From IMG/VR virus record IMGVR_UViG_3300025121_000090, positions 1 through 39,028 of that record: 39,028 nt of DNA; one strand, given 5' to 3'. Origin of the DNA: a virus. The position numbers were made by a program, and so were the translations under genes. Below, one piece after another: positions 1 through 39,028 of the stretch (position 1 is its first letter; every line of letters begins with the position of its first letter). The notes beneath the pieces were generated by a model. The model worked only from the letters and a program-made list of their open reading frames with translations, was not told the origin of the DNA and ran no database searches.

Positions 1-1
1 A

Positions 2-421
2 GAACACGCTAAAGAGTTATCCGAGCTTTCAAAGATACCTTCTGATACTATCTATGTACGTTTACAGGCACGCTTTCCAAATTATGACAGTGAGATACTT
101 AAATATCCTTTCAGTGGCTTCCAGGTAGGACAAATCTATTCTACATCTATTTCCTTAGATATGATTCAGCAGGAATACTCACTTCAGGGGAATAGTCTTG
201 AAAGCTGTATCGGATTAAATACAGGTTACGAAAAAGGAATTTTGAATCTTAATTCTCAGATTACAGGTTTACAGAACAATATTTTGAAGGCTGATTTGCA
301 GATTAAGAACTACGATAAAGAAATTACGATTTTAAATAGGCAGATTAATCGGAAAGGGTTTTGGAATAAGGTACTTCTTGGAGTGTCAGCGGCTGCCGTT
401 GGTATTGCAGTTATAAAATAG
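2..421 (+). CDS. Coiled-coil protein with C-terminal membrane segment, 5' truncated by window edge
   Basis: The frame is open from the first bases of the window, so the true start lies upstream and an internal ATG at 161 is not needed. About 139 residues are visible. The middle is a heptad-like helix rich in N, Q, L and I (SQITGLQNNIL, KEITILNRQ). The end is a basic patch (NRKGFWNK) followed by one hydrophobic helix (VLLGVSAAAVGIAVIK), giving a C-terminal tail anchor. A coiled coil next to one membrane helix would suit a lysis or spanin-like protein, but known inner spanins anchor at the N-terminus, so this is only a guess. A strong terminator follows at 455-490. Confidence 0.7.
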   Translation, partial: EHAKELSELSKIPSDTIYVRLQARFPNYDSEILKYPFSGFQVGQIYSTSISLDMIQQEYSLQGNSLESCIGLNTGYEKGILNLNSQITGLQNNILKADLQIKNYDKEITILNRQINRKGFWNKVLLGVSAAAVGIAVIK

Positions 422-427
422 GGTTCT

Positions 428-440
428 GTTTTTCATAGGT
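428..440 (+). repeat. 13-nt motif shared with 12823-12835
   Basis: GTTTTTCATAGGT occurs here and again, identically, at 12823-12835. In both places it lies 15-20 nt upstream of a 10-bp hairpin followed by a T run. The copy at 12823 starts right behind a TAACTTTG promoter box, so it would be at the 5' end of that transcript. Here no good promoter box precedes it. Function unknown. Confidence 0.4.
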
Positions 441-454
441 TTTAGTTAGTAGTT

Positions 455-490
455 AGGGGTGCAGAGTAGTTAACTGCATCCCTCTTTTTT
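455..490 (+). terminator. Rho-independent terminator
   Basis: AGGGGTGCAG (455-464) pairs with CTGCATCCCT (474-483), 10 bp with one G-U pair and a 9-nt loop, then a T6 run (485-490). It sits 34 nt after the first gene's stop and before the next promoter, so it separates two transcription units. Confidence 0.85.
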
Positions 491-499
491 TAAAATAAA

Positions 500-531
500 T
501 TTGACTTTGATATTTTAACTTTATATATTTG
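500..531 (+). promoter_or_regulatory. Bacteroidota-type promoter
   Basis: TTTG (500-503), 20 nt, TATATTTG (524-531). This matches the Bacteroidota primary-sigma consensus (-33 TTTG, -7 TAnnTTTG) with ideal spacing. The expected start site is about 537-540, only a few bases before the ATG at 542 and about 40 before the ATG at 581. Confidence 0.75.
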
Positions 532-580
532 TAGTTCATTAATGCAAATTGCAATTAGTATTAACCAAAAAGTAAAGAGT

Positions 581-976
581 ATGAAAAAGTTTTGTGTGAT
601 GATCTTTACGGTTTTTCTGGTCGCATTTTTGTCAAGTTCTTTTACTGACACTAAAACGGCACTTGACAATGATGTAGGTTATTCATTAACCATAGACCAG
701 AATGAAACCGTTATGAATTTCGATTCTCCTGTAGCCGACATGCAAATATCCAGAGGGGTTAGTGTACCGGATAAGGGTCTAAGTTTTGAAGGTTATAATG
801 TTATTATTGAAAAACAATCATTCCAGTCATGCCGTGTTGACAATTATGACCACACTTGGCAAAGATCAACAGACATGAATAATGAATTAATTCCCACGAA
901 AGGAGTAAATCAATATAGTCAGGGGGTCTTTAGACTTGACATCGGAGAAACTTATCTCCGGCAAAATATTATATAA
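581..976 (+). CDS. Secreted protein with N-terminal signal peptide
   Basis: 131 residues from the ATG at 581. An in-frame ATG at 542 would add 13 residues. I prefer 581 because it puts a classic signal peptide at the N-terminus: MKK, then a hydrophobic core (VMIFTVFLVAFLSSSF) and a likely cleavage site near residue 20. The mature part is acidic and polar with no recognised motif. It is predicted to be exported to the periplasm or surface. It is monocistronic, with a consensus promoter immediately upstream and two terminators downstream, so it may be expressed independently of the phage modules (a lysogenic-conversion or exclusion role is speculation). Confidence 0.7.
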   Translation: MKKFCVMIFTVFLVAFLSSSFTDTKTALDNDVGYSLTIDQNETVMNFDSPVADMQISRGVSVPDKGLSFEGYNVIIEKQSFQSCRVDNYDHTWQRSTDMNNELIPTKGVNQYSQGVFRLDIGETYLRQNII

Positions 977-1001
977 ATAAATAAAGAATCAATATTTTAA
1001 G

Positions 1002-1028
1002 AGCCACTCAATTAGGGTGGCTTTTTTT
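1002..1028 (+). terminator. Rho-independent terminator (first of tandem pair)
   Basis: AGCCACT (1002-1008) pairs with GGTGGCT (1016-1022), 7 bp with one G-U pair, followed by a T7 run. It lies 25 nt after the secreted-protein gene. Confidence 0.85.
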
Positions 1029-1038
1029 AGATAGGGGA

Positions 1039-1064
1039 GAGGTCGAGAAATCGGCCTCTTTTTT
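1039..1064 (+). terminator. Rho-independent terminator with GNRA loop (second of tandem pair)
   Basis: GAGGTCGA (1039-1046), GAAA tetraloop, TCGGCCTC (1051-1058), then T6. The stem is 8 bp with one G-U pair. Together with the hairpin 10 nt upstream it forms a tandem terminator insulating the 542-976 unit from the early region. Confidence 0.85.
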
Positions 1065-1116
1065 GTTTAGAAACAATATAAATAACGATATAAATTGAAA
1101 ATAATGTATTAAATGT

Positions 1117-1172
1117 ATTGTTTATATCAAATATATGTTTATCTTTGATACATACAATTAAAACCGACTAAG
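1117..1172 (+). promoter_or_regulatory. Bacteroidota-type promoter and 5' strand of a leader stem
   Basis: TTG (1118-1120), 19 nt, TATCTTTG (1140-1147) forms a good promoter. Just before the ATG at 1173 lies ACCGACTAAG (1163-1172). Its exact reverse complement, CTTAGTCGGT, occurs at 1448-1457, immediately after the 89-codon gene. This is the largest member of the stem-abutting-ATG leaders found at five further sites in the window, except that the frame between the stem strands is a longer gene and no interleaved second stem was found. Confidence 0.6.
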
Positions 1173-1442
1173 ATGAAAACACAATTATTCAACTTCGCAT
1201 TTAATCAGTTATTCAATCTTTATTTATGGTTGTCTAAATTTGGTTACTATTTATCAAATAAAAACAGGGTATATGATTCTCTGGGACTTATAGATACTCT
1301 TGGAAGTGATTCAGATGATACCCTTTATACAAAATCATATTCAGAAGAACTTGGAAGTATGTTTATAATAAAATTACCCTTTGGTTATCTGCTGAGATTA
1401 ATAGAGGGCTTTGATAAATCGATTGACATTATTAAGCAATAA
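1173..1442 (+). CDS. Hypothetical protein, 89 aa
   Basis: 89 residues. The N-terminal 35 are rich in aromatic and hydrophobic residues (FNLYLWLSKFGYYLS) and could form an amphipathic or membrane-associated helix. The rest is acidic and polar. It is the first gene after the promoter at 1117. Its start codon directly follows one strand of a 10-bp perfect inverted repeat whose other strand lies 6 nt past its stop codon, so translation and RNA folding may be linked. No family recognised. Confidence 0.6.
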   Translation: MKTQLFNFAFNQLFNLYLWLSKFGYYLSNKNRVYDSLGLIDTLGSDSDDTLYTKSYSEELGSMFIIKLPFGYLLRLIEGFDKSIDIIKQ

Positions 1443-1447
1443 GAAAC

Positions 1448-1503
1448 CTTAGTCGGTCGGGTGCGGATTACTGTGGCTACCCCTCCCGCACTCGTTACCG
1501 GCT
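1448..1503 (+). promoter_or_regulatory. Structured intergenic hairpin with alternative pairing
   Basis: Two pairings compete here. CTTAGTCGGT (1448-1457) is the complement of 1163-1172. A local hairpin pairs CGGGTGCGG (1458-1466) with CCGCACTCG (1486-1494), and CGGT (1454-1457) with ACCG (1497-1500), about 13 bp in all. The CGGT segment belongs to both, so the long-range and local folds exclude each other in part. Only a weak T run follows, so this is more likely a leader switch or RNA-processing site than a strong terminator. The next ATG is at 1518. Confidence 0.5.
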
Positions 1504-1517
1504 TTTAAATACTAGCT

Positions 1518-1703
1518 ATGGCAAAGAAAAACAAAACTACTAAGGGCATTGTTCTCGAATTGGACAATTCAGATAGGGGTAATCTAATAGAAATTCAGAG
1601 CAGATTTGTAAGGACTGGCGTTCGTAAAACACTCGTTCAGATTGCATCTGACTGCCTTAAAATCGGAATTGCAGATAAACTTATTGATACTGAAAAGCTA
1701 TGA
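1518..1703 (+). CDS. Small basic protein, possibly ribbon-helix-helix-like
   Basis: 61 residues with a basic N-terminus (MAKKNKTTKG). A beta-like stretch (GIVLELDNSD) is followed by two predicted helices around RGNLIEIQSRFVRTG and RKTLVQIASDCLKIG. That strand-helix-helix pattern and size fit small CopG/Arc-like DNA-binding proteins, but I see no diagnostic residue. The gene starts 15 nt after a structured hairpin and its stop overlaps the next start (ATGA). Confidence 0.55.
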   Translation: MAKKNKTTKGIVLELDNSDRGNLIEIQSRFVRTGVRKTLVQIASDCLKIGIADKLIDTEKL

Positions 1704-1870
1704 GCAAAGAAGTATTTTATTTAAAAGACTCTGTCAATCCGGAGTTCTTTACCTCCGAGCCTGATGAAGTTATTTGTTGGGTATTCCGCTGTACTTGCAA
1801 ATGCGGCAAACAAATTGCTTATTCTGTGGATTTACATGAACTTATAGAGAAACATTACTTTTTAAACTAA
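1700..1870 (+). CDS. Small Cys-containing protein, 56 aa
   Basis: 56 residues from the ATG at 1700, overlapping the preceding stop by 4 nt (ATGA), which suggests coupled translation. It contains CTCKCGK near residues 31-37, a possible half metal-binding knuckle, plus a fourth Cys at position 26. No family recognised. It is the second gene of an early small-gene operon. Confidence 0.6.
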   Translation: MSKEVFYLKDSVNPEFFTSEPDEVICWVFRCTCKCGKQIAYSVDLHELIEKHYFLN

Positions 1871-1877
1871 CTAACTT

Positions 1878-2162
1878 ATGAAAACATTAACAGACGTTAT
1901 GATAAATGGCTATTCGCACGATGCTATAATTGAGTCATTCATGATAGAATGCAGGGATGAACAGCGTGATGTAATTTGGGTAGATAAAGAAAATGGTATT
2001 GCTAAATGTCACGGGGATGCAAGATGCGTAACTATTTTTGTTAAAGACTCGGACGATAGTACCAAAATTACTGCTATTGAAATATGCGCAAGTTCGATTA
2101 AGAAACTATACCAGGGAATAACTGAAATCGAAAAGCAGACATCTGAAGAATCCATAGATTAA
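1878..2162 (+). CDS. Hypothetical protein, 94 aa
   Basis: Acidic 94-residue protein, predicted alpha/beta, with Cys at positions 26, 44 and 50 but no clear metal site. The N-terminal third is helical (SHDAIIESFMIEC). A strand-turn-strand segment (VIWVDKENGIAKCHG) follows. It lies between two Cys-containing small genes upstream of the recombination module and is probably cotranscribed with them. Function unknown. Confidence 0.6.
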   Translation: MKTLTDVMINGYSHDAIIESFMIECRDEQRDVIWVDKENGIAKCHGDARCVTIFVKDSDDSTKITAIEICASSIKKLYQGITEIEKQTSEESID

Positions 2163-2165
2163 GCC

Positions 2166-2414
2166 ATGATAATAGATATCCGCGATAATGTAAACATTGA
2201 ATCCTTTTATGGAGGATTTTCAGAACCTACCGGATATGGAGCTTTTGATGAAGATCAGTTAAATGAACGGACTGAGGACGTATCTGACCCCTGCGAAAAA
2301 TGCGATTTAGAAGGTCTGTCAGAGTGTTGTAACGCTCCAATTAAATGGACTGACATCTGTACTCGTTGCGGAGAACATACTGAATCTGTGTGTGATAATT
2401 GTAACTTGAAATAA
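2166..2414 (+). CDS. Small zinc-ribbon-like protein
   Basis: 82 residues. The C-terminal half holds a dense Cys pattern: CEKC, then ECC, then CTRC, then CDNC, the spacing of paired zinc knuckles. The N-terminal half is acidic and probably unstructured. Small zinc-ribbon proteins of this kind are common in phage early regions and usually bind nucleic acid or a host protein, but no partner can be named. It is 3 nt from the previous stop. Confidence 0.65.
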   Translation: MIIDIRDNVNIESFYGGFSEPTGYGAFDEDQLNERTEDVSDPCEKCDLEGLSECCNAPIKWTDICTRCGEHTESVCDNCNLK

Positions 2415-2430
2415 ACTTTAAATACTAACT

Positions 2431-2922
2431 ATGGAAACTAAAACACATTGGAGAAAAGTATTTTTATCCGACTATCTTAGTTCATGTGACCTTGAGGACG
2501 GAAAGGATATGAAAGCTGTAATTAAATCTGTTACTGTAAAATCTGTAAAAGGCCCGGACGGCAAAGAACAGGAACGGAACGTGGCTACCTTTACGGATGC
2601 TAATTTAAAGCCTATGATACTGAATGCGACTAATTGTAAGCTGATCAAAAAGTTTGCAAAATCAGTATTTATCAATGACTGGAATAACATCCCTATTCAG
2701 ATTTATGTCAAAGATGATATTAAGGCCTTTGGTGAAGTTACCGAAGGGTTACGGATAAGACCTACCCAGCCGGTAATGAGTAAACCAAAATTAACTCCAG
2801 GTATCCCGGCATGGAATAAAGCTATTGAGTTCTTAAAAGGAACCGGTACAATCGATGCTATCAAAACCAGATATGAGTTAAATAAAGAAGATGAAGAAAC
2901 TTTAAAAGCTGCCATATTATGA
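2431..2922 (+). CDS. Recombination-associated protein upstream of YqaJ nuclease
   Basis: 163 residues. The N-terminal 110 are predicted to be mainly beta (MKAVIKSVTVKSVKGPDGKE, NVATFTDANLKPMILN, IPIQIYVKDDIKAFG), reminiscent of an OB-like fold. A proline-rich linker (RPTQPVMSKPKLTPG) and a short helical tail follow. The stop overlaps the exonuclease start by ATGA. Genes in this position often encode single-strand-binding or annealing accessory proteins. The role here is inferred from position and predicted fold only. Confidence 0.55.
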   Translation: METKTHWRKVFLSDYLSSCDLEDGKDMKAVIKSVTVKSVKGPDGKEQERNVATFTDANLKPMILNATNCKLIKKFAKSVFINDWNNIPIQIYVKDDIKAFGEVTEGLRIRPTQPVMSKPKLTPGIPAWNKAIEFLKGTGTIDAIKTRYELNKEDEETLKAAIL

Positions 2923-3521
2923 TACATCACGAAATAGATCAGAACTCTGAAGAATGGGATGCGCTCAGACTTGGTAAATTTACCTCTTCAACTTTTGCCG
3001 ATTTGTTTATGAAAAAAGATACAAAGAGATATCGTAACGCAATTATCAAAGTAGCTTTTGAAAGAGTTACCGGAGAGTGTGAAGAAAATTACTCAAATAA
3101 GTGGATGCAGCGGGGAAATGAAAAGGAACCTTTTGCAGTTGAAAATTATGAGTTATTTACTTTTAATACCTGCGAACCTGCCGGATTTTATGAGTATGAT
3201 GAATTTACAGGGGCCAGTCCTGATCGTAAAATAATCGGGTTAAATGGTGGCTGTGAGTTCAAATGTCCTTCGTTTCAAATCTATAACGAATATCTCGAAA
3301 CCGGTAAGGTTCCAAAAGATTACTACTGGCAAATCATAGGCCAGTTACTTTGTACCGGATGGGACTTTATAGACTATATGCCATATTCAAGTCCGAAACT
3401 AAAGCAAATACTCATCCGGATTGAAAGAGCCGAACACGAGGGGTCTATTGGTCTATTAAAAGCAAAACTGGCCGAATGTATTGAGGAAGTTAAAATATTA
3501 ATTGAACGTATAAAACAGTAA
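2919..3521 (+). CDS. YqaJ-type viral recombinase/exonuclease
   Basis: 200 residues, the usual size for a single-domain YqaJ/lambda-exonuclease-type nuclease of the PD-(D/E)XK fold. Visible landmarks are the N-terminal EEWDALRLGKFTSS motif (residues 11-24), the catalytic core SPD (D102) with EFK (E113, K115), and Q142 in WQIIGQ, which matches the family's conserved Gln. Such enzymes resect double-stranded DNA ends to feed single-strand annealing recombination. It is coupled by overlap to the preceding gene and followed 4 nt later by the SSB-like gene, consistent with a phage recombination cassette. Confidence 0.88.
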   Translation: MIHHEIDQNSEEWDALRLGKFTSSTFADLFMKKDTKRYRNAIIKVAFERVTGECEENYSNKWMQRGNEKEPFAVENYELFTFNTCEPAGFYEYDEFTGASPDRKIIGLNGGCEFKCPSFQIYNEYLETGKVPKDYYWQIIGQLLCTGWDFIDYMPYSSPKLKQILIRIERAEHEGSIGLLKAKLAECIEEVKILIERIKQ

Positions 3522-3525
3522 AATT

Positions 3526-3891
3526 ATGAGTAAAATAATTTCAGGTAAACTTAATTTATTGCAACTCCATGCAGTTCGCAAAATGATAAACGGGCAACTT
3601 GGATTGGTTGAATGTCTGGTAATCCCGATTGAAAAGAATAGGCTTTTTATCGGTGAAAAAGGGGTATATTTGGATCTTATCGCTTTTGAGATTGAGAATC
3701 CAAAAGTAGATTCAAAAGATACTCATTTAGTTAAACAATCCTTCAGTAAGGAAATCCGGGAATCTTTAGGGGAAGAAGAACTAAAAAAGATGCCAATATT
3801 AGGAAATCTTCAGGTATGGACTGAAGGGGGCGAATCAACTCCGGTAAGTTCAAATGTGGTACAGGATGAAGTAAGTGATCTTCCTTATTGA
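3526..3891 (+). CDS. Putative single-stranded DNA-binding protein
   Basis: 121 residues. The C-terminus is acidic and ends in DEVSDLPY, strongly recalling the SSB tail (acidic residues then a hydrophobic tip such as DLPF) that docks repair and replication proteins. The N-terminal 70 residues are largely beta (ISGKLNLLQL, LVECLVIPIEKNRLFIGEKG, VYLDLIAFEI), compatible with an OB fold, though canonical SSB motifs are absent. The position between exonuclease and NinG-like gene supports a recombination role. It could instead be a phage protein that mimics the SSB tail. Confidence 0.5.
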   Translation: MSKIISGKLNLLQLHAVRKMINGQLGLVECLVIPIEKNRLFIGEKGVYLDLIAFEIENPKVDSKDTHLVKQSFSKEIRESLGEEELKKMPILGNLQVWTEGGESTPVSSNVVQDEVSDLPY

Positions 3892-4427
3892 TGACTGACA
3901 AGGATTTTCATAAAGAAATACAAAATTTAATTTTCAATATCATGAGGGATAGTGATTTTCACAAACTAATGGATTTTGCATATGTCGGAGGCGGGTTAAT
4001 TCCCGTCTCTGCAAATGCAATAGAGATGCTTGAGCAGACTGGCAAAGGAGAAGTTCTTTCATTTATAGAAATTACTAAAAGAGATATAAGTATGCACCGC
4101 TGTTATTTCGCACTTCTTAAATTCATTTACGGATATATGCCTCCGGTATTCAAAAAGAAAGTCAAAGAAGATAAATTTTATATCTGGCTTAAACACCTGA
4201 AAAAAGAATATACCATTGTGTTTACTTTTGCAGACGGGACTTCATTAGTCGAGTATGAAAGTATTGCTTTTGGTAAAATGAGCCAGAAAACATTTGAGGA
4301 TTATATCCGGGAACAGTTGCCATTTATATTTGAAAATGTAATAGGTATGTATTTTGAAGGTGATATACTTAATGGGATAATTGATACGATTGAAATAGAA
4401 TTTGAAAAATTTTTATCAAAATTATAA
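3891..4427 (+). CDS. DUF1367-like phage protein
   Basis: 178 residues from the ATG at 3891, which overlaps the previous stop as TGATG. A TTG one codon upstream is less likely. It contains the segment KGEVLSFIEITKRDISMHR followed by a helix (YFALLKFIYGYMP) and, near the C-terminus, the SIAFGKMSQKTFEDY stretch. This layout is what I recall for DUF1367 proteins of phage recombination/nin regions. The molecular role of that family is unknown to me. The neighbouring NinG-like gene fits such a region. Confidence 0.55.
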   Translation: MTDKDFHKEIQNLIFNIMRDSDFHKLMDFAYVGGGLIPVSANAIEMLEQTGKGEVLSFIEITKRDISMHRCYFALLKFIYGYMPPVFKKKVKEDKFYIWLKHLKKEYTIVFTFADGTSLVEYESIAFGKMSQKTFEDYIREQLPFIFENVIGMYFEGDILNGIIDTIEIEFEKFLSKL

Positions 4428-4430
4428 ATT

Positions 4431-4589
4431 ATGAGTTACCTACCTGCTTTATTCGAGTGCCTCCGTCCTGATACGGATGAGCATGAACTGGATGCTTTCG
4501 TCCTGGATGAAGAGACCAGTGATCATTCACCTTTGAACCTGGATGAGAATTTGAAAATCTTTAATACTGATGACTATGGCACGAATTGA
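4431..4589 (+). CDS. Small acidic protein, 52 aa
   Basis: 52 residues, very acidic (about one in four residues D or E), with no basic cluster. It starts 3 nt after the previous stop and overlaps the next gene's start by 20 nt. Acidic small phage proteins sometimes act as DNA mimics or host-protein inhibitors, but nothing specific supports that here. Confidence 0.5.
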   Translation: MSYLPALFECLRPDTDEHELDAFVLDEETSDHSPLNLDENLKIFNTDDYGTN

Positions 4590-4845
4590 CATAGATATTG
4601 AAGAGTATTTGGATGAGGTTAACACAAAATATCTGGTAAGGGAATGTTTAAGACGGCATGATTTTGAAAAGATAATGGAAGAGGAGCGAAAAACAGAGAC
4701 GGTTGGATTTCTTGAAAATCCAGACAAAATGATTTTACCGGAATTTAAAACAAGCGATCAGTTACTGTCTTATATCAAACGGCTATTAGGATTAAGACCA
4801 TGGCACGACAAAAAAAGAATCATAACTGAGATTGAAAATCTTTGA
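4570..4845 (+). CDS. Hypothetical protein, 91 aa
   Basis: 91 residues, mostly charged helices (IEEYLDEVNTKYLVRECLRRHDFEKIMEEER). ATG codons at 4570 and 4576 are both possible. It overlaps the preceding small gene by up to 20 nt in another frame, and its stop is 1 nt before the NinG-like start, so it is clearly part of the same operon. No family recognised. Confidence 0.55.
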   Translation: MTMARIDIDIEEYLDEVNTKYLVRECLRRHDFEKIMEEERKTETVGFLENPDKMILPEFKTSDQLLSYIKRLLGLRPWHDKKRIITEIENL

Positions 4846-4846
4846 G

Positions 4847-5248
4847 ATGCAGAAAACTAAATCCCTGCCCAAACTAAAGAAAAAGGCCCTCGATTTATAC
4901 TCAGAGCTGGTAAAATTAAGGGCTGCCAATGAAGGGAAATTGTATTGCTACACGTGCGATGCGCCCCTGAAACTCAATACTTCAAATACCCAGTTAGGAC
5001 ATTTTTTGTCCAGAGGCGCTTATCCGGGATTAACGTTTCATCCTGATAATTCAAGGGTTCAGGATTATAGATGTAATGTAATGCTTCACGGTGCTACTAT
5101 TGAATTTCGCACTCGTTTGATTTGTGAGATAGGCAGTCCGGCAGTTGAAAAATTAGAGGCTCAAAGGTTTGATTCAGTAAAGTGGAGCCGGTTTGATTTT
5201 GAGCAAATGATAGAAAATTATTCAGAAGAAATTAAACTACTAAAATGA
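4847..5248 (+). CDS. ninG: NinG/Rap-like recombination protein
   Basis: 133 residues from the ATG at 4847. An in-frame TTG 15 nt upstream overlaps the previous gene and is less likely. It shows the NinG pattern: a basic helix (KLKKKALDLYSELVKLRAA), a CYTC knuckle (C34, C37), the GHFLSRGAYPGLTFHPDN core (H52), and an RCN motif (C76) with GATIEFRTRL. NinG of lambda (Rap) is a structure-specific endonuclease acting on recombination intermediates and has an HNH-like metal centre. The second CxxC of typical NinG is reduced to one Cys here. Clustered with exonuclease and SSB-like genes. Confidence 0.75.
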   Translation: MQKTKSLPKLKKKALDLYSELVKLRAANEGKLYCYTCDAPLKLNTSNTQLGHFLSRGAYPGLTFHPDNSRVQDYRCNVMLHGATIEFRTRLICEIGSPAVEKLEAQRFDSVKWSRFDFEQMIENYSEEIKLLK

Positions 5249-5421
5249 CTCCGAAAGAACTGATAACCAATCAACTTAATGAGTACCAAAAGGCACTTCA
5301 TAAATCCTTTGAATCATTCAAAAAAGGTGAAATCACAAAGGAACTACATGAGACTCATAAAGGTAATTTAGAGCCTAAAATATTTCAGTACAAACAGGCA
5401 TTAAATTGTTTAAATCAATGA
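5245..5421 (+). CDS. Small hypothetical protein, 58 aa
   Basis: 58 residues, basic, mostly helical with a run of charged residues (KGEITKELHETHKGN). It overlaps the NinG-like stop by 4 nt (ATGA), so it is probably translationally coupled. No recognised motif. Confidence 0.55.
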   Translation: MTPKELITNQLNEYQKALHKSFESFKKGEITKELHETHKGNLEPKIFQYKQALNCLNQ

Positions 5422-5452
5422 ATGGACTAACTACTAAAATAAATCTAAAATC

Positions 5453-5725
5453 ATGAATGACATTGCAAAACAAGCTACAGTAGATAAATTTCTTTCGGCA
5501 ATAAAGAAAGAAAAACTCTTTAAGTTAGAGGCAGGGGCAATCGTCGGCCTTGTACCGGCGCAAGTATCCTATCTTTTTAATAAAAGATATTGGATTAGAT
5601 TAAAAGAGTCTAATTGGGATTCTGTTCTAAAATGGATTAATTCAGGGCAATCACTAAAAGAGTATTCTGAAAAGCATGGTAAAGTTCTGCCGGTAAAACA
5701 TATTGATTACTTCCGAAAGTCGTGA
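5453..5725 (+). CDS. Small helix-turn-helix DNA-binding protein
   Basis: 90 residues. A central HTH-like segment (KLEAGAIVGLVPAQVSYLFNKRYW, residues 22-45) resembles the XRE-type turn in which a helix ending in G-L is followed by a recognition helix. The flanking helices are basic. Proteins of this type are common in Bacteroidota phage early regions and may regulate transcription. A 31-nt A-rich spacer separates it from the upstream gene. Confidence 0.55.
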   Translation: MNDIAKQATVDKFLSAIKKEKLFKLEAGAIVGLVPAQVSYLFNKRYWIRLKESNWDSVLKWINSGQSLKEYSEKHGKVLPVKHIDYFRKS

Positions 5726-5736
5726 CTATAAGGAAA

Positions 5737-5880
5737 ATGGAACCGGAAGTGAAGGAAATACAGATTAAGAAACACGAACCTGGAAGAGCAATAAAAGGCG
5801 ATCTTATCGATATGTTAATTGAGGAAAAGAAATTATTAGAAAGCAAAATTAATGCTATTGATATTTTGTTGAAACATTAA
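5737..5880 (+). CDS. Small coiled-coil protein, 47 aa
   Basis: 47 residues. The second half is an amphipathic helix (DLIDMLIEEKKLLESKINAI) with heptad spacing. It lies 11 nt after the HTH gene and 11 nt before the winged-helix-like gene, so it is probably in the same operon. Function unknown. Confidence 0.5.
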   Translation: MEPEVKEIQIKKHEPGRAIKGDLIDMLIEEKKLLESKINAIDILLKH

Positions 5881-5891
5881 TTTCTTAAATC

Positions 5892-6230
5892 ATGACAGAA
5901 AAATCGCTATTCGACGAAGTATCTGAAGTCATTGAGAAAGCTCCGCACTTCGGGTATTTCAATACAACTAATTTGCATAATCCTGAACTTAAAGAGTGCA
6001 AACTGAAAGCTAAGAGTCAGACTGAGGCGGTGCTAAAGTTCTTCCAAAGGCATGAAGGAACTAACTTCAACGCATGGGAAACGTGGAAATACATGAAGCT
6101 CAGAAACGTGCCTATAACTTCTATAAGGCGTGCAATTACCTGCTTAATTGATGCCGGGAAGCTGGTTGAAACTGGGAATCTGAGAATCGGGAATTATGGA
6201 AGGAAATGTAGATGTTACAGACTGGCATGA
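5892..6230 (+). CDS. Winged-helix-like DNA-binding protein
   Basis: 112 residues. The region from residue 42 to the end reads as helix (TEAVLKFFQRHEG), turn and helix (NAWETWKYMKL), then PITSIRRAITCLIDAGKLVETGN and a basic wing (RIGNYGRKCRCYRLA). This matches small winged-helix proteins often seen before replication genes. The stop overlaps the methyltransferase start. Confidence 0.6.
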   Translation: MTEKSLFDEVSEVIEKAPHFGYFNTTNLHNPELKECKLKAKSQTEAVLKFFQRHEGTNFNAWETWKYMKLRNVPITSIRRAITCLIDAGKLVETGNLRIGNYGRKCRCYRLA

Positions 6231-7012
6231 TGGAATTGAATAAAATCTACTGCGAAAATTGCCTTGATACAATGTCAAGGATGCCGGATGAGTTTATTGA
6301 CTTAACAGTTACAAGTCCACCTTATGATAACCTTAGAAACTATAATGGATATGTTTTTGACTTTGAAAGTATAGCAAAAGAATTGTTTAGAGTAACTAAA
6401 AAAGGTGGTGTAGTTGTTTGGGTTGTTGGCGATGCAACTATTAATGGATCCGAAACGGGTACATCATTTAGACAGGCATTATATTTTATGGAATGTGGGT
6501 TTAAATTACATGATACAATGCTATATGCAAAGGTAAATTATATACCATTAACTCATAATCGGTATGAACAATCATTTGAATATATGTTTGTATTTTCTAA
6601 AGATGTACCAATAACCGTTAATCTTATAAAAATAGATGCCATATTGGGAGGAGAAATAAATAACTTGAATAAAGATAAAAAGGTTGAGGAGGCATCAATG
6701 AGGCAGCGATTAGGAAAATCATTAATAGGTAAAAAGAAAATAAGGGCAAACATCTGGTATTACTCTGTTGGTTATTCAGAAGATTATTATACACACCCAG
6801 CAGCATTTCCCGAACAATTAACAGCAGATCATATATTTAGTTGGTCAAATGAAGGGGACCTTATTTATGATTGTTTCAGCGGCTCAGGCACTACCGCTAA
6901 AATGGCACATATTCAAAAAAGAAAATGGATTGCTTCTGAAATAAGTAGTGATTATGCTTCTGAATCAGAGAAACGAATATTGCCATATTTGATGCAACAG
7001 AAATTATTTTGA
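6227..7012 (+). CDS. Site-specific DNA methyltransferase, beta class
   Basis: 261 residues from the ATG at 6227, overlapping the previous stop. ATGs at 6212 and 6230 are alternatives. Motif IV is SPPY (residues 30-33, within VTSPPYDNLRNY) and the SAM-binding motif I is FSGSGTT (217-223) near the C-terminus. This IV-then-I order defines beta-class amino-methyltransferases. SPPY is commonest in N4-cytosine enzymes but also occurs in N6-adenine ones, so the base is uncertain. No restriction endonuclease is nearby, so it is an orphan enzyme that probably protects phage DNA or marks replication sites. Confidence 0.88.
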   Translation: MMELNKIYCENCLDTMSRMPDEFIDLTVTSPPYDNLRNYNGYVFDFESIAKELFRVTKKGGVVVWVVGDATINGSETGTSFRQALYFMECGFKLHDTMLYAKVNYIPLTHNRYEQSFEYMFVFSKDVPITVNLIKIDAILGGEINNLNKDKKVEEASMRQRLGKSLIGKKKIRANIWYYSVGYSEDYYTHPAAFPEQLTADHIFSWSNEGDLIYDCFSGSGTTAKMAHIQKRKWIASEISSDYASESEKRILPYLMQQKLF

Positions 7013-7043
7013 TGATTTATTTTTTTATTCCAAATTAAAGGTT

Positions 7044-7190
7044 TACATTTGAAACTTAAAGCAGCGACATGAAAGAAAATTCTGAAATTTACATAGCCGG
7101 TCACGGTTACAACGTCCACGAAAAGGCTCTTGCGTCGCTGCTTTCCTTTAGTGGATTTGTTGTTTCCGTACCGGCTTAATTTTTACTGAT
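7044..7190 (+). promoter_or_regulatory. Structured leader with interleaved stems and 36-codon frame (copy 1)
   Basis: TACATTTG (7044-7051) is a good -7 box, though the -33 region is weak. Stem A pairs AAAGCAGCGAC (7058-7068) with GTCGCTGCTTT (7134-7144), 11 perfect bp. Stem B pairs AGCCGGT (7095-7101) and ACGG (7103-7106) with CCGT (7166-7169) and ACCGGCT (7170-7176), 11 bp around one bulged C. The order A-B-A'-B' is that of a pseudoknot. A 36-codon frame starts with the ATG at 7069, directly after stem strand A, and stops at 7179, right after B'. The next gene starts at 7191. The frame may be a leader peptide or incidental. Confidence 0.6.
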
Positions 7191-7358
7191 ATGAACCAGG
7201 AATCAATTAGGAAAAGAATTGTATCCTTATCAAAGGAACTCGCAGAGTCTACTGATTACAACCAGATTAAAAAGCTCAGAAGAATAATCGCATCTTTAAA
7301 GGGATCATATAAATCATCTGATCCCAAAAGTATATCTGATTTAATGACCGGGAAATGA
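7191..7358 (+). CDS. Small basic protein, 55 aa
   Basis: 55 residues with a helical, Lys/Arg/Ser-rich sequence (IRKRIVSLSKELAES, IKKLRRIIASLKGS) resembling a small helical hairpin. The stop overlaps the initiator start by ATGA, so it is coupled to the replication gene. It sits directly downstream of the structured leader at 7044-7190. Confidence 0.55.
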   Translation: MNQESIRKRIVSLSKELAESTDYNQIKKLRRIIASLKGSYKSSDPKSISDLMTGK

Positions 7359-8041
7359 GTAAAGATACATTTTACTTCTCGCATGATTATAATGCTCGTG
7401 TTGATGATAAAGTCAAGGCACTCATCAGAAAACATGGAATGGCTGGTTATGGTGTGTTTTGGGCAATAATTGAAGACCTCTATAATAATGCGAACGCATT
7501 GCGTTCGGATTACGAAGGCATTGCGTATGATTTGCGAGTGGATAGCGAATTAGTGAAAAGTATAATAAATGATTTTGATTTATTTATTTTAGAGAATGAT
7601 TCTTTTGGTTCAATAAGTATAGAAAATAGACTGGATGACAGAAATAGTAAAAGTGAAAAGGCCAGACAATCAGCATTTTCAAGATGGAATAAAATCAAAA
7701 CAGATGCGAACGCAATGCGAACGCAATGCGATAGCAATGCTATAAAGGAAAGGAAAGGAAATAAAGTATATAAAGGAAAGGAAATAAAAGATAGTAAAAT
7801 ATTCACACCTCCGACTATTGAAGAAGTAAAACAATATTTTAAAGAATCAGGTTATTCAGAAGATTGTGCCATAAATGCCTTTGAATATTATACTGATCTT
7901 GACTGGCACGATAAAAATGATAATCCTGTACTGAACTGGAAAATGAAAATGAGAACTGTTTGGTTTAAGGATGAACATAAAATAAAAGAGAGAGCTGATT
8001 TTTCAAGGATAGATAAGATACTTAAAACACTTAAAAAATGA
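7355..8041 (+). CDS. DUF4373-type replication initiator-like protein
   Basis: 228 residues. The N-terminus (YFSHDYNARVDDKVKALIRK, then HGMAGYGVFWAIIEDLYN) is the signature of the DUF4373/Lin1244-type winged-helix domain found in DnaD-like phage replication proteins. A charged linker (about residues 115-150) is encoded by iteron-like 11-bp repeats and a purine-rich stretch. The C-terminal region (PTIEEVKQYFKESGY to WFKDEHK) resembles the end of DnaD-like replisome organisers. Presumed role: origin recognition and helicase loading. Neighbours are a coupled small gene upstream and a helicase-loader-position gene downstream, with a 4-nt overlap. Confidence 0.72.
   Translation: MSKDTFYFSHDYNARVDDKVKALIRKHGMAGYGVFWAIIEDLYNNANALRSDYEGIAYDLRVDSELVKSIINDFDLFILENDSFGSISIENRLDDRNSKSEKARQSAFSRWNKIKTDANAMRTQCDSNAIKERKGNKVYKGKEIKDSKIFTPPTIEEVKQYFKESGYSEDCAINAFEYYTDLDWHDKNDNPVLNWKMKMRTVWFKDEHKIKERADFSRIDKILKTLKK
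7488..7510 (+). repeat. Inverted pair of 11-bp iteron-like repeats
   Basis: ATGCGAACGCA (7488-7498) is followed by TGCGTTCGGAT (7500-7510), its reverse complement at 10 of 11 positions. The core CGAACGCA-T-TGCGTTCG is a perfect palindrome around one base. The same 11-mer recurs in tandem at 7704-7725 in the same gene. Proposed initiator-binding sites. Confidence 0.5.
7704..7736 (+). repeat. Three tandem 11-bp iteron-like repeats (candidate replication origin)
   Basis: ATGCGAACGCA at 7704-7714 and 7715-7725, then the variant ATGCGATAGCA (7726-7736, 9 of 11). Directly downstream, 7741-7790 is a purine-rich, AT-rich stretch with repeated TATAAAGGAAAGGAAA-type units. Iterons beside an AT-rich segment inside the initiator gene is the layout of the lambda origin in gene O. 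The coding sequence itself could account for part of the AT-rich repetition. Confidence 0.5.
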
Positions 8042-8571
8042 GTAGCAATTCAGAAAACTATATAACCGATTTTGTTAGGGATATACCATCAGTATACCTA
8101 AAAGAGATCATTGAGCTTACAATGAAAAACTGTTCATTGAATATGGGTACTCATTATACGGATGAAATATTGGACAGGACTATTGAAATAATAAAAGAGA
8201 ACTTTTCATATATGACTGTCAATCTTGTAGTATCAGCATTATACAGGGGGTCAATGGGTAATTTTGGTGCAGGGAGGTTAATTCCTAAAACTATTTCACA
8301 ATGGTTAAGGGAGGTATCTCAGGAATATATGAAAGAACGAGATCATAAAGAAATAGAAGAAAGACTTAAAAATACTGGAAATCCTATTGATTTACGTAAA
8401 TATCCAATGGGTACGGCTCTTAATCTTAAAATAGAATGGTTATTATCAGGATGTATTAACAGTGATGATTGGGATACAATATCATTGAAAGAACTTGCAG
8501 AAATGATTGGTAATAAACAGAGTCCTCAGTTACATCATTTTCTTTTAACCGACAGGCGTAAAAATAAATAG
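8038..8571 (+). CDS. Replication-module protein of unknown family
   Basis: 177 residues. The segment MTVNLVVSALYRGSMGNFG, then IPKTISQWLREVSQEYMKE, has the pattern often seen in Bacteroidota phage and mobile-element replication genes (helix, GxxGxFG-like turn, then a Trp-containing helix). Its position after the DnaD-like initiator suggests a helicase-loader or accessory function, but no Walker motif is present, so it is not a DnaC-type ATPase. It overlaps the initiator stop by 4 nt. Confidence 0.55.
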   Translation: MSSNSENYITDFVRDIPSVYLKEIIELTMKNCSLNMGTHYTDEILDRTIEIIKENFSYMTVNLVVSALYRGSMGNFGAGRLIPKTISQWLREVSQEYMKERDHKEIEERLKNTGNPIDLRKYPMGTALNLKIEWLLSGCINSDDWDTISLKELAEMIGNKQSPQLHHFLLTDRRKNK

Positions 8572-8573
8572 CT

Positions 8574-8939
8574 ATGAATATAACAGTACATACAATTACA
8601 GCAGAGGTAGCTTCTTACTACAGTATAAAGGTAGATGAAATTTACTCTATGCGGAAATTTTACAAAAACATAAAGTATAAGCATATTGTTATTTACTTTA
8701 TTAGAAATATCCTTAAGATGTCACTTTCGGCAATAGGTCAGGAGTTTCCCGGTAAAAAAGGTTACTTAGATCATGCGACAATTAGTCATTCTTTAAGGTC
8801 GGTAAGTAATCAGATTGACACTAATCCGATTTACCGGGAAGAAGTTAATAATATCCGCAAAAGGCTTGAATCGCTTATTAAAGATACTCGGAAAATTGAT
8901 GAGGAGGTGTACCAGGAAAATGACTTTTACTTAAACTAA
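8574..8939 (+). CDS. DnaA domain IV-like DNA-binding protein
   Basis: 121 residues. It has the profile of the DnaA C-terminal DNA-binding domain: SIKVDEIYSMRK (the basic-loop position), KHIVIYFIRNILKMSLSAIGQEFPGKKGY, then DHATISHSLRSV, which corresponds to the DnaA signature DH(S/A)TV.HA. No AAA+ domain is present, so it is a stand-alone domain IV. It may recognise DnaA-box-like sites at the phage or host origin, or compete with host DnaA. Operon position: 2 nt after the previous gene. Confidence 0.72.
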   Translation: MNITVHTITAEVASYYSIKVDEIYSMRKFYKNIKYKHIVIYFIRNILKMSLSAIGQEFPGKKGYLDHATISHSLRSVSNQIDTNPIYREEVNNIRKRLESLIKDTRKIDEEVYQENDFYLN

Positions 8940-8944
8940 CCGAT

Positions 8945-9112
8945 ATGGATACTTTAATTGTAGTACTTTTGATTTTTAGCCTGATATTATCAGCAGTGAT
9001 ATGTACCTTTCTGTGGCTTCTGGGGCGTGGCAAAGAATGGAAGCTCAGGAATGATGCGATATTTGAAAGAGAATTAAGGGCGAGAATTAATATTGAAAAA
9101 CAGGACAAATGA
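8945..9112 (+). CDS. Small membrane protein, 55 aa
   Basis: 55 residues with one strong N-terminal membrane helix (TLIVVLLIFSLILSAVICTFLW, quoted here as residues 3-24 in outline: 3-10 TLIVVLLI, 11-24 hydrophobic) followed by a basic, charged cytoplasmic helix (GKEWKLRNDAIFERELRAR). The stop overlaps the next start by ATGA. Function unknown. Confidence 0.55.
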   Translation: MDTLIVVLLIFSLILSAVICTFLWLLGRGKEWKLRNDAIFERELRARINIEKQDK

Positions 9113-9501
9113 AAGCAAATGATTTCCGCCTCGGTAATTTAGTTTATTATCGCATTGAAGATCCGATGGATGAACGTAAGGAATGGGATGAAATAAATCC
9201 TATTGATTATGATGATATTCGTTGTTTTGTTCAATATGAAGATAATTCAGAATACAGACCAATTCCCCTTACAGAAGAATTGTTGTTAAAGCTTCATTCA
9301 GATGAAGAAATAGAGAAAAGTGGAAGGTTCCCAAATGAAATAACTATTTATGATCGCTTCTTATTCATCTGGAAAGAAAATTATAAATACTGGTATGTAA
9401 TAACGAGTAACCATAAAGAATATCTCACAAAAATTGAATTTGTGCATGAATATCAGAACTTTATATTTGCTTTAACCGGAAATGAATTAACAATCAAATA
9501 A
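9109..9501 (+). CDS. Accessory protein, paralogue of 19967-20353
   Basis: 130 residues. The N-terminal DFRLGNLV, the middle IPLTEE and C-terminal FVHEYQNFIFALTGNEL match the protein at 19967-20353 (ELRIGNIV, VPLTEL, YVHQLQNLYFALTGNEL). I recall the VHxLQNLYFALTGxEL ending as widespread in Bacteroidota phages and prophages, without a known function. This copy starts the run of small accessory genes between the replication and packaging modules. Confidence 0.6.
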   Translation: MKANDFRLGNLVYYRIEDPMDERKEWDEINPIDYDDIRCFVQYEDNSEYRPIPLTEELLLKLHSDEEIEKSGRFPNEITIYDRFLFIWKENYKYWYVITSNHKEYLTKIEFVHEYQNFIFALTGNELTIK

Positions 9502-9507
9502 ACAGCC

Positions 9508-9897
9508 ATGAAAGAAGAAGATAAAAATAAAGTAATTGAATTTTTCAAAAATGAAGTCGTATTGGGCTTTTGTGGCAAAGATTACTTTGAAAGAATTGAA
9601 TGGTATTTCAACATATTTTTCAGTCCCCCTGCCACAGACAAGCCTACTGATGAAGACTTAGAATCATTAATGACACATGATAAAGAAACTATTGCAAAAT
9701 GGTATCTTGACTTAGTTAAGAGAAGTAAGGCTGTGACGGATGAACAAATTGAAAAAGCCGCAAAAGAATTATTTGAATCTCACATGGCTTTAAAGGACGA
9801 ATCCCCTACAAGCTATACTCACAAAACACTTTGTTTACATGAGGCGCAAGGATTTAGAGCAGGCGCAAAGGCACTCAGAGACAATAAAATAAAATAG
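9508..9897 (+). CDS. Hypothetical protein, 129 aa
   Basis: 129 residues, acidic and helical. The C-terminal third carries VTDEQIEKAAKELFE and, further on, GFRAGAKALRDNK. The 12080-12586 protein has the same arrangement (LTDEYIEKEAE, then GCKWARD), so the two share a C-terminal module common in phage accessory proteins. No catalytic motif seen. It is 6 nt after the previous gene. Confidence 0.55.
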   Translation: MKEEDKNKVIEFFKNEVVLGFCGKDYFERIEWYFNIFFSPPATDKPTDEDLESLMTHDKETIAKWYLDLVKRSKAVTDEQIEKAAKELFESHMALKDESPTSYTHKTLCLHEAQGFRAGAKALRDNKIK

Positions 9898-9903
9898 AAA
9901 AGA

Positions 9904-10188
9904 ATGAAACTCGTTGCCGAAGATAAAGAATTTAAGTTTAAAGGGATTTGTCCTTATTGTAAAGGTGATCTTACTTATCGGTGCAATGGTCATGAGCAAC
10001 AAGAAGATGGCACATGGACTGCTGATTCGTTTGATATTGAGTGTTCAACCGAACCGGATATGGAATCAGAGGAATGGGAGGAATGGATGAACCAACACTC
10101 TGACATGCCTTATGTAAATCAATTGCCAGTTGATGAAGCAGTAAAAAAATGGATTAATGAAAGATACAGATTTGATGTTAAAGTTTAA
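9904..10188 (+). CDS. Small Cys-containing protein with zinc-knuckle-like motif
   Basis: 94 residues. ICPYCKGDLTYRC near the N-terminus is a zinc-ribbon-like CxxC followed by another Cys, and a fourth Cys lies in DIECSTEP. The rest is very acidic (EPDMESEEWEEWMNQHSD) with a helical end (VDEAVKKWINERYR). No family recognised. Confidence 0.55.
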   Translation: MKLVAEDKEFKFKGICPYCKGDLTYRCNGHEQQEDGTWTADSFDIECSTEPDMESEEWEEWMNQHSDMPYVNQLPVDEAVKKWINERYRFDVKV

Positions 10189-10203
10189 TCACTAACAAAT
10201 AGA
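10185..10203 (+). repeat. 19-nt direct repeat, first copy
   Basis: TTAATCACTAACAAATAGA is repeated exactly at 10408-10426, 223 nt later. In this copy it includes a stop codon and the spacer before the next gene. In the second copy the same bases encode the last residues of the 10210-10425 gene. A local duplication or recombination is likely. Confidence 0.6.
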
Positions 10204-10209
10204 AAGAAG

Positions 10210-10425
10210 ATGAAAATAGAAAAAAGAAGAAATAATTCTACTTTATCATACATTGATTGTTGTATGAGACTAACCGGAGATCAACCATTTTCAGAGATGT
10301 CAAATGATGATCTTGATTCGATTTATGCTATTACCTTTGATCGTTGGGCTCATCATTTGACAAGACAGGGATATATAGATGCCTTAAATAAAAAGCGTAC
10401 TGAATTGTTAATCACTAACAAATAG
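10210..10425 (+). CDS. Hypothetical protein, 71 aa
   Basis: 71 residues with a basic N-terminus (MKIEKRRNN) and several aromatic residues in the middle (DSIYAITFDRWAHHLTRQGY). The C-terminus (LLITNK) is encoded by the second copy of a 19-nt direct repeat, so it may have been added by the duplication. No family recognised. Confidence 0.5.
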   Translation: MKIEKRRNNSTLSYIDCCMRLTGDQPFSEMSNDDLDSIYAITFDRWAHHLTRQGYIDALNKKRTELLITNK

Positions 10426-10426
10426 A
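10408..10426 (+). repeat. 19-nt direct repeat, second copy
   Basis: Exact copy of 10185-10203. It ends 2 nt before the next gene's start region and overlaps the 3' end of the 10210 gene. Confidence 0.6.
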
Positions 10427-10428
10427 CT

Positions 10429-10713
10429 ATGAAAACAGTAAACGGTAATATTATTATGGAAGTCAATATGAATATTAGGTTATTCATAACAAAAGAAGAA
10501 GCTAAGGCTTTACAGGGAATTGTCGGATATGGTGCTGACGCTTTCTTAGAAGTATTTCATCCTAAACTTGGTAAGGCATATTTGAAAGATCATGAAACAG
10601 CAATGAGAAGTCTTTTTCATAAATTACATACTGAATTACCTATCGAAGTTGCTAAGATTGAAAAAGCTGAAAAGCAGATTAATGAAACTATTGATTTATT
10701 TAAATCCAAATAG
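10429..10713 (+). CDS. Hypothetical helical protein, 94 aa
   Basis: 94 residues, mainly helical with Lys/Glu-rich ends (EVAKIEKAEKQINETIDLFKSK). An in-frame ATG at residue 10 is an alternative start. It starts 3 nt after the previous stop. No motif seen. Confidence 0.5.
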   Translation: MKTVNGNIIMEVNMNIRLFITKEEAKALQGIVGYGADAFLEVFHPKLGKAYLKDHETAMRSLFHKLHTELPIEVAKIEKAEKQINETIDLFKSK

Positions 10714-10717
10714 GACT

Positions 10718-10981
10718 ATGAAAGACGAAGAATTATATTACAAACAGGTATTTATCCGCAGTGAATCGGATTTACCAGAAGTAAAGGACAATTATGTTAT
10801 AAAAGAAAAATTAAGAGCATATCCTACAAATTATACTTTTGATCCTTTAAGTGATTATGATAAAAAAACACTATTATCAATAGCTGACTGGTACTTACAG
10901 CCTATTCCTCAGCCAGAGTTAAGAAGGGAGAGGGTTATTGAAAGGGCAATAAGGCGATGGTTAAAAGGAAGTTTGGAATAA
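10718..10981 (+). CDS. Hypothetical protein, 87 aa
   Basis: 87 residues from the ATG at 10718, 4 nt after the previous stop. Upstream in-frame starts overlap the preceding gene and are unlikely. The C-terminus is strongly basic (ELRRERVIERAIRRWLKGS), and the middle has the aromatic pattern DWYLQPIPQPE. Function unknown. Confidence 0.5.
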   Translation: MKDEELYYKQVFIRSESDLPEVKDNYVIKEKLRAYPTNYTFDPLSDYDKKTLLSIADWYLQPIPQPELRRERVIERAIRRWLKGSLE

Positions 10982-11022
10982 TTGTGTTGCCAACATGAGA
11001 GTAACCAATAATACTAACTAAC

Positions 11023-11232
11023 ATGAAAAAAACAAATCAACAGCCGGTAATCCCAAGAGGATATGAATTTACAGGATGGGCAACATTTAATTGGGGCATT
11101 TGTCATCAAAAAGTTTACAGGACAAGAAAAGAAGCAATAGCAGCCTGTGTGGATACCGGGAATAATGGATCAACATGGGATAGTGTAAAAAGTCATTTCA
11201 GAGTTGTTAAAGTAAGATGTATTGTTGAGTAA
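11023..11232 (+). CDS. Hypothetical protein, 69 aa
   Basis: 69 residues, basic. It contains several Trp and Gly residues (GYEFTGWATFNWG) and a central helix (RKEAIAACVDTGNNG), suggesting a small alpha/beta fold of the kind used to fill phage accessory regions. No family recognised. Confidence 0.5.
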   Translation: MKKTNQQPVIPRGYEFTGWATFNWGICHQKVYRTRKEAIAACVDTGNNGSTWDSVKSHFRVVKVRCIVE

Positions 11233-11247
11233 CCAATAAACAGAGAT

Positions 11248-11502
11248 ATGGATGATTTAATATTGAAAAATATATCTGAAGAGATTGAAAAAAAGTATGA
11301 TTGTAAAGTAATGTCAATCTGCTATGCTGAATTATTGAGTCTTTGTGTAAGGGTTAAGATTCAATATAATGAAGATTTTCTTTATAAGCCATTTAAAGAA
11401 ATGCCCACGCCCGACACAATTATATTTTCTGAAAGATCAGTAACATTTACAAGGCGAGTCGATTTATTCGAATGCGTTAAAAAAGATTGTCACTTAAATT
11501 AA
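11248..11502 (+). CDS. Hypothetical protein, 84 aa
   Basis: 84 residues, alpha/beta pattern with four Cys (positions 19, 25, 32 and 80) but no CxxC pair. It lies 15 nt after the previous gene. No recognised motif. Confidence 0.5.
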   Translation: MDDLILKNISEEIEKKYDCKVMSICYAELLSLCVRVKIQYNEDFLYKPFKEMPTPDTIIFSERSVTFTRRVDLFECVKKDCHLN

Positions 11503-11519
11503 CAACTAAACCTACAACC

Positions 11520-11786
11520 ATGGAAATAATACACGAAACAAAGTATCTGCTTTTTAAAGATACACTTAAACTGGGAAGAAAAACTAAGATCATATCAATC
11601 ATCAATAAATCTTCACTGGACGAGATTGGCACAATCGAATGGTACGGAGCATGGAGACAATATTGTTTTATGCCTGAGAGATTTGAGTTCAATACGGTAT
11701 GGAATAACACATGCCTTACTGATGTGATATTTGTCATCAATAAATTGATGAAAGAAAGAGAAGTTAAGAAACCAAAAGGAGAATAA
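11520..11786 (+). CDS. Hypothetical protein, 88 aa
   Basis: 88 residues from the ATG at 11520, 17 nt after the previous stop. An upstream start at 11487 would overlap the preceding gene. Predicted beta-rich (YLLFKDTLKLGRKTKIISI, IGTIEWYGAWRQYCFMPE) with a C-terminal basic helix. Small proteins with the IGTIxWYGxWRQYxF pattern are common in Bacteroidota phages. I know no function. Confidence 0.55.
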   Translation: MEIIHETKYLLFKDTLKLGRKTKIISIINKSSLDEIGTIEWYGAWRQYCFMPERFEFNTVWNNTCLTDVIFVINKLMKEREVKKPKGE

Positions 11787-11797
11787 AGCCAACAACT

Positions 11798-12067
11798 ATG
11801 AAAACAGGAATTGAATTAATCGCAATTGAGCGACAGGAGCAAATTGAAAAACATGGTTTCGATAAAGATCATGACGAAGAAATGATTAATGGAGAATTAA
11901 TAGACGCAGCCGTCTATTTATTAACCGGAGAAATTAACTATCTTCCTAAATCTTGGGATGAAAAATGGCATTTAAAATTCAGAAGCAAATTCAGTAATGA
12001 AATAGAATCTCTTAAAGTTGCAGGAGCATTAATTGCTGCTGAAATTGACCGCATACAAACGTACTAA
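11798..12067 (+). CDS. Conserved phage protein, ERQEQIEKHG family
   Basis: 89 residues. The N-terminus (IELIAIERQEQIEKHGFD) and C-terminus (LKVAGALIAAEIDRI) carry the conserved ends of a small helical phage protein family that is widespread in Bacteroidota and is sometimes annotated as a nucleotide diphosphohydrolase relative. The all-helical pattern with E-rich helix 1 is compatible with a MazG/dUTPase-like fold, but the metal-binding ExxE motif is not clear. Role inferred, not shown. Confidence 0.55.
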   Translation: MKTGIELIAIERQEQIEKHGFDKDHDEEMINGELIDAAVYLLTGEINYLPKSWDEKWHLKFRSKFSNEIESLKVAGALIAAEIDRIQTY

Positions 12068-12079
12068 ACCAACATAGCA

Positions 12080-12586
12080 ATGGAAAGAGATAAACTGATT
12101 ATTGAAAAGAATAAAAAGCATGAGGAGCTAATTGAATGGCTTGAAACGGAATGTCAATCACCAGAGACAGCTGATTTATCTCATTCATTTGCTGAAAATT
12201 TGATGATAAAACTGGCTGAAATAAGTTATATTGAGAATGAACTATCCGCCTTAGAAAAGGAAGCGCCGGAAGTCTATGCCAGCCAGAGATCAGAGCTGAC
12301 AGATGAGTACATTGAGAAAGAGGCAGAAATTGAAATACCACTAAGCAGTTCATCTACCTTAAATGTGCAAAGAATGAGATGGATTCAAGGCTGTAAGTGG
12401 GCAAGGGACAGACAGAAGGGATATTCGGGAGAGTTTATCGAGTGGATCGCATTTGACGGACTTGAAATGTTTCCCATGACTGGCAAAGACGGAGATGGTA
12501 AAATTAGGTGGTTTGATTTACAAGATGGTGAAAACCCACTAGAAGATGTTTATGGATACTGGTTAACTGAAATAAAAGACAAATGA
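12080..12586 (+). CDS. Hypothetical protein sharing a C-terminal module with 9508-9897
   Basis: 168 residues. The N-terminal 70 form a coiled-coil-like helical region (KLIIEKNKKHEELIEWLETE). The central motif LTDEYIEKEAEI and RWIQGCKWARD match the end of the 9508 protein. The C-terminal part is Trp/Gly-rich (EFIEWIAFDGLEMFP, KIRWFDLQDGE). It is coupled to the next gene by an ATGA overlap. Confidence 0.5.
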   Translation: MERDKLIIEKNKKHEELIEWLETECQSPETADLSHSFAENLMIKLAEISYIENELSALEKEAPEVYASQRSELTDEYIEKEAEIEIPLSSSSTLNVQRMRWIQGCKWARDRQKGYSGEFIEWIAFDGLEMFPMTGKDGDGKIRWFDLQDGENPLEDVYGYWLTEIKDK

Positions 12587-12783
12587 ACTACCATGTAAAC
12601 AACTTCGGCAAAGCGAGTTTTAAGATTAAGAAAAAAGGCCAGACAATAACCGGCTTTAATGGTTATGGACGGATAAAAGATATAGATGCTAAATGTGTAC
12701 TATTTCAGGATAATGAAGGCTTTGAGTTTATTGTCCGAAAGTCAGAGTTTAATTTCGAGGTTGAGGAGTTCAAAGTAAAATGA
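12583..12783 (+). CDS. Small beta-rich protein, 66 aa
   Basis: 66 residues, basic, predicted all-beta (FGKASFKIKKKGQTITGF, CVLFQDNEGFEFIVRKSEF). It is the last gene of the accessory run. A consensus promoter for the packaging region starts 8 nt after its stop. Confidence 0.55.
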   Translation: MNYHVNNFGKASFKIKKKGQTITGFNGYGRIKDIDAKCVLFQDNEGFEFIVRKSEFNFEVEEFKVK

Positions 12784-12790
12784 AATTAAT

Positions 12791-12822
12791 TTTGTTTGTT
12801 AATTTTGAATAGTTTAACTTTG
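12791..12822 (+). promoter_or_regulatory. Bacteroidota-type promoter of the packaging region
   Basis: TTTG (12791-12794, with a second TTTG at 12795), 20 nt, TAACTTTG (12815-12822). It matches the consensus with ideal spacing. The transcript would start with the 13-nt motif shared with 428-440 and run through the hairpin at 12855-12889 into the ParB remnant, HNH gene and terminase genes. Confidence 0.75.
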
Positions 12823-12854
12823 GTTTTTCATAGGTGGACTTGAATTAGGTAGAG

Positions 12855-12909
12855 AGCGGGGTCGATGACAGAAAATTTCCGACTCCGCTTTTTTAAAATG
12901 AATAAATGA
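12855..12909 (+). promoter_or_regulatory. Leader hairpin abutting a 14-codon frame (terminator-like)
   Basis: AGCGGGGTCG (12855-12864) pairs with CGACTCCGCT (12880-12889), 10 bp with one G-U pair, followed by a short T run (12889-12894). An ATG at 12865 starts exactly after the 5' strand. Its 14-codon frame ends at 12909 and overlaps the ATG at 12906 of the ParB remnant (ATGA). The hairpin can act as an intrinsic terminator about 60 nt from the promoter, so this may be an attenuator or a short RNA. Confidence 0.6.
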
Positions 12910-12998
12910 AGTTATCTCAAATTCATATTAATCCTGCAAATCCCCGTATCATATTGCAAAGAATGTCAAAGAGAATATTTTATGGCACGAATAAAATA
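12906..12998 (+). pseudogene. ParB-domain gene remnant cut off by HNH insertion
   Basis: 30 codons. The first 15 residues, MKLSQIHINPANPRI, are the start of a phage ParB/Srx-type domain (the NPxNPR signature), of the kind usually encoded just before the small terminase in Bacteroidota phages. After RII the sequence loses all resemblance and ends within the start of the HNH gene. The rest of the ParB domain is not found downstream. I infer that the HNH gene inserted here and the remainder of the ParB gene was lost. Confidence 0.6.
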
Positions 12999-13575
12999 TA
13001 ATTGTTTGAATTGTGGAAAAAAGTTTTATTCCAATCATGGATGTAAGAGCAGATTGCCTAAATATTGTTGTCATGATTGTTATGTCAAACAATTAACCGG
13101 AACCAAACAGACAAAGGAATCAAGATCAAAACGAAGTAAAGTATTAACAGGAAAACACAGGAGTGAAGAACAAAAATTAAGAATGTCAAAAGCACAATTA
13201 AGATTGGTACAGGAAGGGAAACATCATTGGAGTAAGGGTGGAATAACGCCAATATCACAAGCAATAAGATCATCACAGAAATATAACGATTGGAGGTTAT
13301 CTGTTTTTAAAAGGGATAATTTTATATGCTGTGAATGTAGACTTTCTAAACCGCATGAATTTGAGGTACATCATAAAAAGGCATTATCAATATTAATTGA
13401 TGAGGCAAAAGAAACATTTCCAAGTTTAAAAATATTTGATGCAGCATTGATTTATAGTCCTATTTGGGATATTAATAACGGTGTTACTTTATGTAAAGAC
13501 TGTCATAAAGAAATAACTTTAAAAGAAAACCTATTTAATAAAAATAATAAGAGATGTCTCGTCCCCGTGCAATAA
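12982..13575 (+). CDS. HNH homing endonuclease with zinc knuckle and NUMOD3-like motif
   Basis: 197 residues. N-terminal zinc knuckle (CLNCGKKF then YCCHDC), a NUMOD3-like DNA-binding motif (TGKHRSEEQKLRMSKAQ), then the HNH core: FKRDNFICCECRLSK, EVHHKKALS, and NNGVTLCKDCHKE. All expected catalytic and metal residues (HH, N, CxxC pairs) appear intact, so the nuclease may be active. It begins inside the ParB remnant. Its last 7 codons overlap the start of the small terminase gene in another frame (13554-13575). Homing endonucleases of this kind spread by cutting alleles that lack them. Confidence 0.85.
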   Translation: MARIKYNCLNCGKKFYSNHGCKSRLPKYCCHDCYVKQLTGTKQTKESRSKRSKVLTGKHRSEEQKLRMSKAQLRLVQEGKHHWSKGGITPISQAIRSSQKYNDWRLSVFKRDNFICCECRLSKPHEFEVHHKKALSILIDEAKETFPSLKIFDAALIYSPIWDINNGVTLCKDCHKEITLKENLFNKNNKRCLVPVQ

Positions 13576-13934
13576 TAGACTGGAATAAGGTTGATAAATA
13601 TCTGCAAGCTCAATGTAACGGGACTGGTATTGCTGGTCTTTTAGGTATTGCGCCAATTACACTTTACAGGGCTTGTGAGGAAAAATATAAAGTCAATTTT
13701 GAAGCCTATTCCGCACAAAAGAAAGGAGAGGGCAAGGAGTTGCTTAGAGGCAAGCAGTATCAGGTCGCAATGGAGGGCGATAAGACAATGCTTGTATGGC
13801 TCGGTAAACAATATCTTGAGCAGAAGGATAAAAATGACATTACAACAAATGATCAGAACTTAAATACTTCAATTCTGATTGAACTTATTGACAGTTCAGA
13901 TAAAGTAGAACATGAAGATACAAGTAGCAAGTAA
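13554..13934 (+). CDS. terS: Terminase small subunit
   Basis: 126 residues. The N-terminal helical DNA-binding part (WNKVDKYLQAQCNGTGIAGLLGI, then APITLYRACEEKY) is an HTH as in phage small terminases. A helix with GKELLRGKQYQVAMEGDKTMLVWLGKQYL follows, the typical 'GNxxMLxWLGKQ' pattern, and then a disordered acidic tail. It binds the packaging site and recruits the large subunit. It overlaps the HNH gene upstream and terL downstream by 23 nt. Confidence 0.82.
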   Translation: MSRPRAIIDWNKVDKYLQAQCNGTGIAGLLGIAPITLYRACEEKYKVNFEAYSAQKKGEGKELLRGKQYQVAMEGDKTMLVWLGKQYLEQKDKNDITTNDQNLNTSILIELIDSSDKVEHEDTSSK

Positions 13935-15897
13935 GGTTTATAAAGGACTTATTAAGGGACTTGCTGAAAGTAAAACGATTCTTTCTCTTCAAGGTTCATC
14001 CCGATCAGGGAAAACGGTTAATATCTTAATATTTCTGATTACATATATTCTTGAACACAATAACACCCGGCTATCTATTGTCCGTAAAACATTACCGGCG
14101 CTTAAAGGATCAGTCCTGATTGACTTCAAAGAGATTCTTTTTAAGATGGATATTTGGAATGATAAACAGTTCAATAAAACAGAACTGATTTATAAATTTA
14201 ATAATGGCTCTTGGGTCGAGTTCTTTTCAACTGATGATGAACAGAAGATCAGAGGTCGTAAACGTGGAATCTTATTTGCCAATGAAGCGAATGAATTAAG
14301 TTACCTGGAATGGCAGCAGCTTATAATGAGAACCACACTCTTTGCTGTTTTGGATTACAACCCTTCATTTTCAGAAGATCATTGGATTGAATCAGTAAAT
14401 AAAGACCCGGACTGTTATCATTTTATTTCAACCTATAATGATAATCCATTTCTGGAGCAGAAAATTATTGATGATATTGAGAAGTTACAAGGTAAGAATA
14501 AATCTCTTTGGACTGTTTACGGATTAGGACTCCGGGCTGTTATCGAAGGGCGGATTTTTGATGATTATGAGATTGTGGAAGGAATACCGGAACATATCCG
14601 CAAGCGATGGGTAGGTATGGACTTCGGTTACACAAATGATCCTACTGCAATTTTGAACGTGGCAATAGATGGTGAGGATTTATATATGGATGAAATTTGT
14701 TACCGAACTAAAATGTTGACAAATGATATTATTAAAGTCTTAAAATCAGAATGTCAAAATAAAAAGATTATTTCTGAAAGTGCAGACCCCAGACTAATAG
14801 ATGAGATACATAATGCAGGGTTAAATATCCATGCGGTTGAAAAGTTTCAGGGATCAATCAATGCCGGGCTGGCAAAGATGAAAGAGTATAATCTCAAAAT
14901 CACCAAGAGGTCGACTAATATTAAGAAGGAAATAGATAATTACGTTTATGATCAGGATAAGGAAGGTAGATATCTTAACCAGCCAGTTGATGAGTTTAAT
15001 CACTGTTTTGTTTCAGATACTAAAATAATTACGAAAGAAGGAATAAAAAATATTTGTGATATAAAAACATCTGATGATGTTTTAACTTCGGAAGGATTTA
15101 GTCGGGTTATAAAATTATATCATAATGGATTAAAACAAGTTAATAACTATTCGATACAATTCGATATGTTTTCATTATCTTTGCATTGTACAGAAGATCA
15201 TTTAATTAAAACAACGCAAGGATGGGAACAGATTTCACAATTAGAATCGGGGATGCAGGTATTCCTGAGCAAACATTTAATGGGAAAACATACAGACTTT
15301 ATCCAAGAGAACGATACTTTTCAAGAGGAACAAAACGGATGCATGTCGCAGTCTGGGAATTTTATAATGGCAAAGTTCCTAAGGGGTTTACTGTTCATCA
15401 TAAAAACGAAAATACATGGGATAATCAACCCGAAAATATTGAAATTAAAGAAAAGCATCAGCATTTGTCAGAACATGGGAAGTCGCGGTTTTCGCGAGAC
15501 AAAGAATGGTTTGATAAATTTCATAATGCGGGTATTGAAAAAGCAAAAGAATGGCATGGTTCAAAAGAAGGAAGAGAATGGCACTCAGAACATAGTAAAG
15601 AAGGATGGAAGGATAAAGGACAAAAAACGCTTATCTGTCAATTTTGCGGAAGAGAATATCAAACAAGACATTCAGGAATATCAAAATACTGTCATCCAAA
15701 CTGTAAAGCAAAAGCATTGCGTAAAAGGCGAAAAGATGCAGGTATTCGATATCCACGTCGAAGGAGTGCATGAATATTTCGCAAATGGCATATTAGTACA
15801 TAACAGTATTGACGCAGGGCGTTATGTGATTCTAGAAGAGGTTATCGGACATAATCGTAAAAAAACAAACCTTTCAAGCCTGTTAGGAAAAATTTAA
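13912..15897 (+). CDS. terL: Terminase large subunit with intein
   Basis: 661 residues including a 267-residue intein, leaving a 394-residue mature protein. ATPase: Walker A GSSRSGKT (28-35) and Walker B-like LFANEAN (121-127). RNase H-like nuclease: GMDFGYTNDPT (D237), ADPR (D292), and the third Asp in SIDAGRY after the intein. The protein cuts and pumps phage DNA into the prohead through the portal encoded next. The intein sits between FNH and SIDAGRY, within the conserved nuclease motif, so packaging enzyme activity should depend on splicing. The start at 13912 overlaps terS. Confidence 0.9.
   Translation: MKIQVASKVYKGLIKGLAESKTILSLQGSSRSGKTVNILIFLITYILEHNNTRLSIVRKTLPALKGSVLIDFKEILFKMDIWNDKQFNKTELIYKFNNGSWVEFFSTDDEQKIRGRKRGILFANEANELSYLEWQQLIMRTTLFAVLDYNPSFSEDHWIESVNKDPDCYHFISTYNDNPFLEQKIIDDIEKLQGKNKSLWTVYGLGLRAVIEGRIFDDYEIVEGIPEHIRKRWVGMDFGYTNDPTAILNVAIDGEDLYMDEICYRTKMLTNDIIKVLKSECQNKKIISESADPRLIDEIHNAGLNIHAVEKFQGSINAGLAKMKEYNLKITKRSTNIKKEIDNYVYDQDKEGRYLNQPVDEFNHCFVSDTKIITKEGIKNICDIKTSDDVLTSEGFSRVIKLYHNGLKQVNNYSIQFDMFSLSLHCTEDHLIKTTQGWEQISQLESGMQVFLSKHLMGKHTDFIQENDTFQEEQNGCMSQSGNFIMAKFLRGLLFIIKTKIHGIINPKILKLKKSISICQNMGSRGFRETKNGLINFIMRVLKKQKNGMVQKKEENGTQNIVKKDGRIKDKKRLSVNFAEENIKQDIQEYQNTVIQTVKQKHCVKGEKMQVFDIHVEGVHEYFANGILVHNSIDAGRYVILEEVIGHNRKKTNLSSLLGKI
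15004..15804 (+). mobile_element. Intein in terL (Cys1 ... His-Asn, Ser+1)
   Basis: 267 codons, terL residues 365-631. Block A: CFVSDTKIIT, with Cys1. Block B: TEDHLIKT (TxxH, 427-430). Block F: VFDIHVEGVHEYFANGI. Block G: LVHN followed by Ser. All residues for class 1 splicing are present. The region between blocks B and F shows no endonuclease in the terL frame. It is Lys/Gln/Asn-rich and looks like a non-native translation, because the same DNA encodes an HNH protein in another frame. Confidence 0.88.
15222..15773 (+). CDS. HNH endonuclease nested in the intein in an alternative frame
   Basis: 183 residues in frame 3, whereas terL is in frame 1. It is a complete HNH protein of a family often free-standing in Bacteroidota phages: GKTYRLYPRERYFSRGTKRM, then HVAVWEFYNGKVPKGFTVHH (the first His pair), N(x)DNQPENIE, a WHGSKEGREWHSEHSKEGW linker, and a C-terminal zinc knuckle (CQFC then YCHPNC). 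It probably begins at the ATG at 15222 (AAGG lies just upstream) and its last codons overlap intein block F. It is presumably made by internal initiation and would act as the homing nuclease for the intein. Confidence 0.8.
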   Translation: MGTDFTIRIGDAGIPEQTFNGKTYRLYPRERYFSRGTKRMHVAVWEFYNGKVPKGFTVHHKNENTWDNQPENIEIKEKHQHLSEHGKSRFSRDKEWFDKFHNAGIEKAKEWHGSKEGREWHSEHSKEGWKDKGQKTLICQFCGREYQTRHSGISKYCHPNCKAKALRKRRKDAGIRYPRRRSA

Positions 15898-15917
15898 ATA
15901 ACTTTACACAAAAAGAT

Positions 15918-17372
15918 ATGGCAGCACTTGACGTAATTAAATCACAGGACTTTAAAGCGATTGATAAGCTATTCACCCGCCAGGTTGATACCGGGGTTCA
16001 GGCAGATGCTATTAAACAGTACAATGTCGATACTCATGATGTCTTTGATAAGGCTATCCGGCCAATGCGTAAGATCAAAATTGATTCAGGCACAAAAGAC
16101 TCTGCAGGTAATGTTAACTGGACCGATAAGTGGATAGATGTTGTGAGAGTCGGCATTCCCTGGCAGAACATAATCACAGAACGCCGGGTCGGGTTCACAC
16201 TTTCGCATCCTGTTAAAACAAATGTAATATGGGATACTGAAAGCGAAAAAGAAAAACAGCTTGTTAAGTTGGTAGAGAGGATCCAGAACGACAATAAAAT
16301 GGATTACAAGAATAAAGAGATCCTGCGCCGGAAGTTGTCTGAGCTGGAAGTCGCTGTTATTTGGTATTATGTTGAAACGAATGATCCAAAATACAAGTTT
16401 ACACTAAACAGCAAGATTGTCTCCCCGGAACTTGGTGACACTCTTTACCCACTGTTTGACAGTAACGGAACGATGATATCATTTCGCAGGGATTATAAGT
16501 TATCCGAGAACGGCAAAGATATTGAGCATTCGGATATTTACACTGCTGAATTTACTTACAAGTACATCAAAAAAGATGGCCAGTGGACACTTGATCCTGA
16601 TGCAATTGGCAAATCAGTGGAGACAGGCGACTATATCCCCGCTAATCCGGTCCCGAATCCCGCAAAGAAGATTCTAGTTGAATACTACAATCAGAAAAAA
16701 CCGGTATGGCATAACGTGCAGTCAATGATTGACCGTCACGAAACATTGACTTCGAATCACGGCGGGATGAACGATAAGTTCGGGGCGCCTATCTTCACCG
16801 TGGCCGGTGAAATCCAGGGCGAGATAATTGACAACGCTCAGGGGTCAGTTATGCAACTCGAGAACGGGGCAACGGCCGGTTACGCTAATTTAGCCTCAGA
16901 GCCGCAGTCGATAAGCCTGGAGCAGACGAATCTTGAAAAGTTCATTCATGCAATGTCGCAGACTCCGAACATATCATTTGACCAAATGATGACAATAGGC
17001 CAGATGTCAGGATTTGCAGCAGAAATGATTTTCTCAGATCCGCATATGGCAGTTCGCATGGAAGAGGAAACGTTCGGGATAGGACTTCAAAGGCGGTTAA
17101 ATATCATCAAGGCGGCCATAGGAGCTCTAATCGACACTTCGCTGGCAAGTGAATGCAGGACAGTTCAATTGAAGCCTGAGGTTACACCTTACCTTCCAAT
17201 GAACACAACGGAAATTATTGATAATTTATCGGTAGCTGTCACAGGAGGGATAATGTCAAAAGAAACAGCAATAGAAAAGAATCCTTTGGTTAAAGATTCA
17301 AAAGTAGAGATGGAGCGTATGAAAGCAGATGCCACGGCGGAGCTTTCCGGGTCAGAAAATGATAATTTGTAA
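15918..17372 (+). CDS. Phage portal protein
   Basis: 484 residues, right size for a siphovirus portal (SPP1/HK97-type fold). Features seen: a long N-terminal region followed by the segment DVVRVGIPWQNIITERRVGF, the central stretch GEIIDNAQGSVMQLENGATA, and the portal-typical end of core with LEKFIHAMSQTPNISFDQM. The C-terminus is acidic (DATAELSGSENDN). It forms the dodecameric ring through which DNA enters. It directly follows terL with a 20-nt spacer. Confidence 0.8.
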   Translation: MAALDVIKSQDFKAIDKLFTRQVDTGVQADAIKQYNVDTHDVFDKAIRPMRKIKIDSGTKDSAGNVNWTDKWIDVVRVGIPWQNIITERRVGFTLSHPVKTNVIWDTESEKEKQLVKLVERIQNDNKMDYKNKEILRRKLSELEVAVIWYYVETNDPKYKFTLNSKIVSPELGDTLYPLFDSNGTMISFRRDYKLSENGKDIEHSDIYTAEFTYKYIKKDGQWTLDPDAIGKSVETGDYIPANPVPNPAKKILVEYYNQKKPVWHNVQSMIDRHETLTSNHGGMNDKFGAPIFTVAGEIQGEIIDNAQGSVMQLENGATAGYANLASEPQSISLEQTNLEKFIHAMSQTPNISFDQMMTIGQMSGFAAEMIFSDPHMAVRMEEETFGIGLQRRLNIIKAAIGALIDTSLASECRTVQLKPEVTPYLPMNTTEIIDNLSVAVTGGIMSKETAIEKNPLVKDSKVEMERMKADATAELSGSENDNL

Positions 17373-17434
17373 TTAATTGATATTATTAAACTTAGTCAAA
17401 AACCTCCAGCCTATCGGAGACAAGCTAAAAACCT

Positions 17435-18415
17435 ATGGCAGAAGTACTTTTTTTAACTATTGAAAATGGAGATACTTGCAGTTTTTATCGCTCAGCAGGA
17501 GTCTTAAAAGACCTTCGCAGGAAAACAAAACACAACATTACACTGGTACAGATGAACCAGGCCCCGATGAACTGGTCATTCTTGACTCAGTTCGATCTCA
17601 TTTACCATCAGAGGGCATTTTCAAAGGAGTCGCTTAATGTTTGCGGTTATGCTAAACAGTGCGGTGTAAAAATCTGGTTGGACTATGATGATAACCTTTT
17701 TGCTCTTAATCCTGAGAATCCGACTTATGCACTTTATAACAACCCTGAGACTCAGGGTAATATAAAAGCAATGCTGCAGCTGGCAGATGTTGTAAGTGTG
17801 CCAACGGAATACCTCAGGCAGGCATACAGCGATTTTAACAAGAATATTCATATTGTCCCGAACGCTTTAAATGACTTGCTATTCAAACGTCCCGAATTAC
17901 CAAAGCGGACAAATCATATTGTCTGGCGTGGTCCTGAGGCGCATATCTTTGACCTGATGTCATTCAGCAAGCAGATTAATGAAGCTACTAAAGAGTTCCC
18001 GGAATGGAGATTCATGTTTTGCGGGTTTTCGCCCTGGTTCCTGACTGAAACAGATAACAAAGGACACGTCCCGTCATTGGATATTGCCATGTACATGAAA
18101 ACTCTCTTTGATATGGCCCCGTCCTGTCTTCATGTTCCACTTCATGACAATCTATTTAACAGGGCAAAAAGCAATATCGCATATATTGAGGCGACTTACT
18201 TCGGGGCCGTGTGTGTTGCTCCTGCATGGTGGAACGCTCCCGGATCATTGCCTTATACTGACGGCCCTTCTTATTACGAAGCGATCAGGTCAGTTCTTTC
18301 AGGCGAAGCAGATAAAACTAAATTGACAAAAGAGGCGTGGGAGTATGTTTGCGATTGCTTGCTTTTATCGAAGGTGAATGATTTGAGAGTTGATATAATA
18401 AATTCTTTGCTTTAG
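17435..18415 (+). CDS. Glycosyltransferase, GT4-like
   Basis: 326 residues. N-terminal Rossmann-like half (VLFLTIENGDTCSFYRSAGVL, DLIYHQRAF) with IWLDYDDNLF, then SVPTEYLRQAYSD and IHIVPNALND, the pattern of GT4/GT-B enzymes at the acceptor/donor boundary. A C-terminal nucleotide-sugar half includes AYIEATYFGAVCVAP. Predicted soluble, using an NDP-sugar. It opens the sugar island and is separated from the portal gene by a 62-nt spacer with no obvious terminator. Confidence 0.72.
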   Translation: MAEVLFLTIENGDTCSFYRSAGVLKDLRRKTKHNITLVQMNQAPMNWSFLTQFDLIYHQRAFSKESLNVCGYAKQCGVKIWLDYDDNLFALNPENPTYALYNNPETQGNIKAMLQLADVVSVPTEYLRQAYSDFNKNIHIVPNALNDLLFKRPELPKRTNHIVWRGPEAHIFDLMSFSKQINEATKEFPEWRFMFCGFSPWFLTETDNKGHVPSLDIAMYMKTLFDMAPSCLHVPLHDNLFNRAKSNIAYIEATYFGAVCVAPAWWNAPGSLPYTDGPSYYEAIRSVLSGEADKTKLTKEAWEYVCDCLLLSKVNDLRVDIINSLL

Positions 18416-18564
18416 TTGTTTATTCAAAAAAATGTGTAAATTTGTTACGGCTATTAACTACACTATGCAATCAAAAACAGTAACAGCCCCAAAAACAAAA
18501 GCAATTATCCCCTCGGGTGTAGTTGATAGCCCTTTTGTTTGCGGGGCTTTTAATAACTGACAAG
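18416..18564 (+). promoter_or_regulatory. Structured leader with interleaved stems and 31-codon frame (copy 2, clearest)
   Basis: TTG (18416-18418), 18 nt, TAAATTTG (18437-18444). Stem A pairs GGCTATTAACTACAC (18449-18463) with GTGTAGTTGATAGCC (18517-18531): 15 bp, one G-U. Stem B pairs AGCCCC (18485-18490) with GGGGCT (18543-18548), and AAACAAAAG (18493-18501) with CTTTTGTTT (18532-18540): 15 bp around a 2x2 internal loop. The strands A' and B' abut with no gap, which would allow coaxial stacking in a pseudoknot. The ATG at 18465 follows strand A by 1 nt. Its frame ends at 18560, 4 nt before the next gene. Confidence 0.7.
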
Positions 18565-18759
18565 ATGGAAGAAGTAATTAAAATTTTGGGCGTAATTGCT
18601 TTAATAATTGGAATTGGACTTCTTTTGGCATTTCCAGTAATGTGGCTTTGGAATTGGCTTATGCCAACAATATTTGGATTAATGAAACTAACTTTTTGGC
18701 AGAGTTTAGGAATTAATCTTTTATGTGGATTTTTATTTAGGTCAACTAATTGGAAATAG
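18565..18759 (+). CDS. Small membrane protein, 64 aa
   Basis: 64 residues from the ATG at 18565, with a long hydrophobic stretch (ILGVIALIIGIGLLLAFPVM) and a second hydrophobic, Trp-rich segment (LWNWLMPTIFGLMKL), so probably two membrane helices. It sits right after the leader of copy 2 and is followed directly by a GT2 gene. Possibly a membrane anchor for the sugar enzymes or an unrelated cargo gene. Confidence 0.55.
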   Translation: MEEVIKILGVIALIIGIGLLLAFPVMWLWNWLMPTIFGLMKLTFWQSLGINLLCGFLFRSTNWK

Positions 18760-18760
18760 T

Positions 18761-19348
18761 ATGAAGTTTAGCGTGATTATGGCATCCCTGCTTTCCGACT
18801 ACCCGGGATCAGCGACCGGCAAAGATAAAAAACTCATCCGGGCTGTGGAATCAGTTTTAAAGCAGTCATACGAAAACTTTGAGTTAATCATAGTGGCTGA
18901 TGGATGCCCTTTAACTGAATTTGTAGTTAAGCACAATTTCACCGATAAGCGGATTAATCTTTTAAGAGTCGAACGTAAAGAGCTATGGTCGAATACACCC
19001 CGGAACGCCGGTATTGAGGCCGCAAAAGGTAAGTATATTATCTATATTGACAATGACGATAAGTATGGCCCGGATCATTTACGGAAAATCAATGATCAGA
19101 TGGATAATACTGAGAACTGGCTGTATTTTAACGACTTCAGATGGTCAGGCACTGAGTTCATTGAGCGGCAAATTGACGTTTCTTTGTACGGTCATTGCGG
19201 AACCTCGAATATCTGCCATGCTTCACGCCTTAAGTTGAAATGGGAAAAGGCCGGATATGGTCACGATTATCAGTTCATCCAGCAACTACGGAAGTTTGAA
19301 GGTAAGAAGATTGAAACACCGGAATATTTTGTTTGTCATGAAGTGTAA
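18761..19348 (+). CDS. GT2-family glycosyltransferase
   Basis: 195 residues from the ATG at 18761, 1 nt after the previous stop. GT-A fold landmarks: VIMASLLSDYPGS, AVESVLKQSYENFELIIVAD, TPRNAGIEAAKGKYIIYIDNDD, with the DxD-type metal motif in IDNDD. The end is shorter than usual for GT2 (no C-terminal membrane part), so this is a soluble transferase that uses a nucleotide sugar. Ends overlapping the next gene by 11 nt. Confidence 0.75.
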   Translation: MKFSVIMASLLSDYPGSATGKDKKLIRAVESVLKQSYENFELIIVADGCPLTEFVVKHNFTDKRINLLRVERKELWSNTPRNAGIEAAKGKYIIYIDNDDKYGPDHLRKINDQMDNTENWLYFNDFRWSGTEFIERQIDVSLYGHCGTSNICHASRLKLKWEKAGYGHDYQFIQQLRKFEGKKIETPEYFVCHEV

Positions 19349-19970
19349 GGCATTTATCATTGTGTACAATCGCTTGCAACTGCCCGTAAAAATTGCGGAT
19401 TGGCTTTGGGAGATAAATGTTGATCCTATTTTTGTCGATAACAATTCTGATTACCCGCCATTATTAGAATACTACAAAACAACTCCTTATCAGATTATCC
19501 GCATGCCTCAGAATTACGGTTACAAGGTAGTCTGGGAACAGAACCTTTTGGAGAAGCTCGGAATAACAGGTAATTACATTGTCACCGATCCTGACTTGGA
19601 CTTAACAGGCATTCCGGATGACTTTCTGAGTGTTTTGGAGGAAGGATTAAATCGTTACCCTCAATTTGATAAATGCGGGTTTTCACTTGAAATAAAAGAC
19701 CTTCCAAAAACACCTTTTTGTCCTCTTGACTGGGAAATACAATTCTGGCAGAATCCACTTGATGGCAGGTATTATGACGCACCTGTCGATACCACGTTTG
19801 CATTATACAAAGTACCTTTTCATTCAACTAAAGGGATAAGGACTAACAGGCCATATACCTGTCGCCATATGCCGTGGTATTACTTTAAATTTGAAGATAT
19901 GCCAGCGGATGAGCAGTATTACTTCAAAACTTGTCGGGAATCACATAGTATGGGAGGAATATTCAGATGA
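19338..19970 (+). CDS. Glycosyltransferase-like protein
   Basis: 210 residues from the ATG at 19338, which overlaps the GT2 stop by 11 nt. An upstream ATG at 19257 lies deep in the GT2 gene and is less likely. N-terminal alpha/beta pattern typical of GT-A enzymes (AFIIVYNRLQLPVKIADWL, PIFVDNNSDYPPLLEYY, NYIVTDPDLDLTGI). The DPDLD cluster could be the metal-binding DxD. The substrate cannot be told. Confidence 0.6.
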   Translation: MKCKAFIIVYNRLQLPVKIADWLWEINVDPIFVDNNSDYPPLLEYYKTTPYQIIRMPQNYGYKVVWEQNLLEKLGITGNYIVTDPDLDLTGIPDDFLSVLEEGLNRYPQFDKCGFSLEIKDLPKTPFCPLDWEIQFWQNPLDGRYYDAPVDTTFALYKVPFHSTKGIRTNRPYTCRHMPWYYFKFEDMPADEQYYFKTCRESHSMGGIFR

Positions 19971-20353
19971 AAATACAGGAATTAAGAATCGGGAATATAG
20001 TAGAGCTTCTAATTGCAGGAGGGGGAAAGTTCCCTAATGAGATAAGGCCTATAAAAGCCAGTGAATTTTATGCGCTTTCTGAACATCCAGGTTGGGCAAT
20101 TCCTGTCCCATTAACCGAGTTGTGGTTAGAAAAATTCGGATTTAAAAGCATTGGACTTAATGGTCAGGTATTTGAACATAAAGAGGGCATAGGGTGGGAG
20201 GGGGATGACAGATTTGTAATAGAAACGGATTGCAAACTCTTTTACCCTAAGTTTAATTTTGATGATTGTTGCTGGACTGAATTTAAATATGTCCATCAGC
20301 TTCAGAACCTTTACTTTGCTTTAACCGGAAACGAATTAGAAATGGAATCATGA
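19967..20353 (+). CDS. Accessory protein, paralogue of 9109-9501
   Basis: 128 residues, sharing ELRIGNIV, a central VPLTEL and YVHQLQNLYFALTGNELE with the 9109 protein. It lies inside the sugar island between two glycosyltransferases, with ATGA overlaps on both sides, so it travels with the island. The family's function is unknown. It may not be a sugar enzyme at all. Confidence 0.6.
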   Translation: MKIQELRIGNIVELLIAGGGKFPNEIRPIKASEFYALSEHPGWAIPVPLTELWLEKFGFKSIGLNGQVFEHKEGIGWEGDDRFVIETDCKLFYPKFNFDDCCWTEFKYVHQLQNLYFALTGNELEMES

Positions 20354-21087
20354 AAGTAGTTATTTTAATGACATACATCAACCGCCCGGAATCCTTAAAA
20401 TGGACTTTGAAGTCGTTACTTCAATACGATCCTAAAGATTTCAGTGTGATTATAGTTGATGATAACAGCAAAGAAGATATTATATTCCCTGATTTGCCTT
20501 ACAAAGTCCGGGTAATTAAATTCACTACCGAACCGTGGGTGCATATCTATACAGGCATTATTAACATGGGTTTATTCTATGCAATTCAGGAAAACCCGGA
20601 TATTATTATCATGCAACAGTCAGAGTGCTATCATCACGGGGACATATTAAGCCGTGCCAAACAGGTAACGGACAAAACATATATTTCCTTTGGTTGTTAT
20701 TCTTTAGGCAAGGACGAAACGCCTGGGTCATTCGAGATGCTGAATAGGCCATGCACTACGGATGGGCAAAGATCGTGGTATAATCATCCTGAGATAAGAC
20801 CGGTAGGTTATAACTTCTGTTCAGCAATTACAACAAAGAACCTGATTAAGTTAAATGGTTTTGATGAACGGTTTAAAGATGGTTGCGCTTATGAAGATAA
20901 TTACTTCCTTCATCAGATAGCAATGTTAGGATTGAAGGTTGAAATAACCGATAACCCTATTGTGCTTCATCAGCATCATTCAACGGCATGGGACCCGTCA
21001 AAATGGGAGATAAACCAAAGAGTTTTTGAAATATTAAGACAAAATAAGGAATATAGAGCAAAACATATTTTAACACTTGATCTATGA
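20350..21087 (+). CDS. GT2-family glycosyltransferase
   Basis: 245 residues. GT-A pattern: VVILMTYINRPESLKWTLKSLLQYDP, then FSVIIVDDNSKEDI (nucleotide-binding DD). A later MQQSECYHHGDILSRA stretch and the segment FDERFKDGCAYEDNYFLHQI (the conserved ED acceptor loop) follow. The ED(N) motif near residue 200 suggests an inverting GT2. The gene is coupled by overlap to both neighbours. Confidence 0.75.
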   Translation: MKVVILMTYINRPESLKWTLKSLLQYDPKDFSVIIVDDNSKEDIIFPDLPYKVRVIKFTTEPWVHIYTGIINMGLFYAIQENPDIIIMQQSECYHHGDILSRAKQVTDKTYISFGCYSLGKDETPGSFEMLNRPCTTDGQRSWYNHPEIRPVGYNFCSAITTKNLIKLNGFDERFKDGCAYEDNYFLHQIAMLGLKVEITDNPIVLHQHHSTAWDPSKWEINQRVFEILRQNKEYRAKHILTLDL

Positions 21088-22361
21088 TATTACCTGATAA
21101 AATAGAATCTTTAGTTGGCAATCATGTTGCACCATATCTTTATAATTCTGTGAACTTCAAACCAGGTAAAACTGTCATTCCTTATTCCGGTCCATACTGG
21201 GACAATAAAGAAAGTGAAGCGGCAATAAATACATTCCTTAACGGTACGTGGATTTCATCAGGCGGCCAGGTTAATGTTTTTGAAAAGGCATTCAGTAGGA
21301 AATTTAATTCTGGTTATTCTTTAATGGTCAATTCTGGATCATCGGCTAATTTGGTTATGATTGCCGCTCTAAAAAAATATTATAACTGGCAGGACGGAGA
21401 TGAGGTTATTGTTTCATCAGTTGGATTTCCGACAACAATATCTGTGCTTTATCAAAATAGGCTCAACCCGGTATTTGTAGATATTGAATGGAACACCCTG
21501 AATTTTGACTTAGATCAAATTGAATCAAAGATAGGATATCGTACCAAAGCGATATTCTTAAGTCCTGTACTTGGTAATCCGCCGGACATTGACCGACTCT
21601 TGTATTTATGTGATGTGTATGGATTGAAACCGATCCTGGATAACTGCGATTCTCTGGGGACAAAGTGGAACGGGAAATACCTGAATGAATATAGTATCGC
21701 TTCATCCTGTTCATTTTATGCCGCGCATACACTATGTACCGGGGAAGGAGGTATGATCAGTACTAATGATAAAGGCCTGATGGAAATTATGACAAGTATA
21801 GCTCATTGGGGACGGGATTGTAATTGTATCGGTTCAGATAATATGTTACTGAAAGGATCATGCGGCCACCGGTTTGATAAATGGCTCGAAGCTTATGACG
21901 GGATTGTCGATCATAAATACGTATTTTCAAACATGGGATATAATCTTAAACCACTTGATTTACAGGGTGCAATAGGATTGGTCCAGCTCGACAAATTTAC
22001 AGAGATTGAGGCCCGGCGAAAACATTCAAAAACAATAATAGAGAAAATTGTAAGTAAGATTCCAGGAGTGCATGGGGTTCAGACATTAGGCAGGGCTGAT
22101 GTTTGTTGGTTTGGGACTCCTTTTATTTGCGAGGACGGATTAAAAAATAAGTTAGTCGCACACCTTGAAAAACACCTCATCCAGACAAGGAATTATTTTA
22201 CAGGTAATATTCTGATGCATCCCGGTTACGCTTTTCATGATGATTACAGAAACTATCCAGAGGCAAACAAAGTACTCGATAAAGTATTTTTTATTGGAGC
22301 TGCGCCGCATTATGGAGGTGAAATATTTGAATACATTGAAAAAGTTGTAAAGAAATTTTAA
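21084..22361 (+). CDS. rfbH: PLP/[2Fe-2S] 3-dehydratase of the DegT fold, RfbH/E1-like
   Basis: 425 residues, DegT/DnrJ/EryC1 fold. The Schiff-base Lys position is His (H215, SFYAAHTLCTGEGG), as in RfbH/E1 and ColD, so this is a dehydratase rather than an aminotransferase. Cys188-X57-Cys246-X1-Cys248-X11-Cys260 follows the [2Fe-2S] Cys pattern known for E1 (CX57CX1CX7C), with a 4-residue longer last gap. HWGRDCNC and KYVFSNMGYNLKPLDLQGAIG also match RfbH. The expected reaction is C-3 deoxygenation of an NDP-4-keto-6-deoxyhexose, which in RfbH needs a ferredoxin-reductase partner (none seen in the window). Confidence 0.82.
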   Translation: MILPDKIESLVGNHVAPYLYNSVNFKPGKTVIPYSGPYWDNKESEAAINTFLNGTWISSGGQVNVFEKAFSRKFNSGYSLMVNSGSSANLVMIAALKKYYNWQDGDEVIVSSVGFPTTISVLYQNRLNPVFVDIEWNTLNFDLDQIESKIGYRTKAIFLSPVLGNPPDIDRLLYLCDVYGLKPILDNCDSLGTKWNGKYLNEYSIASSCSFYAAHTLCTGEGGMISTNDKGLMEIMTSIAHWGRDCNCIGSDNMLLKGSCGHRFDKWLEAYDGIVDHKYVFSNMGYNLKPLDLQGAIGLVQLDKFTEIEARRKHSKTIIEKIVSKIPGVHGVQTLGRADVCWFGTPFICEDGLKNKLVAHLEKHLIQTRNYFTGNILMHPGYAFHDDYRNYPEANKVLDKVFFIGAAPHYGGEIFEYIEKVVKKF

Positions 22362-22371
22362 TATCAAAATT

Positions 22372-22602
22372 ATGAAAACAATAAGATTAAAGGAAGTAAA
22401 GTGGGGGACTATATGGGAAAATATAGTTGCAGTTTTTGTTATTGCGTTACTTATAATACTGGGGGGATTAATGTTTTATGGTATGGCAGAGGATTATAGT
22501 GGCAATACGAAATATGCATGGATTCCTACACTTGCATGGGCTATATTTGTAATAGGAATTCTTATTTACGATCACTATCATCCGGACGGGGGACTGTTAT
22601 GA
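22372..22602 (+). CDS. Small membrane protein, 76 aa
   Basis: 76 residues with two hydrophobic helices: IVAVFVIALLIILGGLMFYG (about residues 18-37) and IPTLAWAIFVIGILI (about 51-65), separated by a short polar loop (MAEDYSGNTKYAW). Basic N-terminus suggests N-in topology. It sits between the RfbH-like and SDR genes and overlaps the next start by 4 nt. Function unknown. Confidence 0.6.
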   Translation: MKTIRLKEVKWGTIWENIVAVFVIALLIILGGLMFYGMAEDYSGNTKYAWIPTLAWAIFVIGILIYDHYHPDGGLL

Positions 22603-23339
22603 ATTATTATATTTCCGGGCAGTCAGGTTTTTTAGGAACTGCGATAACAAAGTACCTGGAGGGTAAATCAGTATTTTCCATCCCACGGCACCAGTCAATT
22701 GAGCAACTCAAGCAGTTATTTTATTTAAATAATCCTGATGTGATTATCCACCTCGCAGCCTATGGCAACCAGTATTATCAGAGAGATTTTATAGGAGTGG
22801 TAAATGCTAACATTATCGGAACATACAATCTTTTGGAGGCCGCTAAAGAATTTAATTATAAGACATTTTATAATCTATCGACTTCATCAGTAACTTTCTT
22901 TGATAAGCCTACATATTATTCCATAACGAAGCTTTGCGGTGAACAACTGGCAGGGATGTATAAGAATGTGATTAACGTCCGGCCTTATTCTATTTATGGC
23001 CCCGGTGAACAGAAACACCGGTTTATTCCTACCATCATAGATTGTCTGAATACAGGTGCAGAGATGATACTTGATGAAAGAGCCTGCCATGACTGGGTTT
23101 ATATTGACTGTGCAGTTGAAGCATTATTTGCCGGGGCGACTCGAATAGGTGCTGGGATCAAAATATCAAACCTCGAAGTTGTAAGAATGTTAGAACAGAT
23201 TTCCGGGAAGAAACTGAAATACACATCAGGGACTTTAAGGATCTATGACAATGAAGATTGGGTATGTAAAGAGGGAGTAAAAGATATTGGAATGTATGAA
23301 GGATTAAAAAGAACTTATGAATCAATGTCACGCTATTAA
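22599..23339 (+). CDS. NAD-dependent sugar epimerase/reductase (SDR)
   Basis: 246 residues from the ATG at 22599, overlapping the previous stop. Rossmann motif GQSGFLG (residues 7-13), then IIHLAAYGNQYYQRD, the catalytic YYSITK (YxxxK), and the RPYSIYGPGEQKHRF stretch. This is an extended SDR acting on nucleotide sugars, either reducing or epimerising the product of the upstream dehydratase. It is shorter than the usual 300-340 residues for epimerases. Could play the ColC- or YerF-like reductase role (inference). Confidence 0.78.
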   Translation: MNYYISGQSGFLGTAITKYLEGKSVFSIPRHQSIEQLKQLFYLNNPDVIIHLAAYGNQYYQRDFIGVVNANIIGTYNLLEAAKEFNYKTFYNLSTSSVTFFDKPTYYSITKLCGEQLAGMYKNVINVRPYSIYGPGEQKHRFIPTIIDCLNTGAEMILDERACHDWVYIDCAVEALFAGATRIGAGIKISNLEVVRMLEQISGKKLKYTSGTLRIYDNEDWVCKEGVKDIGMYEGLKRTYESMSRY

Positions 23340-23384
23340 AAACTCACAAGACATGAAATTAATAAGAAAGGAAGCATCGCATAA

Positions 23385-23963
23385 ATGGAGAAAATGCTTG
23401 GCAGAATAACAGAAATAGCTAAAAAATACAAATTATCTCACCTTGGATCTTGTTATACATCTTTAGGGATAATTGATGAGATTTACCGGATTAAAAAAGA
23501 AGATGAGCCATTTGTCCTTTCCTGCGGACATGCTGGACTATCTCTTTATTGCATCCTTGAAAAATACTATGGTTTTGATGCTGAAAAACTTTACTTAAAA
23601 CATGGCACACATCCGCATCGGGATTTAGAAGATAAAATATATTGTTCAACCGGGTCACTCGGAATGGGACTTGGTATATCAGTAGGGATGGCACTGGCAG
23701 ACAGGACAAAAAACGTCTATTGTCTTATTTCTGACGGGGAGGCTTTTGAAGGCATTATCTACGAGTCTGCAAATGTGATTAGAAAATATAATGTCACAAA
23801 CTTAAAGGTTTACATTAATTGGAACGGGTTTTCAGCTTATGATTCTATAGAAGATTGGATGCAATGGAATGTTATACATATATTCCCAAAGATTGAAATA
23901 AGATATACAAAAGTGGAAGATTATGGATTAAAAGGATTATCAGCACATTATATAACTATCTGA
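23385..23963 (+). CDS. Transketolase N-terminal (TPP-binding) subunit, short
   Basis: 192 residues. It keeps the pyrophosphate-binding core: LSCGHAGLSLYCIL, the TGSLGMGLGISVGMALAD segment, and SDGEAFEGIIYESAN...YINWNG, a divergent GDG(x25-30)N TPP/Mg motif (SDG in place of GDG). Typical N-terminal subunits have about 270 residues. With its partner at 25191-25658 it should form a TPP enzyme, probably transferring a two-carbon unit. Its stop overlaps the methyltransferase start by 1 nt. Confidence 0.75.
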   Translation: MEKMLGRITEIAKKYKLSHLGSCYTSLGIIDEIYRIKKEDEPFVLSCGHAGLSLYCILEKYYGFDAEKLYLKHGTHPHRDLEDKIYCSTGSLGMGLGISVGMALADRTKNVYCLISDGEAFEGIIYESANVIRKYNVTNLKVYINWNGFSAYDSIEDWMQWNVIHIFPKIEIRYTKVEDYGLKGLSAHYITI

Positions 23964-24499
23964 TGTTAGCGAGGCAATTATACGAAGGAATAATAACTGA
24001 TAACTTATACAGTAATCAGGTATATTTAGAAATAGGTTCATATGATGGGGAGGGAATCGCAATGTTAAGCAATAAATTCCCTGACAAGACATTCTATTCT
24101 ATTGATCCATTTATTGAGGATGGACATACATCAGGGAATGGAGTTGGAAAAGGTGATTTATTTACTGCAATAAGAGAGGTATTTTATAATAATACAAAAG
24201 ATTGTGATAATGTGTTTCATTTTGATATGACTGATGAAGCGTTTTTGAAAGGGAAATTGTATGAACTTATTGAGCCAGACGTTTTATTTATTGATGGCAA
24301 CCATTCTTTTGAATATGTCACTTTAGATTTACAACTTGCAGAATTATTCGCAAAGAAGAAGAGGTTATTTGTTGTAATGGATGATACGGTAAATATTGAG
24401 GGTGTTGTTACGGCTTTGGCAGAATTTAAGTTAAGGCATCCGGAAATAACATTTAACAGCCTCCCGGATTACGGGGCAGTATATTTTTACATATCATGA
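23963..24499 (+). CDS. Class I SAM-dependent methyltransferase-like protein
   Basis: 178 residues. The SAM-binding motif is degenerate but recognisable (QVYLEIGSYDGEGIAMLSNKFP), followed by TFYSIDPFI (acidic end of strand 2) and DVLFIDGNHSFEYVTLDLQLA, as in the Methyltransf_24/CmcI-like group used for sugar or small-molecule O-methylation. It lies between the two transketolase halves, which suggests it acts on the island's sugar product. Catalytic acceptor unknown. Confidence 0.7.
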   Translation: MLARQLYEGIITDNLYSNQVYLEIGSYDGEGIAMLSNKFPDKTFYSIDPFIEDGHTSGNGVGKGDLFTAIREVFYNNTKDCDNVFHFDMTDEAFLKGKLYELIEPDVLFIDGNHSFEYVTLDLQLAELFAKKKRLFVVMDDTVNIEGVVTALAEFKLRHPEITFNSLPDYGAVYFYIS

Positions 24500-24507
24500 G
24501 AAGAAAA

Positions 24508-24650
24508 TTTGCAGTTGATTTGATTATTTTATATATTTGTAATGCGATTCAGTTATGAAAAACAAAAAGTCCCATATCAGTTACATTGCCAAATTGTGTA
24601 ATATTACACGACTGGATCGCCTCTGTAATTGGTATGGGCAATTTTTATGA
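24508..24650 (+). promoter_or_regulatory. Structured leader with interleaved stems and 31-codon frame (copy 3)
   Basis: TTTG (24508-24511), 20 nt, TATATTTG (24532-24539): a consensus promoter. Stem A pairs GCGATTCAGTT (24544-24554) with GACTGGATCGC (24610-24620), 11 bp, two G-U. Stem B pairs CCCATATCAGTTAC (24571-24584) with GTAATTGGTATGGG (24625-24638), 14 bp, two G-U. Order A-B-A'-B'. A perfect palindrome GTGTAATATTACAC (24596-24609) forms a small hairpin between B and A'. The ATG at 24555 directly follows strand A. Its 31-codon frame ends at 24650 and overlaps the HNH start (ATGA). A T run follows B'. Confidence 0.65.
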
Positions 24651-25216
24651 GAACAATGAGAATACTAAAATGTAAACAATGCGGAGTTGATTTTTCTCCT
24701 AAAAATCAAAACTGGAAAACTAAATTTTGTTCAAGAGATTGCTATTTTGAAGCTATCCGTGGTAAAAGGAAACAGATAGATCAAAGAGTAACGGAAAAAT
24801 ATAAATATTGTTTAGAGTGTGGTAAAAAATATTATAATATTGCCAGTTATAATAAAAAAGGTGTCGCTTCTTCTTATGGGATAAAACGTTGGGGTGAAAA
24901 AATATTTTGTTCACGCAATTGTTTTGGTGCTTATGATGGAAGGTCGAGAATTGGAATGGATGAAACGAAACATCCTAAATGGAAAGGCGAAAAGGTAGGT
25001 TATTATGGTATCCATGACTGGGTAACAAAACATTTGGGACAACCAATAGGATGTGAAGTTTGCGGACTTAGTGACTCAAATAGAAAATATCATTGGGCAA
25101 ATCTTTCAGGGAAATATATAAGAGATAAGTCTGATTTTAAAAGAATGTGTGTACCATGTCATAGTAGATATGATCATAAAATAAGAAAAAATGAATCAGC
25201 GAAAGTACTTTTTTGA
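24647..25216 (+). CDS. HNH endonuclease (zinc-knuckle type)
   Basis: 189 residues from the ATG at 24647, which overlaps the leader frame's stop. The ATG at 24656 is an alternative. Two N-terminal zinc-finger-like units (CKQCGVDF...FCSRDC, and CLECGKKY...FCSRNC), a DNA-binding stretch (HPKWKGEKVGYYGIHDWV), and the HNH core GCEVCGLSDSNRKYHWANLSG...RMCVPCHSRYD. The first HNH His aligns with the YHWAN His and the last with CHSRYDHK, so the centre appears intact. Its last 8 codons overlap the transketolase C-terminal gene in another frame. Likely an inserted homing endonuclease. Confidence 0.8.
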   Translation: MRTMRILKCKQCGVDFSPKNQNWKTKFCSRDCYFEAIRGKRKQIDQRVTEKYKYCLECGKKYYNIASYNKKGVASSYGIKRWGEKIFCSRNCFGAYDGRSRIGMDETKHPKWKGEKVGYYGIHDWVTKHLGQPIGCEVCGLSDSNRKYHWANLSGKYIRDKSDFKRMCVPCHSRYDHKIRKNESAKVLF

Positions 25217-25658
25217 TTCTCTTTATGATTTAATGGTTAAGGATAAAAATATTATTCTTATTTCTATTGACCTTGGTTATTTTTATGCTGACCGTATAAG
25301 ATCAGAGATGCCGGATCAGTTTTATAATGTTGGTGCAGCGGAGCAGGCAGCAATAACTATGGCAGTCGGATTAGCTTTGTCGGGTCGTATCCCGGTAGTT
25401 TACACAATCACGCCATTTCTTATTTTCAGACCAATGGAAGCGATTCGGCTATACCTCGACCATGAGAGCATCCCGGTAATACTTGCAGGAGCCGGTAGGG
25501 GTCAGGATTACTCTCATGAGGGATTTAGTCATGATGCTTCAGATCATGAGATATTAAAGCAGTTCAAAAATATTAATTTTTTAGTGCCGGAAGAAGGTTT
25601 TAACTTGTCAGAAATTATCTATTCCGGGAAACCAACTTATTTAAATTTAAAGAGATGA
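25191..25658 (+). CDS. Transketolase pyrimidine-binding (C-terminal) subunit, short
   Basis: 155 residues containing only the pyrimidine-binding domain: IILISIDLGYFYADRIRSE, NVGAAEQAAITMAVGLALSG (Glu in GAAEQ is the TPP-activating residue), and YTITPFLIFRPMEAI. The usual third domain of transketolase C-subunits is missing. Together with the 192-residue N-subunit this gives about 347 residues, roughly half a normal transketolase. The start overlaps the HNH gene by 26 nt. The stop overlaps the next start (ATGA). Confidence 0.72.
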   Translation: MNQRKYFFDSLYDLMVKDKNIILISIDLGYFYADRIRSEMPDQFYNVGAAEQAAITMAVGLALSGRIPVVYTITPFLIFRPMEAIRLYLDHESIPVILAGAGRGQDYSHEGFSHDASDHEILKQFKNINFLVPEEGFNLSEIIYSGKPTYLNLKR

Positions 25659-26794
25659 TAAACCTTGTAAGTGATACAATAGACCGGGAAGATATCAACG
25701 CACTGATCGAATGGCTGCAAAAAGACCCTATTCCACAGCTAACAAAAGGGCCCCTTACAAAAGAACTTGAATCTAAGTGGGCAAAGAAGGTCGGAACTGA
25801 ATATTCTGTTTTTGTCAATTCGGGATCGTCAGGTATTCTCTTGCTTTTGGCAGCATATAAGGAAATACTTGGTTATAATCCTAAGATAGTGGTTCCGGCA
25901 TTGAGCTGGGTCACGGATGTCAGTTCTCCGATGTTATTAGGTTATGATGTTCGGCTTTGTGATTGCAATCTCAGGGACCTGTCATGTGACCTGAAAGAGT
26001 TAAGAGAAATATTTGCCGAGTTTAAGCCTGATATATTTATTTCCGTTGCGCCCCTTGGATTAATCCCGGATATGGATAGTATCGTTAATCTATGCAAGGA
26101 ATTTAATGTTATATTAATTGAAGATAACTGCGAGAGCATGGGTTCACGTATTGGCGCTGAGATGCTGGGACGGTATGGCGATTCGTCTGTATTTTCCATG
26201 TATTATGGGCATCATTTGAGTACAATTGAGGGAGGTTTTATAAATACAAGCGACACCGAATTATATAACTTTCTTGTTTCGATGCGTAACCACGGATGGG
26301 ATCGTGATTGGGATGCCCAGACAACGCAGCGGCATAAAAAGAAGTGGAACGTTGAAGATTTCAATTCTCTTTATACTTTCTATTATCCGGGACTTAATTT
26401 AAGGTCAACTGATCTACAGGCATTTATCGGACTCAGACAATTGGATAAACTCGCTCGGTTTTCCAAAAAAAGAAACTATAATTTTCGGTACTACCTGAAA
26501 CATATCAAAGATAATATTCTGACTCTTAAAGAAAGGGGTTATATTTCAAATTTTGCCTATCCTGTTGTGAGTATTAAAAAAGACCGGATAGTCAGGGAAC
26601 TGCAGGAAAATGGAGTTGTAACCAGGCCACTGATAGCGGGGTCAATCGGGAAACAGCCTTTTTGGATTAAAAAACACGGATCTTATAACTATCCAAATGC
26701 TGATCTGATTCATAAATTTGGCTTTTATTTACCTAATCATCAGGATTTAAGCGAAAAGGATATGGACTTTATAATAGAAATTTTAAACAGATGA
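25655..26794 (+). CDS. DegT-fold PLP enzyme with His replacing Lys, ColD-like
   Basis: 379 residues. The DegT/DnrJ core is clear (FVNSGSSGILLLLAAYKE, IEDNCESMGSRI, then SMYYGHHLSTIEGG). The Schiff-base Lys position is H186, as in ColD (GDP-4-keto-6-deoxymannose 3-dehydratase, with SxxYGHHxSTIEGG), which has no Fe-S cluster. No E1-type Cys cluster is visible here either. Length (379 versus about 388) fits ColD. The expected product is a GDP-3,6-dideoxyhexulose en route to colitose. It directly precedes two fucosyltransferase-type genes, and colitose is 3-deoxy-L-fucose. Confidence 0.72.
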   Translation: MINLVSDTIDREDINALIEWLQKDPIPQLTKGPLTKELESKWAKKVGTEYSVFVNSGSSGILLLLAAYKEILGYNPKIVVPALSWVTDVSSPMLLGYDVRLCDCNLRDLSCDLKELREIFAEFKPDIFISVAPLGLIPDMDSIVNLCKEFNVILIEDNCESMGSRIGAEMLGRYGDSSVFSMYYGHHLSTIEGGFINTSDTELYNFLVSMRNHGWDRDWDAQTTQRHKKKWNVEDFNSLYTFYYPGLNLRSTDLQAFIGLRQLDKLARFSKKRNYNFRYYLKHIKDNILTLKERGYISNFAYPVVSIKKDRIVRELQENGVVTRPLIAGSIGKQPFWIKKHGSYNYPNADLIHKFGFYLPNHQDLSEKDMDFIIEILNR

Positions 26795-27552
26795 TTTCAG
26801 CAATGTTATGTGGTGGTTTAGGGGGACGGATGTTTCAAATAGCAGCCGCTTACGCCCTTGCACTCGAAAATAATGATGAGTGTGCCTTTAATCTTAATAT
26901 GGGTTCATTGAGTCAGGGAGTTCATCCATCAACATACCGGAATAACGTTTTCAGAAAGCTCAAAGATTTACCGCCAGGTTGGAAGCAAGAAGCATATTAT
27001 CAGGAACGAAGGTATAATTATGACCCTATTCCTTACCAAAAGAATCTAATGATCGGTGGGTACTTTTCAAGTGAGAAATATTTCGACAAATACCGGAAGG
27101 AAATTATTGAACTATTCAAAGATCACGAGATGCTTGAAAGTATAAAGTTTGATTTTATAAATAGTGTTTCGCTTCACGTCAGAAGGGGTGACTATCTTAT
27201 AAATGCGAGTCATATTTGTGGTGAAAATTACTATAAAAAGGCTTTATCTTTTATGGATTCAAAGACTCAGATAGACCATATTTATATTATCTCTGATGAC
27301 ATCCCCTGGTGTAAAGAGACATTTAAAGATCAAAGGGTAATATTTAGCGAAGGTGTCCCTGATTACATTGATTTCTACCTGCAGACTAAATGCACACACA
27401 ATATAATAGCAAATTCGACTTATTCCCGTTGGGGTGCATACCTGAATGAAAATACAAATAAAATTGTTTGCGCTCCGGCTGTTTGGTTTTCCGGGACTAT
27501 TGCAAATGAGATAACAGATGTTTTTTTAAATGACTGGAACTTTATATCATGA
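26791..27552 (+). CDS. GT11-type alpha-1,2-fucosyltransferase
   Basis: 253 residues. N-terminal GGLGGRMFQIA (9-18) is a variant of the GT11 GGLGNQMFQYA start. GYFSSEKYFD (90-99) and HVRRGDYL (129-136, motif I HxRRxD) are conserved, as is ANSTYSRWGAYL near the end. GT11 enzymes transfer L-fucose from GDP-fucose. Here GDP-colitose is conceivable, given the ColD-like gene just upstream. The start overlaps the previous stop by ATGA. Confidence 0.82.
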   Translation: MISAMLCGGLGGRMFQIAAAYALALENNDECAFNLNMGSLSQGVHPSTYRNNVFRKLKDLPPGWKQEAYYQERRYNYDPIPYQKNLMIGGYFSSEKYFDKYRKEIIELFKDHEMLESIKFDFINSVSLHVRRGDYLINASHICGENYYKKALSFMDSKTQIDHIYIISDDIPWCKETFKDQRVIFSEGVPDYIDFYLQTKCTHNIIANSTYSRWGAYLNENTNKIVCAPAVWFSGTIANEITDVFLNDWNFIS

Positions 27553-28376
27553 AGGTTAAATTTCATTACGCCTATCCGATCAATTTAGATATTGACTGCA
27601 ACAAAGAAGTCAATGTCTATATAGATCAATTTACTTTAGAAGATATCCCGCCGGATTCGCTTCGTATTATCATCTTACAAGAGCCGTGGCGGTCGCCTAT
27701 GGTTCCACTTGTACAAAAGTATAAAGGTTATTATAATTACGTACTGACATACCAGGAAGAAGTTCTGCAGACGAATCCAAAAGCAAGGTTATTTCACTTT
27801 CCGAATACGTGGGTCAAAGGTTATGAACCAAGAAAAGAGTTTAGCGTTTCAACTGTCGTCGGGGGTAAGAATATTCAGACTTTAGAAGGTCACGAATTAA
27901 GGCATGAATTATGGAGAAAAAAGGATATGATAACCATTCCGAAAAAATTCTATCTAAGCGGCAATGCAAAACATTTTCATACATTCGTTCCGTGGAATGA
28001 GGCAGACTATACAGGGCAGTTAATTTTGGGTGACTCAAAAAATCCGCTATTTGATTCCATGTTTCATATTGCGATTGAGAATACTTCAATAGCTAATTTC
28101 TTTACCGAAAAACTTATTGATTGCTTTCAGACCCGGACAGTACCGATTTATTATGGGTGCAGGAATATTAGCGACTTCTTTAATATGGACGGGATTATTG
28201 ATGTTAATGACGTGGAAGAGATAGTTGCTGTTTGTAATTATTTAAAGCCTGGAATTTATGATGATATGTTACCGGCCTTAAATGATAATTTTGAACGGTC
28301 AATTAAATGGTGCGATCAGATGGGACAATTAAAAAATGGTGTAACTTTGGTACTTAAATCAGAAGGTTATGCCTGA
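27549..28376 (+). CDS. GT10-type alpha-1,3-fucosyltransferase
   Basis: 275 residues. The C-terminal half carries the GT10 core FHIAIENTSIANFFTEKLID, with QTRTVPIYYGCRNISDFFN (a near copy of the FTEKLxDxFxxxTVPIYxG consensus). The N-terminal half is short compared with GT10 enzymes from other bacteria (300-400 residues). It has no signal peptide or membrane helix. It would use a GDP-fucose-like donor. The end overlaps the minor head gene by 8 nt, closing the island against the structural module. Confidence 0.8.
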   Translation: MKVKFHYAYPINLDIDCNKEVNVYIDQFTLEDIPPDSLRIIILQEPWRSPMVPLVQKYKGYYNYVLTYQEEVLQTNPKARLFHFPNTWVKGYEPRKEFSVSTVVGGKNIQTLEGHELRHELWRKKDMITIPKKFYLSGNAKHFHTFVPWNEADYTGQLILGDSKNPLFDSMFHIAIENTSIANFFTEKLIDCFQTRTVPIYYGCRNISDFFNMDGIIDVNDVEEIVAVCNYLKPGIYDDMLPALNDNFERSIKWCDQMGQLKNGVTLVLKSEGYA

Positions 28377-29412
28377 TCATTCACTCGAATATCGCAATAA
28401 GTTTTTAAAACGGCAATTGCAGTATGATAAAAAATTCCGGGAAATATTTAACCGGGTTGCTGAACAATTTGCCTTACTTTCAAATGATCCTTCTATAAAA
28501 TTTTCAAAAAGTTTCCGATATAACGGTGCTATCAATAAAAAGATTGACATCATAATTGAGTCGTTTCATAAGGACGTTTTGGATTTAACTGAACTGGATA
28601 TTGAAAAGAGCTGGGGACTAAGTAACTCTAAAAATGATCAGATAGTAAAAGATTACCTTTCAACTATTGGCAAAATTAAAGCAGTACAATCTGCAAAATA
28701 CTTTTTGCCTAACATTCCGGCACTCAAAGCGTTTATTTCCGGCAAGCATGGAACTAAAACACTTTCAGATTCAGTTTGGCAGGTAGCAAAACAATTAAGG
28801 GGCGAACTTAAAATTCATTTAGGTATCGGATTAGCGAATGGGGACAGTGCCAGTACTATTTCACGCAGGATTAGAACTTACCTTAAAAATCCAGATGCTT
28901 TGTTTCGTCGTGTACGTGATAATAATGGCCGTCTTATTGCAAGTAAGGCAATGTTGGAGAATAAACCAGGCCAGGGAGTGTATAACTCGGCTTATAAAAA
29001 TGCTATGCGTGTGGCACGTACAAACACGAATCAGGCGTATCTTCTGGCAGACCATATTCGTTGGTTGAAACTTCCGATGGTTATTGGTAAAAAAATATCA
29101 CTTTCAGCACAGCATAAAATATTTGATATTTGTGATGAATGTGAAGGTACTTATCCAAAAACATTTGTTTGGGTAGGCTGGCATCCGATTTGCCTTTGTC
29201 ATGCGGTCGCTGTTTTAATGCCTCCTGATGATTTTAACGCATACCTAAAAGGTAATGAACCGCTAAAGGCTAAACAGATTACAACCTATTCAGATAAGTT
29301 TCAAAAGTATGTAAAAGAAAATTTTGACAGGTATTCAAAATACCAAAGTACTCCGTTCTGGATTGAGGACAATCAAAATATTATCGAAAACATTATGAAA
29401 ATCAAAAAATAG
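28369..29412 (+). CDS. Minor head (Mu gpF-like) morphogenesis protein
   Basis: 347 residues. The middle (HLGIGLANGDSASTISRRIRTYLKNP) and C-terminal segment with ARTNTNQAYLLADHIRWLKLP, then CDECEGTYPKTFVWVGWHPICLC match the Mu F/SPP1 gp7 head-morphogenesis family, whose C-terminus contains paired Cys (CDEC...HPICLC), likely a zinc site. The protein is packaged in or docks to the prohead near the portal, and its gene normally follows the portal gene directly. Here the 11-kb sugar island lies between. Confidence 0.78.
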   Translation: MPDHSLEYRNKFLKRQLQYDKKFREIFNRVAEQFALLSNDPSIKFSKSFRYNGAINKKIDIIIESFHKDVLDLTELDIEKSWGLSNSKNDQIVKDYLSTIGKIKAVQSAKYFLPNIPALKAFISGKHGTKTLSDSVWQVAKQLRGELKIHLGIGLANGDSASTISRRIRTYLKNPDALFRRVRDNNGRLIASKAMLENKPGQGVYNSAYKNAMRVARTNTNQAYLLADHIRWLKLPMVIGKKISLSAQHKIFDICDECEGTYPKTFVWVGWHPICLCHAVAVLMPPDDFNAYLKGNEPLKAKQITTYSDKFQKYVKENFDRYSKYQSTPFWIEDNQNIIENIMKIKK

Positions 29413-29415
29413 GTT

Positions 29416-29570
29416 TATCTTTGGTATTCTAAAAGTACAACATGAAGAAATTATTTAATTTTAAAATTGCCCCATTAACGGGGAATTGTCCAGAAGGTTC
29501 GGTTGTACTTACCTCTGGCTTTTTCTTTTTAGTGGGGCTTAATTTTTTTATATATGAAAGTACAAATTAA
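29416..29570 (+). promoter_or_regulatory. Structured leader with interleaved stems and 42-codon frame (copy 4)
   Basis: TATCTTTG (29416-29423) is a -7 box without a clear -33. Stem A pairs AAGTACAAC (29433-29441) with GTTGTACTT (29502-29510), 9 perfect bp. Stem B pairs GCCCCATTAA (29469-29478) with TTAGTGGGGC (29529-29538), 10 bp with one G-U. Order A-B-A'-B'. The ATG at 29442 directly follows strand A. Its 42-codon frame ends at 29570 and overlaps the ParB start (29554). A T7 run follows B'. Confidence 0.6.
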
Positions 29571-30459
29571 GAATTTAGAACCTAATCCATACAGGGATAT
29601 GAATAATTATCCTATGGATGAGGCAAAGGTGAAAAGCCTTATTGAATCTATCCGGCAAACAGGATTTTGGGATAATATACTTTCCCGGAAACATGGAAAC
29701 AAATATCAAATTGCTTATGGTCATCACAGACTGGCAGCAATAAGAGAAGTGTTTAAGTCCATAGACTTTGTTGATATTCCGGTGAAGGAATTGGATGATG
29801 CAACAATGATAAAGATTATGGCAAATGAGAACATGGAAGCATGGACAGCATTGCCGAGAGTCATTGATGAGACGGTCAGGGTCACAAAGCAATTTCTTGA
29901 GCAGCACCCGGAAGAAGTGAAGAAGTTAAGCTCCCATGGACGCCTAACTATTATAGGTAAGGATATGATTTCACAGTTTCTTAACTGGAATGAAAGCCGG
30001 GTTTCCTATTCTCTTGAACGTCTGAAGATGATTCAGGATGATAAAATTGATCGGGAAGCAATAGATAGTTTACCTACCGAAAGGGCTGCCAGAAACTTTA
30101 TTACTTCTGTTAAGGAGTTTGATATTCCAAAAGGAAAGCAAAAAGCAGTCGTTGCAAAATATAAAGAATCTGAGGGTGGACAAAGGGCAATGACTAATGC
30201 TGTTATTGAAGAAGTGATAGTTCCAAAGAAGAAGAAAGAATCTATTGATACTTCCAGAACTATTGAGAATGAAATAAAATCTGTTGATTCTCTTAATTCT
30301 GACTTACAGGATAAGCTTTTAAGATTAACTACACTTTATCGTGAAGTTGGTGGCGTCCCAAAATTTTGGGAACAGATTAACTGGCACATGAAACTTGTTA
30401 ATAATCTCAACAAAACAGTTACAATGATAGATACATTTATACAAACCAATAAAAAATAA
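29554..30459 (+). CDS. ParB-like nuclease/partition-domain protein
   Basis: 301 residues. N-terminal ParB/Sulfiredoxin-type domain with the NPYRDMNNYP start, KSLIESIRQTGFWDNILSR and the GHHRLAAIRE box (GxHR, the catalytic or CTP-pocket region of ParB). ANENMEAWTALP and a central HTH (GRLTIIGKDMISQFLNWNESRVSYSLERL) follow. The C-terminal third is basic and coiled-coil-like. Phage ParB-domain proteins can bind DNA or regulate packaging. No parA is nearby. It follows leader copy 4, whose frame overlaps its start. Confidence 0.75.
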   Translation: MKVQIKNLEPNPYRDMNNYPMDEAKVKSLIESIRQTGFWDNILSRKHGNKYQIAYGHHRLAAIREVFKSIDFVDIPVKELDDATMIKIMANENMEAWTALPRVIDETVRVTKQFLEQHPEEVKKLSSHGRLTIIGKDMISQFLNWNESRVSYSLERLKMIQDDKIDREAIDSLPTERAARNFITSVKEFDIPKGKQKAVVAKYKESEGGQRAMTNAVIEEVIVPKKKKESIDTSRTIENEIKSVDSLNSDLQDKLLRLTTLYREVGGVPKFWEQINWHMKLVNNLNKTVTMIDTFIQTNKK

Positions 30460-30464
30460 TAATT

Positions 30465-30893
30465 ATGAAACTAAGTTTAGCATCACAAATTTATGCTTTA
30501 CTCCTTTCAAATACAAAAGGAGAAAACGCCTTTATGACCTATGATGATTTAGGTCATGCAATTTTCGGACAGGGATATTCTGTAAAGAAATTCAGGTATG
30601 ATTATATTAAGATGATGAAAACGCAAATGTTTCAAGTATCTGAAATTGCTACCCGTCTCGGTCATTCTATAATTCCATCCCGAAAATTAACAAAAAGCAA
30701 AAACAGAACTTTTATTGTAACTGGTTGGAAGATACCAATGGTAAATGATGCAGAATATGTTTTGAAGGAATTACTTTATAAAAAGCAAAATGGAGATGCA
30801 AAAACTGCTTCATTTAATAGATTATTAGATACCGCAAAAGTGCAGGGAATGATTGCGCCTGAGAAACTAAAAGAATTAGAAATTCATAATTAG
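30465..30893 (+). CDS. Hypothetical protein, 142 aa
   Basis: 142 residues, basic. Pattern of short helices with turn (FMTYDDLGHAIFGQGYSVKKFRYDYIKMM) resembles a winged-helix DNA-binding N-terminus. The C-terminal part is Lys-rich (LKELLYKKQNGDAKTA). It starts 5 nt after the ParB-like stop and is followed by a strong terminator, so it shares the ParB transcript. No family recognised. Confidence 0.5.
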   Translation: MKLSLASQIYALLLSNTKGENAFMTYDDLGHAIFGQGYSVKKFRYDYIKMMKTQMFQVSEIATRLGHSIIPSRKLTKSKNRTFIVTGWKIPMVNDAEYVLKELLYKKQNGDAKTASFNRLLDTAKVQGMIAPEKLKELEIHN

Positions 30894-30913
30894 CCCCCAG
30901 GTTTTTCGGAAAG

Positions 30914-30942
30914 AGCCTCTCCATATCGGAGGGGCTTTTTTT
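30914..30942 (+). terminator. Rho-independent terminator
   Basis: AGCCTCTCC (30914-30922), ATATC loop, GGAGGGGCT (30928-30936), 9 bp with one G-U pair, then T7. It ends the ParB-like transcript and lies just downstream (on the minus strand) of the convergent gene at 30944-31195. Confidence 0.88.
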
Positions 30943-30943
30943 A

Positions 30944-31195
30944 TTACTGAAAATTAAAATATTTCCGATTCATACTTCTTATATCCGGTTTTGGTGGATC
31001 TGTCTTTGTTACGACTATTTTGGGAATTTCATCCGCTATTTCAATCACCCATTGGCCCTGATCGCCTGGTAGTTTCCTTGCGTGGTGATGTGAGGGCAAA
31101 AAACCATTTATACAACGTCTTATAATAGTTTTTGGGGAGACTTCTTTCCCTTTCGAGGGGAACATTTTGGCATACTCTTCAACTGTTATTACCAT
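30944..31195 (-). CDS. Small DNA-binding-like protein on the opposite strand
   Basis: 83 residues, the only convincing minus-strand gene. VEEYAKMFPSKGKEVSPKTIIRRCINGFLP resembles a MerR/excisionase-type winged helix: a Tyr-containing helix, a turn and a basic recognition helix. GQWVIEIADEIPKI then forms the wing or strand. It converges on the terminator at 30914. Its upstream (on plus 31196-31260) holds only a weak TATATTG box, and it is divergent from the capsid promoter at 31234-31265. A repressor or excisionase is possible. Confidence 0.6.
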   Translation of the reverse strand: MVITVEEYAKMFPSKGKEVSPKTIIRRCINGFLPSHHHARKLPGDQGQWVIEIADEIPKIVVTKTDPPKPDIRSMNRKYFNFQ

Positions 31196-31233
31196 ATTGC
31201 TTGTCTATATGCGGACGAAGTTAAATAATCTTA

Positions 31234-31265
31234 TTGAACTAACAATATACTTTAACGTAATTTTG
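31234..31265 (+). promoter_or_regulatory. Bacteroidota-type promoter of the capsid operon
   Basis: TTG (31234-31236), 21 nt, TAATTTTG (31258-31265). It lies 19 nt before the ATG at 31285 and divergent from the 30944 gene, so the two may be jointly controlled. Confidence 0.7.
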
Positions 31266-31284
31266 AACAAAATATATTCATTTT

Positions 31285-31986
31285 ATGAAAGAGAAAATTT
31301 TAGCATTCCTGAAATCGAAATTAACCGGGGTCAGTGAATCATTTTTATCAGGGGTTGCAGATACGTTCAGCAAAACCGTAAAAGAAGAAAAAGATATTGA
31401 GACCGTATTCACAGACGGGATCATCGAGACACTCAAATTCTCTGCAACACAACTTCAGATCGAAGGCGACCGCAGAGCAACAGAAGCACAAAAGACAGCT
31501 TTAAAGAATTTCCAGGAAAAACACGGACTTAATGAAGACGGTACGCCGATAAAGAAAGTCGGCAGACCTCCGAAAGACAAAGACGCTGATCCTGATCCGA
31601 ATGAGCCTGTTTGGTTCACTGCTTTTAAAAAAGAACAACAGGAATCAACTGAGACTCTTAAAGCGGAGATTGAAAAGCAAAAACAGGAAAAGACTTTAGC
31701 CTCATTAGCTGAAAAAGTGAGTAAGCATGAAAAATTAAAGGATATACCTGCATCGTATTTAAAGGGTCGGAATCTGATTCCAAAATCAGAGGCCGAGATT
31801 GATCAACTGGTCGCATCTATTGAAACCGATTACAACGGATTCAAACAGGAAATGGCAGAGAAGGGGGTCGTTATTTCAGTACCGCCAACGGGAGGCGGGC
31901 AGCAAAGTGAGAAATCTACAATCGATGCTTACCTTAATGAGAAGTTCCCGAAAGAGCCGCAAGGCAAAGTATTAATTAAAAAATAA
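31285..31986 (+). CDS. Scaffold-like/capsid-assembly protein
   Basis: 233 residues, highly charged and helical, with coiled-coil stretches (FKKEQQESTETLKAEIEKQK) and a proline- and acid-rich linker (DKDADPDPNEPVW). The position directly before the decoration and capsid genes, plus composition, fit a scaffold or capsid-assembly chaperone of the kind cleaved or lost on maturation. No catalytic protease triad is visible. First gene after its own promoter. Confidence 0.6.
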   Translation: MKEKILAFLKSKLTGVSESFLSGVADTFSKTVKEEKDIETVFTDGIIETLKFSATQLQIEGDRRATEAQKTALKNFQEKHGLNEDGTPIKKVGRPPKDKDADPDPNEPVWFTAFKKEQQESTETLKAEIEKQKQEKTLASLAEKVSKHEKLKDIPASYLKGRNLIPKSEAEIDQLVASIETDYNGFKQEMAEKGVVISVPPTGGGQQSEKSTIDAYLNEKFPKEPQGKVLIKK

Positions 31987-31991
31987 TAATT

Positions 31992-32576
31992 ATGCAAACA
32001 TTTTCTTCAACAGATACCGAAAGGAATTTAGCCGTCGAGCTGATCCTTGAGGATATTCCCGGAGGCGGTGTGGTCGAGAAAGATGATTTTCCGACTTCAG
32101 CAACTGGGATGAAAGAGGGTGCACTCCTTGGAGTGGACTCTGATGGGATTTATCATCTCACGAAAACAGCTATGTTAGCCAATGCTTTGGTAGCATCAGG
32201 TTTTAATCATGTCGTAGTTTATAACAACCATGAATTTAAAGCAGGCGATCTTCTTGGTTATAGTTTAGGCACTGCATCAGGCGTCAGGATCACATCAGTT
32301 GTAGCTTCTGGCACAGGGAAAGATGTGCTTAACCTCAGTAGTAATTTGAGTATTGCTATTGCTGCAAGTGGGTTGGTAATTGAAAATGCTACTTCAGGAT
32401 TTAATGGCGGTGGATTTCGATACTCTCCTGTTGCTATTGCAACTAACCCTGTCGATCTGACTAACGATAATAACGGTTGTGGACTTTTGGTCCGTGGTCG
32501 TGTTCGTACTTCACAATTGCCTTATTTTGTTGATGCAACCATTAAGGCACTACTTCCTTTAGTTCGTTTCGTTTAA
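31992..32576 (+). CDS. Head decoration-like protein
   Basis: 194 residues, Gly/Ser/Thr/Val-rich and beta-rich (FKAGDLLGYSLGTASGVRI, TSVVASGTGKDVLNLSSN). It lies between the scaffold-like and major capsid genes, the place of lambda gpD. Family not recognised with confidence; composition and position support a head decoration or capsid-stabilising protein. Confidence 0.55.
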   Translation: MQTFSSTDTERNLAVELILEDIPGGGVVEKDDFPTSATGMKEGALLGVDSDGIYHLTKTAMLANALVASGFNHVVVYNNHEFKAGDLLGYSLGTASGVRITSVVASGTGKDVLNLSSNLSIAIAASGLVIENATSGFNGGGFRYSPVAIATNPVDLTNDNNGCGLLVRGRVRTSQLPYFVDATIKALLPLVRFV

Positions 32577-32595
32577 CTTTTAAAAAATAGAAAAA

Positions 32596-33684
32596 ATGGA
32601 AAGATCAATTTTAAAAGAGTTAACGAAAGTGAATGTCGAAGCTTACGTTAACCGTCGGCGTGAACTGTTCCTTAATAAACTTTTCTGGCAACAGTTTTTC
32701 CCTTTAAAATATACCACTCAATTAACATGGGAATCCCTTTCTGGGTCGGGTGGTAATCCTGTAATGGCAGATGTTATCGAGTATAACTCTTCTGCGCCTC
32801 TCAAATCTCGTAGAATTATCACCAAGATAACCGGAGACATCCCAAAGATAGCCATTAAAAGGCAGATGGATGAAAAGGATATGAATGATTATAACATTCT
32901 GAAAGCATTATCTTTGGGCGATATTAATAGGAGCGCACTTCTTGACCTCGTGTTTAATGACATTGATTTCTGTTATACAGGTGTTATGGCACGTACTGAG
33001 TACCTTGCTATGCAGGCACTTAGTTATGGTCAGATATCTCTTACCTCCTCAAACAATAATGGGATCATAACTGAAGATGTTTGTGATTTCGGTATTCCTA
33101 CTGGGAATAAAACAGGCGTTACTCTTCAATGGTCACAAGCATCTGGTAGTGTTCCAATGACTGATATCAGGACTCTTACAGATAATGCAAGGGCTTCCGG
33201 GTATCCTTTGGAGTATATGTGTTGCGATAGAACAGCATTTAATGAGCTTGTAGCATCAACACAGGTACAGAATGAATGGGCAGTACTCCGTAATACAACC
33301 ACGAAAGCCACTCCGACATTTACGGATTTGAGTAATCTATTTGAATCAAGGCTTCTTCCGAAGATTGTTATAGTTGACTCGAATGTGAGATTTGAAAGCA
33401 ATGCACATGCACTTACCAACGTAGCTGCATGGAAAAATGGTTATGTAACCTTTATTCCTGATCTAAAAATCGGTAACGTCCTTCACGGACCTATAGCTGA
33501 GGAAACCAGTGAATCAGTAAGTAAAAAATCCATCCAGGTCAAGCGAGATCATATACTTTTATCGAAGTGGTCAGAGTTGGAGCCTTTCGGTGAATTTACT
33601 AAAGGGCAGGCCAATGCCTTTCCCCGGTTTACCGATGTGGACGGGATATTTATCCTGAAGGTTGATGCGACTTCATGGAGTTAA
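32596..33684 (+). CDS. Major capsid protein, E family (lambda gpE-like)
   Basis: 362 residues. The N-terminal segment RRRELFLNKLFWQQFFPLKYTT followed by LTWESLSGSGGNPVMADVIEY matches the start of the gpE-type capsid fold (HK97 fold, E family). Also seen are RIITKITGDIPKIAIKRQMDEKDM and the LLPKIVIVDSNVRFES strand. It builds the icosahedral head. Followed by a perfect 12-bp hairpin terminator. Confidence 0.8.
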   Translation: MERSILKELTKVNVEAYVNRRRELFLNKLFWQQFFPLKYTTQLTWESLSGSGGNPVMADVIEYNSSAPLKSRRIITKITGDIPKIAIKRQMDEKDMNDYNILKALSLGDINRSALLDLVFNDIDFCYTGVMARTEYLAMQALSYGQISLTSSNNNGIITEDVCDFGIPTGNKTGVTLQWSQASGSVPMTDIRTLTDNARASGYPLEYMCCDRTAFNELVASTQVQNEWAVLRNTTTKATPTFTDLSNLFESRLLPKIVIVDSNVRFESNAHALTNVAAWKNGYVTFIPDLKIGNVLHGPIAEETSESVSKKSIQVKRDHILLSKWSELEPFGEFTKGQANAFPRFTDVDGIFILKVDATSWS

Positions 33685-33693
33685 TTATATATT

Positions 33694-33722
33694 AATAGGA
33701 GTAGGATTCCTACTCCTATTTT
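33694..33722 (+). terminator. Hairpin terminator after capsid gene
   Basis: AATAGGAGTAGG (33694-33705), loop ATT, CCTACTCCTATT (33709-33720), 12 perfect bp, then a short T run. The hairpin may reduce transcription into the connector genes, so capsid mRNA is more abundant. Confidence 0.75.
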
Positions 33723-33733
33723 AATAAAACGAC

Positions 33734-34051
33734 ATGACAAACCTTGAAGCGATAAAAGCCAAGATGAATTATCCTTTGTCTGAGAATGCTTTTATTCTTG
33801 CGTTACAGGACAGAGGGCTTGCTTCTGCTGGTATTTATTCAGGTGGTGAGTCTTTTGATCTTGCTTATGCTGATGCGATCACTACACTTGTAACTGTCCC
33901 TAATGTTGTTGAAGGGGGGTATCAGGTCAGTTTGGCTGATAAGACAACTCTTTTAAGTTTGGCAGCAGGTATTTATACAAAGTATAGTGCAGTGAATCCA
34001 ATACCAGCAAGTTCTTTGAAAAAAACGGCAACCTTTGTACAACGTTTCTGA
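33734..34051 (+). CDS. Head-tail connector-like protein
   Basis: 105 residues, Ala/Leu/Thr-rich helical (LSENAFILALQDRGLAS) with a beta hairpin in the middle. Position right after the capsid and terminator matches head-tail adaptor genes (SPP1 gp15/HK97 gp6 position). The name is by position, not by recognised motif. Confidence 0.5.
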   Translation: MTNLEAIKAKMNYPLSENAFILALQDRGLASAGIYSGGESFDLAYADAITTLVTVPNVVEGGYQVSLADKTTLLSLAAGIYTKYSAVNPIPASSLKKTATFVQRF

Positions 34052-34365
34052 TGCAACAATATCCTGATAGTATCGTAGTAACTACTTCTGCATCTGGTTC
34101 ACAGAATGCAAGCGGAGTTTGGACTGCAGGGGAGACAACTGATTATACTTTTTCATGCCGGGCAGAAGTGAACGGCACGGGGAAGAAAATAGCAGGGGCA
34201 GATGGAGTGATGATAGATTATTCTTTTGATCTTTTCATGCCTGTTACAACAGTGGTCATACCGGCAGGATCTGATTTTGTTCTTACTGCACTTTCAAACG
34301 GTACGATCACGGGTAAAGTAAAACGTGCCTCGAATGGTCAATTAAATTCAAGACTATGGCTCTAA
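34051..34365 (+). CDS. Head closure/stopper-like protein
   Basis: 104 residues, predicted all-beta (SIVVTTSASGSQNASGVW, TTDYTFSCRAEVNGTGKK, FDLFMPVTTVVIPAGSDF). This size and beta pattern, and its place after the adaptor gene, fit the stopper (SPP1 gp16/HK97 gp7 position). Start overlaps the previous stop by 1 nt. Confidence 0.5.
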   Translation: MQQYPDSIVVTTSASGSQNASGVWTAGETTDYTFSCRAEVNGTGKKIAGADGVMIDYSFDLFMPVTTVVIPAGSDFVLTALSNGTITGKVKRASNGQLNSRLWL

Positions 34366-34874
34366 AGAGTAATTTCAACGAGGCTAAGTCAATGAAAGAT
34401 ATTGAAAAACAGGCTGGATTACTTTATCAACAAATTATTGATGCGTTTATTAATGATGCTGAACAATTTATTATTAATGCACGTGGACAGGCGCAAAGTC
34501 ATGTAGCAGGGCAATATGAAGATGTAACGGCTAACCTTCGGAACTCAATCGGGTATTATATTTTCCATAATGGGGAATTGATTATCGGAAAGGAACCGGG
34601 GACACTTGCTGGAAAAATAACTGAAGGTCGGTTATCTGCTGCAGAAATTGCATCAATGAATAAACAATCAATTCAGGAGTTCATCAAACCGACTGGTTTT
34701 CAGATGATCCTCATTGCAGGGATGAATTACGCTTCTTATGTAGAGTCGAAAGGATATAATGTCATTTCTTACCAGGCAGATGTTTGTATGATTGATCTGG
34801 CATTACACTTGGAAAAACTCGAAGTCATTAAGGAAGGCACGGCAGCACGAATGGAAGAAACATTTATACCATGA
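34356..34874 (+). CDS. HK97 gp10-like tail-completion protein
   Basis: 172 residues with an amphipathic N-terminal helix (LLYQQIIDAFINDAEQF) and the characteristic GQYEDVTANLRNSIGYYIF segment (GxYxxxTxNLRxSIGY) seen in HK97 gp10-like neck/tail-completion proteins. Ends overlapping the next gene by ATGA. Confidence 0.68.
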   Translation: MALKSNFNEAKSMKDIEKQAGLLYQQIIDAFINDAEQFIINARGQAQSHVAGQYEDVTANLRNSIGYYIFHNGELIIGKEPGTLAGKITEGRLSAAEIASMNKQSIQEFIKPTGFQMILIAGMNYASYVESKGYNVISYQADVCMIDLALHLEKLEVIKEGTAARMEETFIP

Positions 34875-35266
34875 GCGATTATAAGACTACGGATTACATA
34901 ATAGGTATTGTTTACTCACTTTTGGGGTCTATAACGAAACCAAAATATTTAAAGACAAAACCCAGCAAGTCAACCGCAACAGAATACGTGGTCATCAACT
35001 CGCTCCCGGTAAATGCTAATGTGATGCAAAAATGTTATGTCAACGTGAATTATCACGTTAAGGATATTGACGGAGGGCCGGGTATCGGGTTAATCCCTGA
35101 TGCCACAAAATTGGAAGCCGGATCAGCATTAATTCTGGCAGCATTAAAACAAGTCTCTACAACAAGTTATCTCATTGATCTTGAAAGTCAGGAGACAATA
35201 AGGGAGGAGCAACTTGGAGAACATTATTCAAATTTAAGATTTAGTTTCAAAAACATTAATAATTAA
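34871..35266 (+). CDS. Tail terminator-like protein
   Basis: 131 residues, alpha/beta (EYVVINSLPVNANVM, CYVNVNYHVKDIDG), an arrangement like gpU/tail-terminator proteins. Position after the gp10-like gene and before the tail tube gene fits the terminator. Call by position and fold outline. Confidence 0.55.
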   Translation: MSDYKTTDYIIGIVYSLLGSITKPKYLKTKPSKSTATEYVVINSLPVNANVMQKCYVNVNYHVKDIDGGPGIGLIPDATKLEAGSALILAALKQVSTTSYLIDLESQETIREEQLGEHYSNLRFSFKNINN

Positions 35267-35270
35267 GAAT

Positions 35271-35765
35271 ATGGCAGTTTATTTATTTGGAATAGCATCC
35301 GTTAAATACGGAACAGCCGCAACCGGAAGTAATATGCCTTCAGGTGCTGCATTGACTACTTTACCGGATACCGTTAAGGGATCTGTAAGTATTGAAGAAA
35401 CAGAAGGATCCCTGACTAACTTCTATGTTGATCAGAAGTTTTCGCCTGTAAGAAGTGTAAAAACTGAAGAAGGTGAATTATCGGCAATCATGCAGTTTTA
35501 CGACATGACATTTGCCAATATTGCTGCTCTGAAAGGTGGTACTGGAAACGCTTCAGGGTACACTCCTGCAACAGGTTATACAACCGTTAACTTGGCTCTG
35601 GAGATGTTACTTGATTCAGGCCATAAACTTCAGATGTATAATGCTAACTGCATCACTCGCATCATTGGTGGTGGTGGAAGGGACAAACTTTTTTCTTTGG
35701 AGCTCAAGGCCCTCCCGCAGATGACGGCAGACAATACAGGCAGCTGGAAAATCAGTGCTTTCTAA
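35271..35765 (+). CDS. Major tail (tube) protein
   Basis: 164 residues, beta-rich and Gly/Thr-rich (GSVSIEETEGSLTNFYVDQK, EEGELSAIMQFYDMTFA), typical of tail-tube proteins and of right size for a short-tailed-subunit siphovirus. Located immediately upstream of the tail chaperone genes. Followed by a weak hairpin terminator at 35771-35793. Confidence 0.65.
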   Translation: MAVYLFGIASVKYGTAATGSNMPSGAALTTLPDTVKGSVSIEETEGSLTNFYVDQKFSPVRSVKTEEGELSAIMQFYDMTFANIAALKGGTGNASGYTPATGYTTVNLALEMLLDSGHKLQMYNANCITRIIGGGGRDKLFSLELKALPQMTADNTGSWKISAF

Positions 35766-35770
35766 TTAAG

Positions 35771-35793
35771 AGCCTCTGAACAAGGGGCTTTTT
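35771..35793 (+). terminator. Weak hairpin terminator after tail-tube gene
   Basis: AGCCTC (35771-35776), 7-nt loop, GGGGCT (35784-35789), 6 bp with one G-U, then T5. A partial stop here would lower chaperone and tape measure expression relative to tail tube. Confidence 0.65.
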
Positions 35794-35801
35794 ATAAAAT
35801 T

Positions 35802-36212
35802 ATGGAGCGCACAGCGTCGAACATATTACTTGGACGATTTGGTCCGGCTGATTCATTCCGTTTAAAATGGGGTTGGTTTACTTTTCGTTTGTCTATACGT
35901 CCAATATCAACAAGGCAGTTAATTAGGATCAGCGGTGAAATATGTCAGATAAGAGACTTTGAAGATGAGAATGTATCTTATTTTCAAGCCTTGATGGATC
36001 ATGCCAAAGATGCTGAATTTATTAGCAGGGCTATTGCTATTGCAACCGGAACAAGGTTTGTGAGAATAGTAGCATATGCAATATCAAAACTCCCGAATAA
36101 AGATCAAAATATTCTCTTTAAGATTGTCATCAAAAATTCAGATGCAGAGGTTTTTTTTTGGAATATGGCATTGGCCAGAAAGATGAACATACTGAAGAAG
36201 AAACCGGAGTAG
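35802..36212 (+). CDS. Tail assembly chaperone (G-type), short product
   Basis: 136 residues, mixed charge and helical (AKDAEFISRAIAIATG). Position between tail tube and tape measure is that of the tail assembly chaperone. The frame contains a T9 run at 36151-36159. A -1 slip there joins it to the frame ending at 36412. Without slipping it ends at 36212. Confidence 0.7.
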   Translation: MERTASNILLGRFGPADSFRLKWGWFTFRLSIRPISTRQLIRISGEICQIRDFEDENVSYFQALMDHAKDAEFISRAIAIATGTRFVRIVAYAISKLPNKDQNILFKIVIKNSDAEVFFWNMALARKMNILKKKPE

Positions 36213-36412
36213 CAAAAGGGGGTGTTAGTCTTTTTGGTCGTCTTGCAATGTACCGCACGAAATTAAATTTAACAGAATCGGAACTGATGAACAAGAGTTG
36301 GATATCATTGCAGATTGAAAGTGTAGACCTGCCATGGTGGGATTACAAAGCAAAGAAGATGATTTCAGGCGATCAGGCAAATTTAATACTTGGAAAATAT
36401 ATTAAGCCATGA
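35802..36412 (+). CDS. Tail assembly chaperone, -1 frameshift product (GT-type)
   Basis: Joined product: 35802 to the T9 run (36151-36159), then frame -1 to 36412, about 203 residues. The second frame has no ATG near its beginning (first candidate is a TTG within the T run at 36158), the sign of programmed frameshifting as in lambda G/GT. The added domain (GVSLFGRLAMYRTKLNLTESELMNKSWI, then DLPWWDYKAKKM) carries the T-domain features. The stop overlaps the tape measure start by ATGA. Slip efficiency cannot be read from sequence. Confidence 0.68.
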
Positions 36413-38871
36413 GCAGTATAATTTTTGATGCCTCGTTAAATACCGTACAACTCGAAACTGCTATCCGTAACAGCAATAAAACTGTTAAAGATTGGGCTAA
36501 AAATGTCGAGAAGCAAGGCAATATCGTTGATCAAGGACTCAATAAGACAACAAAAAGTTTTAAACAAGCCATATCTGAGCAGAAAACTCTTATCAAATCT
36601 ATTGAACAGGACGTTAAGAGGCTTCAGAAAGCCTATGATGATGCAACGGCAGGACGGAGTAAAATGGCTGCTGCTGGTGAATTAAAATCAGTAAAAAGAG
36701 CACTCGCAGAAGAACAGGCTCAACTTGCTAAATTACAGAAACAACAGATTGAAGGGAATGTTCAGATTGAAAAATCATCCACCGGGATTATAGATAAGAT
36801 AGGCAGGATGGCACTTGCTTATATTTCCGTTCAGGCGGTAGTTAAGGTATTGAAAGAAACTGTATTAGCATTTTTTACAAAGTCACAGGAAGGAGTTGAA
36901 CTGCTTGAACGTAAGATTTCAGGATTAAAGGCCGCAGTCGGTGTCCTGCAGGGTGAATTTATAAAGTTAGGCAAGTCAATGGTCGGCGAAAAAGGCGATG
37001 AGGTAACTCCTTGGGGAACCAGAATAGTAAACGGATTAAGATTAATTTCCACAACTGCAAATTTTATTCCCGGAGTAAGAAAATATTTTGATGAATTGGC
37101 AGAATCAATGAATGATGCTGGCAAAGCTGCTGAAAACTATACACGAATACAGCAGGAATTAGAAGATGCTGAGCGTGCAATGATAGTTCCGAGGGCTGAG
37201 GCTAATGCAGAAATTGTTAAGGCTCGGCTACTTTATGCCGATGATACAAAGAGTCCTGAAAAAAGAATTGCAGCACTTGAAAAGGCTCTTGATCTTGAGA
37301 ATAAAACAGCTGCAAAAGAGATTGAACATCAAAAAAGAAAAATAATATTAATTTCTTTAGGCAATGATAAGTTGGAAAAACGCGGACAACTCACAGATGA
37401 TGACAGGAAAAAATTGGAAGAAGCTATTGCGGAGGAAACTAATCTACAAACAGAAAGCAACCAGAGACAGGTGCGGGCAACAAATAGCTTAATGGCTGCT
37501 AGGAAAGAGTTATATGATTCTGAAAAACAAAAAGCAAAGGAAGCTCTCGAAGCCATTAAAAAAGAATATAATAAAATAGATGAAATACTTGAAAGAATTG
37601 ATCCGGGGAAAGGATTTTCATTACTCAACAGAGCTTTATTAAGGAGAAGAAAAACACCGGCTACCGGATCGGAACTTACCAAAGAGGGTCCTGATAATTT
37701 TATATTAGCTGCCGGTAGTATCGAGTGGTATAAGAAAATGCAAAAAGCCATTGCGGAAAATGACAAGAAGCAAATTGACATATTAAATGAACAACTGGAT
37801 TTAAGAAACCAGATAGTCAATGCCGCTGCTGATTTGGTTTACCAGATCGGTGAACAAATTGGACTTGACGAGAAGTCAATGGTATTATTGAACAGCTCGC
37901 TGGATACGTTTATTGCAATGGCTTCCGGGAATCCTGCTGCAATAGTAAGCGCAGCAGGTAGAATGCTCGCCGGGATAATAGCACAGATCCCAACTTCTGC
38001 AATGAGATTCGAGGTTCAAATAGAACACATTAATCAGTTATTAAAAGAACAACAGAGATTAATCGAGCTATCAGAACGAAAGGGAGGTATTGGTGAAGCA
38101 AGGCAAGGGGAAATAAATATTTTAAAAGATCAACTTGCAGTGCAGGAGTCACGGCTTGCTAAGTTACAGAAAAGATATAATAGCTTCTGGCAATTATCAT
38201 CAGCGGCACAAAATAAAGTATGGGAGCAAATTAAAGAATTAAACATAATAATACAGGAAACAGAGAACGCAATAGCAGATGCAGATCAATCGCTAACTGA
38301 TTTCCTCACGGGAGGCATAACGGAAAATACTATTGCAGATGTTATTACTCAGGGATTCCAGGAAGGGAAAACATCAGTTGATGATTTTGCTGATTACATG
38401 AACCAGGTGTTAATTGATGCTGTAATGAACGTATTTACCGATTCGCTTCTTTCAAGTCCAAAAATGAAAGTATACATGGAATGGCTAAGAGGGGCAATGA
38501 CAGGAGGGATAACCGAGGCCGAAAAAGAAGAGAACGCTCGAAGGATAGCGGAAATTGCAGCTGAAAACAAAAAGGCTTATGAGGCTATGACAAGTGGATT
38601 AAATATAGGTGATAATATTGTTATAAATAAAGGCCTTTCAATGGGCATTCAAAGACAGATCACGGAGCAGACAGGAACGGAATTAGCAAGTTTGTTCAGG
38701 AGATTTGCAGATGATAATCGTACTACAAAAGATTATACTTTGGCAGGATTACAAAATTTGACAAAAATAGAAGCGAATACTTTTCAGACCGTGGTGGAAC
38801 TTCAGAAAGCAGTAACAGAACTTCAATCAATAAATAGTAATACTAAACAATCGGCGGTAGCAGGATTTTAA
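36409..38871 (+). CDS. Tape measure protein
   Basis: 820 residues, the largest gene in the window, Lys/Glu/Gln-rich and predominantly coiled coil (QKTLIKSIEQDVKRLQKAYD, EEQAQLAKLQKQQ, ALEKALDLENKTAAKEIEHQ). A hydrophobic region around residues 480-525 (LDTFIAMASGNPAAIVSAAG) could be the membrane-active or pore-forming part. Tape measures set tail length at about 1.5 angstrom per residue, giving a tail of roughly 120 nm (inferred). Starts with ATGA overlap with the chaperone frame. Confidence 0.82.
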   Translation: MSSIIFDASLNTVQLETAIRNSNKTVKDWAKNVEKQGNIVDQGLNKTTKSFKQAISEQKTLIKSIEQDVKRLQKAYDDATAGRSKMAAAGELKSVKRALAEEQAQLAKLQKQQIEGNVQIEKSSTGIIDKIGRMALAYISVQAVVKVLKETVLAFFTKSQEGVELLERKISGLKAAVGVLQGEFIKLGKSMVGEKGDEVTPWGTRIVNGLRLISTTANFIPGVRKYFDELAESMNDAGKAAENYTRIQQELEDAERAMIVPRAEANAEIVKARLLYADDTKSPEKRIAALEKALDLENKTAAKEIEHQKRKIILISLGNDKLEKRGQLTDDDRKKLEEAIAEETNLQTESNQRQVRATNSLMAARKELYDSEKQKAKEALEAIKKEYNKIDEILERIDPGKGFSLLNRALLRRRKTPATGSELTKEGPDNFILAAGSIEWYKKMQKAIAENDKKQIDILNEQLDLRNQIVNAAADLVYQIGEQIGLDEKSMVLLNSSLDTFIAMASGNPAAIVSAAGRMLAGIIAQIPTSAMRFEVQIEHINQLLKEQQRLIELSERKGGIGEARQGEINILKDQLAVQESRLAKLQKRYNSFWQLSSAAQNKVWEQIKELNIIIQETENAIADADQSLTDFLTGGITENTIADVITQGFQEGKTSVDDFADYMNQVLIDAVMNVFTDSLLSSPKMKVYMEWLRGAMTGGITEAEKEENARRIAEIAAENKKAYEAMTSGLNIGDNIVINKGLSMGIQRQITEQTGTELASLFRRFADDNRTTKDYTLAGLQNLTKIEANTFQTVVELQKAVTELQSINSNTKQSAVAGF

Positions 38872-38872
38872 T

Positions 38873-39028
38873 ATGTACACACTTAACGGCATAGATTTAT
38901 TCAATACTTACAATATCCGGGCAGGGCATTCACCGGGTTCAAATATTGCTATTCAGAACTGTTTCAACATGCCGGAAAGAGCAGGAGAATGTTTTCATGA
39001 ATGGGGCGATGAGTCAGGCGTGGAGCCG
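38873..39028 (+). CDS. Distal tail-like protein, 3' truncated by window edge
   Basis: 52 codons visible from the ATG at 38873, 1 nt after the tape measure stop. The sequence (MYTLNGIDLFNTYNIRAG) begins with a beta pattern as in distal tail (Dit-like) proteins, which commonly follow the tape measure gene. Too little is visible to be sure. Confidence 0.6.
   Translation, partial: MYTLNGIDLFNTYNIRAGHSPGSNIAIQNCFNMPERAGECFHEWGDESGVEP

Follow-up and report, generated by a model that had tools for sequence, protein, structure and literature searches.

Several gene sets of a Bacteroidota virus are preceded by leaders in which two stems are interleaved and which are traversed by a short open reading frame (ORF), and translation of this leader ORF probably decides whether the genes behind it are switched on. 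The pairing of strand A with A′ and of strand B with B′, the T-run and the ORF layout are established by sequence comparison; for transcription start, termination, translation and coupling in the leaders we infer the course of events described below. On balance, and with modest confidence, each leader is taken to be a self-antisense attenuator coupling leader-ORF translation to operon expression. The stretch of DNA analysed, referred to as the window, is the complete IMG/VR virus record IMGVR_UViG_3300025121_000090 of 39,028 bases, the portal protein of which is about 28–31% identical to the portals of Porphyromonas, Riemerella and Bacteroides phages; two relatives of the window are contained in Bacteroidetes genome bins. 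To our knowledge, the Bacteroidota are a phylum without Shine-Dalgarno sequences, in which little is known about phage gene control. If the reading is true, RNA control of the c4/P4 type would no longer be confined to a single immunity operon but would reach the ordinary operons of a group of phages.

The leader at 18437 displays the strand order A-B-A′-B′. Its −7 promoter element TAAATTTG (18437..18444, plus strand as for all window features given here) is followed by strand A (18449..18463), the putative transcript 5′ end and 5′UTR of the leader ORF, by strand B (18485..18501), the 5′ arm of a terminator-like hairpin, by strand A′ (18517..18531), which is antisense to A and lies within the loop of hairpin B-B′, and by the G-rich 3′ arm B′ (18532..18548), which is joined directly to A′ and succeeded by a short T-run (TTT, 18549..18551). 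A and A′ form 15 bp, B and B′ two helices round a 2x2 loop. The stem positions, the preceding promoter and the adjoining strands A′ and B′ are all as given in a preliminary description of the sequence, as is the position of the ATG at 18465 one nucleotide behind strand A, which ends at 18463. From this ATG the leader ORF (18465..18560; 31 codons, MQSKTVTAPKTKAIIPSGVVDSPFVCGAFNN) extends to a stop 4 nt 5′ of the main ATG. The main gene (18565..18759) encodes a 64-aa membrane protein of PHROG 705 / 2169, moron category, and is replaced by a different gene in most relatives. Strand A starts 4 nt after the promoter G in the 18437 and 24532 leaders and in several relatives. According to the F. johnsoniae study (PMC6847099), the last G of this promoter element is located at −5; with this spacing A would start at +1, and at 18437 the transcript thus probably begins at 18449 with the first nucleotide of A.

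The preliminary description had the same plan recur at 7044, 24508 and 29416, of which the copies at 7044 and 24532 hold up, while the one at 29416 is weaker, its A stem being ordinary. In the second leader (7044..7179; TACATTTG at 7044-7051) the strands A, B, A′ and B′ occupy 7058-7068, 7095-7113, 7134-7144 and 7159-7176, and a leader ORF of 36 codons (7069-7179) precedes the main ATG at 7191; the next gene encodes a replication-initiation-like protein. The third leader (24532..24650; TATATTTG at 24532-24539; A 24544-24553, B 24571-24585, A′ 24611-24620, B′ 24624-24638) carries a leader ORF (24555-24650) which overlaps the main ATG of an HNH-like gene (24647) as ATGA, and in the fourth (29416..29570; TATCTTTG at 29416-29423; A 29433-29441, B 29469-29478, A′ 29502-29510, B′ 29529-29538), which has the weakest A stem of the four, the leader ORF (29442-29570) overlaps the start of a ParB-like gene (29554). 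The start of the latter gene (ATGAAAGTACAA, 29554-29565) repeats part of the strand A of its leader (AAAGTACAAC; P 0.017, one of 21 tests). Further copies proposed at 1118 and 12791 were rejected: the A+B scores at 1140 and at 12787/12800/12815 (−19.7 to −28.8) are not above background, the 5th percentile of which is −30.05.

Each A′ of the window pairs with its own A at energies of −9.6 to −22.4, versus −1.2 to −6.3 with the A strands of the other leaders; no cross-talk among the four leaders is seen by this measure and, since each A′ fits its own A only, they would act separately. The common shape of leaders that belong to different operons of one genome would also be expected if it were read by an antitermination or RNA-binding protein of the phage. 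Such a recognition element is regarded as very improbable, as no sequence element shared among the unalignable leaders was seen and each pair is sequence-specific to itself.

The A/A′ duplex of the 18437 leader (−26.2 kcal/mol) belongs to the best 0.06% among 12,963 sampled plus-strand positions; in the same sampling the A stem alone places 7044 in the best 1.3%, 24532 in the best 2.7% and 29416 in the best 16%, which is not notable. With the A and B scores summed, the four leaders rank within the best 0.014% (18437), 0.07% (24532), 0.30% (29416) and 0.41% (7044) of 7,056 background positions. A strict descriptor (≤ −30) applied to the window and its relatives matched 9 of 765 TAnnTTTG sites; for six decoy motifs, with 3,973 sites in total, it gave 6 matches, among them a real leader reached one base off. 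The 18437 leader itself is missed by it. In seven cultured phage genomes this descriptor did not discriminate (2/452 versus 10/2,417 decoys, two of the ten being leaders of Riemerella phage RAP44 one base off). Descriptor matches in the cultured phages Porphyromonas 005b, Bacteroides Versailles (first 50 kb), Flavobacterium 11b, Bacteroides B124-14 and PJN03 were chance-like. A laxer descriptor matched 17 of 765 TAnnTTTG sites versus 46 of 3,973 decoys and 15 of 2,295 dinucleotide shuffles, and thus discriminated poorly. A DNA pattern for the B core matched five contigs, all from records already in the set. As the descriptor tests are mixed or weak, the case rests on conservation more than on rarity.

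Relatives (labelled L007, L008 and so forth) were gathered with the portal protein, the glycosyltransferase and further anchors. L007, L008, L009, L011-L017, L020 and L021 carry the leader plan between the 326-aa gene and the glycosyltransferase gene d2; no leader directly precedes d2 in L010, L019, L081 and L083, and L018 could not be judged. The leader stays ahead of d2 while the intervening gene, a small membrane protein in the window, is exchanged for unrelated small proteins (L007, L008, L011, L013, L014, L015) or is absent altogether (L009, L016, L017). The slot after window position 18415 and its counterparts in L008, L014, L016 and L020 hold differing genes, some of them zinc-finger-like or GIY-YIG/HNH homing-type-like by eye.

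That pairing is kept between copies with unrelated stem sequences had been taken as covariation in the preliminary description. Between copies which cannot be aligned this is not covariation in the strict sense, so homologues were needed for a strict test, and that test was positive. In nine alignable homologues 131 of 138 cells of the A stem and 111 of 112 cells of the B stem are paired; each stem has four pairs that have changed on both sides, and none of 1,000 column shuffles matched the observed pairing and covariation (eight sequences). The alignment was fitted by hand with bulged bases omitted, and excludes L012, identical to L011 by eye, as well as the unalignable L009, L015 and L020. 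Instead of the decay of both stems that would have spoken against a functional RNA, compensatory changes are thus seen in both. The ParB-like gene leaders (29416, L030 and L031) likewise differ in sequence and keep the plan. Judged by these homologues, the interleaved leader is a genuine RNA architecture which covaries and is placed at a promoter, strand A having an ATG beside it; this supports the functional RNA structure originally proposed. Because the layout and not the sequence is conserved, the sequence-specific, interchangeable pairs should lend themselves to reporter assays and be readily located elsewhere.

Among the 22 tabulated leaders, 16, including all four window copies, have a leader ORF which opens with an ATG at or close to A, traverses the stems and reaches its stop between −17 and +12 nt relative to the main ATG. 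Only one of the 32 other frames of these 16 leaders (in L030) has a stop in this range. The 22 leaders were curated by hand and comprise 19 of 26 descriptor hits plus L009, L015 and L020; the seven hits dropped are one window copy and six judged to be chance. As one slot contributes nine homologous leaders to the 16, the independent cases number about eight. The feature fails in L015, L020, L021+6565, L021+19763, where the frame is open but without ATG, L034 and L042, the table entry of which has a wrong main start and is not counted; L011 and L017 differ in that their ATG is found where A begins and not behind it. A conserved leader peptide was rejected, as the peptide drifts and frames slip between relatives (L007, L013). 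Since the peptides differ in this way, the act of translation rather than its product seems to matter. Stops of leader genes cluster 10–11 bp ahead of structural genes, Bacteroidetes included, according to PMC4833913.

The 3′ arm B′ ends G-rich and is followed by T residues, resembling an intrinsic terminator, and B-B′ is a candidate for such a terminator. Across 25 leaders (20 from the window group and five from Riemerella phages, L008 and L020 being excluded), the mean content of the 8 nt 3′ of B′ is 5.48 T and 2.24 A, compared to 2.11 T and 4.25 A at −14..−7 of 53 other gene starts of the window; some T-runs are short, such as the TTT at 18437. The gap between A′ and B′ is 0 nt in 13 of the 25 leaders and up to 31 nt in the others. 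In 12 of the 25 the energy of a nested fold lies below the sum for the two stems, two figures which are not strictly comparable, and for those leaders the full pseudoknot is therefore not demonstrated. 

Two further explanations are affected by these features. In a purely translational switch lacking termination, likened to RepY/RepZ, the folded leader would hide the start of the leader ORF and crowd the main start, and leader-ORF translation would open both. The leader ORF indeed overlaps or abuts the main start and B′ ends 8–17 nt ahead of the main ATG in most leaders, yet the stretch behind B′, rich in T and poor in A, differs from what is seen at other window gene starts and fits the need of a terminator, and the switch is considered unlikely. 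A structure which protects the 5′ end or blocks exonucleases, stabilising the mRNA, would agree with A beginning at the putative 5′ end, but would leave the T-run, the leader ORF and the position of its stop unexplained and is hardly probable.

Among the possible roles listed at the outset, that of an attenuator and translational switch acting on the mini-ORF and the gene behind it is plausible from stem rarity, covariation, ORF layout and T-run. In the self-antisense attenuator favoured here, RNA polymerase would begin at or near the first nucleotide of A, where ribosomes would bind to translate the leader ORF; with about 30–40 codons, this ORF would cross B, A′ and B′ up to the main start codon. 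B-B′ would form a G-rich hairpin followed by U residues and able to end transcription, with A′ inside the hairpin and antisense to A. If no ribosome has been loaded when A′ emerges, A′ would pair with A, the leader ORF would be closed and B-B′ would terminate. A ribosome following the polymerase would hold A′, B and B′ apart, so that transcription continues, and on finishing beside the main start codon might re-initiate there. In attenuation of the pyrBI type a leader ORF crosses the terminator, so that the following ribosome prevents termination. The window leaders likewise have a leader ORF running through a terminator-like hairpin to the structural gene, with hairpin and U-run located within the leader; unlike in pyrBI, the loop of their terminator contains the antisense of the ORF start. 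Repression of Rho-independent terminators by translating ribosomes is described in PMC4824070.

The closest kin of the window leaders are the c4-type phage RNAs (RF01695 C4 and RF02944 c4-2, clan CL00128; P1 c4-icd-ant). Both are leader RNAs ahead of an operon with a stem enclosing an antisense segment, to which a complementary copy lies upstream in the same transcript; c4-a1b1 is mentioned beside the c4 antisense RNA in PMC2864571. A small ORF linked to the main gene is a further shared feature, icd being "apparently required for ant expression" according to PMC8201110. On this reading the window leaders work like c4-type antisense combined with leader-ORF attenuation. Unlike c4, they precede several non-antirepressor operons (membrane moron, replication initiation, HNH and ParB-like genes), each with its own sequence and without a downstream target: for A′ against the main start, P is 0.10 (18437), 0.28 (7044), 1.0 (24532) and 0.017 (29416, one of 21), so that such pairing is not supported as the mechanism of the window copies, with 29416 as a weak exception. 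Among 21 non-Riemerella leaders P falls below 0.05 in four (L042, L021+6565, 29416 and L021+19763), and L042 (P 0.003) and L021+6565 (P 0.007) show a partial form of the correspondence of A, A′ and main start found in Riemerella phages.

In the window no Rfam family matched at the gathering threshold, no member of the c4 clan at E ≤ 5 and neither RF02944 nor RF01695 at E ≤ 10. As the Rfam models failed, a downstream target is lacking and the genes are not antirepressors, the window leaders are not filed as c4. A metabolite riboswitch with pseudoknot is not supported, there being no Rfam match and, by eye, no conserved core among the four window copies, L009, L015 and L020. A literature search of partial coverage found no description of these leaders. 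The preliminary statement that they are not a known motif thus stands as far as Rfam matches of the window are concerned, but the same layout occurs in the leader of Flavobacterium phage 6H, which is Rfam c4-2, and hence the leader class borders on a known one.

In Riemerella phage RAP44 two such leaders are located ahead of antirepressor operons, and 19 records match one of them. Seven of these records and RAP44 together fall into five sequence types, and from type to type A, A′ and the start of the main gene (for example TGTTAATCCAAG, TGTTCAAACAAG, TGTACAATCAAG) change jointly. Riemerella A′ pairs with its own main start at −16.1 to −18.4 kcal/mol and with those of other types at −3.2 to −9.0; the target at the main start is found in four types (P ≤ 0.003) and, by eye, in the fifth (L090). 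The arrangement at these loci (L085:13712-13900, plus strand; L085:30567-30400, minus strand; L087-L093), which belong to cultured phages, is c4/P4-like and has no match in Rfam. On the minus strand upstream of the leader, L087, L090 and L091 contain a subthreshold match to the Rfam DUF3800-VIII RNA (34.8 bits, gathering 40.2). In P4 immunity (CI RNA, seqA/seqB/seqC) the antisense segment pairs with upstream seqA and downstream seqC, leading to premature termination (PMC4825925); Riemerella A, A′ and main start correspond to this arrangement. Unlike P4, the window leaders carry the upstream copy only. In the IsrK-orf45-anrP locus of prophage Gifsy-1, as described in the same paper (PMC4825925), a short RNA ends at an intrinsic terminator and the read-through mRNA carries a small ORF whose translation is coupled to that of the gene following it. 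In that locus the small ORF is located downstream of the terminator and the short RNA has an activating role, whereas the window ORF begins in the leader and runs through.

With these precedents of P4 and IsrK (PMC4825925), the joint changes in the five Riemerella types upstream of the RAP44 antirepressor operons and the c4-2 match of the 6H leader, the terminated leader could be conceived as a trans-acting antisense RNA of c4 or P4 CI type, which would silence the same operon of a sister phage or of a superinfecting one. For the window this appears quite unlikely, as the main starts behind its leaders offer A′ no convincing target (P = 0.10 at 18437) and A′ is already paired to A in cis. Self-antisense attenuation and action in trans may also be combined: a c4-like immunity RNA would have been made a general operon leader in Bacteroidota phages, with an orthogonal 5′-end/antisense pair for each of several operons of one genome. 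Terminated leaders would, in addition, act in trans on transcripts of sister phages or copies, and every operon would thereby sense the supply of ribosomes and the number of its own copies. This extension is tentative and rather doubtful.

Phages of Flavobacterium psychrophilum (12 records, six of them examined) show the same leader layout. Their main start shares just 7 nt with A, in two versions (GACTAAA and GCAAAAA), and the energies of A′ with the main start (−6.0, −5.3 and −6.0) are no better than those of cross pairs (to −7.3); own and foreign energies being inseparable, triple covariation is firm only for the Riemerella phages. The 6H leader (L102:7809-7887, minus strand), ahead of the tape-measure gene, matches Rfam c4-2 (RF02944) with 49.4 bits at a gathering threshold of 41 and was the sole match in a search of 16 records; phage 1H, which has the same leader sequence, also matches RF02944. 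The homologous leaders of 2A and FPSV-D15 and the five Riemerella leaders do not match RF02944 (E 5). Another strong A-B-A′-B′ arrangement is present in a distant relative (L099:661-500, minus strand).

Outside the leaders, a piece of a DNA methylase gene (window 6230-6602) has 76–78% DNA identity to a record named Staphylococcus phage PG-2021_1 and to that of an uncultured 636-kb phage, the only megablast hits for window 1-20000. The terminase large subunit (window 13912-15897) harbors an intein-like insertion at residues 393-631 (Pfam Intein_splicing, below the Pfam cut-off).
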